From NCBI GenBank assembly GCA_030710605.1, contig CP092879.1, positions 45,079,151-45,143,150 on the forward strand: DNA of 64,000 nucleotides, given 5' to 3'. Within the stretch, counting starts at the first letter, position 1. Every line of letters starts with the position of its first letter. The notes below the pieces were generated by a model, which saw only the letters and a program-made list of their open reading frames with translations, made no database searches and was not told the DNA's origin. Below, in pieces: positions 1 through 64,000 of the stretch. The stretch comes from Cordylochernes scorpioides. Its lineage: Eukaryota; Arthropoda; Arachnida; Pseudoscorpiones; Chernetidae. The position numbers were made by a program, and so were the translations under genes.

Positions 1-430
1 AAGGAATAAAAGTTTACGGCGACGAGTTTCTTTTATTTGTGCTGTAAATTGGCAAGCTTTCGGACTATGACGTCCTTCAACAGGTAACTATCCAAGAAAC
101 TAGAAGATATAAAATGAAAGGAATCAAAAGCACGAATGTTTCTTTTATACATAATACAAACTTCTACTGTCCTTACTGCGATGAAAAATATATATTGGGA
201 GGGCTTGGCTCATCAAGGGTGAACCCTCCCAGCGGTTTCGCCAATTTAATCCACCAGACCGCTTCTTAGAGCTCTAATATTGTATTGGACGAATCTGCTT
301 ATATACGCAGCCACTGATGAGCCAAGCCCTCCCAATATATTTTATTTCATCGCAGTAAGGACAGTAGGAGTTTGTATTATGTATAAAAAAAAATATTCGT
401 GCTTTTGATTCCTTTCATTTTATATGTATA
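1..430. mobile_element. Penelope-like 3'-end foldback (PLE3)
   Basis: The two arms, about 108-216 and 318-425, are near-perfect reverse complements around a spacer of about 100 bp. Just outside the left arm, on the minus strand at 51-92, is the motif CTGTTGAAGGAC...GTCCGAAAGCTT. The same type of motif sits in the terminal regions of the two clear Penelope-like elements in this window. I infer a foldback made of two Penelope 3' ends. No RT or nuclease coding remains. The left boundary may lie outside the window. Confidence 0.5.
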
Positions 431-608
431 GATGGCGCGTTATTGCTTTGTTTTAAACTAGAGGATAATATATATAGTTAAGTTAATATTACTATTAAGT
501 AAATAGTAAAGTTAATATTAAGTAGACAGCAAGTATACAAGAAACCTAAGTGATGCAGAACAAGAGCATGTTCTTTGTTTTACATTCCCGAAGATAGTAT
601 GTAAAACA

Positions 609-855
609 GTGGTGGTGCTTATCCCCATGGTTAAACCAATTCCTGAAGTCCACTCCTCTCTAATTTTGCGATGGTAGTTATAGGCCTGGAAAATAGGTCC
701 TCTATTGTCAGTTCTGAGCATGACAAGATATGATGAATTGTGGTGGTGCTTATCTCCATGGTTAAACCAATTCCTGAAGTCCACTTCTCTCCAATTTTGC
801 GATGGTAGTTATAGGCCTTGAAATAGGTCCTCTATTGTCAGTTCTGAGCATGATA
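609..855. repeat. Two-copy tandem repeat, period 131 bp
   Basis: A block beginning GTGGTGGTGCTTATC at 609 recurs at 740 with a few substitutions and a small indel, and runs to about 855. An 88-codon minus-strand ORF covers the pair, but it shows no recognisable domain and I do not call it a gene. Confidence 0.8.
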
Positions 856-1599
856 TGTTCCGGAGAAGCTTCTGTACTATTGCATTTCAAGCAGTTATCG
901 AAGGTTTTTTTTTTGTCCATTTTGAAATTTTAAGGTTTTTATATGGCCACTTCTTAATCTTGCTAAAACTGTTGATTTCTATTGAGTTTTTGAAGTTCTT
1001 CTAATTGTTTCAATGGTTTGTACCAGTGATGATTTGAATAAGCTGTCATTTTTTATTTATATAATTTATGTAAAACAGTAGGGATCCAGAAAGGAATCAG
1101 CCACTTTGTCACAGGGTGGAACCATTTGTGAGGAAGGAAGTAGCATTTTCTAAGTCGTTTTTCTGAACTCTTGAAAACAATGCACATATTTGTACCCCTG
1201 ATTAAAATAACTAGAATTCCAGAATAGAATAACGAGTACGTAAGTTGCAGATAATGTAAGAGGAAATATTGTTCCCGGAAATATCACAGTCTTCCTAGTT
1301 CCAACTATTTTATCTTTAAAAAAGAAAGAAAGGCATCTACTTATCGGGCAACTGAAAGTTGCTGATGGCTTGCGCCATCTATCGGAATAAATATCAACTA
1401 TTCATTGATTTATTCCTGAATTGGCCTGATATTTTATCTTTGTTCGGGAAGATTTTTTAGCTAGATACTTTTCTGTCATGAGAGACTGTCTCTTCTAAAA
1501 GTTATTATACCCTATAGCAGTCACATCTAAGATATCTATAGATTACATATTGTTTTTTTAAGTAATAGATTTAAAGCGAACGAGGATGCGTGTCTTTTA
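856..1599. other. Non-coding interval with half of a foldback repeat
   Basis: No gene is visible. Positions about 1325-1435 match one arm of the foldback repeat found complete at 33790-34020 and 36360-36575 (shared core GCTGATGGCTTGCGCCATCT). The rest is AT-rich sequence that I cannot assign. Confidence 0.5.
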
Positions 1600-3556
1600 G
1601 GTTTTAATAAGGACGAGCTTTCGGGCCAATAACCCTTCTACAGGACATCATACCTAAATAAATGTGCATCTTATATACGTATCAAAAACTAGGAAAATTA
1701 GCATATATACAAGAAAAATAAACGTATTAGCATATATGTAAGAAAAGTAATAGTAAGAAATATCTGCAAGTTTTGAGTATGCTAAGTAGGGAAATCAAAA
1801 GGAGCTTCACGATTATGATACAATTCAATTAAGGCTGCATGAGTGAAACAATCCAAAATAAAACAAACTGGCAATGGTCAACTATGGTACACTATGGTAA
1901 TATTGCTTTGTATGCGTCTGGGATGTCTATGTGTCTATTAATACTATTGTGTTTTAAAGAGAGCAACGCCTCGACGACCAATCTTTTGAATTTGCTCTTG
2001 ATTCCTGAGTAATATGCCTGTGGGTGAGAGGTATCAAAAGAATGTCCTGTCTGTCTAATATGTTGCACAATGAGGGACCTGGGTTCACTATTTCTGATGT
2101 TTCTGTGGTGTTCGTCCATCCTATCCTTGATTCTTCGGCCTGTCTCTCCTATATACAAACTATTGCAATCTGAGCATTTTAACGAATACACGGAGTTTGT
2201 AAGAAATGGTAGGGCAACGGGAAAACTATTTCTGGTGATGGGATTTCTAACTATTGTTTCCAATTTAGGAGTGTTGGTATAATAGGTGCGGATACCGGAC
2301 TTGTTTTTTAAGAATCTAGAGATGCTGACACTATGGGTAGAGTATGGGATGATGCAAGTAGATCTAAAAGTTTGACTGTTTAGCTGCTGTTGGGGATTAT
2401 AAAAGTGTCTGAGGATGAAGTTTCTGGGGTAACCAGAGTTCATTAGGTGTTCGACCACATTTTGGGTCTCTGTTTGTCTGGAATCTGACGATGAACAGTG
2501 AGTAAAAATACGTTTCGAGAGGGTTTTGACAGTGTTAATTTTATGGCTAAGGGGGCAATATGATGAGTAGTGTATATAGGAGGGATGGAAGGAGGGCTTA
2601 TAGTGTACGTTGGTAATGTACCTGCAATTTTGTTTTGTAATCATAATATCTAAGAAAGCTAGGGAACTATTGTTTTCTTTTTCTACTGTGAATTAGATGT
2701 CCGGGTATAGTGAATTTAATTTGGTATGAATATTATCTAAGGATTCAGTTTTAACTATACAGAAAATGTCGTCGATATATCTAAACCAAGTGTGGATATC
2801 CGCTGGGAAATGACCTGTAATTAAACTATCTACTTTCCGCATAACTATTTCTGATAGTGGTGAAGACAGAGGGCTACCCATGGGAGTGCCCTTAGATTGC
2901 CTGTAATAACGTTTATCAAAATTGAAAATACTATTGCTCAGACAAATCGATATTAAGGAGGTTAATTTAGTTATCATATCTGCTGTATACCCATGCGTCC
3001 GGAGGAATTCTATGGTGCATTCTAAGATGAGGGGGTGGGGGAGACTAGGGTATAGATTAATTACATCAAAAGATATCATTAGACTGTTGGGGACAACCGG
3101 TAATTGCTGTATATGGTTTAAGAATTTAGGTGTGGAAGAGATGGACGCCCTCTTTAAGTATGGGTATGATTATCTTAGCTAAGAACTGAGCTAACGGGGC
3201 TGTAGGGGAGAGATGAAATGCAACTATTGGCCTAAGGGGGATATTTATCTTATGTACCTTAGGGAGGCCGTAGATGTAGGCCTGACCATGTAGATTCGAA
3301 AGAAAGTTTTGGAGTTCATCAGTTGTTATAATTTTGTTCCTGCAAAGGGTCCTGAGTTCTTTTTTTTATTTGGAATTCGAGACAGTTTGTTCATTCCGCT
3401 GTGGCCGGGGTGAATACATCCGAGTTGCTCAAGATTTGATTCATTCCTGAGATGTAGTCCGTGGTATTCATTATGACGGTTCTGGATCCCTTGTCAGATC
3501 TTGTGATAACTATGTTATTATTTTTAGACAGTGTTCTTGTAATCTGGTTAGCATAA
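1600..3556 (-). mobile_element. Penelope-like element PLE1, minus-strand copy
   Basis: This copy encodes, from high to low coordinate, the end of the RT N-terminal region, the RT core and a C-terminal GIY-YIG endonuclease. It then has a 3' region with a hammerhead-like motif at 1611-1644. It meets a plus-strand copy of the same element head to head at about 3556. The two copies are nearly identical over the RT and nuclease. Confidence 0.85.
1892..3190 (-). pseudogene. PLE1 RT/GIY-YIG ORF, disrupted copy
   Basis: The RT part is open at 2693-3079 (GTPMGSPLS and YIDD motifs) and the nuclease part at 1892-2644 (LYIGETGRR motif). An in-frame TAA at about 2692 separates them; the plus-strand twin at 15977-17164 has CAA there. 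A short deletion near 3150, relative to the twin, also breaks the frame upstream. The protein would copy element RNA into DNA and nick the target, but this copy cannot make a full-length product without readthrough. Confidence 0.85.
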
Positions 3557-3918
3557 AAAAATAATAATAACATAGTTATCACAAGATCTGACAAGGGATC
3601 CAGAACCGTCATAATGAATACCACGGACTACATCTCAGGAATGAATCAAATCTTGAGCAACTCGGATGTATTCACCCCGGCCACAGCGGATGAACAAACT
3701 GTCTCGAATTCCAAATACAAAAAAAGAACTCAGGACCCTTTGCAGGAACAAAATTATAACAACTGATGAACTCCAAAACTTTCTTTCGAATCTACATGGT
3801 CAGGCCTACATCTACGGCCTCCCTAAGGTACATAAGATAAATATCCCCCTTAGGCCAATAGTTGCATTTCTTCTCTCCCCTACAGCCCGTTAGCTCAGTT
3901 CTTAGCTAAGATAATCAT
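3557..3918 (+). pseudogene. PLE1 plus copy, 5' segment of RT region
   Basis: This segment encodes the RT N-terminal region, including ITRSDKGSR and a YIYGLPKVHK motif typical of Penelope RT. A one-base difference near 3690 shifts the frame. Reading stops at 3918, where another element is inserted, and resumes at 15868 in the RT core. A 12-bp duplication (TAAGATAATCAT, 3907-3918 and 15868-15879) marks the interruption. The 5' end is truncated at the head-to-head junction. Confidence 0.8.
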
Positions 3919-4384
3919 TAAAGGTAAAGACTCTTCTAGTAAGGTATATCAATTAAGAAGGATCAGAAGATGAGTTTCTTTTATTGTATGAATGCTACGA
4001 GCTTTCGGGCAAAAGCCCTTCGACAGGCAAAAATTATAACTATACTTAGAAAGATAACGATTTATATATGTTAATCTTAACAGAAGAACCGTTTTTTGAG
4101 GAAAGTAAATATTAAATCTGCAGTCTGAAACCACGAGACGGCGCATGGTTTGGGCTATTGAAATAAACATGTGGGAGGTTTAAATGTAGTTTGTGTAGGC
4201 TGCGGGGATGTCTATTTTTCTATTTATGCTTTGTAGCTTGGATGAAACTATGGATTCCAGAACCAAATTTAAACCTCCCACATGTTTATTTCAATAGCCC
4301 AAACCATGCGCCGTCTCGTGGTTTCAGACTGCAGATTTAATATTTACTTTCCTCAAAAAACGGTCTTCTGTTAAGATTAACATA
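3919..4384 (-). mobile_element. PLE2 foldback, left part
   Basis: This is a second Penelope family inserted in PLE1. On the minus strand at about 4180-4268 is the C-terminal tail of its nuclease ORF (a SINRKIDIPAAY-like end, close to SINRHIDIPDAY of PLE1). Its 3' region follows, with a hammerhead-like motif at 3994-4027. From about 4265 the sequence turns into an inverted copy of the same 3' region, which continues after the mariner insertion at 15748-15867. The 12-bp duplication of PLE1 sequence flanks the whole insertion. Confidence 0.75.
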
Positions 4385-4782
4385 CAGGGTGATCCAAAAG
4401 TCCCGCACAACTTTAAAAATTAATAACTCCGCGAATATTTGCGCTAGAGCAATGCGGTAAACACCATTGTGTTCAGGATGCAATGGGATTTTTTATGGCA
4501 AATAATGAAATTTTCGAAATTGATTTTAGTTACAACTTTATTCGCTAGATGGCGCTCCACCAGAATCAGAGATTCAGCGGCCAAATTGTTTGATAAATTG
4601 AAAAATATAACTGATCGACACGTATTTTTCCTTTTTGAATACCAGGAAAGAACCCTAATAATATCAAATAACAAATTAATAAAACACCACTTCGCCAAAA
4701 GTATGAAGAATTGGTTAACGATTTTCAAATACAATCAGAGATATGTAAAATAGGTAAATGCAAATTAAACATGTTGCAAAAA
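4385..4782. repeat. Left terminal inverted repeat of composite A
   Basis: This repeat is about 398 bp long and pairs with 15349-15745. It carries overlapping ORFs on both strands (4469-4753 plus, 94 codons; 4444-4734 minus, 96 codons), kept open in the other end copies. Neither resembles a known domain, and the pattern may only reflect copy similarity. Confidence 0.85.
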
Positions 4783-5039
4783 GAAAATTGATATTTCAGA
4801 TACGGTTTGTTTCCGAAGATAATAAATTTCTAATATTTTTAATTCAACTCTCACTCAGTATTGATTATATTTATTTTAATTCATCTGAAAAATATGTATC
4901 TATCTCTGATAATTTATTTCACTCTGGAATGCCGTTGTTGTTGTCGTGTCCAATAAAGAACCTCAGATGTATTCATGTATCTCCATCAAAGCAGCAGCAT
5001 CTTGTGTGTATAAAGCAGCTGCTCTGGGTCTATGTCTAA
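4783..5039 (-). other. 3' tail of LINE1 inside composite A
   Basis: This AT-rich interval lies between the left inverted repeat and the LINE1 coding relic. On the minus strand it continues the LINE1 reading direction, so I take it as LINE1 3' sequence. No gene is seen. Confidence 0.5.
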
Positions 5040-5725
5040 TTTTTGCAAGGCTGCGGCCATTGCTGGCTATGAGAATATGTGGGTAGGTGTAAGTTCCACA
5101 CCAGGACAATTGTTGCATGCCCTATAGGTTCTTGTGCCATCTGGATGTATTGTCATTCCTTTATAGTGTTTTGTTCTAAGTCTTGTTATAGTTTTTGTCA
5201 TTTTTCTCTCAGAGTTTATTTCGCATTTTGATCTTTTCTTATTTTTTTTTGTTTAATTATCTTGTATATTGACAATGAAATTAGCGTCAAATAATGACAT
5301 TTGTTCTTTCCTTTGTCTCAACTTTCTGGCTTCCTATGCCAATTCGAATGCCATTTCATTAACCCTGATCCCAGCATGGGCAGGGATTCAATGTAGAATG
5401 CAGTTATTCTCCAATGGTTCCAGTTGGGTAAGTAGCGAGTGTATTTTCTGTGTGATTTTAGTATTGCTCTTCTGAATTGCTTCTAGAGCGGATATGGAGT
5501 CGCTGTATATTAAAATTCCTTCTGCTTGATGCAGGGATGGTTGGTTAAGGCATACATCAAGGGCTTTCCAGAATGCTGTCAGTTCACAAGTGAAGTTTGA
5601 CGAAATCTGTCCTGCTCCTTCTTTGATTTTGATGTTTGTTCCATCTTGCAGTATTATGTTGATTCCGGCCCCTCCATTACTCAGGGTAAGGTCTGAAGAT
5701 CCATCTGTATATGCTGTTGAAGGGC
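5040..5725 (-). pseudogene. LINE1 relic: RNase H domain and C-terminus
   Basis: A 119-codon minus-strand ORF (5388-5747) has an RNase H signature: an AYTDGSSD start, an ELTAFWKAL helix and an IYSDSISALEAI motif. After a frameshift the strand continues with a WIPAHAGI-like motif and a cysteine-bearing tail typical of Jockey-superfamily ORF2 ends. RT and endonuclease are missing. At about 5725 it meets LINE2 head to head. The matching copy in composite B is 57440-58170. Confidence 0.8.
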
Positions 5726-8700
5726 GTGGCCTAGCAATTTTAATCAATAATTTGTACTATGAGGACATAGCCGTTAATATTACAAACACATTAGACCTCG
5801 AAGCCCAAGGTATCAAAGTCTACCTCAATCAAAACAAAGCCATCCACATATACAATATGTATCACCCTCCAAACAATACATTTATTGACGATGGAACAAT
5901 GGCTCAATTTCTTACAGACAACACTATTATTGTAGGTGACCTTAATGCCAAACATCAACTATGGGGATGTTCTACGCCAAACCCAAGAGGCAAAATACTA
6001 TCAAACATATTTGACGACAATGCCTTCATGTGCTTAAATGATGGGAATCCTACCCATCATTCCAACAAGCTATAATACTGCACAAGCCCTTGATATAAGT
6101 TTTTACTATCCTGACATTTTCCACAAATGCAAATAGCAAATATTAAAAAGTTTTGGAAGTGATCATTTGCCTAATTTGATAGAAATTAGCACCAAGACCA
6201 AAACTAGCTCAATTAAGAAAAATTCTGGAACTTCAAAAAGGCTAATATGATATCTTTCGAAAACACCATTATTAAAGCAGCCAAAGTTTCAATACCAAGA
6301 GGTAATAATAAGAAATGGATTCCAAATAATCACACCAGGCAAAAAATATTCAAACACTTATAACTAGAAGAAATGAACTACAAAAAAAGTGCAGCCAAAA
6401 CCAAAAATATTGTCGAACTGAACTGAACAATGTGATTGCAAAAATAAAAAAGATTATACGTAAATGTGAAAAGGGAAAATGGAAACAAACTTGTGAAAAC
6501 CTGAACCCAAGAAACCCAAATACAAAACTTTGGAATTTGGCAAAACAAATTGACAGAGTCCAGCCACAAACTGAAAACACAAATATGATTAAGAATACAG
6601 ATGGTACACCAGCAACTAATGACAAAATTGCTGCCAATCTTTTAGGTAATTCATATCAAATAAGTAGTAAAATCAAGGTTGAAAAAAGGCCCGAAAGATT
6701 ATTCATGACTGTAAAAATGTCACCAGCACTCATAATATTTTCCATGAAAAAATCAATATGAAAGAGCTAGCTTATGCATTAGAAAACATTGACCTAAACA
6801 AGACTCCTGGGCCAGATGGAATCCATGGCCGAATGATATCAAACTTGGGCAAAATTGGCAAAGAAAGACTTCTTAATATTTTCAATAACTCCTGGAAAAT
6901 TGGAAAATTGCCTCAAGACTGTAAAAATGCAACAATAATTCCCATTAAAAACTTGACAAATCTGCTGATGACCCGAAAAACTACCGACCTATCTCCCTAA
7001 CAAATATTTGCTACAAATTAATGGAAAAAATTATACTCAGACGACTCACCTACTACCCCGACACAAGAAATCTCTTACCAGAAGAACAATATGGATTTAG
7101 GAAAGGACATGGAACAATAGACCAACTCTTATTTTTCACACAAAAGGTAAAAGATGCAAAACAAAAAACCTGCTAACCACACCATAGCTGCTTTTTAGAC
7201 CTTACACAAGCTTTTGATAAGGGGGGTATGGAAAAACAAGTTAATTACAAAATTATACAAACATATCAAATTGATGGAAAATATATTACTTGGATAAATG
7301 ATTCTCTTAAAAATATGCAAATCAGGGTCAAATATAATGGCACTCTATCTAAAACCTTCAAATTGTACCAAGGATTACCACAAGGATCAGTCCTTAGCCC
7401 AACTCTCTTCACCCTATTTATTGCAGGCATAGAAGAAAATATTTTCACATAAAACCAATATTGGACTTTCGCTGATGACATTATTCTATGGAGCAGCAAC
7501 ACTAACTGGAAAAAAGCTTGAAGAGATTTGAACAAGACTCTTCTCCACTAGAAAAATTTGCAAATAAACATAAATTAGAATTTAACCCCCAACAATCTGA
7601 AACCGTCTTTTTACTACGATAAGAAACTATACAAATAAAACCAAATATTATTCTGAAAGAACAACAATTGCAATATAATAAACATCTAAAATATCTCGGC
7701 TACACCCTGGATCCAGAAATTAACTCCAGTAGCATATTGAAGGAGTTGTTAGAAAAGGAAGAGGCCGACTAAAATCTTGAAATATATTTCAGGAAGAGTG
7801 GGGAGCTGAAGCAACAACACTAAAATTAACTTACACATCTCAAATGAGACCAATCTTGGAATATGGATATCAATCTATGGTTACAGCATCTGAAACAAAT
7901 CTAAAAACACTGGAAAGGATACAACTAAATGCAGCTAGAATTATTGAGGTCTTCGAAAAAACCTGCCCTAATGATATTGTACTTTACGAGGCAGACATTA
8001 TGCCCTTAAAGAATAGAATAAGCTACAATCTGCCAAAATATATAAACAAAATCAAGAGTTATGAAAACAAACACAGAACTCTCAATTACATACTTAATTG
8101 GGAACCCAATATAAGACTCAAAAAAGAAGGCCCTCTCACTGGCCAAAAGAAATGGATTTTTAAAATATAAAGTGGAAAAATATTATTCAGCTGAAAAAAT
8201 ATCTCCATGCGAACCACTAACAAAATATTATTTTTAATGCCACTTTAAATGAACCCACCAAAAGACAATACCAAAATCCAGAAAACTTAAAACAATTATC
8301 ATTAGAAATAATTAATAAAATTCCTAAAAATGCAATAACTATCTATACCGATGGTAGCAGAGACGAGTTGGGACACACTGGTAGTGGCTCTCTCATTAAA
8401 ACCACAAATGGCAATGAGAAAATAAACAGAAGAAACCCAGAATTTTGCTCAGTCTTCGGATCAGAACTTATAGCCATCTATGAAGTCTTAAAATCCACCA
8501 GAAACATTAAACATCACGATATATGGATTCTTACTGATAGTAGAAGTGCCATACAACACTTGAGTCACACAGGGGAACTTAGAGACAAAGTATGCAGGAA
8601 CATAATTGGTTATCCCCAAAAACTCTCAATACCTCAAAAATTCATCTTCAATGGATACCCTTACATGTTAGCATTGAAGGCAATGAAGCTGCTGATGCGC

Positions 8701-9038
8701 TAGCGAAAAAAGGCACAAAAGAACCCTTGCTACAGAAAAATAAACTTACTTTTAAAGAAATAGAAACAGTAGCCAAAATAACAAGAAATGGAGGATCCCA
8801 CCTAAGCACAGTTGGTATACCCTAGAAGCAGATGGCCACCCAGACCTTTCGGTCCACAAGCCGGCATGCGAAGCATGCCCTCCGCTGCTATTCTGTTCAA
8901 CTCATAAGCCAAGTAACGGTATCCAAGCTAGTGCTTGGACATTGTACCTTGAAACACCACCTCCCAGACAACGTGTCTGGAAGGATTTCTATACCGGTGG
9001 CCTTTAATCACAGCAAAATAGGAAATTATCTACTGTGT
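5726..9038 (+). pseudogene. LINE2 relic: endonuclease, RT and RNase H
   Basis: Broken ORFs in order encode an AP-like endonuclease (VGDLNAKHQLWG), an RT (TPGPDGIHG, LPQGSVLSPTLF, then a FADD box near 7475) and an RNase H (ITIYTDGSRD, LTDSRSAIQHL, EGNEAADALAKKG near 8690). The start is inside the endonuclease, so the 5' end is lost. Multiple stops and frameshifts show it is dead. It ends tail to tail against LINE3 at about 9038. The counterpart is 54115-57440 in composite B. Confidence 0.85.
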
Positions 9039-9039
9039 C

Positions 9040-11402
9040 CAGCAGGGACCGCGGGAGGCAGCCCCCGGGTCGACTCTGTTCACTCACAGCTGAGGAAAAG
9101 CTCAGCTGCCACGTCGTGGGCTTTCTCAAGAAGCTTGCTGTGATTTCTCAGCAGCTTACCCTCGATCGCGCCCCTCGCCCTCCTTCTCTCTTCCTGCACA
9201 CCCACTACCCTTGGACAATCCAAGACGTAGTGGCGTGCATTCACATCCCTTACTCCATAGACGCAATCAGGGTTTCTCTTAATTTTAAATCTGTGGAGAC
9301 TCGGGGAAGAGCCCATGTCCCGAACTACCCTAATGAGTTTGTGGGACATTACCTTACAGAGGTACATGGGTGTTGTTACCCAATTGAATACCTCTCTCCC
9401 CTTCACAATGTTCCTCCATCTGTCCAACCATAAGTCCTGGACGTGCCCCCTGATCCTCCTATAAACTTCTTTCTTGGTCACTGGGGTCCTCAGTGATCTA
9501 CCTCTTAAGCATCCTGCCTTAGCGATCCTGTCTGCGAACTCATTACCTTCGATGAGGCTGTGCCTCCTAAACCAAGGGAGCTCCGGAGCCCGCGTCATCA
9601 TCTCCAACTCCTGGATTATTTGCATGCGCGAGTTGCCCTTTCTCCAGATTGATGGCGACGAGGGCCGACATACAATCTGAATAGAGGCGGTCCGGGCTAA
9701 AGTTCTTCTCGGCACACACTCTGAGGGCTATCCTGATCGCAACCAGCTCGGCTGAAAAGACCAATTCGTCCACTCTGAGTGTTAAACTTTCTTGGAAGAT
9801 CAGCTCTCCATTAGTGTATATCACTACCCAGCTCAGTATTGTTCCAGACCTACTCCCATCAGTAAAAACCTCCGTGCCATTCCCTGTCGGCTCTCCAGGA
9901 CTCCAATTCCACTTTGGCAACCACTGCGGAGGCTTTCTTGGGTCCCTCTTCCATTACAGGGCACCCGCTTCAAGTCCCAGGGCATCTTCCCTGTTCTCCC
10001 AGAGCTTCTGTCTGATGGTCTCCTCCTCTAGTTTCAATCCCAGGGGAATAAGACCAGCGAGGACCAATAAGGCCTCACTGCTGGTAGTGCGTTATCCCCC
10101 TGTGATTCTGAGTGCCGCTTTCCTCTGCACTCTCTCTAGAGTAGTCGCCACCTTCTGATCCCTGTTTCGGCGACACCAAGCCCTGGAAGCATATAGCAGG
10201 ATTGGCTCGACACAGGAGAGGCAGAGGTTCCTAAAAATAGTACCCTCCTTCTCCCCCCCCCCCCCCCCCTGTTGAGAGCCAATCAGGACAGGCCTGCACA
10301 ACGCCTCCCTGCCTCTCGCCACCATCTCCTCCGCCTGGTATTGCCAACCCATCTTGTCATCAATGACCACCCCCAGGATGGTCATCCTATTGACCAACGA
10401 TACCCTCCGTCCTTCGATCTGGATAGCCGGCTTGTGTTCCCATTTGATCCCTTTCCTTTTATTTCTTATGTCCCTTGCCTTAAAGCTGAGGGCTTTAGTT
10501 TTGGCGACATTGAACTTAAGGCCAGAGTCATAGGCCCAGTTCGAGAGAATTTGGAGAGAAGTTTCACCACACTTCTCAGCCTTCGCTCTCGAAGCAGCCT
10601 CAATGATGAGGAACTGGTCGTCAGCATAGAGAACAAGCCTGGCTCCCTCAGGGAGCTCCTCCTGGAAAACGGTGTTTACCAGGATATTCCACAGAATAGG
10701 TCCGCAGCAAGAGCCCTGGGGGCAACCCCTAGCCACAGTTTTTTTCCAACTTCCGCCCACCAAAACTGAGGCTAATCCGTCTATCCCTCAGAAGGTCACG
10801 AACCAAGCTGCACAAATTATCAGGACAACCCATGTCCATCAAATTTCTCATCAGCTTGTTCCAACTCATGGAGTTGAACGCGCCATCAATGTCCAGGGCC
10901 ACGAAAAGAACCCTTATTTAAGCCCATCTCAACCCCCTCTAACACCTCGTTCAGAGCTGTGGTTGTGGACTTCCCTTCCCTAAAACCATGTTGGAAAGAG
11001 GAAAGGAGCTCATTACTCTCTAGCCAGTGCTTCAGTCGCTGAGCTAGTAGGCTATCCAGGACCATACCTAGACACACTAGTAAAGAAAGCATACGATAAT
11101 CATTAGGAGAATTACCCCTTTCTACCAAACCTTTCTAGAAGCACTACTCAGGTAACCTTCCATGCCTCAGGAAATGTACCTGTGTCCAGGCACCTATTGA
11201 ATAACCTGGAAAGAAGCGATGGGTGCATCCTTATCAGGGCTTTCACGACCGTGTTATCGATCCCTTCGGGACCAGGAGATTTCCTTTTCCCGAACTTGAA
11301 AGCCCGTCAGTTTCACCTCATTCTCAGAAAAGGGCGGATCTACCAAACCAGAAGTGGTCAGAGAGATCTCGTCCTCTGGTTCCTCGTTTCCGAAGTGCCG
11401 AT
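9040..11402 (-). pseudogene. LINE3 relic: R1-like RT and RNase H
   Basis: From 11402 downward the minus strand encodes RT N-terminal sequence (10886-11128, NDYRMLSLLVCLG), an RT core with GCPQGSCCGPILWN and YADDQ (10092-10763), an RNase H with VFTDGSRSG and YSDCMSALVAI (9567-9920), and a C-terminal Cys/His tail (9080-9715). The GCPQGS...LWN box suggests the R1 side of the Jockey superfamily. A run of about 18 C at 10252-10270 and several frameshifts break it. The RT N-terminus is fused to LINE4 at about 11402. Confidence 0.85.
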
Positions 11403-13920
11403 CCAAGTTGTTTTTATTTTGTCTTCTGCTTTCGAGCGAGTAGGTCTAGAACACATTCTCTCTGAATTTTCTCATTGTTGGTGGATGAAACAGCGCCAGT
11501 GATTATTTTGGCCGCTTTTGCTTGAACACTGTCTAGTCTTATTTTTAGTGATGAGCTTGAGGGAGCCCAGACCGGTGTTGCATATTCCATTATCGGCCTT
11601 ATTAAGGTGGTATATGTTGTTCTGAGAATTCTGGGTTTTGCTCCCCAATTTGTTCCACATAGCCTTCTCAGAATGTTTAGTTTTCTGATAGCTCTATTTG
11701 AGGTGCTAATTATGTGTTCTGAAAATTCCAATTCCTCATCAATAATAATTAAAATAATTCTGTTGACATCTTGTCAATACATGCACAGTCTGCATTATTA
11801 AAAAAGATAATATGCATTATATACATTATGTACAATGAATATGGCGCCTCTTCCAGCGCTGCAGAGTTTGGTGGAGAATCGCCAGTGGGTCTCCAGCGAC
11901 ACCACGCATTTTGCGATCTACGATTAATACGAAGATCGCGTACTTCGCCGCTTAGGAGATGGTGATGGCGTGGTCCTCGAGACCAACTTGAAAGATCCAG
12001 GACTGCAGTATCACACCTAGGTATTATGGATTCCTAATTTTATCAATTATTTGTTTGTTTATGCTTATTTTTTGGTTATATTTATGCCTTTTTCCCTGTG
12101 AGTGGAGAAGACGCATAGGTTTGGTTTTATTGGGTTTATGCTCATTTGGAATTCCATTGCCCACTTCTCCAGTCCTCTCATTGATGTGTTCAATTTTTTT
12201 AACGAATTTTCTATACTGCTACTTGTGTGCCATATGGCTATATCATCTGCATAACAGGCAACCATTGTGTCTTCAGTGAGGTAAGGATGGATGTCGTTAA
12301 TATATAGCAGATAGAGTAGAGGACTGAGCACAGATCCCTGAGTTACACCAGTCCATGTTCTTCCTTCCTTGGAAAATTCTCCATTAACCCGAACCTTTAA
12401 CCTTCTTCCCCTTAAGAAGTCTGCAATCCATATTAAGGTTTTTCTCTTACTCTGATGTTGTGCAGCTTTTCACGTAATTTCTCCCTCCACACTCGATCAA
12501 AAGCTGAGGTCATATCAAGGAATATAGCCGTGGTCTTCTTTGGCGGTATTTCCTGGAAAGAATCTATTATTGATTGACAGAAGTAGAAAAGTTGATCAGT
12601 CGTACAGTGCTGGGATCTATAGGCAGTTTGGTAGAGGTTTATTTTATTATTGTTAGTGAGCCAGACTATGAGCCTAGAGTGGTTAATTCGTTCTGGTATT
12701 TTACAAAGTTTGCTGGTGAGAGCAATTGGCCGATAGTTCTTCTATTCCTTGGCATCTTTGTTTGGCTTCAGTATTGGCACTACAATTGATATCTTCCAAT
12801 TCTTTGGTAGTTTACCAGTTTGCCATGAAATGTTCAGTATTCGTAGGAGTTGATTATTAGCTTTGTCTTCAAAGTGTTTAATCATTTGACCAAAGATTAG
12901 ATTATCTCTTGGTGATCTCTTGGATATTTTATTGATAAGTTTAGCTCATTCAGTGGGAAGTCTCTCGAGAAAATATCTTGTTGATGGAAGTTTCTTGCTT
13001 GTTTAACTAACTGGTTTATATTATTTTTAGAGTCCTGTCTTCATTCGTATAGTTGAGTATGGAAGTGCTTGAAATATATTCAGCAATTATGTCAGCCATC
13101 TGTTTGTTCTCGTTCGCGCTGTTCTATTCATATCGGTTAGAGTATTGGAGGATTGGTGTTGGTTTTGATTGTTCTCTAACACTCTAATCATATTCCAGTG
13201 TTGGCTGTCCTTTCTTGGATCCATTTTTTCGCAGAATTCTGTCCATTTTTCTTGTTTGCATATTCAAATTTCTTGCTCTATTTTGTGACTAATTTCAATG
13301 AGTTCCTTTCTGTTTTCTTCTGTTTTATTTTTTAAGAAGTTCATTGATATTGTCTCTCTCTCTCTGATATCATTGCCTCGATATTGAGGGCCTTCCAGTA
13401 AGGTATCCACAGGGCTTTACGTCTACCTCTAGGTATCGATGCTTTTGCAGCTTTTGAAATGTTCGAAGAGAATTTTTCCAAGTTTTTGTCAAGCGTTCTG
13501 TAATTCAATTTTTCGTTGCGCAGTTCTTCAAGCTTTTCTGTGAATTTTTTTTCAAGTCGGCTTTCCTAAAGTTCCATGTTCTTTTATTCTAATGGACATT
13601 CTCAATTTTGAAGTTTAGGGTTGTTAAAATTGGTCTGTGGTCACTGATTGCACCTCTCAGGATTTTCCATTGTGTTGTGGGTGCGATGTTGTAATTTATC
13701 GCTGTGATGTCTATTGCGGATTCTGTGCCTGTGGACTTAGATAGGTAGGTGTTCTCTCCGTTATTTAACGGTGTAAGGTCGAGGTCGGTTAGCATGTTCT
13801 CAACTGCTGACTTTTGTTATCCTGGACAGGTGATCCCCAAATTGAACTTTTGGAGTTAAATTCGCCGAGTATGATTGTGATATCCGAAGACGCTTTACTT
13901 AATGTCTCTATTGTGTGTAC
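11403..13920 (-). pseudogene. LINE4 relic: endonuclease and RT
   Basis: The minus strand encodes an endonuclease part (13589-13977; ITIILGEFNSK, then AISDHRPIL), RT with a MLSPLLYLLYINDI box and CYADDIAIWH (12065-12331), and an RT C-terminal region (11414-11731). RT is interrupted at 11743-12006 by unrelated sequence. The endonuclease N-terminus is replaced by the mariner transposase at about 13920. The same junction occurs in composites B and C, so it predates their spread. Confidence 0.85.
11743..12006 (+). other. Non-LINE insert with ORF inside LINE4 RT
   Basis: This segment of about 265 bp sits exactly between the YLGVIL and DEELEF parts of the LINE4 RT. Its strand opposite to LINE4 carries an ATG at 11835 followed by a GC-richer, coding-like stretch (MNMAPLPALQSLVEN...). 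In copy A a TAA at 11925 breaks it; in copy B (51173-51437) the same place reads GAA and the frame stays open for 61 codons, the last few from flanking LINE4 sequence. I do not recognise the protein. A captured host exon is an inference. Confidence 0.55.
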
Positions 13921-14657
13921 CCATACAAAATTCAAAGATTTCACGAGCTGAAAGTTGGCGATTTTGAGATGCGTCAAGAATTCGCTGCATGGGTTTCCGG
14001 CAAATTGATATTGATGAAAACTGGCTGTCGAATGTTCTGTGGACAGATGATGCTCACTTTTCTCTAAACGGAGAATTTAACATTCAAAACAGTCGCATTT
14101 TCGCAACAGAAAACCCTAGGATTTTTACTGAAATGCCACTTTACCAGCCTAGAGTTACAGTTTTGTGTGGGTTCACTTCTTTTATTATTGGGCCATTTTT
14201 CTTTGAAAAATCAATGGAAGAACTTTTAAAACCGTTTTTGTAACTGATGAACGTTATGTTCAACTTTTGAGAGAAAAGGGTATTCCCATATTGCAGGGCA
14301 AAAGCACTAAGCGAAATAACATTCATGAAAGATGGAGGACCTCCTCATATCTCCCGAGGTGCCAAACAATTGCTGAATGATACGTTCTGTGAAAATCGTG
14401 TGATAAGTCGCCACATTATATACCAGTGGCCTCCAAGATCACCAGACTTGACGCCTTGCGATATTTGGTTATGGGGGTACATTAAGTCGCGTGTTTATCG
14501 ATGCTGGCCTACCACATTGGCCATGTTGAAGGCTTCTATCAGATGGCACGTTTTATCAATTTCAACGGATATGTTATTTAATGCTGTCCATTCTTTCATT
14601 TATCGTCTGCAGGCGGTGATTGAGAATGAAGGGTGCCACATTGAGCAAGGATTGTGA
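13921..14657 (+). pseudogene. Mariner/Tc1-superfamily transposase, N-terminally truncated
   Basis: The DDE catalytic half is recognisable: LWTDDAHFSLNGEF carries the first acidic residue, a KDGGPPHIS segment the second, and PRSPDLTPCD the third. By my count about 42 residues separate the second and third, wider than classic DD34D mariners. The N-terminal DNA-binding half is gone, replaced by LINE4 endonuclease sequence. Frameshifts near 14235 and 14310 break the frame. It ends in CHIEQGL at 14657. This would be the cut-and-paste enzyme of the element, here non-functional. Confidence 0.85.
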
Positions 14658-15348
14658 CCTAACACAAGAGAGAAGGCAGTTACCTCATGTGTTATATAAG
14701 CCGCCATGTATTATATTATCTACCAATATTTTGCAGCTCTTTGTGTTGGGATATGGGGATAATAAATGCTGTCCTCACATCTTGACTCTTTTTTTTTTTT
14801 GTGAACAGTAATATTTTGTTTGTCATTTGCTCACATATTATGTCGTGCAAACCAGAGTGTTATAACTTCTCGAATAACACTGGTACACACAATTTTTCCC
14901 CTTATGTTTAGTTTTCGCTTTTCGCTCATTAGAAGAAATAGCATAAGGAATATTTTCTGTACACCAATAACTTTAGAAATTTTGTGAAAAAAATAATACA
15001 AAATGATTTTACTACCACATTTTTCAACGCAAAAGGTCGATTTAAAAATTATTTTTATTTGAGGGGACACATTTCTTAAAATTGTGTACAGTATAATAAA
15101 CAATGATAACATTTGACAAGCCCATAGGATATTTGGAATAAAGTACGACAAATATATTTTGTCACTCCCCTCTATATTTCATTTCATTGTCAAGAAACTA
15201 CACATTTCTTAGAGCAAGAAATCCTATTAATAGTGCCATCATAATTTTTGGTACTATATTAACATTTCAAGAATTCGTGAATTGATATCAGCAGTGTTTT
15301 TCAAACATTCAATCTATTTCACAAAACCCCATATAAAATATAAATATT
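14658..15348. other. Mariner 3' non-coding region
   Basis: This AT-rich interval between the transposase stop and the right inverted repeat is shared with composites B (about 47830-48566) and C (28591-29378). The ORFs across it have no recognisable domain. I see no gene. Confidence 0.7.
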
Positions 15349-15745
15349 TTTGCTACATGTTTTAATTTGCATTTACCTATTTTACATATCTCTGATTGTA
15401 TTTGAAAATCGTTAACCAATTCTTCATACTTTTGGCGAAGTGGTGTTTTATTAATTTGTTATTTGATATTATTAGGGTTCTTTCCTGGTATTCAAAAAGG
15501 AAAAATACGTGTCGATCAGTTATATTTTTCAATTTATCAAACAATTTGGCCGCTGAATCTCTGATTCTGGTGGAGCGCCATCTAGCGAATAAAGTTGTAA
15601 CTAAAATCAATTTCGAAAATTTCATTATTTGCCATAAAAAATCCCATTGCATCCTGAACACAATGGTGTTTACCGCATTGCTCTAGCGCAAATATTCGCG
15701 GAGTTATTAATTTTTAAAGTTGTGCGGGACTTTTGGATCACCCTG
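15349..15745. repeat. Right terminal inverted repeat of composite A
   Basis: Reverse complement of 4385-4782, ending GGACTTTTGGATCACCCTG at 15745, followed by the TA duplication. Confidence 0.9.
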
Positions 15746-15747
15746 TA

Positions 15748-15867
15748 TATAAATCGTTATCTTTCTAAGTATAGTTATAATTTTTGCCTGTCGAAGGGCT
15801 TTTGCCCGAAAGCTCGTAGCATTCATACAATAAAAGAAACTCATCTTCTGATCCTTCTTAATTGATA
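15748..15867 (+). mobile_element. PLE2 foldback, right part
   Basis: This continues the inverted 3' region of PLE2 after the mariner insertion. It carries the hammerhead-like motif CTGTCGAAGGGC...GCCCGAAAGCTCG at 15788-15819 and ends at the second copy of the 12-bp PLE1 target duplication (15868-15879). Confidence 0.75.
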
Positions 15868-15976
15868 TAAGATAATCATACCCATACTTAAAGAGGGCGG
15901 CGCCTCGACGTCCATCTCTTCCACACCTAAATTCTTAAACCATATACAGCAATTACCGGTTGTTCCCAACAGTCTA

Positions 15977-17164
15977 ATGATATCTTTTGATGTAATTAAT
16001 CTATACCCTAGTCTCCCCCACCCCCTCATCTTAGAATGCACCATAGAATTCCTCCGGACGCATGGGTATACAGCAGATATGATAACTAAATTAACCTCCT
16101 TAATATCGATTTGTCTGAGCAATAGTATTTTCAATTTTGATAAACGTTATTACAGGCAATCTAAGGGCACTCCCATGGGTAGCCCTCTGTCTTCACCACT
16201 ATCAGAAATAGTTATGCGGAAAGTAGATAGTTTAATTACAGGTCATTTCCCAGCGGATATCCACACTTGGTTTAGATATATAGACGACATTTTCTGTATA
16301 GTTAAAACTGAATCCTTAGATAATATTCATACCAAATTAAATTCACTATACCCGGACATCCAATTCACAGTAGAAAAAGAAAACAATAGTTCCCTAGCTT
16401 TCTTAGATATTATGATTAGAAAACAAAATTGCAGGTACATTACCAACGTACACTATAAGCCCTCCTTCCATCCCTCCTATATACACTACTCATCATATTG
16501 CCCCCTTAGCCATAAAATTAACACTGTCAAAACCCTCTCGAAACGTATTTTTACTCACTGTTCATCGTCAGATTCCAGACAAACAGAGACCCAAAATGTG
16601 GTCGAACACCTAATGAACTCTGGTTACCCCAGAAACTTCATCCTCAGACACTTTTATAATCCCCAACAGCAGCTAAACAGTCAAACTTTTAGATCTACTT
16701 GCATCATCCCATACTCTACCCATAGTGTCAGCATCTCTAGATTCTTAAAAAACAAGTACGGTATCCGCACCTATTATACCAACACTCCTAAATTGGAAAC
16801 AATAGTTAGAAATCCCATCACCAGAAATAGTTTTCCCGTTGCCCTACCATTTCTTACAAACTCCGTGTATTCGTTAAAATGCTCAGATTGCAATAGTTTG
16901 TATATAGGAGAGACAGGCCGAAGAATCAAGGATAGGATGGACGAACACCACAGAAACATCAGAAATAGTGAACCCAGGTCCCTCATTGTGCAACATATTA
17001 GACAGACAGGACATTCTTTTGATACCTCTCACCCACAGGCATATTACTCAGGAATCAAGAGCAAATTCAAAAGATTGGTCGTCGAGGCGTTGCTCTCTTT
17101 AAAACACAATAGTATTAATAGACACATAGACATCCCAGACGCATACAAAGCAATATTACCATAG
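15977..17164 (+). CDS. Penelope-like RT / GIY-YIG endonuclease, intact 3' portion
   Basis: This 395-codon ORF encodes the catalytic core of a Penelope-like retroelement protein. RT motif A (SFDVINLYPSLP, residues 3-14), the GTPMGSPLS box (64-72) and YIDD (101-104) are present. A GIY-YIG nuclease follows (VYSLKC near 297-302, LYIGETGR at 308-315, then R and EH residues). The frame stays open upstream to the insertion boundary at 15868 (IIPILKEGG), so the ATG at 15977 is internal and not the true start. The N-terminal part lies at 3557-3918 beyond the nested insertion. The RT would copy element RNA and the nuclease would cut the target. Confidence 0.9.
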   Translation: MISFDVINLYPSLPHPLILECTIEFLRTHGYTADMITKLTSLISICLSNSIFNFDKRYYRQSKGTPMGSPLSSPLSEIVMRKVDSLITGHFPADIHTWFRYIDDIFCIVKTESLDNIHTKLNSLYPDIQFTVEKENNSSLAFLDIMIRKQNCRYITNVHYKPSFHPSYIHYSSYCPLSHKINTVKTLSKRIFTHCSSSDSRQTETQNVVEHLMNSGYPRNFILRHFYNPQQQLNSQTFRSTCIIPYSTHSVSISRFLKNKYGIRTYYTNTPKLETIVRNPITRNSFPVALPFLTNSVYSLKCSDCNSLYIGETGRRIKDRMDEHHRNIRNSEPRSLIVQHIRQTGHSFDTSHPQAYYSGIKSKFKRLVVEALLSLKHNSINRHIDIPDAYKAILP

Positions 17165-17470
17165 TGTACCATAGTTGACCATTGCCAGTTTGTTTTATTT
17201 TGGATTGTTTCACTCATGCAGCCTTAATTGAATTGTATCATAATCGTGAAGCTCCTTTTGATTTCCCTACTTAGCATACTCAAAACTTGCAGATATTTCT
17301 TACTATTACTTTTCTTACATATATGCTAATACGTTTATTTTTCTTGTATATATGCTAATTTTCCTAGTTTTTGATACGTATATAAGATGCACATTTATTT
17401 AGGTATGATGTCCTGTAGAAGGGTTATTGGCCCGAAAGCTCGTCCTTATTAAAACCTAAAAGACACGCAT
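17165..17470 (+). mobile_element. PLE1 plus copy 3' region
   Basis: This is the 3' non-coding region of PLE1, the reverse complement of about 1560-1890. It contains the hammerhead-like motif CTGTAGAAGGG...CCCGAAAGCTCGTC at 17413-17445, flanked by the pairing segments TTTAGGT and ACCTAAA. The element seems to end near 17470-17495. Confidence 0.75.
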
Positions 17471-18275
17471 CCTCGTTCGCTTTAAATCTATTACTTACAT
17501 TCTTCAGAGGATTTCAACCTTCTTTATATTGTTTTTTTATTTTATTTCAATTTAAAGCGCTATGTCCCCCTAAGGACACTTGCGCTGTCATACATGTATG
17601 CCTTTACATTTGTCTATACATATATATACAATAATTTTAGGCCGTGAATAGAATAGTCATATGATGTTTACAATGAGAAAGAGAGAAAAAAACGAGAAAA
17701 AAGAACTGTGTACAAAAGAAAGAAGTGTCTGGCAATATGTACAATAAGCAATATATAAATTATCAGTTTCTTAAAAGATATTTGTTGCTATATAACATAT
17801 TGTTTCCAAATATCAAGTCTTTGAGTGAAACCATCAGAAAAATATCATACTACATGTGAAATTACCTAGAATGTAAAAATGTATATTAAAAAAAATTAAA
17901 TTATAAAGATCCATTTTTGATTCGTTTACTTTTCAATTATTATTTTTTATTGAATAATGATAAGTTTATTAATTTTAACAATTTTTTTTTTCAAGTTCTT
18001 ACCAACGGTCAATTTAATAAAGATCGTTATTTAAGTATCTTCCTTTTAAATCCTTTCTGCATATTGAGTCTATCATATTCTTATCTATATTCTCTTATCC
18101 TTTTATCGCTGCCTAACAAAGTGTTTGCATAAGGCCCATCAAACAACATTAAATGATTACTTTCATAGAAGGACTTCAAATGAAATTAAAAACCAGTTGT
18201 TGTTTTTTTTAGCCGCCCTTTATCAAAAGTACATATTGGTATAAGCCATGATAATCTCGGGCAGACTGCTTTTAA
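17471..18275. other. AT-rich interval without recognised gene
   Basis: I see no gene. A short block near 17555-17615 (GCGCTATGTCCCCC...GGACACTTGCGC) resembles a block near 43965-44015 and may be the 3' end of a dispersed repeat. A 71-codon ORF at 17917-18132 is AT-rich with no domain. Confidence 0.5.
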
Positions 18276-18491
18276 TGTAAACTCATGGACAAAACTTAAG
18301 GAAGTTTTACCTTTCAGCATGTATATCGGAATTCAGATTATAACTCTGAAAGATATTACAGTGACCTTTATTGAAGAAACACGAGATAACCAATTGTTAA
18401 CAAAATTGTCCCCGTCTTTTTCTTTAAAAAAATAGACAACGGGCGATATTAAAGACTTTCCACTTCCTTAGGTTTGTCCATGAGTGTAAAT
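18276..18491. repeat. Short inverted-repeat element (MITE-like)
   Basis: Arms of about 28 bp (GTAAACTCATGGACAAAACT... at 18278 and its near reverse complement ending at about 18491) enclose about 160 bp. No coding is seen. The structure fits a short non-autonomous DNA transposon, but I see no second copy here. Confidence 0.45.
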
Positions 18492-18715
18492 CTACAAAAC
18501 ATATATGTCTATATATGGAAAAGCAGTTTTAATTTACACTTTTACTCAAGGTTCCCCATAGAATCATTTGATTACTTACACTATTAGAATTGAACTTGTT
18601 CTATATATAATTATCTGAAAACTTTTTTCTCTGTAAAAGCCTTAATAGATTTAAATACTTTTAAAGAATAGATATATGTCCCCTATTAGCGAAACGTGTA
18701 TTAGAATGAGGAAAA

Positions 18716-19849
18716 TTAGTCGAGCTTCAAGTTGAGATAAGCCTGAAGTCCTTTGGGCAGAGGTAGAATATAGATACCATCCGGCAAGTTCCAAGATAGT
18801 CGAAGAAGAGTACGGATGGCACAGCGGGAAAGATGGCAAAGTCGCGCTGGAGTCTTCGCCATTACCTGAAGATTCTGCAAGAACTCCAAGCTGGACTCAA
18901 CCTGGTAATCCGAAAGATCCATTTTCTTCAAACTCTGTTGCAAATCTTCAAAAATATTAATCCCCAACATGGTAAAGCCAAGCATTTTGGTTTGGATTTG
19001 TGGACAAGCCCTCAACAAGATTCTACCACATTCTAAGATGTCCCTATTAGTATGTTCAGACAAAATTCCTGCAAGATCATCCTCATCAAAACTGGTTCTG
19101 CTTCCCCAGATGGTTTGGATGAAGATATGGAAATATTCGAACTTGCTTAGGATAGCCATGTCATCTTGATCGTTGTAGCAAAATGAAAGCCATAGGTAAA
19201 ATATTAATTGTACTATGCCTAGCATGTCTTTGGAATTCAAAGTTGCACCATATTGAAGAAGCAATAAAAGAATATTTGACTGAATCATTATGATGGCTGT
19301 ATTTGCTGGACTGAGAGATATGGGTTTAGGAAATGGTACATTAACAAAACGTTCTTTGTTGAATGTTAAGCGGGACTTATTGGCATTCCGTATAAAATAC
19401 TCTTGAAGATGAGTATTTGTCCTAGATTTATCCAAGCCTGAATAAAAGCTAAACAAAAGCCACTCGGGCACTACAGAATTGATCAGGCAATTGAAATGTG
19501 AGAGGTATAGGAATGAGAAATGCTGGTCGCAATCGTAGATGAGTTTGTGGACAAGTTCGACGACATTGATGTCTCTTTCTCTCCAAGAGTAGCACATCCT
19601 GGCGACTTGGTAGACGACGTTCCTCTCGAAGACAACATCGCGGGGAGAGCTGTCAACCACAGATTTCCACTCGAGGAAGAGCTTTAAGACCTCACGGATG
19701 CTATCCTGCTTGAAAGGAAGTAAATTGGCGTTATTGATGGGATCGATCAAGTAAGGCACAATCAGACGTCGAAGCCGCTCCTTACGCAGCGTCGACTCCG
19801 ATGTGTAGGACCTGTTTGTCCCATCCTCGCTGTACGGACTTCTGAACAT
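18716..19849 (-). CDS. ASB17-like ankyrin/SOCS-box protein
   Basis: This 377-codon uninterrupted ORF starts at an ATG at 19849 and ends in TAA at 18716. A degenerate ankyrin-like unit lies at about residues 181-206 (QSNILLLLLQYGATLNS). A C-terminal SOCS box lies at about 337-377 (LCHLSRCAIR, then LPDGIYILPLPKGLQAYL). In the family the SOCS box binds Elongin B/C, and its LPxP motif contacts Cullin-5, so the protein would be a substrate receptor of a ubiquitin ligase. The LPDGI...L...LQ.YLNL ending resembles vertebrate ASB17; orthology is inference. The usual BC-box Cys (LCR) reads LSR. No transposon similarity is seen, so I take it as a host gene. The sequence gap lies just upstream. Confidence 0.75.
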   Translation of the reverse strand: MFRSPYSEDGTNRSYTSESTLRKERLRRLIVPYLIDPINNANLLPFKQDSIREVLKLFLEWKSVVDSSPRDVVFERNVVYQVARMCYSWRERDINVVELVHKLIYDCDQHFSFLYLSHFNCLINSVVPEWLLFSFYSGLDKSRTNTHLQEYFIRNANKSRLTFNKERFVNVPFPKPISLSPANTAIIMIQSNILLLLLQYGATLNSKDMLGIVQLIFYLWLSFCYNDQDDMAILSKFEYFHIFIQTIWGSRTSFDEDDLAGILSEHTNRDILECGRILLRACPQIQTKMLGFTMLGINIFEDLQQSLKKMDLSDYQVESSLEFLQNLQVMAKTPARLCHLSRCAIRTLLRLSWNLPDGIYILPLPKGLQAYLNLKLD

Positions 19850-19989
19850 GTGGCCGACGGGAGCACAATTTGTTCATAATAATGGCATCTAGGGTACCAT
19901 AGCTCGGGTCCATCGACCGACAGAAATATCTTGATATAACAACATCAACAAAAAATCTTTATTAAGGATACTCGTCCCATACATGATTC

Positions 19990-20474
19990 NNNNNNNNNNN
20001 NNNNNNNNNNNNNNNNNNNNNNNNNNNNNNNNNNNNNNNNNNNNNNNNNNNNNNNNNNNNNNNNNNNNNNNNNNNNNNNNNNNNNNNNNNNNNNNNNNNN
20101 NNNNNNNNNNNNNNNNNNNNNNNNNNNNNNNNNNNNNNNNNNNNNNNNNNNNNNNNNNNNNNNNNNNNNNNNNNNNNNNNNNNNNNNNNNNNNNNNNNNN
20201 NNNNNNNNNNNNNNNNNNNNNNNNNNNNNNNNNNNNNNNNNNNNNNNNNNNNNNNNNNNNNNNNNNNNNNNNNNNNNNNNNNNNNNNNNNNNNNNNNNNN
20301 NNNNNNNNNNNNNNNNNNNNNNNNNNNNNNNNNNNNNNNNNNNNNNNNNNNNNNNNNNNNNNNNNNNNNNNNNNNNNNNNNNNNNNNNNNNNNNNNNNNN
20401 NNNNNNNNNNNNNNNNNNNNNNNNNNNNNNNNNNNNNNNNNNNNNNNNNNNNNNNNNNNNNNNNNNNNNNNNNN
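19990..20474. other. Assembly gap (485 N)
   Basis: A run of N separates the ASB17-like gene from the repeat-rich right side. ORFs translated through it are artefacts. The 5' UTR, the promoter or an upstream exon of the gene could be hidden here. Confidence 0.99.
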
Positions 20475-20869
20475 TGATCATCCATCCCCTAAGCGACCAG
20501 CTTTGTAAAAACAAAATGATTTATGTTAGCCACCAATTAATAAATCCCTCCAAAGGACCCAGAAACAGCCATGTTTTGGCCGCTATGAGACGTTCTCTAT
20601 GGTACTAAATATATACTCTGGATCTGATGTACAAAATAGAAGTATCCAGAATTATCATAAATTCATAAAAATATATAAAATCAGGAGTTTGAAAAATAAA
20701 AAATTATATGTGATTTTCTCATTTTCTATCAAATAATACAGTATAACCCTCTCCGAGAGACTGTTCAAGAACATGGCTACATGCAGCCTCTTCTAAAAGT
20801 GCCTGACTTGCCTAAATAAAGATTATCAAGCGATATTACTACAGATTAACAGGGTTGTAAGCATCAGTC
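20475..20869. other. AT-rich interval, nothing recognised
   Basis: I see no gene, repeat or RNA between the gap and the LINE gag relic. One AATAAA occurs near 20815. Confidence 0.5.
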
Positions 20870-22010
20870 TGCTAATGACGCTTGGCTATAGAAAATCTGC
20901 TGCTGTTCCTGCCGCTGCGCCCAAGAAGAACAAGTGACCCAAGGCCATCGAGATCGATGCTTTGGAAAATGAAGACATGGGCGCCATCTCCAGGCATTTC
21001 AAGGTTTTACGCTCCCTAGAACAGCTTTCGCTCAGAGGACAGTATCTCGACCTGATCCAGTACGTAGACAGGACGCGAAATCTCTGAAGGAACCTGTATC
21101 ACAAGGACAAATTCTGTCTAAGAGTCTCGACGAGATGCTGGACCTCAAGGATTTGGTGCAGGGCATGAAGGTCGCGTCAGCTCAGGCTGCCTAATGGAAT
21201 CCCAAGATTCCTCTGCCCAGACCGATCCTGTCCAACCCACTACCACTGCTCCTGCTCCCTAGAAGAATACTGCTGCCGCTCTCAAAAGGAATCAAATATT
21301 CCACCTGCCAAAATACACCAACAAAGGCACTGATTCGTCCAAGCTTTCAGATCCCAAATTCAGAGAACTATACTCAAGCTTCTGTGGCTTACACTCTGGT
21401 GGATGCAGCGGACACACATACTGGCCCCCGAGAAATCCTGAAAACCGTCAAAGCAGTTCAGCCCCTCCTTGAGAAGATCTTGCCAACCCCTGAGGCGATC
21501 CCTGCCATCAACTCTACTCTCGACAAGCTGGCCAATGACGTGAAGGTACAGAAAGAGAAGAATTTACTGTCTTTTCAAGGTTGAAAATTAGATTTAAAAT
21601 GCTACCATTAAAGAGGCATGCAGATCTCCTTCTCTGATCGTTGATCTACCTGGACCCAGGACCGTCAGAGTGGCCCACCGTTCCAAACCAAGGAACGGTA
21701 CCTATGGATCAGAATTTTTTCAAGATACTGGAAACCCGCAGAAGGCTGGTGGTGGATGGAATGGTCCTCAACTTCGCGGAAAGGATAGGCGCCTGTCTGT
21801 GCTTCTGCTGCTGTAGCCACAACTCTACAAGCAAGACGAACAGTTGCTTCCAATGCGACACTAGCGGTCACAAGGGATCTGACTGCCCTACCCTGGAAGA
21901 CGAGCACACAGCCAAGTGAGCGAATTGCTGCCAAAAGAGCCTCCCTGCCAATAGCTATATGTGGTTTACTACTTTCCAAAATGCGAGATCCCGCGTTTTT
22001 AAAAGGCTGC
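20870..22010 (+). pseudogene. Degenerate LINE ORF1 (gag-like, zinc knuckle)
   Basis: Broken plus-strand frames (21384-21584, 21641-21919) match the gag-like ORF1 of the modules at 36860-40122. They share an RRLVVDGMVLNF segment followed by Cys/His knuckles (CFQCDTSGHKGSDCP) and a CANC-like end. ORF1 proteins of this type bind LINE RNA. The first knuckle is garbled and many stops intervene, so this is an old relic. Its 3' end runs into the 74-bp minisatellite. A shorter copy is at 42475-42600. Confidence 0.7.
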
Positions 22011-22141
22011 TGATTTCTTCTGATCCTCTCGGGACTGTTTGATGCTGGCTCTTGCGCGCGAAATGTTATATGATAGCAATTTCACAGGCTCGAATATCGT
22101 TCCTTAACGATCACAGTACCCAAAAATAATACTCCTCTGTA

Positions 22142-22475
22142 CAGATTTTGTAGCCGTGGTGCCACCCTTATCATTCCTTGAGCCTTCGCAACGTGCGGGC
22201 TCTAAAACCAGAGGCCAGATCTTGTAGCCATGGTGCCGCCTTGATCATTCCTTGAGCTTTCTCAACGTGCGGCCTCTAAACCCAGAGACCAGATCTTGTA
22301 GCCGTGGTGCCGCCCTTACCATTCCTTGAGTCTTCGCAACGTGCGGCCTCTAAAACCAGAGGCCAGATCTTGTAGCCATGAGGCCGCCCTCATCATTCCT
22401 TGAGCCTTCTCAACGTGCGGCCTCTAAAGCCAGAGGCCAGATCTTGTAGCCGTGGTCCGCCTTGATCATTCCTTG
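22142..22475. repeat. 74-bp minisatellite, left half
   Basis: Repeat starts at 22142, 22216, 22290, 22364 and 22438 give an exact period of 74 bp. Each unit has a small palindrome (CCTCTAAAACCAGAGG). The array is interrupted at 22476 by the BEL/Pao element and resumes at 25405. A related array is at 42798-43090. Confidence 0.9.
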
Positions 22476-22827
22476 TTTTGGAGCTTGGATCCTCACAGTA
22501 ATAGTTTGGTCTTCTGTGTAGCTCCTTCAGCCTTCTTTCTGGTCTCAGGTGATGACGATATGTGGCAGAGCTTCTTGATGACTGCACGTTACAAGACCAG
22601 ACCGGCGTGTTGACTACCGAGTATGTTTTCCCTTCGCAAGACTGCGATGTAGCACGCTGTATGACTAGAGGAAGGACGCCCCACACGATTTAGCTAACAC
22701 ACTGACTTTATTGCATCTTTCACTCATTTTATATAAATACATATTTACATAATTAAAAGAAAGAAAAATCTGCATGATTATAAATCAAGGCAGCCTAGCA
22801 AGAGATTTACATAACTAGGCGCAAACA
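22476..22827 (-). repeat. BEL1 3' LTR
   Basis: Reading on the minus strand it starts TGTTTGCGCC after the purine tract and ends near CCAAAA before CAAGG. It matches 25053-25404 closely in length and sequence. Confidence 0.85.
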
Positions 22828-23392
22828 TACTCCCCCCCACCGCTGAACTTCAGTTCAGATCTTGAGGCGCAAAGGGAAGAGGGGCCAGCTTGGTGATTGG
22901 TCTCCCGACAACTCCTCCGGCTGTCCAAGTTAGCCCTGCGCAAGACACCTTCACCAGACCTTCCTCCCAGTGGAATTATTGGAGATTTAGAGGTAGGAAT
23001 GGAGCTGTTCCGATGAGCTTTCCTGAATAGCAGTTTCACACTGTATCTTCCTTGGCAGCCTCTGGAATAGGTTTTCTGGCAATAAGTCTCGCACTTTTCT
23101 TCCCTTGGATTCTGGTCTTGCAATGACGGTACTGACTCCAATTCCCTGAAATCTCCCACCAGACCATCTAATTCTGATGTTGTTTGAACCGCAAGGCTAC
23201 AAGGTCCACCTTTATAGCTCGACGAGAGAGAGCCGTCCACTTTGCCCATTAGAATCCAACTGAGCTTTGAATTCATTGCTATAAGCTGGTTCCTTCCCAG
23301 CATTTTTTCTCTCCTTGCATCAGATATGCATACATATCTGCACCTAAAATAATGTCGATAGGTGCCGAAATATGAAACAGAGGGTCTGCCAA
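22828..23392 (-). pseudogene. BEL1 pol remnant: RT start fused to C-terminal tail
   Basis: The minus-strand frame begins with pol sequence leading into RT (NSKLSWILMGK, FRELESVPSL, then a GRYSVKLLF segment). Near 23025 it changes to the conserved C-terminal tail of BEL/Pao polyproteins (RPITKLAPLP in the adjacent frame). The RT catalytic core, RNase H and integrase that normally lie between are deleted. Confidence 0.75.
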
Positions 23393-24445
23393 CTAAAGCC
23401 CACTCTGCATGATCCAGGTTGGTTCTGCCAATTTGAAGTTTGGAATCTCAGTTGTTAAGACTTCCATTACTAGAGCATTCGTTTCATATTTTTCGGATCC
23501 ATAAATCGATTTGAATGTCAAGTCAACAGATGTAGATGACCCCTGGACTGGATTATTTCCAATACCCTTAAGTGAACGTCGCGATGTTTCTCCTTTGAGC
23601 CTAAGTTTCTCACAAATTTCTCTTGTGATCAAACTAACTTGTGATCCACTATCCAAAAGTGCTCGGCAGATCAGCGGTGTACCGTTTTCACCTTCCACAA
23701 TTATTTGAGCAGTAGCAAGGAGCACTTGATTGATGGTCTCACTTCCTTGTTCAATACTCGTGTTGTTGATTTCACTTACAGGTTTAGAGATCTGTGGCTT
23801 CGCACCCCCCTGAGTATTAGTCACCTCTGTGTCAAGCCTATGGAGCAAAGTATGGTGCCCTTTGTTGCACTTCTTGCAAGGTCCTTGGTAACAATTTTTT
23901 CTTGTATGACCCCTTTTTAGACAATTGTAGCACATCTTGTTTTGCTTGACAAATTCCCATTTTTGTTCGATAGGCATTGTACTAAATGTAGTACAGTTGT
24001 AGATTCTGTGACTTGCTTTGCATGCTATGCATATTTGAGCATTGGTATTAATCGCGATGTGTACATTTGCATAGTCCTTTTGAATTTCATTTTCTTTTCT
24101 TTGATATTCCCTTGATCCCTGTGGCAGACTTCTAGCTTGTCTTTCAAGAAATAAAATGAAGTTTTCATATGAAGGAAATGATCTCTCATCTTGGGTTAAC
24201 TCCCACTGTCGTTTCATATCCTCATCGATTCTGTTTCTCAAGAACTGCACCAATATTATGTCCAGCAACTCATTTCTTTGCAATCCGAGGGATCCTAGAT
24301 TGCGTACAGACTCGTTACATGTATCCAGAAGTTCCCTTAGGGCCTTTGCTGAAGGATACTTCATTTGCTTGATCTTGAAGATTTTGTTCAGTTGCGCATA
24401 AGCAACTCTCTTTGGTTGTCGTATCTGGATACTAGAGTATCCCAT
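23393..24445 (-). CDS. BEL1 gag C-terminus, zinc knuckles and protease
   Basis: In this 350-codon frame, Cys/His knuckles lie mid-way (CIACKASHRIYNC and CYNCLKRGHTRKNC, about residues 138-185). A retropepsin-type active site ALLDSGSQVSLIT (about 263-275) follows, as in BEL/Pao peptidases. Gag would form the particle and bind RNA, and the protease would mature it. The frame overlaps the upstream gag ORF (24388-24978) in another phase, so one frameshift near 24400 splits the original gag. Confidence 0.85.
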   Translation of the reverse strand: MGYSSIQIRQPKRVAYAQLNKIFKIKQMKYPSAKALRELLDTCNESVRNLGSLGLQRNELLDIILVQFLRNRIDEDMKRQWELTQDERSFPSYENFILFLERQARSLPQGSREYQRKENEIQKDYANVHIAINTNAQICIACKASHRIYNCTTFSTMPIEQKWEFVKQNKMCYNCLKRGHTRKNCYQGPCKKCNKGHHTLLHRLDTEVTNTQGGAKPQISKPVSEINNTSIEQGSETINQVLLATAQIIVEGENGTPLICRALLDSGSQVSLITREICEKLRLKGETSRRSLKGIGNNPVQGSSTSVDLTFKSIYGSEKYETNALVMEVLTTEIPNFKLAEPTWIMQSGL

Positions 24446-24978
24446 GCTTGCCTGTAGCTTTCCGATGATATTGGGAACCCACGTATCAGTCTGGCTGCTT
24501 CTCCCTTTACTGCGGAGCCTAAATATTGCAGCTTTTGTAGATCATTTAGCCCTGGATTTTTATCTATGGCCATTCCGAATACCTCCTTGAAATTGAACCA
24601 AGAGTTCGCATCTCCATAGAAGTGAGGCAACTCGAACTTGGGCAATATCACTGTTTCGAGGCCTTTTGCTTGTTTGGCGTCAGCTTTACTTTGCATTTCT
24701 TCTAATGCACGCCTAAGCTTTAATTCCAGTTTCTTGATTTTATCTTGAATTGTTTCATAACCTTCGAATTCCTTCTCTTCATCCACTTCCTCCTGTTCTA
24801 ATAACTCGTCATATAAGATCTTTGTTTCCGTTTTTATTTCGGATATATATTCATATATCAGCTTTATATTATGGAGATCTCCTCCGGCTATTTCTTCATC
24901 TATGGATGCCAGGTATTTATCCATTCGTCTTATCTGGAAACGGATCTTGACCTTTAGGCCTTTGATTGCCTTAGGCAT
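24388..24978 (-). CDS. BEL1 gag N-terminal part
   Basis: This 196-codon frame opens MPKAIKGLKVK. It has a coiled-coil-like Glu/Lys-rich region (about 60-105) and then the segment LPKFELPHFYGDANSWFNFKEVF, shown here only as its core FELPHFYGDANSW, typical of the BEL/Pao gag family (DUF1759). It starts about 75 bp inside the 5' LTR edge. The last residues leave the family pattern because of the frameshift into 23393-24445. Confidence 0.85.
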   Translation of the reverse strand: MPKAIKGLKVKIRFQIRRMDKYLASIDEEIAGGDLHNIKLIYEYISEIKTETKILYDELLEQEEVDEEKEFEGYETIQDKIKKLELKLRRALEEMQSKADAKQAKGLETVILPKFELPHFYGDANSWFNFKEVFGMAIDKNPGLNDLQKLQYLGSAVKGEAARLIRGFPISSESYRQAWDTLVSRYDNQRELLMRN

Positions 24979-25052
24979 ATTTTCAGTTTTGAAGGTTCTT
25001 TCTCAGTAGAATCACGCTCTTTCTCTTGAAATCCGGCTCGATATGGACCATA

Positions 25053-25404
25053 TGTTGGGATCTTGGTTCCTGACAATAGTAGCCAGGACTTCCTTTAGCT
25101 CCTTCAGCCTTCTTTCTGGTCTCAGGTGATGACGATATGTGGCAGAGCTTCTTGATGACTGTACGTTACAAGACCAGACCGGCGTGTTGACTACCGAGTA
25201 TGTTTTCCCTTCGCAAGACTGCGATGTAGCACGCTGTATGACTAGAGGAAGGACGCCTCACACGATTTAGCTAACACACTGACTTTATTGCATCTTTCAC
25301 TCATTTTATATAAATACATATTTACATAATTAAAAGAAAGAAAAATCTGCATGATTATAAATCAATGCAGCCTAGCAAGAGATTTACATAACTAGGCGCA
25401 AAAA
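25053..25404 (-). repeat. BEL1 5' LTR
   Basis: Matches 22476-22827 and would hold promoter and polyadenylation signals. The internal region begins with TATGGTCC just after it on the minus strand, the expected primer-binding position. The matching tRNA was not determined. Confidence 0.8.
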
Positions 25405-25720
25405 CCTTGAGCCTTCGCAACGTGCGGCCTCTAAAACTAGAGGCCAGATCTTGTAGCCGTGGTGCCGCCTTGATCATTCCTTGAGCCTTCGCAACGTGCG
25501 GCCTCTAAAACCAGAGGCCAGATCTTGTAGCCGTGGTGCTGCCCTTATCATTCCTTGAGTCTTCGCAACGTGCGGCCTCTAAAACCAGAGGCCAGATCTT
25601 GTAGCCGTAGTGCTGCCTTGATCATTCCTAGAGCCTTCGCAACGTGCGGCCTCTAAAACGGCGACCAGATTTTGTATCTTCGGCCTTACCATTTCCTTGA
25701 GCCTTCTCAAAGTCCAGCTT
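25405..25720. repeat. 74-bp minisatellite, right half
   Basis: Continues the array of 22142-22475 after the BEL insertion; about four units, the last degenerate (GCGACCAGATTTTG near 25665). Confidence 0.85.
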
Positions 25721-27336
25721 AATACCGATGGTGACCTATATTAAGCTGAATTCTGAAAACTTCACCCTTGTTTGGAATTCATTAATTATATTATTTCTAA
25801 AACTGTGATTTCTTAAGAAATTAACTCTCCATTAACTCTCTGAAAAAAAATCTTTCATATATTAATATTCAAACCCATTGTTGCTAGATTAGCTCTATCA
25901 TTTCAACTTTCTCAGACCTCCTCTCTACCCCTTAAACATCATAGACTAGATTTGAGCCGACTTTAGTTTTAAATAGTGACCGAAGCGCGCCCAGGAATAT
26001 CTTGAATAATGATATTGTGGGTGCCATCTAGGAAGTAAAAATGCAACTAGTTTCAAATATCAATATCATAAATTCGAAATATAGGCATATGACTCTCTCG
26101 CGACCCATTTGAACGCGCTATGCAATCTATGGTGTACTTTTCTGGTTGGTTGTCTTAGCACTGGTACCCTCCCCAGTAATCTTATCTAAAACTTTTATAT
26201 ATTCATTTTTACAAAAAAAAATCTATCTTTTCCCATCAGTTGCTGAATCATTCTCGCTTTATCTAATATTCTTATTTAAACAACAGCTGTCTTTCTTTTA
26301 TTTTCTCTGGCCTGGGGAATCTAACCTTTTTGAACAGCCTTGGTTGCGTGCAGCACCTTGGTACCTTGATATTGTGCATTGCGGCTTGTCTGCCTGCTAC
26401 ACCTTTTGGGTTTAAAAAATCATATACTTTAATCATTGCGCGGTATGTCTGCTCTCCACGGTCACTCCTGGGCTCAACACCATTGAACCCGTCTCTGCCA
26501 CCCCCTGAACTCCTGCGAATCACCACCCTGCCCCCCCCCCCTGGTCCTCCTCTACATCCCGGCTCTCCTGGCCTCACCTGGCGATGATCCCCTGGCCACC
26601 CATCCCCAGGCCCCTCCAACTGTGCTTTGTATATATTCCGCTTTATGCGTCCATCGGGGCTCAAAAATCATTCATTTTGGTTAGCAGCCCCGTAAAATAA
26701 AGATATTTTCTCTTCCCCGTTGGCCGGCTCAAATCTTTGTACATTATGTAAATAATCTTTTGTTTTCCTTGTTCTATTCGCCTTAAGCCAGGCGGTACTT
26801 TTATAAAATTATGCTTTTCATATGTATTCCTCAGCTCAATAAAGAAATCTCTGATCAAGACTTTATATTTTCAAGATTATTATTCGACCACGACTGCACC
26901 ACCATAGCTTAATCCTCAGATAACCAAAATCAAGATAATCTCAACAATTCTAAAATACAACAGAAATCTCTTTTCTTTTTATAAGAATAGCCGACAGGAA
27001 TGTTTACCTGTTTGTTCAAAATACCAAGATCAAAATTATTATCAAGGATGCAAAAAACTTTTAACAAAGATTTCTTCGGCCTGATGTCCCACTTCAACCA
27101 ACCATCACCTGCTTCCACGCGACAAGCAGCCTTCTTCCATACAGCCATCTCCGGAAATCAACTCCAGCCATCACACCTTCCGCCCAACACCAGCCATCTC
27201 CCGAGATCTTCAAATCCAGCCCATCATCCATTTCAAGGTACTTTGCATCTACCTTTTACATAATTTACCCCGTTTTAACTTTTTCTCTCTTGTTTACAAT
27301 AGTTTTCAATCGCTTGTTTATAGTTATTTCTGACTA
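25721..27336. other. Non-coding or unassigned interval
   Basis: 25721-26095 is the same repeat block as 43130-43510 and includes GACCGAAGCGCGCCCAGGAA. From 26100 to 27336 I recognise nothing. A GC-rich stretch at about 26455-26625 stands out from its AT-rich surroundings, and two adjoining minus-strand frames (26272-26664 and 26661-26858) cross it. They carry Gly-rich and basic segments but no known domain, and I do not call them genes. Confidence 0.45.
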
Positions 27337-27601
27337 ATTTTGTGACTAATTTCAATGAGTTCCTTTCTGTTTTCTTCTTTTTTTTTTATTTAAGAAGTTC
27401 ATTGATATTGTCTCTCTGAAATCATTGCCTCGATGTTAAGGTTCTTCCAGTAAGGTATCCACAGGTCTTTACGTCTCCTTCTAGGTATCGATGCTTTTGC
27501 AGCTTTGGATATGTTCGAAGATAATTTTTACAAGTTTTTACCAGCGTTCTGTAATTCAATTATTCGTTGCACCGTTCTTCAAGCTTTTCTGTGAATTTAT
27601 T

Positions 27602-28075
27602 TCAAGTCAGCTTTCCTAAAGTTCCATGTTCTTTTATTCTGTTGGACATTCTAATTTTGAAGTTTAGGGTTGTTAAAATTGGTCTGTGGTCACTGATTGC
27701 ACCTCTCAGGATTTTCCATTGTGTTGTGGGTGCGATGTTGTGATTTATCGCTGTGATGTCTATTGCGGGTTCTGTGCCTGTGGACTTGGACAGATAGGGG
27801 TTCTCTCCCTTATTTAACGGTGTAAGGTCGAGGTCGGTTAGCATGTCATCAACCTGCTGACCTTTGTTATCCTGGACAGGTGATCCCCAAGTTGAAATTT
27901 TGGCGTTAAAATCGCCGACTATGATTGTGATATCCGAAGACGCTTCACTTAATGCCTCTATTGTGTGTACCCATACAAAATTCAAGGATTTCACGAGCTG
28001 AAAGTTGGGGATTTTGAGATGCGTCAAGAATTCGCTGCATGGGTTTTCCGGCAAATTGATATTGATGAAAACTGG
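27602..28075 (-). pseudogene. LINE4 endonuclease relic in copy C
   Basis: The minus frame carries ITIIVGDFNAKISTWG and AISDHRPILTTLNF, endonuclease motifs shared with 13589-13977. It fuses to the mariner transposase at the same point as in composites A and B. Confidence 0.8.
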
Positions 28076-28593
28076 CTGTCGAAGAGTTACAGTTTTCTGT
28101 GGGTTCACTTCTTATTTTATTATTGGGCAATTTTTCTTTGAAAAATCAATGGAAGAACTTTTAAAACCGTTTTTGTGACTGGTGAACGTTATGTTCAACT
28201 TTTGAGAGAAAAGGTTATTCCCATATTGCAGGGCAGACAAGCACTAAGCGAAATAACATTTATGAAAGATGGAGAACCTCCTTATATCTCCCGAGGTGCC
28301 AAAAATTACTGAAGGATTCGTCCGGTGAAAATCGTGTGATAAGTCGCCACTTTATATACCAGTGGCCTCCAAGATCACCAGACTTGACGCCTTGCGATTT
28401 TTGGTTATGGGGGTACATTAAATCGTGTGTTTGTCGATGCTGGCCTACCACATTGGCCATGTTGAAGGCTTCTATCAGATGGCACGTTTTATCAATTTCA
28501 ACAGATATGTTATTTAATGTTGTCCAATATGTCATCTATCGTCTGCAGGCGGTGTTTGAGAATGAAGGGCGCCACATTGAGCAAGGATTGTGA
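27985..28593 (+). pseudogene. Mariner transposase relic in copy C
   Basis: Starts as in copy A, but about 125 bp are deleted after the WLS codons (near 28080), removing the first catalytic Asp (TDDAHF in copy A). The PPRSPDLTPCDF segment and the terminal HIEQGL remain. It cannot be active. Confidence 0.8.
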
Positions 28594-29389
28594 CTTATAC
28601 AAGAGAGAAGGCAGTTACCTCATGTGTTATATAAGTTGCCATGTATAATATTATCTACCAATATTTTGCAGCTCTTTGTGTTGGCTTATGGGGATAATAA
28701 ATGCTGTCCTCACATCTTGACTCTTTTTTTTTTTTTTTTTTTGAACGGTAAATTTTTATTTGTCATTTGCTCACATATTATGTCTTGCAAACCAAAGTGT
28801 TATAACTTCTCGAATAACACTGGTACAAACAATTTTACCCCTTATGTTTAGTTTTTAGCTTTTTGCTCATTAGAAGAAATAGCATAAGGAATATTTTTCT
28901 ATACATCAATAACTTTAGAAATTTTGTGCAAAAAAAAAAAAATAATACAAAATGATTTTATTAACCACGTTTTTCAACGCAAAAGGTCGATCTAAAAATG
29001 ATTTTTATTTGAGGGGATACATTTTCAAAATTGTTTACAGTATAATAAGCAATGATAACATTTGACAAGCCCATAAGATATTTGGAATAAAGTACGACAA
29101 ATATATTTTGTCACTCCCCTCTATATTGCATTTGTTGGATCATGTCTAATATCCAGTTAAATAGTCAAGTGGCGCGAATCAGTCAAGATACTACACATTC
29201 CTTATAGCAAGAAATCCTATTGGTAGTACCATCATTATTTTTGGTACTATATTAACACTTCAAAATATCGTGTATTGATATCAGCAGTTTTTTCCAACAT
29301 TCAATCTATTTCACAAAACCCCATCTAAAATATAAATATTTTTGCTACATGTTTTAATTTTCATATACCTATTTTACATATCTCGGATT

Positions 29390-30392
29390 CCAGTTCCAGT
29401 TCAAAAATAACTTTATTAGGTGCCGCTCAAAAAGAGCAACCTAGCTTATGATATTAACAATGAATTATATGTACACGTTCTTCACATTGACAGGGTATTC
29501 ACATCTCTACAAGGTTAGAGCGTGGCGGGCGGTCTTTAGATCGGTGTGTTCTCTTTTCTAATATGTTCTGTTATTTTTTTTTTTTTCTTTAACGTGTTTT
29601 TTCTTAAGATTTTTCCATTTTTCTACATTTGTTCTCAATCGATATAGGAGTTGCCTTGGCTTTGGTTTCCTTCTCTTCAGTTCTTGTTTGTAGTTACAGG
29701 CTTCTCTAAATGTAATATTTTCGAGATTTTCAGATTTATCGTAAAAGTTGAAAGCTTGTTTTATTATGAAATCATTATATTTTCTAAATTGAGGTCCTTT
29801 CTGATGATACTACTTCTGACAAACCATGGGGCACCTATTATTTTCTTTAATACCTGGTTTTCGAAACTTTCGAATTTTTTCAGTGTAGTTTTGTTTGCGG
29901 TTATGAAGACTGGGTGGCCGTAGGTTAGGATTGGTCTTATAATAGACGTGTATATGGTACGTTTGCAGTGTAGGGATAGTTTGCTCTTGCTCCCTAAAAG
30001 TAGTGCTAGTCGGTGCTGGGCTGCTTTTGCGAGGTTTATTCGGTTTTGCACGTGTTCTTGGAAGGTCAGGTGTTGATCAAGGATGACGCCCAGGTAGCGG
30101 ACGCTCTCCTTCCATTTTATGGATTCATCAGGGAAGCCTAGATCTTCTAAGGGCTTCTTCACTTTTAGTCTTTTGTCTGAGAAGAGTACAGCTTCGGTTT
30201 TTTGTGGGTTCAATTCAACCCGCCATTCGTTGCACCAAATATTAACGAATACCAGGGCTTCTTGAAGTTTGAGATAGATGGTATCGAAGTTGAAGGCTGA
30301 GACTAGAGTTGCGGCGTCGTCTGCGTATAGATGTAGGGACATTCCTTCGGGGCAAGGGTAGTCATCAATAAAAATATTGAAGAAGGTGGGGG
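29390..30392 (-). mobile_element. Jockey-like LINE, 5' truncated, inserted in copy C
   Basis: The 11-bp sequence TATCTCGGATT flanks it (29379-29389 and 30393-30403), a target duplication expected from target-primed reverse transcription. The minus-strand frame 29764-30342 (192 codons) begins at the YADD box (HLYADDAATL) and runs through the RT thumb (VRYLGVILDQHLTF). The 3' end has an AATAAAG signal and ends in short GGAACT repeats rather than poly(A). Upstream RT and endonuclease are lost. Confidence 0.88.
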
Positions 30393-30779
30393 TATCTCGG
30401 ATTGCAATTAAAAATTGTCATCCTATTATTATACTTTTGGCGAAATGGTGTTTTATTAATTTATCATTTGATATTATTAGAGTTCTTTCCTGGTATTAAT
30501 AAAGGAAAAAACGTATCGACTATTTATATTTTTCAATTTATCAAACAATTTGGCCGCTTAATCTCTGATTCCGGTAGAGCGCCATCTAGCGATTAAAATT
30601 GTAACTAAAATAAATTTCGAATTTTTCATTATTTGCCATAAATAAATCCCATTGCATCTTGAACACAATGGTGTTTACCGCATTGCTCTAGCGCAAATAT
30701 TCGCGGAGTTATTAATTTTTAAAATATTGCGGGACTTTTGGATCACCCTTTATTTATATATCTATACTAGCAGATGTAC

Positions 30780-31093
30780 CCGGTGAATCGAACTGGCTTT
30801 GGCCTCCTGGCACTAAGGAGGAATCACCGCCTAATTCTTATTTTAACGCTGGTTTTAATTATATGCTTCTTGACTCAGCGAGCTAACTATAACTCCTTCA
30901 AACTTGAATAACTGCTATTGTCTCGTCTCACCAATTCTAATGACTCAACCTCGTATACTTTTTTTTTTTTACTTTAATAACTCTCTTTATTTTCTAAAAT
31001 CAAGTTTATATACATTTCTAAAATTTACATAATTTAACAATAATTAACAAAAGTAAATTCTAACAATTTTTGCATATTTAAGGCTGGAACATA
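30780..31093 (-). repeat. BEL2 3' LTR
   Basis: On the minus strand a G-rich tract (GGGGGGAGTA) is followed by TGTTCCAGCC, the expected start of a 3' LTR, as in BEL1. The far end is not fixed: it lies near 30780, close to the end of mariner copy C. No second LTR is seen. Confidence 0.6.
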
Positions 31094-31920
31094 CTCCCCC
31101 CGGCCGCTGAACCCTGGTTCAGATTTGAAGGGAAGCGGAGCCAACTTCGTAATAGGTCGTAGGTAGACTCCGGTAGCAGCCCGAACTTGGGCAACTCGCA
31201 CCTTCTGGTCAGAGCCCGGATATACCTCGAGGATCCTGGCCAGACGCCACTGTAGAGGTGGAATATTTTGTTACAATTTCTGGACAGACTGAAACTCGGG
31301 ACTGGCAAGCTAAGGCTACTTTTTCTTCCTCATGGCATTCTCGGCCATAGCAATTATCCTGATTCTGAACAAAGTTGTTATCTTTCAACCAAGTCGGTCC
31401 TTGCCACCACAGTGTATGTCCAGATAACGCAGCAGGCATTATTCCCCTAGAGGCACAATCGGCGGGATTATCCTTCCCAGACACGTGACGCCATGAGTTT
31501 CTGTCAGACAGTTGCTGTATTTTCACAACTCTATTGTGTATAAAGGTCTTCCATCTGTTAGGATCTGATTCGATCCAACTCAATGAGATCTGAGAATCTG
31601 ACCACAAATATGTCCTGCCAATATCAATCTTCAATGAATCAACAACAGATCTGTAGAGCTGAGACAGGAGGAGAGCCGCGCACAATTCCAATCTTGGTAG
31701 AGTTAGAGACTTACATGGGGCAACTCTGGATTTTGCTGCAAGCATTGATATATGGACTTGTCCATCCAGAGAGACTGTTCTTAAGTAGCACACAGCCGAA
31801 TAAGCTACACTTGACACGTCACAAAATCCGTGGAGTTGAACATCTCGATCCTTTTCACATGCCCATACGTATCTTGGGATACTCAAATCCTCTAATTTTA
31901 GTAATTCGGCTCTAATTATT
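31094..31920 (-). pseudogene. BEL2 pol remnant: RNase H region fused to C-terminal tail
   Basis: The minus frame 31209-31886 carries BEL/Pao pol sequence after RT (LHGFCDVSSVAYSAVCYLR, LWSDSQISLSWI, and NPADCASRG). It then jumps to the terminal tail (RPITKLAPLPFKSEPGF in another frame, near 31110-31160). The integrase core is missing and the 5' half is cut off at the duplication boundary at 31920. This is the second BEL element here with an interior deletion that keeps the tail. Confidence 0.8.
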
Positions 31921-32340
31921 CGGCATTAATAATTTGACTTATTAAACAAATCAATGTTGATTTGTTTATTCTTTGTTAACATTGTGCAGCCAGCGGCGCT
32001 AGCGTCGTCACGTGGCCTCGCCCCGCGCCGGCGTTCTTCCTTATTCTTTTTGTAACCTTACCAAAATAAAGCGTTAGCTTTTTGATGCCAACTTGTTCTG
32101 GTTTATTCTACGATACAATGGAAACCGCTGAACAAAACCCATCTACATCTCAAGGTGTAACAATATATACAAGCGTTGTTACCTTGCATTCAGTATGTTT
32201 GTCTGATGATGGTCACAATGCTGTTACCGAAACGTCACACATTATTTATTTATTTGGTCTCATTACCTTGTATTTTTACTGGTTAATAAGTCAGTTGACC
32301 AGGAATGTGGTTTTTGCTTTCCTATTTATATATGAATGGT
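31921..32340. other. GC-rich leader and hammerhead-like motif block
   Basis: A GC-rich stretch at about 31985-32040 (it includes GTCACGTGG) stands out in AT-rich DNA. At 32203-32238 is CTGATGATGGTCAC...GTTACCGAAACGTC, close to a hammerhead ribozyme core with one extra base before stem II. Such motifs occur in Penelope terminal repeats, so the block may be a Penelope-type terminal unit. A 92-codon frame (32082-32360) has no known domain. Copy 2 equivalent: 44053-44485. Confidence 0.45.
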
Positions 32341-32519
32341 TAACTTTTGCATATAAATGATTCTATAACAATATTGAAGCAGATTATTATTATTCTATTG
32401 AAATATTTTTTATTTCAATATTTGTATTTTGATATATACGCTGTAAAATTCTCTCATTGCTTCTCTGCTATTTTATCGATTTTGGCGCTCTTCGCTCCTG
32501 AAACCTGGTTTATAAATAT

Positions 32520-32900
32520 CTCTCAGTTTAAATTAGGTTTTACATTAAATACATTTCTGTGTCATTCTGAAGTTTGTCTTTCCAACGTTACAATTGGTAG
32601 AGATGCTAGGTTGATTAGAGAAGACAAACTGAAGATCGCCGAGAAGACCTTAAGGTATTGGGTGCTGTGATCTACATTTTCAGAGACTGGCGCCAGGATC
32701 CCACCGCCGAGTCAAAGCAAAGAAAACTCTCCAAGATGACAATGTCCCTATTAACGATACGACGACAAAGCCTCTCTTCACTCTTCACGCCTAAAGAAAA
32801 AGGATGCAAAGCTACTAGGGACAGACGTCAAGGACTCCTAATGAAATACACTATAAATATATATTAGAGAAAAAAAAGTGCCCATTGTGCTATTCGATTC
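32520..32900. repeat. Four-copy unidentified repeat block
   Basis: Near-identical blocks lie at 32520-32900, 35802-36170, 44652-45010 and 59274-59645. Each holds short overlapping frames (for example DARLIREDKLKIAEKTL and DWRQDPTAVSKQR) that look like a decayed coding fragment. I do not recognise the source. Confidence 0.6.
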
Positions 32901-33149
32901 CAAGTCAAAGCGGTCGAAAACCAAAGGTTTATACAATCCCCCCTGGTTAATAAGCCAGTTGACTACGAATGTGGTTTTTTGCTTTCCTATTTATATATAA
33001 ACTAGCCGAATGACTCGGGCAACGCCCGGGGTTTACCCGATTAAATGCTTTTATTCAAATACTATTCGTTACTATTATAAATTGGCGCCGTGGATGTCAT
33101 TTTTGTATAATATATAAATGAGTTTTAAAAATTGTAAAAAAAAAAAAAA

Positions 33150-33218
33150 TGCATCGGCCGGGAATCGAACCCGGGGCGCCCGCGTGGCAGGCGAGCATTC
33201 TACCACTGAACCAAAAGC
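33150..33218 (-). ncRNA. tRNA-Gly(GCC)-derived unit 1
   Basis: It keeps the D arm (GGTTCAGTGGTAGAA), anticodon loop with GCC and T arm (GGTTCGATTCC) of tRNA-Gly. The 5' acceptor strand is replaced by GCTTTTG, so the acceptor stem cannot form. This is a tRNA-derived pseudogene, not a functional tRNA, though the A and B boxes could still act as a Pol III promoter. Confidence 0.8.
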
Positions 33219-33311
33219 AAACGGTGACCGAATTAAGAACGCATGACGCTGATAACTGCATATATTAATTTTATTAATTCAAATTAGTTTTAAAAATTGT
33301 AAAAAAAAAAA

Positions 33312-33380
33312 TGCATCGGCAGGGAATCGAACCGGGGGCGCCCGGGTGGCAGGCGAGCATTCTTCCACTGAACCAAAAGC
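33312..33380 (-). ncRNA. tRNA-Gly-derived unit 2
   Basis: Same layout as unit 1, with substitutions in the D arm (GTGGAAGAA), anticodon arm and T arm. More decayed. Confidence 0.75.
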
Positions 33381-33582
33381 AAACGATGATAGAATTAAGA
33401 AAGAATTGTGCATGATGCTGATAACTGTATATATTAATAATCCAAATTGTACCTTATCATTGGATTTGGTCTTATTACCTTGTTTTATAATCTCTTATAT
33501 ATAATCTCCTTTATACATAGACAGGAAAAGCACATATATTTTAATAATATAAATGAGTTTTGAAAATTGTAAAAAAAAAAAA

Positions 33583-33651
33583 TGCATCGGCCGGGAATCG
33601 AACCCGGGGCGCCCGCCTGGCAGGCGAACATTCTACCACTGAACCAAAAGC
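33583..33651 (-). ncRNA. tRNA-Gly-derived unit 3
   Basis: Same layout as unit 1; one anticodon-stem base differs (TGCCAGG). The acceptor 5' strand is replaced as in the other units. Confidence 0.75.
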
Positions 33652-33789
33652 AAACGGTGACAGAATTAAGAACGCATGACGCTGATAACTGTATATAGAA
33701 TGGTCAACTTTTAATATGAAAATTGTTCTATAACAATACACAGGATGTTATAAAAATAGTACAAATGTGATATTTTCCTGGATAAGATG

Positions 33790-34020
33790 CATAAATTATG
33801 AAAAAGGCATCTCCTTATCTTCCACTGAAATTTGCTGATGGCTTTCCCCATATATCGGAATGAATATCAACTATCTTCATTGATTTTTAAAATATTCCAG
33901 AATTGGCCAAATACCCATTCTTGATTAATCAATAGAATAGTTGATATTTATTCCGATAGATGGCGCAAGCCATCAGCAACTTTCAGTTGTACAATAAGGA
34001 GATGTCTTTTTCATAAAATA
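33790..34020. repeat. Foldback repeat with about 100-bp arms
   Basis: The arms pair around a short centre and share GATAGATGGCGCAAGCCATC. Copies lie at 33790-34020, 36360-36575, 45920-46255 (interrupted) and 59845-60055, and a half copy at 1325-1435. It has no coding capacity and looks like a palindromic miniature element. Confidence 0.75.
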
Positions 34021-34480
34021 TACTGGCTGTTATAAAAAAAAAATTGAACTATTATTTTAAAAAATAATAAAAATCTTTTTATAACAAATTTACTTTCAAA
34101 TTAGATTCTAAAACGGTTACTTCCATTTGCAAGAGAGGTACACCAGATAAATGTTACTGACTAAATATATACATAGAACATCAGGTAAAAATATTATTTT
34201 TAAAATAATTGTCTGTTTTTCTATATTTATTAGGTGACTTTTAAAGAAAAAGCACCAACAAGACAAATAATTTGTATTTCCTTTATTTTTTTTAACACCA
34301 GAATACTTATAAAAATAAACATCCATAAGGTTTATAATTGTTGAATATTAATTAATGGGTAGTTAAAGAATTTTGAAATAAACATCATTATTTCTAATAA
34401 TTCTGATAATATATCTAATCCTATTAGCATTTTTAAAAAATAATTTTCTTTAAATAGTAACCGAAGCGCGCCCAGGAATA
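34021..34480. other. AT-rich interval, no gene
   Basis: It is repeated with small changes at 36580-36860, 46270-46734 and 60060-60335. The block ATAAACATCATTATTTC at about 34378 recurs at 42066, marking where the gag and RT LINE cluster was inserted in the related copy. No gene is seen. Confidence 0.6.
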
Positions 34481-35321
34481 TCTACTTATATATTTGCCTT
34501 ATTCTGTCTGTCTGTTTGTCTGTCTGAAGCTCACGGATGGGATTTTTCATAACCATCGGTGGTTCAATGGTAGAATGCTCGCCTGCCACGCGGGCGGCCC
34601 GGGTTCGATTCCCGGCCGATGCATTTTTTTTTTTCTTTTTTTTTACAATTTTTAAAACTCATTTATATATTATACAAGAATGACATCCACGGCGCCAATT
34701 TATAATTGTAACGAATAGTATTTGAATAAAAGCATTTAATCGGGTAAAACCGGGCGTTGCCCGGGTCATTCGTATATAATAATTGTATAAACGAATGCAA
34801 GACAAAATCACCGCGAATGTTTCTTTTTTTTAAGGCAATTTCTTTTTAAGGCAATTATCGTTATTTATCGTTAATTTTTGTTTCGTATTGAAAAAAAAAA
34901 CGATATGGTGCCTTCAAAAAATGATCTTTATTACTATGCAGTTTTCTATTTAGTCAATATACCTAAGTTCATGTTGCAAATGTAATTATCTCTATCGATT
35001 TAGTAGGTGAAATGCAAAAAAAAATCGACATGATGAAATCTTTATGAAAATTCACATTTTTATTTTTATATTTTCAAGACACACACAGTTTGGGGCGGGA
35101 CGTTTCACAAGAGAGACATCCACGGCGCCAATTTATAATTGTAACGAATAGTATTTTAATTAAAACATTTTAAAAACACACAGTTTGGAACGGGACGTTT
35201 CACAAGAGTGACATCCATGGCGCCAATTTATAATTGTAACGAATAGTATTTGAATTAAAACGTTTTTAAAATATATGCGCACTCGGGTAAAACCCGGGCG
35301 TTGCCCGGGCCATTCGTCTAG
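34481..35321 (+). mobile_element. Non-autonomous Helitron carrying tRNA-Gly (841 bp)
   Basis: It starts TCTACTTATA and ends with hairpin CCCGGGCGTTGCCCGGG, 8 bases, then CTAG, inserted between A (34480) and T (35322). Uninterrupted paralogous sites at about 43407-43432 and 26000-26015 confirm both ends. A second, internal Helitron-like 3' end (hairpin near 34745-34765) suggests terminator read-through during mobilisation. No Rep/helicase is present. Copy 2 (46735-58797) is split by mariner copy B. Confidence 0.88.
34553..34623 (+). ncRNA. tRNA-Gly(GCC)-like sequence inside Helitron
   Basis: A nearly complete tRNA-Gly: D arm, anticodon GCC, T arm with GGTTCGATTCC, and acceptor stem with six of seven pairs (CATCGG with CCGATG; the first pair is C-C instead of G-C). 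It is followed by a T run that could act as a Pol III terminator. It is embedded in a transposon, so I call it tRNA-derived; function is not excluded. In copy 2 a 97-bp deletion removes its 3' half. Confidence 0.75.
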
Positions 35322-35801
35322 TCTTGAATAATGGTATTGTCGTGACATCTAGGAAATAAAAATGTAACTATTTTCAAATATAAATATCATAAACTCGAAA
35401 TATAGGCATATGAAACCCGAGATTAATACTATTATAATATATAATTAAATAGTCAAATAGATTTTTAAAAAATATTTTCTCTATTCTAACGAAAAATTTG
35501 TAAAAGTTTGTTTTACTTGAAGAAAAAAGCATGCTCTTAAAATAGTTTTATTTCTTAAATATAGATGTCGCAATTTTGCCTTTTATTGTCGCGTTATTGT
35601 CATCAAATATTATCTCTACAGACCTTACTACAATGATAAAAGTTATTGAATAAGAGGGCTTAGTTCATCAGTGATGAACCCTCTCAGTGGTTTCGTCAAA
35701 TTAATCTCCAGACCGATCTACTATTGTATCAGATTGGTTTTCTTATAAACCCTGTATTTACTATGGAAGACAACTTAGTGGTGTTCAGGAAACCTCTCAG
35801 T
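35322..35801. repeat. Dispersed repeat block flanking the Helitron
   Basis: Copies lie at 43430-43895 and 58798-59273, with a partial copy at about 26010-26090. It includes a hairpin (AGGGCTTAGTTCATCAGTGATGAACCCTC) similar to the one in 180-240. No gene is seen. Confidence 0.6.
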
Positions 35802-36861
35802 TTAAATTTGGTTTTACATTAAATACATTTCTGTGTCATTCTGAAGTTTGTCTTTCCTACGTTACAATTGGTAGAGATGCTAGGTTGATCAGAGAAGACA
35901 AACTGAAGATCGCCGAGAAGACCTTAAGGTAATGGGTGCTGTGATCTACATTTTCAGAGACTGGCGCCAGGATCCCACCGCCGTGTCAAAGCAAAGAATA
36001 CTCTCCAAGATGACAATGTCCCTATTAACGATACGACGACAAAGCCTCTCTTCACGCCGCAAGAAAAAGGATGCAAAGCTACTAGGGACAGACGTCCAAG
36101 ACTCCAAGGAAATACATTATAAATATATATTAGAGAAAAAAAGTGCCCATTGTGCTATTCGATACCAAATCAGAGCGTTCGAAAACCAAAGGTTTATACA
36201 ATCCTTCCACTGGTTAATAAGCCTGTTGACTACGAATGTGGTTTTTGCTTTCCTATTTATATATAAATGGTCAACTTTTAATATGAAAATTGTTCTATAA
36301 CAATACACTGGATGTTATAAAAATAGTACAAATGTGATATTGTCCTGGATAAGATGCATAAATTATGAAAAGGCATCTCCTTATCGTGCAACTGAAATTT
36401 GCTGATGGCTTGCGCCATCTATCGGAATAAATATCAACTATCTTCGTTGATTTTTAATTATTCCAGAATTGGCCAAAATACCCATTCTTAATTAATTAAG
36501 AGAATAGTTGATATTTATTCCGATAGATGGCGCAAGCCATCAGCAACTTTCAGTTGTACAATAAGGAGATGTTATTTTCATTAAATACACTGGTTGTTAT
36601 AAAAAAATTGAACTATTATTTTAAAAAAAAACGTTCTATAACAAATTTACTTTAAAATTCGATTCTAAAACGGTTACTTCCATTTGCAAGAGAAGTACAC
36701 CAGATAAATGTTACTGACTAAATATATACATAGAACATCAAGTAAAAATATTATTTTAAAATAATTGTCTGTTTTTCTATATTTATTAGGTGACTTTTAA
36801 AGAAAAGGCACCAACAAGACAAATAAATTCCTTTAATTTATTTTAATGCTAACAGAATACT

Positions 36862-38660
36862 TATAACAACTGCCTGTCTTTGGATTCCGGGCTAATTGGC
36901 CTATCAAATAAGGTCTTCTAGCCCCAACATGGCTGCAGAACGCGAGCTGGTGGCAAGGGATCCTAAGATCTGGCAGTGGAGGTGTCATCGCAGGGGTGGA
37001 GGAAACTGGGGAGGTCAGGGAAACAGCGCCTTGATGCAGTGAGAAGCAGAGATGTAGTCCAGTTGAGGAGGCAGGAGATCCTGGAAGCCTAGAACTTGAG
37101 GGCTCTAGACTTCAAGATGGGGCAGCTTGAGGCTCTCGCCTTGTGCTTGTCAGGAAGGCCCTTGGCACAGCAGTTGGCACATTTGGAAGTACGCTGGTCG
37201 GCAATGGATGGGCAGGCGCGACCTTCATTGCCCTCTTCACCGCAGTGGAAATACTTTGGAGCTCTGGAACATTGCACAGTGTTGTGGCCGAAGCCACAAC
37301 AGCGGAAGCAGACGCGGAAGGACTCCTCGAAATTGAGGATTACTCCATCAACCACGATCCTCCCGCGCGCGCCCTGGACTCTGAAGGTCTTGAGGTCCAC
37401 CTCGATGAAGGCGGTGCAGATCCCGTTTCTGGGTGCAGAACGGGGCGCCACGCGCACCACCTTGTCCCCATTAAGTTGTTTGACTGCAGGGGTTTCCTGG
37501 AATGTCTCCTCAATGGTGGAGTTGGATGTCTCCTCATTCACTTTGAAGAGGCAGATGCGTGGCAGGATCTCCTTCTGTTGGCGGACCTTCATACCATTCA
37601 GCTTGTTGGCCAGGGAGGTTGTAACAGCTGGGATGCTGTCGGGGTTGCTGGAGTGGAGGATAAGCTTCCCCTTGGTGCGTAGGGAAGCCCAGACGCCTTG
37701 GGGGAGAGTGAGGGCAACGCGGACAGCCTTTAGCATCTCCCTGGGGTCGGCCTGAGGGTTATAAGAAATAACCACTGTGTGGGCTGCCGATTTCTCTCCG
37801 TGGAAGGTCACTCTGGCGGCCGCAGGCTTGGAAGCGCGGGAAGGAACAGGTTGGCAAGACCTTGCAGGTTTGAACTCTTTGCAGGCGGGTTGGGAGCCTC
37901 AGGCTGCTTCCTTTTTGTAGGAGCAGGAGCAGGCAACGTGGGGGCAGGCTTCTTGGCAAGGAGAGCAGCAGGAGCAGGGGTGGCGGGCTTGATTGGGTCA
38001 GACTGAGAGCAGGTGTCCTTGCAGGAAGGAGCTGGGCAGGTTTGGGTAGGGGTAGCGCTAATAGGAGGGCGGGCGGAGGAGGCTTCGAGGGCAGTGAGTT
38101 TCTCCAGGAGTGGATCGCGGTCGGCAGTCATGGCCTTCAGTTCCTCTGAAAGCCCAAGGATGCAAGCGCGGCGATTCTGGAGAAACCTATCAATGGTGGA
38201 GTGCAGGTCAGGATGGGAGAAGCTGTTGTATTTGGACCCTGTGATCCTGTCAGTTTTTTCGACAGTTTCAGGGGTAATATGGAGGCCTTCAGGATCTTGG
38301 TAGAGGGCGGTATTGTAGTTGGCGAATAACCCATAGTAGTTTGGTGATGGAAAGGCGGGGGAGACATACACAGGTGTATCGGAGCGATAGCCCTTTGCAG
38401 CCAAGTCAAAGGACGGCTTGGCATTCCACATAGTTACTTCCTGTTCACATTCTTCGGCGGGCGTAACTTCAGTGTTAGCAGAGTTGGTCTTTTTCGGTTT
38501 TCCTCTTCCCATATTAATGGAGGAGGGTGCGTACAGCCGCTCTAGAGAGCAGTTAGCAGTAGAGCCAGGGGTCTTCAGGGAAGCACTCAGAGAAGAGATC
38601 TTCTCTGTATGATATCTGGGGGTGAACTGTGAACCAACGAACGAAAACGGACGATACTTA
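36862..38660 (-). mobile_element. Gag-only LINE module A
   Basis: This GC-rich minus-strand module encodes only an ORF1/gag-like protein and ends about 200 bp after the gag stop, without RT. Its 3' end (CCAATTAGCCCGGAAT) is shared with module B. Both lower-coordinate edges abut GTTATAAGTAT, which also occurs at the edge of the RT module. I infer non-autonomous half-LINEs. Copy 2: 60338-62135. Confidence 0.65.
37089..38512 (-). pseudogene. LINE ORF1 (gag-like) of module A
   Basis: It starts with MGRGKPKKTNSANTE at 38512 and reads to 37808, where a frameshift leads into the frame 37811-37089. The middle is Pro/Ala-rich with the basic segment PTKRKQPEAPNP. The C-terminal half has an RGRIVVDGVILNFEES segment and three Cys/His knuckles (CFRCCGFGHNTVQC, FHCGEEGNEGRAC, CANC). 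Such proteins bind LINE RNA. In copy 2 an extra nonsense change (CAG to TAG at about 61478) cuts the N-terminal frame. Confidence 0.8.
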
Positions 38661-38664
38661 TAAC

Positions 38665-40205
38665 GAGTTCTTGAATTCCGGGCTAATTGGCCTATCAAAT
38701 AAGGTCTTCTAGCCCCAACATGGCTGCAGAACGCGAACTGGTGGCAAGGGATCCTAAGATCTGGTAGTAGAGGTGTCATCGCAGGGGTGGAGGAAGCTGG
38801 AGAGGTCAGGGAAACAGCGCCTTGATGCAGTGAGAAGCAGGAATGTAGTCCAGTTGAGGAGGCAGGAGGTCCTGGAAGCCTAGAACTTGAGGGCTCTAGA
38901 CTTCAAGATGGGGCAGCTTGAGGCTCTCGCCTCGTGCTTGTCTGGAAGGCCCTTTGGGCAGCAGAGGCACATTTGGAGGTGCGCTGGTCAGCGATGGATG
39001 GGCAGGCGCGGCCTTCATGGCCGTCTTCACCGCAGTGGAAGCACTTAGGAGCTCTGGTGCATTGGGCAGAGTTGTGGCCGAAGCCACAACAGCGGAAGCA
39101 GACGCGGGCGCGGATGGACTCCTCGAAGTTGAGGATTACTCCATCCACCACGATTCTTCCGCGAACGCCCAGGGCTCTAAAGGTCTTGATGTCCACCTCG
39201 ATGAAGGCGGTGCAGGTCCCGTTTTTGGGTGCAGAACGGTGCGCCACGCGCACCACTTTGTCCCCAGGAAGTTTTCTAACAGCAGCGGTTTCCTGGAAGG
39301 TCTCCTCAATTGTGGAGTTGGATGTTTCCTCATCCAGTTTGAAGAGGCAGATTCGTGGCAGGATCTCCTTCTGCTGGCGGACCTTCATTCCATTTAACTT
39401 GCTGGCCAGGGAGGTTGTCACCTCAGGGATGGTGTCGGAATTGCTGGAGTGGACGACCAGCTTCCCCTTGGTGCGCAGGGAGGCCCAAACGCCTTGGGGG
39501 AGAGGGTAGGCAGCGCGGATAGCTTTAAGCATCTCCCTTGGGTCAGCCTGTGGGTCATCAGAGATGACCACTGTGTGGGCCGCCGATTTTTCTCCACGGA
39601 GGACCACTTGGGCGGCCGCAGGCTTGGAGACGCGGGAAGGCGCAGGTTTGGCAGGACCTTGCAGGTTTGTCCTTTTTGCGGATGGATTGGGAGCCTCAGG
39701 CTGCTTCCTCTTTGTAGGAGCAGGAGCAGGTAGCGTGGGGGCAGGCATTTTAGTTGGGAGAGCAGCAGGAACAGGGGTGGCGGGCTTGACTGGGTCAGTC
39801 TGGCAGCAGGAGTCCTTGCAGGAAGGAGCTGGGCTGGTTTGGCTGCAGTTGGAGGCTTGTTTTTCTCCATGAAGTCATCCAGCTCCGCGAAGGCATTGAG
39901 CGTGCCAGAAAGGTTCTCCACCTCAGCGCAAAGAGTCCTGATCAGATCAGTCCTCCCCGCGATTACTTGATCATGTCTTCGTGCAGACTTGAGGGCGGGA
40001 TGGCCAACGGCGCGCAGGATTTGGAGGTTGCGGGAGATAACCATTTCGTCCTCCTTATACAGGGCGGCGATGTCCACGATGGGCTTCTGGGTATCCTTCT
40101 TCTTCTTCTTAGCAGGATTCATGGTAAGAGCAGAAGAGCAAAGATATGACCAGGTAGAGAGCTAGCTGGCAACTCGAGAAAAAAAAACAAACGTGAACAA
40201 ACTGT
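38665..40205 (-). mobile_element. Gag-only LINE module B
   Basis: Similar to module A in its C-terminal coding and 3' end but with a different N-terminus. It lies between module A and the RT module and also lacks RT. A short 5' leader precedes the ATG at 40122. Copy 2: 62140-63690. Confidence 0.65.
38903..40122 (-). pseudogene. LINE ORF1 (gag-like) of module B
   Basis: It starts MNPAKKKKKDTQ at 40122. A frameshift near 39830 moves the reading into the 39748-38903 frame. The shared C-terminal half has GEKSAAHTVVISDDPQADP, RGRIVVDGVILNFEES and knuckles CFRCCGFGHNSAQC and FHCGEDGHEGRAC. Family role as for module A. The N-terminus is unlike that of A, so the two come from different source elements or a recombinant. 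Confidence 0.8.
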
Positions 40206-40207
40206 GA

Positions 40208-42062
40208 TACTTATAACAATTATTATTATTATTATTATTCTGTACATAACCCGGACTCCTGGAGCGTACGAAAGTCGCCAACTGTCCGGGTTTGTCTTCT
40301 GACTTATTGTCTATTTGTTGCAGTTGAAATCCAACTGATTAGATGTCGCCAGGCTGTTTTATTTTTGGGGAGGTTCTTCAATGCTTCTTGGTTGAATGTG
40401 CTGGTGTTAAGTAGAGTTGCAGTATGGAATCTCTGAAGATGGTAGGATGGGCAACTGAATAGGAGGTGGTCGACTGTTTGGTTTTCTTGGTGACAGTGTT
40501 GGCATACGGGGTCGTTGTTTTTGGAGGTTCTGGCGATGTCGGCTTGAACGAAATCATGTCCTGTCAGAATTGTAGTGGTGATGGCGCTATATTTTAGTTT
40601 TGGGAGAATTGAGATTAGAAGACTAGGAGATGCCGCTACTCTTCTGAGGTTTCTTGTAGCATGGTCTGTGGTGTAGAGGTCGGTCCATAGTTGGAGGGCG
40701 AACTGTTTGCTTTGAGAGCGGACATATTTCCTAGGAAGGGTTGCGAAGTGTAAAGGCAATTTGGATTGAGCTGCGGCTTTGGCGACTTCATCAGCCTGTT
40801 CATTTCCAACGATGCCGCAATGACTCCGGACCCAGCAGAGTTGAACATTGTCCAGAGTATTGAGGTTTCTGATTATCTCTGCAGTAAGTGGGGTTCTAGG
40901 GATATCGGGGTGACAGATGGCATGTAGAGCTGCCTGGCAGTCGGAAGCAATGACAAAGTCTTTTCGCGGCATGATCCTAATAGATCTGGTGGCATAAAGA
41001 ATCGCCAAAAGTTCCGCCTGGAAGGAGGTACAGCTGTTGTGGAGTTTAAGTTTCAGTGGTGAATAGGGAGGTGGGAGCACCACTGCTGCGCCAACCCCAT
41101 TGGTTGACCGAGAGCCATCTGTATAAATAATAGTGGCCCGTTCTGGCAGTGACTTGGAGAATTGGAGAGGTCTTCTAAGAGGTGGGTAGGGTACCGAGGA
41201 GGGACTGGGACGTGACTCAAAAGGGCCTTCTCTTGGCGCTTCCAAGTATGCTAGATGGGATTTGATAGATATATCCAGTGGAGGACAACCTGTGAGGGAG
41301 ATTGCTGGGATAGTTGGAGTACACGGGCCTCCTCTGATTAAAGCTTTAGCGTATTTGTAATGGAGGCCACGTAGCTTCCGGATGTCATTGGTGTCGAACG
41401 CCCGCTTGCCCCAAACCCCAGAGCCATAGAGGATAGCTGGGAGGATCACCATGTTATGTATTTTTCGGCCCGCGCTGAAGGTTAATCCGAACTGCCCCTG
41501 GATCGTGCTGGTTAGTCGAGGGAGAATCCACCTGCACCTCTTGAGGATGTTGTCCAAGTGACCTACGAAGTTTCTTTTGGAATCAAAGGTAACACCGAGG
41601 ATTTTTATAGTGTTATCAATTAGAATAGGTTGGTTTTGGAAATGTATGCCGTGATAGCCTGGACGCTTGGCTTTCCAATGGAAGAGGCAGGCTTGGGTTT
41701 TCCTTGGGTTGAATGTTAGCCCCTGAGTCTTGCCCCAATGAAAGAGCTGTTTTAGGAATTGATTGATCTCTCGTGTTGAGAATCTGCGGAGGAAGTGAAT
41801 CAGTACCGTGAAATCGTCTGCAAAACTGATGATTTCACTGTTGTTTGGCCTTGGAAGGAGATGGATTTTCCTAGCCACTATGTTGAAGTAGAAGGGGCTC
41901 TGTGCTGCACCTTGGGGGACCCCAAGTAGAGTAGTAGAGGTAAGGGTGGCGTTCCAAGCGTTGTAAATTACCTGCCTTCCTCGGAGGAAGCTCGCGGACA
42001 GTTGAATCAACTCTTCTGGGCAGTTAAGGTCGCGGAGGCCTTGAATGATGGTGTGTCTTTTT
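40208..42062 (-). mobile_element. LINE with RT/RNase H, 5' truncated, (TAA)n tail
   Basis: The minus-strand element ends at low coordinate in a short TAA/ATT microsatellite (40208-40232), as in I-type LINEs, and is cut off at about 42062 in the middle of RT. Beyond 42062 the sequence returns to the AT-rich block seen at 34375-34480. Copy 2 starts at about 63690 and runs off the window. Confidence 0.75.
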
Positions 42063-42076
42063 AAAATAAACATCAT
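40304..42076 (-). CDS. LINE ORF2 fragment: RT and RNase H, open
   Basis: 590 codons stay open. RT motifs LGVPQGAAQSPFYFNIV and SFADDFTVL lie near residues 53-90. An RNase H follows with IIYTDGSRSTNGVG, FQAELLAILYA and IASDCQAALHAI, ending in WVRSHCGIVGNEQADEVAK. A Cys/His tail (CQHCHQENQTVDHLLFSC) is near the end. The endonuclease and first RT motifs are missing, and the first few codons come from flanking DNA, so the start is not genuine. The long open frame suggests recent insertion. Confidence 0.85.
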   Translation of the reverse strand: MMFILKRHTIIQGLRDLNCPEELIQLSASFLRGRQVIYNAWNATLTSTTLLGVPQGAAQSPFYFNIVARKIHLLPRPNNSEIISFADDFTVLIHFLRRFSTREINQFLKQLFHWGKTQGLTFNPRKTQACLFHWKAKRPGYHGIHFQNQPILIDNTIKILGVTFDSKRNFVGHLDNILKRCRWILPRLTSTIQGQFGLTFSAGRKIHNMVILPAILYGSGVWGKRAFDTNDIRKLRGLHYKYAKALIRGGPCTPTIPAISLTGCPPLDISIKSHLAYLEAPREGPFESRPSPSSVPYPPLRRPLQFSKSLPERATIIYTDGSRSTNGVGAAVVLPPPYSPLKLKLHNSCTSFQAELLAILYATRSIRIMPRKDFVIASDCQAALHAICHPDIPRTPLTAEIIRNLNTLDNVQLCWVRSHCGIVGNEQADEVAKAAAQSKLPLHFATLPRKYVRSQSKQFALQLWTDLYTTDHATRNLRRVAASPSLLISILPKLKYSAITTTILTGHDFVQADIARTSKNNDPVCQHCHQENQTVDHLLFSCPSYHLQRFHTATLLNTSTFNQEALKNLPKNKTAWRHLISWISTATNRQ

Positions 42077-42474
42077 TATTTCTAATAATTCTGATAATAT
42101 ATCTAATCATATAAGCATTTCTAAAAAATAATTTTCTTTAAATATAAAATAATAGAAAATATGTTCAAAATAAATAAAATGTTTGAACCCTGCCATCTAT
42201 GAAGGATTTTTGTAACTATTTTAAAATATACACATATTACTCTTCAATAACCTAATAGATTAATAAAATATTTTATTAGAGATATGCAAAGTAATATTTT
42301 TTAAATATATATTATATTTTTAATATTTCTTCAAGAGGGATAGAACTAACCTAAATATATATTTATGTTATTTTAAATTTTTGAAGAATACTTTGAAATT
42401 CTCTATTGAAATAGAAAAAAGTTATTTTTTTTTTTTTTTTTTTATATATGAATAAAATATTGAAGCAACTTTTC
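42063..42474. other. Very AT-rich interval, no gene
   Basis: Its first 80 bases match 34375-34455. The remainder is low-complexity A/T with a T run near 42426-42443. Nothing else is seen. Confidence 0.6.
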
Positions 42475-42797
42475 CTTTCACTCTACAAGCAAGACGAACA
42501 TTTGCTTCCAATGCGACACCAGCGGTCACAAGGGATCTGACTGCCCTACCCTGGAAGACAAGCACACAGCCATGTGAGCGAATTGATGCCAAAAGGGTCA
42601 ACTGCCAATAACTAGATGTGTTTACTACTTTCCAAAATACAATATCCCGCGTCTTTAAGGCTGCTGGTTTCTTCTGATCCTCTCATGATTGCTTGATGCT
42701 GGCTCTTGCGCGCGGAATGTTTTATGATAGCAATTTCACAGGCTCGAATATCGTTCCTTAACGATCACAGTACCCATAAATAATACTCCTCTGTACA
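42475..42797 (+). pseudogene. LINE gag fragment (paralogue of 21825-22140)
   Basis: It shares the zinc-knuckle segment (CFQCDTSGHKGSDCP equivalents) and 3' flank of the relic at 20870-22010, beginning in mid-knuckle. The frame is broken. Confidence 0.7.
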
Positions 42798-43130
42798 GAT
42801 CTTGTAGCCATGGTTCCGCCCTTACTATTCCTGGAGTCTTCGCAACGTGCGGCCTCTAAAACCTGAGGCCAGATCTTGTAGCCGTGGTGCCGCCTTGATC
42901 ATTCCTTGAACCTTCGCAACGTGCGGCCTCTAAAACCAGAGGTCAGATCTTGTAGCCATAGTGCCGCCCTTATCATTCCTTGAGTCTTCACAACGTGCGG
43001 CCTATAAAACCTGAGGCAAGATCTTGTAGCCGTGGTGCCGCCTTGATCATTCCTTGAGTCTTCGCAACGTGCGGCCTCGAAAACTGCGACCATATTTTGT
43101 TTCTTCGGCCTTACCATTTCCTTGAGCATT
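42798..43130. repeat. 74-bp minisatellite, uninterrupted array
   Basis: About four units of the same 74-bp repeat with the same flanks as 22142-25720 but without the BEL element, so it shows the uninterrupted state. Confidence 0.85.
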
Positions 43131-44052
43131 CTCAAAGTCCAGCTTAATACCGATGGTGACTTATATTAAGCTGAATTCTGAAAACTTCACCCTCTCTCTT
43201 GTTTAGAATTCATTATTTATATTATTTCTAAAACTGTGATTTTTAAGAAATTAACTCTCTGAAAAAAAATTCTTTAATATATTAATATTTAAACCCTTTG
43301 TTGCTAGATTAGCTCTAGCATTCCAACTTTCTCAGACCTCTTCTCTACCCCCTAAACATCATAGACTAGAATTGAGCCGACTTTAGTTTTAAATAGTGAC
43401 CGAAGCGCGCCCAGGAATATCTTGAATAATGGTATTGTGGTGCCATCTAGGAAATAAAAATGTAACTATTTTCAAATATAAATATCATAAACTCGAAATA
43501 TAGGCATATGAAACCCGAGATTAATACTATTATAATATATAATTAAATAGTCAAATAAAATTTAAAAAATATTTTCTCTATTCTAACGAAAAATTAGTAA
43601 AAGTTTGTTTTACTTAAAAAAAAAAAAGCATGCTCTTAAAATAGTTTTATTTCTTAAATATAGATATCTTAATTTTGCCTTTTATTGTCGCGTTATTGTC
43701 ATCAAATATTATCTCTACAGACCTTACTACAATGATAAAAGCTATTGAATGAGACGTCTTAGTTCATCAGTGATAAACCCTCTCAGTGGTTTCGTCAAAT
43801 TAATCTTCAGACCGATCTACTATTGTATCAGATTGTTTTTCTTATAAACCCTGTATTTACTATGGAAGACAACTTAGTGGTGTTCAGGAAACCTATGTGG
43901 ACGTAAGTTTAATTAAGTAATATATTAATTTTTTTATTTACTATTTATTTATTTGACATATTGGGGGCGATATCCCAGCTTGGGATACTTGCGCCTAAAT
44001 ACATTCTAGCAACATATTGTCACAGCCGACATAGACTCATCTAAATATTTTC
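43131..44052. other. Repeat blocks without gene
   Basis: 43131-43430 matches 25720-26015. 43430-43895 matches 35322-35795. 43895-44052 is AT-rich with a short block (GGGGGCGATATCCC...TTGCGCC) of repeat-end type. No gene is seen. Confidence 0.6.
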
Positions 44053-45130
44053 ATTAATAATTTGACTTATTAAACAAATCAATGTTGATTTGTTTATTCT
44101 TTGTTAACATTGTGCAGCCAGCGGCGCTAGCGTCGTCACGTGGCCTCGCCCCGCGCCGGCGTTCTTCCTTATTCTTTTTGTAACCTTACCAAAATAAAGC
44201 GTTAGCTTTTTGATGCCAACTTATTCTGGTTTATTCTACGATACAATGGAAACCGCTGAACAAAACCCATCTACATCTCAAGGTGTAACAATATATACAA
44301 GCGTTGTTACCTTGCATTCAGTATGTTTGTCTGATGATGGTCACAATGCTGTTACCGAAACGTCACACATTATTTATTTATTTGGTCTCATTACCTTGTA
44401 TTTTTACTGGTTAATAAGTCAGTTGACCAGGAATGTGGTTTTTGCTTTCCTATTTATATATGAATGGTTAACTTTTGGCATATAAATGATTCTATAAAAA
44501 TATTGAAGCAGATTATTTATTATTCTATTAAAATATTTCTATTTCAATATTTGTATTTTGATATATACGCTGTAAAATTCTCTCATTGCTTCTCTGCTAT
44601 TTTATCGATTTTGGCGCTCTTCGCTCCTGAAACCTGGTTTATAAATATCTCTCAGTTTAAATTAGGTTTTACATTAAATACATTTCTGTGTCATTCTGAA
44701 GTTTGTCTTTCCAACGTTACAATTGGTAGAGAAGCTAGGTTGATTAGAGAAGACAAACTGAAGATCGCCGAGAAGACCTTAAGGTATTGGGTGCTGTGAT
44801 CTACATTTTCAGAGACTGGCGCCAGGATCCCACCGCCGTGACAAAGCAAAGAAAACTCTCCAAGATGACAATGTCCCTATTAACGATACGACGACAAAGC
44901 CTCTCTTCACTCTTCACGCCCAAAGAAAAAGGATGCAAAGCTACTAGGGACAGACGTCAAGGACTCCTAATGAAATACACTATAAATATATATTAGAGAA
45001 AAAAAAGTGCCCATTGTGCTATTCGATTCCAAGTCAAAGCGGTCGAAAACCAAAGGTTTATACAATCCTCCCCTGGTTAATATGCCAGTTGACTACGAAT
45101 GTGGTTTTTGCTTTCCTATTTATATATAAA

Positions 45131-45824
45131 CTAGCCGAATGACTCGGGCAACGCCCGGGGTTTACCCGATTAAATGCTTTTATTCAAATACTATTCGTTA
45201 CTATTATAAATTGGCGCCGTGGATGTCATTTTTGTATAATATATAAATGAGTTTTAAAAATTGTAAAAAAAAATGCATCGGCCGGGAATCGAACCCGGGG
45301 CGCCCGCGTGGCAGGCGAGCATTCTACCACTGAACCAAAAGCAAACGGTGACCGAATTAAGAACGCATGACGCTGATAACTGCATATATTAATTTTATTA
45401 ATTCAAATTAGTTTTAAAAATTGTAAAAAAAAAAATGCATCGGCAGGGAATCGAACCGGGGGCGCCCGGGTGGCAGGCGAGCATTCTTCCACTGAACCAA
45501 AAGCAAACGATGATAGAATTAAGAAAGAATTGTGCATGATGCTGATAACTGTATATATTAATAATCCAAATTGTACCTTATCATTGGATTTGGTCTTATT
45601 ACCTTGTTTTATAATCTCTTATATATAATCTCCTTTATACATAGACAGGAAAAGCACATATATTTTAATAATATAAATGAGTTTTGAAAATTGTAAAAAA
45701 AAAAAAATGCATCGGCCGGGAATCGAACCCGGGGCGCCCGCCTGGCAGGCGAACATTCTACCACTGAACCAAAAGCAAACGGTGACAGAATTAAGAACGC
45801 ATGACGCTGATAACTGTATATAGA
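45131..45824 (-). mobile_element. Helitron with three tRNA-Gly units, copy 2
   Basis: Paralogue of 33002-33700 with the same CTAG end and hairpin. tRNA-derived units lie at 45274-45342, 45436-45504 and 45708-45776, all lacking the 5' acceptor strand. Confidence 0.75.
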
Positions 45825-46070
45825 ATGGTTAACTTTTAATATGAAAATTGTTCTATAACAATACACAGGATGTTATAAAAATAGTACAAATGTGATATTT
45901 TCCTGGATAAGATGCATAAATTATGAAAAAGGCATCTCCTTATCTTCCACTGAAATTTGCTGATGGCTTTCCCCATATATCGGAATGAATATCAACTATC
46001 TTCATTGATTTTTAAAATATTCCAGAATTGGCCAAATACCCATTCTTGATTAATCAATAGAATAGTTGAT

Positions 46071-46185
46071 TAAAATAAAAACATAAATCCTCCAGGGGAG
46101 AGATTCTTTTAAAAATATTTTTATTTAAAAATATCTCGAGCTTTCGGGCAAGTAAGCCCTTCTACGGGAGAAACTATTTTTTTTT
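46071..46185 (-). mobile_element. 115-bp Penelope-type mini-insertion
   Basis: ATAGAATAGTTGAT flanks it (46057-46070 and 46186-46199), and copy 1 at 33931-33944 has the site once, so this is an insertion made after the duplication. It carries the minus-strand motif CCGTAGAAGGGC...GCCCGAAAGCTCGAG seen in PLE1 and PLE2 ends. It has no coding. Confidence 0.8.
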
Positions 46186-47430
46186 ATAGAATAGTTGATA
46201 TTTATTCCGATAGATGGCGCAAGCCATCAGCAACTTTCAGTTGTACAATAAGGAGATGTCTTTTTCATAAAATATACTGGCTGTTATAAAAAAAAATTGA
46301 ACTATTATTTTAAAAAATAATAAAAATCTTTTTATAACAAATTTACTTTCAAATTCGATTCTAAAACGGTTACTTCCATTTGCAAGAGAGGTACACCAGA
46401 TAAATGTTACTGACTAAATATATACATAGAACATCAGGTAAAAATATTATTTTTAAAATAATTGTCTGTTTTTCTATATTTATTAGGTGACTTTTAAAGA
46501 AAAAGCACCAACAAGACAAATAATTTGTATTTCCTTTATTTTTTTTAACACCAGAATACTTATAAAAATAAACATCCATAAGGTTTATAATTGTTGAATA
46601 TTAATTAATGGGTAGTTAAAGAATTTTTGAAATAAACATCATTATTTCTAATAATTCTGATAATATATCTAATCCTATTAGCATTTTTAAAAAATAATTT
46701 TCTTTAAATAGTGACCGAAGCGCGCCCAGGAATATCTACTTATATATTTGCCTTATTCTGTCTGTCTGTTTGTCTGTCTGAAGCTCACGGATGGGATTTT
46801 TCATAACCATCGGTGGTTCAATGGTAGAATGCTCGCCTGCCACGCGGCGCCAATTTATAATTGTAACGAATAGTATTTGAATAAAAGCATTTAATCGGGT
46901 AAAACCCGGGCGTTGCCCGGGTCATTCGTATATAATAATTGTATAAACGAATGCAAGACAAAATCACCGCGAATGTTTCTTTTTTTTAAGGCAATTTCTT
47001 TTTAAGGCAATTATCGTTATTTATCGTTAATTTTTGTTTCGTATTGAAAAAAAAAACGATATGGTGCCTTCAAAAAATGATCTTTATTACTATGCAGTTT
47101 TCTATTTAGTCAATATACCTAAGTTCATGTTGCAAATGTAATTATCTCTATCGATTTAGTAGGTGAAATGCAAAAAAAAAATCGACATGATGAAATCTTT
47201 ATGAAAATTCACATTTTTATTTTTATATTTTCAAGACACACACAGTTTGGGGCGGGACGTTTCACAAGAGAGACATCCACGGCGCCAATTTATAATTGTA
47301 ACGAATAGTATTTTAATTAAAACATTTTAAAAACACACAGTTTGGAACGGGACGTTTCACAAGAGTGACATCCATGGCGCCAATTTATAATTGTAACGAA
47401 TAGTATTTGAATTAAAACGTTTTTAAAATA

Positions 47431-47830
47431 CAGGGTGATCCAAAAGTCCCGCACTATTTTAAAAATTAATAACTCCGCGAATATTTGCGCTAGAGCAATG
47501 CGGTAAACACCATTGTATTCAGGATGCAATGGGATTTTTTATGGCAAATAATGAAAAATTCGATTTTGATTTTAGTTACAATTTTATTCGCCAGATGGCG
47601 CTCTACCAGAATCAGAGATTCAGCGGCCAAATTGTTTGATAAATTGAAAAATATAACTGATCGACACGTATTTTTCCTTTTTGAATACCAGGAAAGAACC
47701 CTAATAATATCAAATAACAAATTAATAAAACACCACTTCGCCAAAAGTATGAAGAATTGGTTAACGATTTTTCAAATACAATCAGAGATATGTAAAATAG
47801 GTAAATGCAAATTAAAACATGTAGCAAAAA
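47431..47830. repeat. Terminal inverted repeat of composite B (transposase side)
   Basis: Starts CAGGGTGATCCAAAAGTCCC and pairs with 58347-58747. It holds an open frame equivalent to 15377-15661 of copy A. Confidence 0.88.
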
Positions 47831-48566
47831 ATATTTATATTTTATATGGAGTTTTGTGAAATAGATTGAATGTTTGAAAAACACTGCTGATATCAATACA
47901 CGAATTTTTAAAATGTTAATATTGTACCAAAAATTATGATGGCATTACTAATAGGATTTCTTGCTATAAGAAATGTGTAGTTTCTTGACTGATTGGCGAC
48001 ACTTGACTATTTAACTGGATATTTGTCATGATCCAACAAATGAAATATAGAGGGGAGTGACAAAATATATTTGTCGTACTTTATTCCAAATATCCTATGG
48101 GCTTGTCAAATGTTATCATTGTTTATTATACTGTACACAATTTTAAAAAATGTGTCCCCTCAAATAAAAATAATTTTTAAATCGACCTTTTGCGTTGAAA
48201 AAACGTGGTAGTAAAATCATTTTGTATTATTTTTTTTCCACAAATTTCTAAAGTTATTGGTGTACAGAAAATATTCCTTATGCTATTTCTTCTAATGAGC
48301 GAAAAGCGAAAACTAAACATAAGGGGAAAAATTGTGTGTACCAGTGTTATTCGAGAAGTTATAACACTCTGGTTTGCACGACATAATATGTGAGCAAATG
48401 ACAAACAAAATATTACTGTTCACAAAAAAAAAAAAGAGTCAAGATGTGAGGGCAGCATTTATTATCCACATATCCCAACACAAAGAGCTGCAAAATATTG
48501 GTAGATAATATAATACATGGCGGCTTATATAACACATGAGGTAACTGCCTTCTCTCTTGTATTAGG

Positions 48567-49297
48567 TCACAATCCTTGCTCAATGTGGCACCCTTCATTC
48601 TCAATCACCGCCTGCAGACGATAAATGACAGAATGGACAGCATTAAATAACATATCTGTTGAAATTGATAAAACGTGCCATCTGATAGAAGCCTTCAACA
48701 TGGCCAATGTGGTAGGCCAGCATCGATAAACACACGATTTAATGTACTCCCATAGACAAAAATCGCAAGGCGTCAAGTCTGGTGATCTTGGAGGCCACTG
48801 GTATATAAAGTGGCGACTTATCACACGATTTTCACCGAACGTATCTTTCAGCAATTGTTTGGCACCTCGGGAGATATGAGGTCTTCCATCTTTCATGAAT
48901 GTTATTTCGCTCAGTGCTTTTGCCCTGAAATATGGGAAATACCTTTTCTCTCAAAAGTTGAACATAACGTTTACCAGTTACAAAAACGGCTTTAAAAGTT
49001 GTTCCATTGATTTTTCAAAGAAAAATGGCCCAATAATAAAAGAATGAACCCACACAAAACTGTAACTCTAGGCTGATAAAGTGGCATTTCTGTATATATT
49101 TCTGTTGCCCAAATGCGGCTGTTTTGAATGTTAAATTCTCCGTTTAGAGAAAAGTGAGCATCATCTGTCCACAGAACATTCGACAGCCAGTTTTCATCAA
49201 TATCAATTTGCCGGAAAACCCATGCAGCGAATTCTTGACGCATCTCAAAATCGCCAACTTTCAGCTCGTGAATTCTTTGAATTTTGTATGGGTACAC
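48567..49297 (-). pseudogene. Mariner transposase relic in copy B
   Basis: Two frames (48992-49297 and 48567-48896) carry VLWTDDAHFSLNGEF and PPRSPDLTPCDF. The first begins MYPYKIQRIHELKVG, a few residues more than is readable in copy A. The N-terminal DNA-binding region is missing and a frameshift separates the frames. Confidence 0.85.
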
Positions 49298-51765
49298 ACA
49301 ATAGAGACATTAAGTGAAGCGTCTTCGGATATCACAATCATACTCGGCGAATTTAACGCCAAAAGTTCAATTTGGAATCAACTGTCCAGGATAACAAAAG
49401 TCAGCAGGTTGAGGACATGATAACCGACCTTACACCGTTAAATAACGGAGAGAACACCTACCTATCTAAGTCCACAGGCACAGAATCCGCAATAGACATC
49501 ACAGCGATAAATTACAACATCGCACCCACAACACAATGGAAAATCCTGAGAGTGCAATCAGTGACCACAGAAATTGAGGATGTCCATTAGAATAAAAGAA
49601 CATGGAACTTTAGGAAAGCCGACTTGAAAAAAATTCACAGAAAAGCTTGAAGAACTGTGCAACGAAACATTGAATTACAGAACGCTTGACAAAAACTTGG
49701 AAAAATTCTCTTCGAACATTTCAAAAGCTGCAAAAGCATCGATACTTAGAGGTAGACGTAAAGACCTGTGGATACCTTACTGGAAGGACCACAACACCGA
49801 GGCAATGATTTCAGAGAGAGAGAGACAATATCAATGAACCTCTTAAAAAAATAAAACAGAAGAAAACAGAAAGGAACTCATTGAAATTAGTCACAAAATA
49901 GAACAAGAAATTTGGATATGCAAACAAGAAAAATGGCAGAATTCTGCGAAAAGATGGATCCAAGAAAGGACAGCCAACACTGGAATATGATTAGAGTGTT
50001 AGAGAACAATCAAAACCAACACCAATCCTCCAATACTCTAACCGATATGAATAGAACAGCGAGAACGAGAACAAACAGATGGCTGACATAATTGCTGAAT
50101 ATATTTCAAGCACTTCCATACTCAACTATACGAATGAAGACAGGACTCTAAAAATAATATAAACCAGTTAGTTAAACAAGCAAGAAACTTCCATCAACAA
50201 GATATTTTCTCGAGAGACTTCACACTGAATGAGCTAAACTTATCAATAAAAAATTCCAAGAGGTCACCAAGAGATAATCTAATCTTCGGTCAAATGATTA
50301 AACACTTTGAAGACAAAGCTAATGATCAACTCCTACGAATACTGAACATTTCATGGCAAACTGGTAAACTACCAAAGAATTGGAAGATATCAATTATAGT
50401 GCCAATACTGAAGCCAAACAAAGATGCCAAGGAATATAAGAACTATCGGCCAATTGCTCTCACCAGCAAACTTTGTAAAATACCAGAACGAATTATCCAC
50501 TCTAGGCTCATAGTCTGGCTCACTAACAATAATAAAATAAACCTCTACCAAACTGCCTATAGATCCCAGCACTGTACGACTGATCAACTGTTCTACTTCT
50601 GTCAATCAATAATATATTCTTTCCAGGAAAAACCGCCAAAGAAGACCACGGCTATATTCCTTGATATGACATCAGCTTTTGATCGAGTGTGGAAGGAGAA
50701 ATTACGTGAAAAGCTGCACAACATCGGAGTAAGAGAAAAACCTTAATCTGGATTGCAGACTTCTTAAGGGGAAGAAGGTTAAAGGTTCGGGTCAATGGAG
50801 AATTTCCAAGGAAGGATGAACATGGGCTGGTGTAACTCAGGGATCTGTGCTCAGTCCTCTACTCTATCTGCTATATATTAACGACATCCATCCTTACCTC
50901 ACTGAAGACACAAAGGTTGCCTGTTATGCAGAAGATATAGTCATATGGCACACAAGTAGCAGCATAGAAAAATCGTAAAAAATACTGAACATATCAATGA
51001 GAGGACTGGAGAAGTGGGCAATGGAACTCCAAATGACCATAAACCCAATAAAACCAAACCTATGCGTCTTCTCCACTCACAGGGAAAAAGGCATAAATAT
51101 AACCACAAAATAAGCATAAACAAACAAATAATTGATAGAATTAGAAATCCATAATACCTAGGTGTGATACTGCAGTCCTGGATCTTTCGGGTTGGTCTCG
51201 AGGACCACGCCATCACCATCTCCTAAGCGGCGAAGTACGCTATCTACGTATTCATCGTAGATCGCAAAATGCGTGGTGACGCTGGAGACACACTGGCTAT
51301 TCTCCACCAAATTCTTCAGCGCTGGCAGAGGCGCCATATTCATTGTACATAGTGTATATAATGCATATTATATTTTTTTCAATAGTGCAGACTGTGCATG
51401 TATTGACAAGATGTCAACAAAATTATTTTAATTATTATTGATGAGGAATTGGAATTTTCAGAACACATAATTAGCACCTCAAATAGAGATATCAGAAAAC
51501 TAAACATTCTGAGAAGGCTATGTGAAACAAATTGGGGAGCAAAACCCAGAATTCTCAGAACAACATATACCACCTTAATAAGGCCGATAATGGAATATGC
51601 AACACCGATCTGGGCCTCCCTCAAACTCATCACTAAAAGTAAGACTAGACAGTGTTCGAGCAAAAGCGGCCAAAATAATCACTGGTGCTGTTTCATCCAC
51701 CAACAATGAGAAAATTCAGAGAGAATGTGTTCTAGACCTACTCGCTCGAAAGCACAAGACAAAAT
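49283..51765 (+). pseudogene. LINE4 relic in copy B
   Basis: It carries an endonuclease (ITIILGEFNAKSS), RT (50294-50746: ALTSKLCKIPERII, IFLDMTSAFDRVW) and an RT C-terminal part (51449-51709). It is interrupted at 51173-51437 by the foreign insert. The YADD box reads YAED near 50930, a change of a catalytic residue in this copy. Confidence 0.82.
51158..51437 (-). other. Foreign insert with open 61-codon frame in LINE4 (copy B)
   Basis: The minus-strand frame 51343-51158 (MNMAPLPALKNLVEN..., LRRLGDGDGVVLETNPKD) is open; its last few codons belong to LINE4. The paralogous frame in copy A has one in-frame TAA. The protein is not recognised. Confidence 0.5.
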
Positions 51766-54110
51766 AAAAACAACTTGGATCGGCACTTCGAAAACGAGGA
51801 ACCAGAGGACGAGATCTCTCTGACCACTTGTGGTTTGGTTGATCCGCCCTTTTCTGAGAATGAGGTGAAACTGACGGCTTTCAAGTTCGGGAAAAGGAAA
51901 TCTCCTGGTCCCGAAGGGATCGATAACACGGTCGTGAAAGCCCTGGTAAGGATGCACCCATCGCTTCTTTCCAGGTTATTCAATAGGTGCCTGGACACTG
52001 GTACATTTCCTGAGGCATGGAAGGTTGCCCGAGTAATGCTTCTCGAAAGGTCTGGTAGAAAGGGTAATTCTCCTAATGATTATCGTCCGCTTTCTTTACT
52101 AGTGTGTCTAGGTATGGTCCTGGATAGCCTACTAGCTCAGCGACTGAAGCATTGGCTAGGGAAGGGAAGTCCACAACCACAGCTCTGAACGAGGTGTTAG
52201 AGGGGGTTGAGATGGACTTAAATAAGGGTGCTTGGGTTCTTTTCGTGGCCCTGGACATTGATGGCGCGTTCAACTCCATGAACTGGAACAAGCTGATGAG
52301 AAATTTGATGGACATGGGTTGTCCTGATAATTTGTGCAGCTTGGTTCGTGACTTCCTGAGGGATAGACGGATTAGCCTCAGTTTTGGTGGGCAGAAGTTG
52401 GAAAGAAACTGTGCTAGGGGTTGCCCCCAGGGCTCTTGCTGCGGACCTATTCTGTGGAATATCCTGGTAAACACCGTTTTCCAGGAGGAGCTCCCTGAGG
52501 GAGCCAGGCTGGTTCTCTATGCTGACGACCAGTTCCTCATCATTGAGGCTGCTTCGAGAGCGAAGGCTGAGAAGTGTGTTGAAACTTCTCTCCAAATTCT
52601 CTCGATCTGGGCCCATGACTCTGGCCTTAAGTTCAATGTCTCCAAAACTAAAGCCCTCAGCTTTAAGCCTAGGGACATAAGACCTAAAAGGAAAGGGATC
52701 AAATGGGAACACAAGCCGGCTATCCGGATGGAAGGACGGAGGGTAGCGTTGGTCAATAGGATGACCATCCTGGGGGTGATCATTGATGACAAGATGGGTT
52801 GGCAATACTAGGCGGAGGAGATGGTGGCGAGAGGCAGGGAGGCGTTGTGCAGGCCTGTCCTGGTTGGCTCTCAACAGGGGGGGGGGGGAGAAGGAGGGTA
52901 CTATTTTTAGGAACCTCTGCCTCTCCTGTGTCGAACCAATCTTGCTATATGCTTCCGGGGTTTGGTGGCGCCGAAACAGGGATCAGAAGGTGGCAACAAC
53001 TCTAGAGAGAGTGCAGAGGACAGCGGCACTCAGAATCACAGGGGGATATCGCACTACCAGCAGTGAGGCCTTTTTGGTCCTCGCTGGGCTTATTCCCCTG
53101 GGATTGAAACTAGAGGAGGAGACCATCAGACAGAAGATCTGGAAAAACAGGGAAGATGCCCTGGGACTTGAAGTGGGGGCCCTGGAATCGAAGAGGGATC
53201 CAAGGAAGCCTCTGCAGTGGTTGCCAAAGTGGAATTGGAGTCCTGGAGGGCCGACAGGGATTGGCACGGAGGTTTTCACTGATTGTAGTAAGTCTGGAAC
53301 CAATACTGGAGCTGGGGTAGTGATATTCACTAATGGAGAGCTGATCTTCCAAGAAGGTTTAACACTCAGAGTGGACGAATTGGTCTTTTCAGCCGAGCTG
53401 GTTGCGATCAGGGTAGCCCTCAGAGTGTGTGCCGAGAAAAACTTCAGCCCGGACCGCCTCTATTCAGATTGTATGTCGGCCCTCGTCGCCATTAATCTGG
53501 AGAAAGGGCAACTCGCGCATCAAATAATCCAGGAGCTGGAGATGATGACGCGGGCTCCGGAGCTCCCTTGGTTTAGGAGACACAGCCTCATCGAAGGTAA
53601 TGAGTTCGCAGACAGGATCGCTAAGGCAGGATGCTTTAGAGGTAGATCACTGAGGACCCCAGTGATCAAAAAAGAAGTTTATAGGAGGATCAGGGGGCAC
53701 GTCCAGGACTTATGGTTGGACAGATGGAGGAACAGTGTGAAGGGAAGAGAGGTATTCAATGGGGTAAACAACACCCAAGTACCTCTGTAAGGTAATGTCC
53801 CACAAACTCATTAGGGTAGTTCGAGACATGGGCTCTTCCCCAAGTCTCCACAGATTTGAAATTAAGAGAAACCCTGATTGCGTCTATGGAGAAAAGGATG
53901 TGAATGCACGCCACTACGTCTTGGATTGTCCAAGGGTAGTGGGTGTGCAGGAAGAGAGAAGGAGGGCGAGGGGCGTGATCGAGAGTAAGCTGCTGAGAAA
54001 TCACAGCAAACTTCTTGAGAAAGCCCACGACGTGGAGGCTGAGCTTTTCCTCAGCTGTGAGTGAACAGAGTCCACCGGTGGCCGCCTCCCCGCGGTCCAT
54101 GCTGGACACA
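51766..54110 (+). pseudogene. LINE3 relic in copy B (R1-like RT and RNase H)
   Basis: Better preserved than in copy A. It has an RT N-terminus 51775-52188 (KRKSPGPEGIDN), RT core 52152-52811 (FVALDIDGAFNSMNW, GCPQGSCCGPILWN, LYADDQF), thumb plus RNase H 52783-53790 (EVFTDCSKSG, YSDCMSALVAI, IEGNEFADRIAKAG) and a C-terminal Cys/His tail 53795-54064. Three frame changes and a G run near 52878-52889 break it. Confidence 0.85.
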
Positions 54111-54114
54111 GTAG

Positions 54115-57100
54115 ATAGTTTCCTATTTTGCTATGATTAAAGGCCACCGGTATAGAAATCCTTCCAGACACGTTGTCTGGGAGGTAGTGTTTCCAGGTAC
54201 AATGTCCAAGCACTTGGATACCGTTACTTGGCTTATGAGTTGAACAGAATAGCAGCGAAGGGCATGCTTCGCATGCCGGCTTGTGGACCGAAAGGTCTGG
54301 GTGGCCATCTGCTTCTAGGGTACACCAACTGTGCTTAGGTGGGATCCTCCAGTTCTTGTTTATTTTGGCTACTGTTTCTATTTCTTTAAAAGTAAGTTTA
54401 TTTTTCTGTGGCAAGGGTTCTTTTGTGCCTTTTTTCGCTAGCGCATCAGCAGCTTCATTACCTTCAATGCTAACATGTAAGGGTATCCATTGAAGGTGAA
54501 TTTTTGAGGTATTGAGAGTTTTTGGAGATAACCAATTATGTTCCTGCTTACTTTGTCTCTAAGTTCCCCTGTGTGACTCAAGTGTTGTATGGCACTTCTA
54601 CTATCAGTAAGAATCCATATATCGTGATGTTTAATGTTTCTGATGGATTTTAAGACTTCATAGATGGCTATAAGTTCTGATCTGAAGACTGGGCAAGATT
54701 CTGGGTTTCTTCTGTTTATTTTCTCATTGCCATTTGTGGTTTTAATGAGAGAGCCACTGCTAGTGTGTCCCAACTCGTCTCTGCTACCATCGGTATAGAT
54801 AGTTATTGCATTTTTAGGAATTTTATTAATTATTTCTAATGATAATTGTTTTAAGTATTCTGGATTTTGGTATTGTCTGTTGATGGGTTCATTTAAAGTG
54901 GCATTAAAAATAACATTTTGTTAGTGGTTCGCATGGAGATATTTTTTAAGCTAAATAATATTTTTCCACTTTATATTTTGAAAATCCATTTCTTTTGGCC
55001 AGGTGGAGAGGGCCTTCTTTTTTGAGTCTTATATTGGGTTCCCAATTAAGTATGTAATTGAAAGTTCTGTGTTTGTTTTCATAACTCTTGATTTTGTTTA
55101 TTTATTTTGGCAGATTGTAGCTTATTCTATCCTTTAAGGGCATAATGTCTGCCTCGTAAAGTACAATATTATTAGGGCAGGTTTTTCGAAGACCTGCAAT
55201 AATTCTAGCTGCATTTAGTTGTATCCTTTCCAGTGTTTTTAGATTTGTTTCCAATGCTGTACCATAGATTTGATATCCATATTCCAAGATAGGTCTCATT
55301 AGAGATGTGTAATTTAATTTTAGTATTGTTGCTTCAGCTCCCCACTCTTCCTGAAATATATTTCAAGATTTTTAGTCGGTCTCTTCCTTTTCTAACAACT
55401 CCTTCGATATGCTTACTGGAGTTAATTTCTGGATCCAGGGTGTAGCCGAGATATTTAGGATGTTTATTATATTGCAATTGTTGTTCTTTCAGAATAATAT
55501 TTGTTCTTATTTTGTATAGTTTCTTATCGGTAGTAAAAAGACAGATTTCAGATTTTTGGGGGTTAAATTCTAATTTATGTTTATTAGCAAATTTTTCTAG
55601 GTGGAGAAGAGTCTTGTTCAAATATCTTTCAGCTTTTTTCCAGTTAGTGTTGCTGCTTCATAGAATAATGTCATCAGCGAAAAGTCCAATATTGGTTTTA
55701 TGTGAAAAATTTATTCTATGCCTAAATAAATAGGGTGAAGAGAGTTGGGCTAAGGATTGATCCTTGTGGTAATCCTTGGTACAATTTGAAGGTTTTAGAT
55801 AGAGTGCCATTATATTTGACCCTGATGTATCTATTTTTAAGGAAATCATTTTTCCAAGTGATAGCTTTTCCATCAATTTTGAAATGTTTGTATAATTTTG
55901 TAATTAACTTGTTTTTCCATACCTTATCAAAATCTTGTGTAAGGTCTAAAAAGCAGCTATGGTGTGGTTAGTAGGTTTTTTGTTTTGTGCATCTTTTACC
56001 TTTTGTGTGAAAAATAAGAGTTTGTCTATTGTCCCATGTCCTTTCCTAAATCCATATTGTTCTTCTGGTAGGAGATTTCTTGTGTCGGGGTGGTAGGTGA
56101 GTCGTCTGAGTATAATTTTTTCCGTTAATTTGCAGCAAATATTTGTTAGGGAGATAGGTCGGTATTTTTTTGGGTCATCAGCAGATTTGTCAAGTTTTTT
56201 AATGGGAATTATTGTTGCATTTTTACAGTCTTGAGGCAATTTTCCAGTTTTCCAGGAGTTATTGAAAATATTAAGAAGTCTTTCTTTGCCAATTTTGCCC
56301 AAGTTTGATTTCATTCGGCCATGGATTCCATCTGGCCCAGGAGTCTTGTTTAGGTCAGTGTTTTCTAATGCATAAGCTAGCTCTTTCATATTGATTTTTT
56401 TCATGGAAAATATTATGAGTGCTGGTGTCATTTTTACAGTCATGAATAATCTTTCAGGCCTTTTTTCAACCTTGATTTTACTACTTATTTGATATGAATT
56501 ACCTAAAAGATTGGCAGCAATTTTGTGATTAGTTGCTGGTGTACCATCTGTATTCTTAATCATATTTGTGTTTTCAGTTTGTGGCTGGACTCTGTTAATT
56601 TGTTTTGCCAAATGCCAAAATTTTGTATTTGGGTTTCTTGGGTTCAGGTTTTCACAAGTTTGTTTCCATTTTTCCCTTTTAACATTTACGTATAATCTTT
56701 TTATTTTTGCATTCACAATGTTCAGTTCAGTTCTACAATTTGTTTGGTTTTGGGTGCTCTTTTTTGTAGTTCATTTATTTTAGTTATAAGTGTTTGAATA
56801 TTTTTTGCCTGGTGTGTATAATTTGGAATCCATTTCTTAATATTACCTCTTGGTATTGAAACTGTGGATGCTTTAATAATGGTGTTTTCGAAAGATATCC
56901 AATTAGCCTTTTTGAAGTTCCAGAATTATTCTTAATTGAGCTGGTTTTGGTCTTGGTGCTAATTTCTATCAAATTAGGCAAATGATCACTTCCAATACTT
57001 TTTAATATTTGCTATTTGCATTTGTGGAAAATGTCAGGATAGTAAAAACTTATATCAAGGGCTTGTGCAGTATTATAGCTGTATGAATGATGGGTAGGAT

Positions 57101-57440
57101 TCCCATCATTTAAGCACATGATGGCATTGTCGTCAAATATGTTTGAAAGTATTTTCCCTCTTGGGTTTGGCGTGGAACATCCCCATAGTTGATGTTTGGC
57201 ATTAAGGTCACCTACAATAAGAGTTGTCTGTAAGAAATTGAGCCATTGTTCCATCGTCAATAAGTGTATTGTTTGGAGGGTGATACATATTGTATATGTT
57301 GATGGCTTTGTTTTGATTGAGGTAGACTTTGATATCTTGGGCTTCGAGGTCTAATGTGTTTGAAATATTAACGGCTATGTCCTCATAGTACAAATTCTTG
57401 ATTAAAAATGCTAGGCCACCCCCCTTTAACAGCATATACA
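54115..57440 (-). pseudogene. LINE2 relic in copy B
   Basis: Minus-strand frames run from an endonuclease (57208-57435, 57012-57260: VGDLNAKHQLWG) through RT (55946-56716: NKTPGPDGIHG, KYRPISLTNI) to RNase H (54438-54773: ILTDSRSAIQHL). It is truncated at the endonuclease N-terminus where LINE1 abuts, exactly as in copy A. Confidence 0.85.
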
Positions 57441-58170
57441 GATGGATCTTCAGACCTTACCCTGAGTTAACATAATACTGCAAGATAGAACACAGATCAA
57501 AATCAAAGAAGGAGCAGGACAGATTTCGTCAAACTTCACTTGTGAACTGACAGCTATCTGGAAAGTCCTTGATTTATGCCTTAACCAACCATCCCTGCAT
57601 CAAGCAGAAGGAAATTTAATATACAGCGACTCCATATCCGCTCTAGAAGCAATTCAGAAGGGCAATACTAAATTCACACAGAAAATACACTCGTTACTTA
57701 CCCAACTGGAACCATTGGAGAATAACTGCATTCTACAATGGATCCCTGCCCATGCTGGGATCGGGGGTAATGAAATGGCATTTGAATTGGCAAAGGAAGC
57801 CAGAAAGTTGAGCCAAAGGAAAGAACAAATGTCATTATTTGACGCTGATTCTTTGTCAAAATACAAGATAATTAAACAATAAATAAGAAAAGATCAAAAT
57901 GCGAAATAAACTCTGAGAGAAAAATGACAAAAGCCATAACAAGACTTAGAACAAAACACTATAAAGGAATGACAATACATCCAGATGGCACAATAACCTA
58001 TAGGGCATGCAACAATTGTACTGGTGTGGAACTTACACCTACCCACATATTCTCATAGCCAGCAATGGCCGCAGCCTTGCAGAAATTTGACATAGACCCA
58101 GAGCAGCAGCTTTACACACCCAAGATAGTGGACATTGCTGCTGCTGTGATGGAGATGCATGGATTCATCT
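57441..58170 (+). pseudogene. LINE1 relic in copy B
   Basis: Plus-strand counterpart of 5040-5725. RNase H sequence (ELTAIWKVLDLC, IYSDSISALEAI, WIPAHAGIGG near 57740-57770) is followed by the C-terminal HPDGTITYRACNN-like tail. Confidence 0.8.
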
Positions 58171-58346
58171 GAGGCTCTTTATTGGACACGACAACAACAA
58201 CGGCATTCCAGAGTAAAATAAATTATCAGAGATAGATACATATTTTTTAAATGAATTAAAATATAATCGATACTGAGAGAGAGTTGATTAAAAATATTAG
58301 GAATTTATTATCTTCGGAAACACAAACCGTATCTAAAATATCATTT

Positions 58347-58747
58347 TTTTTTTTGTACATGTTTTAATTTGCATTTACCTATTTTACATATCTCTGATTG
58401 CATTTAAAAATTGTTAACCAATTCTTCATACTTTTGGCGAAGTGGTGTTTTATTAATTTGTTATTTGATGTTATTAGGGTTCTTTCCTGGTATTCAAAAA
58501 GGAAAAATACGTGTCGATCAGTTATATTTTTCAATTTATCAAACAATTTGGCCGCTGAATCTCTGATTCTGGTAGTGCGCCATCTGGCGAATAAAATTGT
58601 AACTAAAATCAATTTCGAATTTTTCATTATTTGCCATAAAAAATCCCATTGCATCCTGAACACAATGGTGTTTACCGCATTGCTCTAGCGCAAATATTCG
58701 CGGAGTTATTAATTTTTAAAATAGTGCGGGACTTTTGGATCACCCTG
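58347..58747. repeat. Terminal inverted repeat of composite B (LINE1 side)
   Basis: Reverse complement of 47431-47830, ending GGACTTTTGGATCACCCTG. It carries a 94-codon open frame (58379-58663). Confidence 0.88.
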
Positions 58748-58797
58748 TATATGCGCACTCGGGTAAAACCCGGGCGTTGCCCGGGCCATTCGTCTAG

Positions 58798-60337
58798 TCT
58801 TGAATAATGGTATTGTCGTGACATCTAGGAAATAAAAATGTAACTATTTTCAAATATAAATATCATAAACTCGAAATATAGGCATATGAAACCCGAGATT
58901 AATACTATTATAATATATAATTAAATAGTCAAATAGATTTTTAAAAAATATTTTCTCTATTCTAACGAAAAATTTGTAAAAGTTTGTTTTACTTGAAGAA
59001 AAAAGCATGCTCTTAAAATAGTTTTATTTCTTAAATATAGATGTCGCAATTTTGCCTTTTATTGTCGCGTTATTGTCATCAAATATTATCTCTACAGACC
59101 TTACTACAATGATAAAAGTTATTGAATAAGAGGGCTTAGTTCATCAGTGATGAACCCTCTCAGTGGTTTCGTCAAATTAATCTCCAGACCGATCTACTAT
59201 TGTATCAGATTGGTTTTCTTATAAACCCTGTATTTACTATGGAAGACAACTTAGTGGTGTTCAGGAAACCTCTCAGTTTAAATTTGGTTTTACATTAAAT
59301 ACATTTCTGTGTCATTCTGAAGTTTGTCTTTCCTACGTTACAATTGGTAGAGATGCTAGGTTGATCAGAGAAGACAAACTGAAGATCGCCGAGAAGACCT
59401 TAAGGTAATGGGTGCTGTGATCTACATTTTCAGAGACTGGCGCCAGGATCCCACCGCCGTGTCAAAGCAAAGAATACTCTCCAAGATGACAATGTCCCTA
59501 TTAACGATACGACGACAAAGCCTCTCTTCACGCCGCAAGAAAAAGGATGCAAAGCTACTAGGGACAGACGTCCAAGACTCCAAGGAAATACATTATAAAT
59601 ATATATTAGAGAAAAAAAGTGCCCATTGTGCTATTCGATACCAAATCAGAGCGTTCGAAAACCAAAGGTTTATACAATCCTTCCACTGGTTAATAAGCCT
59701 GTTGACTACGAATGTGGTTTTTGCTTTCCTATTTATATATAAATGGTCAACTTTTAATATGAAAATTGTTCTATAACAATACACTGGATGTTATAAAAAT
59801 AGTACAAATGTGATATTGTCCTGGATAAGATGCATAAATTATGAAAAGGCATCTCCTTATCGTGCAACTGAAATTTGCTGATGGCTTGCGCCATCTATCG
59901 GAATAAATATCAACTATCTTCGTTGATTTTTAATTATTCCAGAATTGGCCAAATACCCATTCTTAATTAATCAAGAGAATAGTTGATATTTATTCCGATA
60001 GATGGCGCAAGCCATCAGCAACTTTCAGTTGTACAATAAGGAGATGTCTTTTTCATTAAATACACTGGTTGTTATAAAAAATTGAACTATTATTTTTAAA
60101 AAAACGTTCTATAACAAATTTACTTTAAAATTCGATTCTAAAACGGTTACTTCCATTTGCAAGAGAAGTACACCAGATAAATGTTACTGACTAAATATAT
60201 ACATAGAACATCAAGTAAAAATATTATTTTTAAAATAATTGTCTGTTTTTCTATATTTATTAGGTGACTTTTAAAGAAAAGGCACCAACAAGACAAATAA
60301 ATTCCTTTAATTTATTTTAATGCTAACAGAATACTTA
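58798..60337. repeat. Copy 2 of dispersed blocks and foldback repeat
   Basis: Matches 35322-36861: flank block (58798-59273), unidentified decayed block (59274-59645), foldback (59845-60055) and AT-rich interval. No gene is seen. Confidence 0.75.
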
Positions 60338-60562
60338 TGACAACTGCCTGTCTTTGGATTCCGGGCTAATTGGCCTATCAAATAAGGTCTTCTAGCCCCA
60401 ACATGGCTGCAGAACGCGAACTGGTGGCAAGGGATCCTAAGATCTGGCAGTGGAGGTGTCATCGCAGGGGTGGAGGAAACTGGGGAGGTCAGGGAAACAG
60501 CGCCTTGATGCAGTGAGAAGCAGAGATGTAGTCCAGTTGAGGAGGCAGGAGATCCTGGAAGC

Positions 60563-61986
60563 CTAGAACTTGAGGGCTCTAGACTTCAAGATGGGGCAGC
60601 TTGAGGCTCTCGCCTTGTGCTTGTCAGGAAGGCCCTTGGCACAGCAGTTGGCACATTTGGAAGTACGCTGGTCGGCAATGGATGGGCAGGCGCGACCTTC
60701 ATGGCCCTCTTCACCGCAGTGGAAATACTTTGGAGCTCTGGAACATTGCACAGTGTTGTGGCCGAAGCCACAACAGCGGAAGCAGACGCGGAAGGACTCC
60801 TCGAAATTGAGGATTACTCCATCAACCACGATCCTCCCGCGCGCGCCCTGGACTCTGAAGGTCTTGAGGTCCACCTCGATGAAGGCGGTGCAGATCCCGT
60901 TTCTGGGTGCAGAACGGGGCGCCACGCGCACCACCTTGTCCCCATTAAGTTGTTTGACTGCAGGGGTTTCCTGGAATGTCTCCTCAATGGTGGAGTTGGA
61001 TGTCTCCTCATTCACTTTGAAGAGGCAGATGCGTGGCAGGATCTCCTTCTGTTGGCGGATCTTCATACCATTCAGCTTGTTGGCCAGGGAGGTTGTAACA
61101 GCTGGGATGCTGTCGGGGTTGCTGGAGTGGAGGATAAGCTTCCCCTTGGTGCGTAGGGAAGCCCAGACGCCTTGGGGGAGAGTGAGGGCAACGCGGACAG
61201 CCTTTAGCATCTCCCTGGGGTCGGCCTGAGGGTTATAAGAAATAACCACTGTGTGGGCTGCCGATTTCTCTCCGTGGAAGGTCACTCTGGCGGCCGCAGG
61301 CTTGGAAGCGCGGGAAGGAACAGGTTGGCAAGACCTTGCAGGTTTGAACTCTTTGCAGGCGGGTTGGGAGCCTCAGGCTGCTTCCTTTTTGTAGGAGCAG
61401 GAGCAGGCAACGTGGGGGCAGGCTTCTTGGCAAGGAGAGCAGCAGGAGCAGGGGTGGCGGGCTTGATTGGGTCAGACTAAGAGCAGGTGTCCTTGCAGGA
61501 AGGAGCTGGGCAGGTTTGGGTAGGGGTAGCGCTTACAGGAGGGCGGGCGGAGGAGGCTTCGAGGGCAGTGAGTTTCTCCAGGAGTGGATCGCGGTCGGCA
61601 GTCATGGCCTTCAGTTCCTCTGAAAGCCCAAGGATGCAAGCGCGGCGATTCTGGAGAAACCTATCAATGGTGGAGTGCAGGTCAGGATGGGAGAAGCTGT
61701 TGTATTTGGACCCTGTGATCCTGTCAGTTTCTTCGACAGTTTCAGGGGTAATATGGAGGCCTTCAGGATCTTGGTAGAGGGCGGTATTGTAGTTGGCGAA
61801 TAACCCATAGTAGTTTGGTGATGGAAAGGCGGGGGAGACATACACAGGTGTATCGGAGCGATATCCCTTTGCAGCCAAGTCAAAGGACGGCTTGGCATTC
61901 CACATAGTTACTTCCTGTTCACATTCTTCGGCGGGCATAACTTCAGTGTTAGCAGAGTTGGTCTTTTTCGGTTTTCCTCTTCCCAT
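60563..61986 (-). pseudogene. LINE ORF1 (gag-like), module A, copy 2
   Basis: Paralogue of 37089-38512. The N-terminal frame now stops at about 61477 (CAG to TAG). The C-terminal frame 60563-61285 keeps the zinc knuckles, with GHEGRAC where copy 1 has GNEGRAC. Confidence 0.8.
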
Positions 61987-62376
61987 ATTAATGGAGGAGG
62001 GTGCGTACAGCCGCTCTAGAGAGCAGTTAGCAGTAGAGCCAGGGGTCTTCAGGGAAGCACTCAGAGAAGAGATCTTCTCTGTATGATATCTGGGGGTGAA
62101 CTGTGAACCAACGAACGAAAACGGACGATACTTATAACGAGTTCTTGAATTCCGGGCTAATTGGCCTATCAAATAAGGTCTTCTAGCCCCAACATGGCTG
62201 CAGAACGCGAACTGGTGGCAAGGGATCCTAAGATCTGGAAGTAGAGGTGTCATCGCAGGGGTGGAGGAAGCTGGAGAGGTCAGGGAAACAGCGCCTTGAT
62301 GCAGTGAGAAGCAGGAATGTAGTCCAGTTGAGGAGGCAGGAGGTCCTGGAAGCCTAGAACTTGAGGGCTCTAGACT

Positions 62377-63596
62377 TCAAGATGGGGCAGCTTGAGGCTC
62401 TCGCCTCGTGCTTGTCTGGAAGGCCCTTTGGGCAGCAGAGGCACATTTGGAGGTGCGCTGGTCAGCGATGGATGGGCAGGCGCGGCCTTCATGGCCGTCT
62501 TCACCGCAGTGGAAGCACTTAGGAGCTCTGGTGCATTGGGCAGAGTTGTGGCCGAAGCCACAACAGCGGAAGCAGACGCGGGCGCGGATAGACTCCTCGA
62601 AGTTGAGGATTACTCCATCCACCACGATTCTTCCGCGAACGCCCAGGGCTCTAAAGGTCTTGATGTCCACCTCGATGAAGGCGGTGCAGGTCCCGTTTTT
62701 GGGTGCAGAACGGTGCGCCACGCGCACCACTTTGTCCCCAGGAAGTTTTCTAACAGCAGCGGTTTCCTGGAAGGTCTCCTCAATTGTGGAGTTGGATGTT
62801 TCCTCGTCCAGTTTGAAGAGGCAGATTCGTGGCAGGATCTCCTTCTGCTGGCGGACCTTCATTCCATTTAACTTGCTGGCCAGGGAGGTTGTCACCTCAG
62901 GGATGGTGTCGGAATTGCTGGAGTGGACGACCAGCTTCCCCTTGGTGCGCAGGGAGGCCCAAACGCCTTGGGGGAGAGGGTAGGCAGCGCGGATAGCTTT
63001 AAGCATCTCCCTTGGGTCAGCCTGTGGGTCATCAGAGATGACCACTGTGTGGGCCGCCGATTTTTCTCCACGGAGGACCACTTGGGCGGCCGCAGGCTTG
63101 GAGACGCGGGAAGGCGCAGGTTTGGCAGGACCTTGCAGGTTTGTCATTTTTGCGGATGGATTGGGAGCCTCAGGCTGCTTCCTCTTTGTAGGAGCAGGAG
63201 CAGGTAGCGTGGGGGCAGGCATTTTAGTTGGGAGAGCAGCAGGAACAGGGGTGGCGGGCTTGACTGGGTCAGTCTGGCAGCAGGAGTCCTTGCAGGAAGG
63301 AGCTGGGCTGGTTTGGCTGCAGTTGGAGGCTTGTTTTTCTCCATGAAGTCATCCAGCTCCGCGAAGGCATTGAGCGTGCCAGAAAGGTTCTCCACCTCAG
63401 CGCAAAGAGTCCTGATCAGATCAGTCCTCCCCGCGATTACTTGATCATGTCTTCGTGCAGACTTGAGGGCGGGATGGCCAACGGCGCGCAGGATTTGGAG
63501 GTTGCGGGAGATAACCATTTCGTCCTCCTTATCCAGGGCGGCGATGTCCACGATGGGCTTCTGGGTATCCTTCTTCTTCTTCTTAGCAGGATTCAT
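62377..63596 (-). pseudogene. LINE ORF1 (gag-like), module B, copy 2
   Basis: Paralogue of 38903-40122, with the same frameshift joining the 63596-63144 and 63222-62377 frames. The break is therefore older than the duplication. Confidence 0.8.
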
Positions 63597-63689
63597 GGTA
63601 AGAGCAGAAGAGCAAAGATATGACCAGGTAGAGAGCTAGCTGGCAACTCGAGAAAAAAAAAACAAACGTGAACAAACTGTGATACTTAT

Positions 63690-64000
63690 AACAATTATTA
63701 TTATTATTATTATTCTGTACATAACCCGGACTCCTGGAGCGTACGAAAGTCGCCAACTGTCCGGGTTTGTCTTCTGACTTATTGTCTATTTGTTGCAGTT
63801 GAAATCCAACTGATTAGATGTCGCCAGGCTGTTTTATTTTTGGGGAGGTTCTTCAATGCTTCTTGGTTGAATGTGCTGGTGTTAAGTAGAGTTGCAGTAT
63901 GGAATCTCTGAAGATGGTAGGATGGGCAACTGAATAGGAGGTGGTCGACTGTTTGGTTTTCTTGGTGACAGTGTTGGCATACGGGGTCATTGTTTTTGGA
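63690..64000 (-). mobile_element. RT/RNase H LINE, copy 2, 3' end only
   Basis: Begins with the same TAA/ATT tail as 40208 and enters the C-terminal Cys/His tail of ORF2. Cut by the window edge. Confidence 0.8.

Follow-up and report, generated by a model that had tools for sequence, protein, structure and literature searches.

Copies A and B in the window, the 64,000-nucleotide stretch analysed here, very probably belong to a single 11.3-kb mariner-type element with thousands of insertions, which became loaded with LINEs and moved whole into TA sites, presumably with the aid of a helper in trans. As originally predicted, B (47431–58747; 11,317 bp) contains the parts of A (11,361 bp) in the same order, and aligns with its reverse complement over the full length at 94.7–96.4% identity by block. 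Differences (3.85% mismatches over 11,220 aligned bases) are scattered over the whole length of the element, and the alignment breaks off at the element ends. In the window self-comparison, the two copies have the same ends and unrelated flanks. Both terminate in CAGGGTGATCC/GGATCACCCTG with TA flanking each, and the window contains five matches (≤2 mismatches) to the end with its TA, compared with 0 in 100 shuffles. A truncated copy, C, had previously been overlooked.

4385..15745, minus strand: copy A, loaded element in reverse orientation, TA on both sides
27337..30750 (right end approximate), minus strand: copy C, truncated, same LINE1 content
29389..30393, about 1 kb: extra sequence in copy C, including a reverse transcriptase fragment

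The inverted ends of B enclose a broken mariner part and three LINEs, two of them nested inside the first.

47429..47430: TA of the target-site duplication on the left of B; the empty site has one TA fewer
47431..47831, plus strand: left terminal inverted repeat, about 401 bp, 97.8% match to 58747–58349
47832..49294, minus strand: mariner part, transposase gene 3′ region and C-terminal part, broken; coding pieces within 48567–49294
49295..51757, plus strand: LINE1 5′ part (endonuclease, reverse transcriptase), RVT_1 E 6.2e-14; inner boundary approximate
51758..54200, plus strand: LINE2, inserted within LINE1, with reverse transcriptase (RVT_1 E 5.5e-25) and RNase H (RNase_H E 8.8e-6); boundaries approximate
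54200..57390, minus strand: LINE3, nested, with reverse transcriptase (RVT_1 E 8e-11), RNase H (RNase_H E 9.6e-7) and, by eye, endonuclease; boundaries approximate
57390..58200, plus strand: LINE1 3′ part, with RNase H (RNase_H E 8.6e-10) and a tail of ACA repeats; inner boundary approximate
58201..58348, minus strand: mariner 5′ region including the transposase start codon; matches the L059 5′ region upstream of MPSLQDK
58349..58747, minus strand: right terminal inverted repeat, matching the left end
58748..58749: TA of the target-site duplication on the right of B, from the end-plus-TA match and the empty site

The transposase-bearing relative L059 matches the mariner part of B as far as the 49294/49295 junction, where B reads GGGTA/CACACAATAG. 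Only the start codon and the C-terminal part of the transposase gene are left, with LINE between them, in line with the earlier description of this transposase as broken. Pfam does not recognise the broken transposase pieces of the loaded element; across ten pieces scanned from copies A, B and C, matches above cutoff are to reverse transcriptase, RNase H and endonuclease only, and three pieces are matchless. Inner direct repeats like those of Sleeping Beauty were looked for in the ends and not found above shuffles. At eight columns in the ends both A ends agree against both B ends, a hint of homogenisation between ends.

A and B are insertions into TA sites, and each has an empty counterpart with one TA fewer; that of A had not been noticed before.

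35271..35274: empty counterpart of B, in the sister tandem unit, AAAATATATGCG at 35272/35273
3945..4191, minus strand: empty site of A, in an inverted duplication of the A flanks, joined at 4067–4068, one TA fewer

The unit enclosing B is a tandem duplication (31911–40525 versus 44040–64000, blocks 98.8–99.7%), and comparison of the filled site, AAAATA[B]TATATGCG, with the empty AAAATATATGCG shows that one TA was added. The empty site in the sister unit agrees with the proposals that B is bounded by TA opposite an uninterrupted duplicate and that its movement, in one block, came later than the duplication around it. The assembler may have set two haplotypes in series as this 99.5% tandem unit, in which case B would be a presence/absence polymorphism and the insertion reading would be unaffected. 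Helitrons end at the 3′ side in a hairpin followed by CTRR/T, and the element around B ends, by eye and at its 3′ end alone, in a hairpin and CTAG/T, as expected if B lies inside a Helitron as proposed. The original prediction would be refuted by a single segmental duplication of A and B with shared flanks and no separate insertions. Both copies do lie amid tandem and inverted duplications, and contig C21 has four deletion derivatives of 6.67 kb with common flanks that are indeed duplicates of this kind. However, the A–B match stops at the element ends, the flanks are unrelated, and A and B are each missing from the sister copy of their own flank with one TA fewer, so that this explanation fails for the two copies and is extremely improbable.

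Searches of the window's own genome (2.62 Gb) place both copies in a large population. The inverted-repeat search suggested earlier, run with short ends, yields 13,038 occurrences of the 25-bp end with TA; TA precedes 13,038 of the 13,101 exact 23-bp ends (99.5%), with 0 for the reversed control. The left LINE1 junction, where LINE replaces part of the transposase gene, occurs at 3,022 places and the right at 2,394, each at ≤3 mismatches and with 0 in the control. Among the matches listed on contig C1, the two junctions form 39 co-oriented pairs within 14 kb, with a mode at about 8.98 kb, and only one neighbour lies in any other arrangement. Five more complete copies (11,313–11,385 bp) are 95.9–99.7% identical to one another and to A and B, and sit in unrelated flanks with TA present; a copy on contig C6, interrupted by an assembly gap, was left out when copies were compared. 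Together with a sample of 46 end pairs from one contig stretch, these copies make up the part of the proposed count of TA-flanked 11-kb elements that was carried out. Fifteen of the 46 pairs are typed as loaded, 26 are not typeable with exact markers, and none falls in the 1.9–4 kb range of an unloaded autonomous element. One 11.3-kb end pair (L064) was considered as a third cargo type and rejected, its junction being unique and its insertion private to one copy.

The internal structure is shared across these copies. All 34 aligned copies have an identical left LINE1 junction, bar point differences; 27 of them were chosen by that very junction and seven by their ends or from the window. The right junction agrees in all 11 copies aligned there, of which four are segmental duplicates on C21. 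Frame-breaking lesions are common to at least 4 of the 7 full copies. Some LINEs are site-specific, and LINEs might conceivably have struck one site repeatedly, in many separate mariner copies. That both junctions, the nested order and the lesions agree across copies is an identical compound structure that refutes such strikes, which are the least credible explanation we considered. The copy tree is star-like, and nearest neighbours reach 99.91% identity over the loaded part, although its 27 junction-picked members are the best-scoring matches and bias it to young copies. A short mariner that jumped alone and later received its LINE-filled middle by gene conversion from a loaded copy would be favoured by long identical ends and by the homogenisation hint in the ends of A and B, but it has to contend with LINE1 junctions at thousands of places, with loaded end pairs where none has the unloaded size, and with this near-identity of the loaded part, and we consider it very improbable. 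The shared structure, the TA sites, the junction copy number and the near-identical copies in different flanks mark the B-type as a non-autonomous transposon of mariner type, present in high copy number and amplified as a loaded unit with three broken LINEs inside. The same junctions in different flanks also uphold the earlier view that the LINE fragments were aboard before B transposed.

A relative of the B-type, 14.1–14.5 kb long, has two inverted transposase-bearing arms with ~10 kb of other LINE cargo between them. We call it a sandwich for its layout alone; its arms are incomplete elements, and the name carries no claim of descent. In sandwich copy D the inverted arms are 2,268 bp long and 95.0% alike, and no inner end was found. 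Among the 100 transposase markers listed there are 29 convergent arm pairs, and three neighbours within 12 kb are otherwise arranged. In many copies one arm still contains an open transposase gene of 368 codons, and the full-length frame is open in 60 of 112 scored transposase matches. Its product has an N-terminal HTH (DUF4817, E 1.5e-7, above its cutoff) and a sole PDB match, to the catalytic domain of Sleeping Beauty (E 0.0019), in an alignment that runs through the catalytic motifs. By eye, the catalytic residues are D164, D261 and D304, with 42 residues between the last two (D-42-D spacing).

The exact terminal bases of these relatives are the same as those of the B-type, so that the intact DDE transposase with matching ends sought in the original prediction has candidates in the open frames. 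The sandwich is the likely helper of the B-type in trans. The earlier idea that a related enzyme acted in trans fits the open frames and matching terminal bases, and stays a proposal about enzyme pairing. Another helper is possible because DNA identity of the open transposases to the B-type mariner part is only about 90%, with their ends at 90.9–92.5%. The B-type may instead have been moved by an unloaded mariner, now lost or rare, with the sandwich as a parallel passenger. This rather unlikely alternative draws on the 90% identity, on the 7 of 36 scored transposase matches on contigs C1–C5 that lie off the exact sandwich junction (29 lie at it), and on the 42 of 100 listed markers without an exact partner arm. 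Against it stand the 0 of 46 end pairs of 1.9–4 kb, the abundance of open transposases now, at 98–100% identity, and the recency of B-type copies, whose neighbours reach 99.9%.

With the sandwich as candidate helper, the history probably ran as follows. The ancestor would have been a Tc1/mariner element with inverted ends of about 400 bp, into which a LINE inserted, removing the N-terminal part of the transposase gene. Two further LINEs would then have nested inside the first, and the loaded block would since have moved end to end, in one piece and presumably by cut-and-paste, into TA sites, with transposase supplied in trans by a related same-ended element, for which the 14.1–14.5-kb sandwich is the best candidate. 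Evenly balanced, in our judgement, is the wider proposal that the sandwich mariner is the driving autonomous element and moves its 11-kb sister in trans, that loaded forms replaced the small parent, and that cargo was no limit and may have helped the spread.

Tc1/mariner elements are small, and large transposons of this kind are thought to be poor movers. Here versions of 11 and 14 kb have stayed mobile and reached thousands of copies while carrying dead LINEs. They also illustrate a route for a DNA transposon to multiply retroelement sequence, and with loaded forms at hand the question of mariner cargo limits becomes testable. The TA target-site duplication, the terminal inverted repeats common to copies, and the relative's DDE/D transposase with N-terminal HTH are those of Tc1/mariner elements. 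Polinton/Maverick elements have a 6-bp target duplication and a protein-primed polymerase B; the TA duplication here, and the restriction of Pfam matches in the ten pieces to reverse transcriptase, RNase H and endonuclease, do not fit that class. In the viral contigs scanned, the element end has 0 matches and the transposase fragment two pattern matches, neither a relative. The titles and abstract openings listed yielded no LINE-loaded or sandwich-type natural mariner; subscription literature lay mostly outside this scope, and absence in print is not claimed. The term DD42D has 0 occurrences in the part of the matching literature checked.

MITEs in general depend on a helper in trans. Like mariner MITEs and other non-autonomous derivatives, the B-type has no working transposase, but MITEs shrink whereas the B-type grew several-fold and yet amplified (PMC5490172, accessible text). 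Maize and rice MULEs are likewise DNA transposons struck by nested retroelements; there, nesting goes with lower MULE abundance, whereas here the loaded form multiplied (PMC3903597, accessible text). The aphid rosa (DD41D) and LTIR (DD40/41D) groups also have inverted ends and a D-D-D transposase with HTH, and complete elements in the table of that paper measure 1.3–2.4 kb, in contrast to 11–14.5 kb with LINE cargo here (PMC5490172). The rosa end AAGGGTGTCTCAAAAAG.. looks, by eye, like CAGGGTGATCCAAAAG.. here, but 42 residues separate the second and third D where rosa membership, as that paper defines it, requires 41. The LTIR group, with inverted ends of about 460 bp against about 400 bp here, is set apart by the spacing of 42 and by an unlike end sequence (PMC5490172).

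The closest architectural parallel is engineered. According to the accessible text of PMC4229213, activity of early Sleeping Beauty vectors falls exponentially with length, improved vectors carried up to 18 kb, and the 'sandwich' (SA) design is superior for cargos above 10 kb. The SA vector and the 14-kb relative are alike in that inverted transposon copies flank a long cargo and the inner ends are unused, which in the relative holds for architecture only. In contrast to SA as described there, the relative is natural, belongs to a different Tc1/mariner group, carries LINEs as cargo, lacks inner ends that SA has point-mutated, and can retain an open transposase gene in one arm (PMC4229213). The sandwich form appears to be a natural equivalent of this vector design, and its transposase is a candidate for carrying large cargo.

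Comparison of the window with itself aligns the two copies of the 11-kb LINE-loaded, mariner-type transposon (B-type), rc(A) and B, from end to end, with 3.85% mismatches over 11,220 aligned bases, distributed along the full length at 1.6–6.8% per 500 bp. The features concerned, and others observed beside them, are:

4385–15745: copy A
47431–58747: copy B, in reverse complement to A
1559–4191: inverted duplicate of A's flanks
1559–17497: inverted duplication of A's flanks with RT and GIY-YIG (Penelope-like); open 432-aa frame at 15866–17164
3177–3945: ~768-bp near-perfect palindrome in the left arm of that duplication, absent in the right arm
33149–33219, 33583–33651, 34553–34623, 45273–45343, 45708–45776: five Rfam tRNA matches in the tandem-unit repeats, three being tRNA-Gly GCC (ARAGORN)
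18716–20474: piece of a SOCS-box protein gene adjoining a 485-base assembly gap (19990–20474)

Both copies carry the same ends, CAGGGTGATCCA / TGGATCACCCTG, and are flanked by TA. The tandem sister of B's flank preserves the empty site AAAATATATGCG (filled counterpart AAAATA[B]TATATGCG), and the inverted duplicate of A's flanks holds, at rc(3945–4191), an empty site overlooked in the original prediction, GATTAACATATATAAATCG (filled counterpart GATTAACATA[A]TATATAAATCG). Relative to these empty sites, one TA was gained at A and at B. The end-to-end match, the TA flanks and the empty site bear out the proposal that the whole 11-kb composite transposed as one block into a Helitron, and the empty sister places the transposition of B after the tandem duplication, as had also been claimed; the observation is real and its interpretation correct. 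A and B were both inserted later than the duplications of their flanks. Since the duplication blocks are presently 97.6–100% identical, yet A and B differ by ~4%, loaded elements of no fewer than two source lineages were mobile. Should the tandem unit be two haplotypes that the assembler placed in series, B would be younger still. At eight columns of the terminal regions (47431–47831, 58349–58747, 4385–4796 and 15347–15745) the two ends of A agree with each other but not with either end of B, which hints at homogenisation between the two ends of one element.

The outer parts of the B-type are Tc1/mariner-like, comprising ~400-bp inverted ends and, on the minus strand, the 3′ region and C-terminal portion of a transposase gene. 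The gene is interrupted between GGGTA and CACACAATAG, the start of the broken element LINE1, whose ACA-repeat tail rejoins mariner sequence at the transposase start codon. The positions of these junctions indicate that LINE1 took the place of the gene's N-terminal part, and the transposase of B is broken, as predicted. LINE1 in turn contains LINE2 and a reversed LINE3, with approximate inner boundaries. In seven full copies, stops common to at least four of them interrupt the LINE frames. Counts of variable columns at the three codon positions are close to equal in some frames (22/19/17, 19/15/17) and less balanced elsewhere (41/34/27 and 35/37/49 for the two parts of LINE2, 14/4/9 at the LINE1 start). 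From the shared stops and these counts we read the cargo as already broken and evolving mostly neutrally.

The search covered the source animal's own genome (2.62 Gb, 24 contigs). An end search gave 209 first-look candidates, of which 40 were scored and ten fetched as stretches. Five are further complete B-types (11,313–11,385 bp) that have TA at their borders and unrelated flanking sequence, with identities of 95.9–99.7% to A, B and one another; one, on contig C6, is interrupted by an assembly gap; and the remaining four lie on C21 and are internal-deletion derivatives of 6.67 kb whose shared flanks mark them as later segmental copies. These derivatives, at C21:46.94–47.26 Mb (L017–L022, L025–L026), miss B positions 779–5465 within identical flanks, and this is a recent local segmental amplification. 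A junction search yielded 1,045 candidates, 40 of them scored and 30, including B, obtained as 3.4-kb loci; 26 of the 30 are collinear with B from about 150 to 3600, L051 matches partially, and L054, L057 and L058 are rearranged. A tree of 34 copies, built from 27 of these junction loci and the seven full copies, has a star-like shape; nearest neighbours reach 99.91% identity, and pairwise identities are 89.1–99.9% (median 98.2%). Its shape and near-identical neighbours suggest a recent burst that started from a few sources; the junction loci are best-scoring matches and so biased towards young copies.

Genome-wide, the 25-bp end including TA has 6,527+6,511 exact matches (reversed control 0) and the end without the TA requirement 6,560+6,541, so that 99.5% of these thousands of ends adjoin TA, in line with the expectation of TA-bounded insertion. 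The left LINE1 junction occurs 917+906 times exactly (25-mer) and 1,522+1,500 times at ≤3 mismatches (35-mer), the right 1,186+1,208 times at ≤3 mismatches (controls 0). Among the C1 matches listed (89 of 100 left, 100 of 100 right), 39 co-oriented left–right pairs lie within 14 kb, with a mode of ~8.98 kb, and one neighbour only is otherwise arranged. The first 100 ends listed (C1, 0.38–21.7 Mb) form 46 +/− pairs and eight single ends. Pair sizes have a median of 11.3 kb, with 19 of 46 at 11.0–11.5 kb, eight at 13–14.6 kb, one at 1.42 kb and none at 1.9–4 kb. Exact markers type 15 pairs as B-type (12 within the 11.0–11.5-kb class), and five as the sandwich form described below, and leave 26 untyped. 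As a rough figure extrapolated from this one C1 stretch, ~6,500 elements of such size would add up to ~70 Mb, a 2.7% share of the genome. A mariner-family copy at C1:10631750–10634300 (L064) has a private insertion with a Ty3-like RNase H, recognised by eye; its end-to-end size of 11.3 kb is coincidence.

The sandwich, in which two inverted transposase-bearing arms enclose other LINE cargo, was read completely in the L059/L060 pair (14,511 bp). Its arms, 2,268 bp and 95.0% alike, each consist of end, 3′ region, transposase gene and 5′ region; an inner end was looked for in these arms and not found. The central ~10 kb gives RT or RNase H matches in four of seven pieces scanned, and no part of it aligns with the B cargo at the DNA level. 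The left gene contains one in-frame stop. Two further copies, C1:7514700–7528830 (14,131 bp) and C13:83811000–83815100 (one side only), have cargo 98.4% identical to L059/L060 over 3.4–3.9 kb and one arm with an open 421-codon frame containing the 368-codon gene; in the C1 copy, the only one of the two with both arms read, the second gene is broken. This 368-codon gene is a candidate for the intact DDE transposase with matching ends that the original prediction proposed to look for. With the left L059/L060 gene as protein query, all 112 matches scored among 27,547 first-look candidates are ≥98% identical; 81 show no stop in the matched part, which alone is no proof of an intact gene because the query ends before the gene end (the query copy is an example), and 60 of the 81 have the full 421-codon frame. 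The transposase–cargo junction occurs exactly 148+180 times (control 0); the best 40 of 2,470 candidates are listed as 100% identical over 401 bp, 17 of them top-scoring, including the query copy, and 29 of 36 scored transposase matches on C1–C5 lie at this junction.

With ≤2 mismatches allowed, a transposase N-terminal marker absent from B-types has 1,664+1,691 matches, against 0 for the control. Among 100 matches listed there are 29 convergent arm pairs (21 spaced at 9.6–10.8 kb, two at 6.0 kb, six at 4.52 kb), with three neighbours within 12 kb otherwise arranged, and in 12 of 12 pairs with letters shown an A-form arm faces a C-form arm. The convergent pairs, arm forms and spacings indicate that the two-armed form is common, probably of single origin, and exists with smaller cargo too. 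The more closely spaced pairs, two at 6.01 kb and six at 4.52 kb, are perhaps earlier stages or deletion derivatives. Either a mutated partner or a single-armed element may account for each of the 42 listed matches without an exact partner.

The most likely course begins with a mariner insertion in which LINEs then landed; the loaded block, having kept two good ends, would have been moved whole by a relative's transposase. With its identical terminal bases, its open gene and the marks of a recent expansion, the sandwich is the best candidate helper. According to PMC4229213, the activity of early Sleeping Beauty vectors falls exponentially with length, and an engineered sandwich of two head-to-head elements is better at carrying large cargo; by analogy, the natural sandwich may profit from the same principle. 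Large cargo does not depend on this arrangement here, because the ends of B-types are single and ordinary, and B-type junctions outnumber those of the sandwich. The TA target, inverted ends, DUF4817 HTH and catalytic domain with a weak alignment to Sleeping Beauty (E 0.0019) place the family in Tc1/mariner. The LINE-loaded and sandwich-type mariners are a variant form, the sample holding no element of small autonomous size. The catalytic spacing of the open sandwich transposase, D-96-D-42-D, differs from rosa DD41D and LTIR DD40/41D as these are defined in PMC5490172; by end sequence and long ends, rosa and LTIR are the nearest of the described groups considered.
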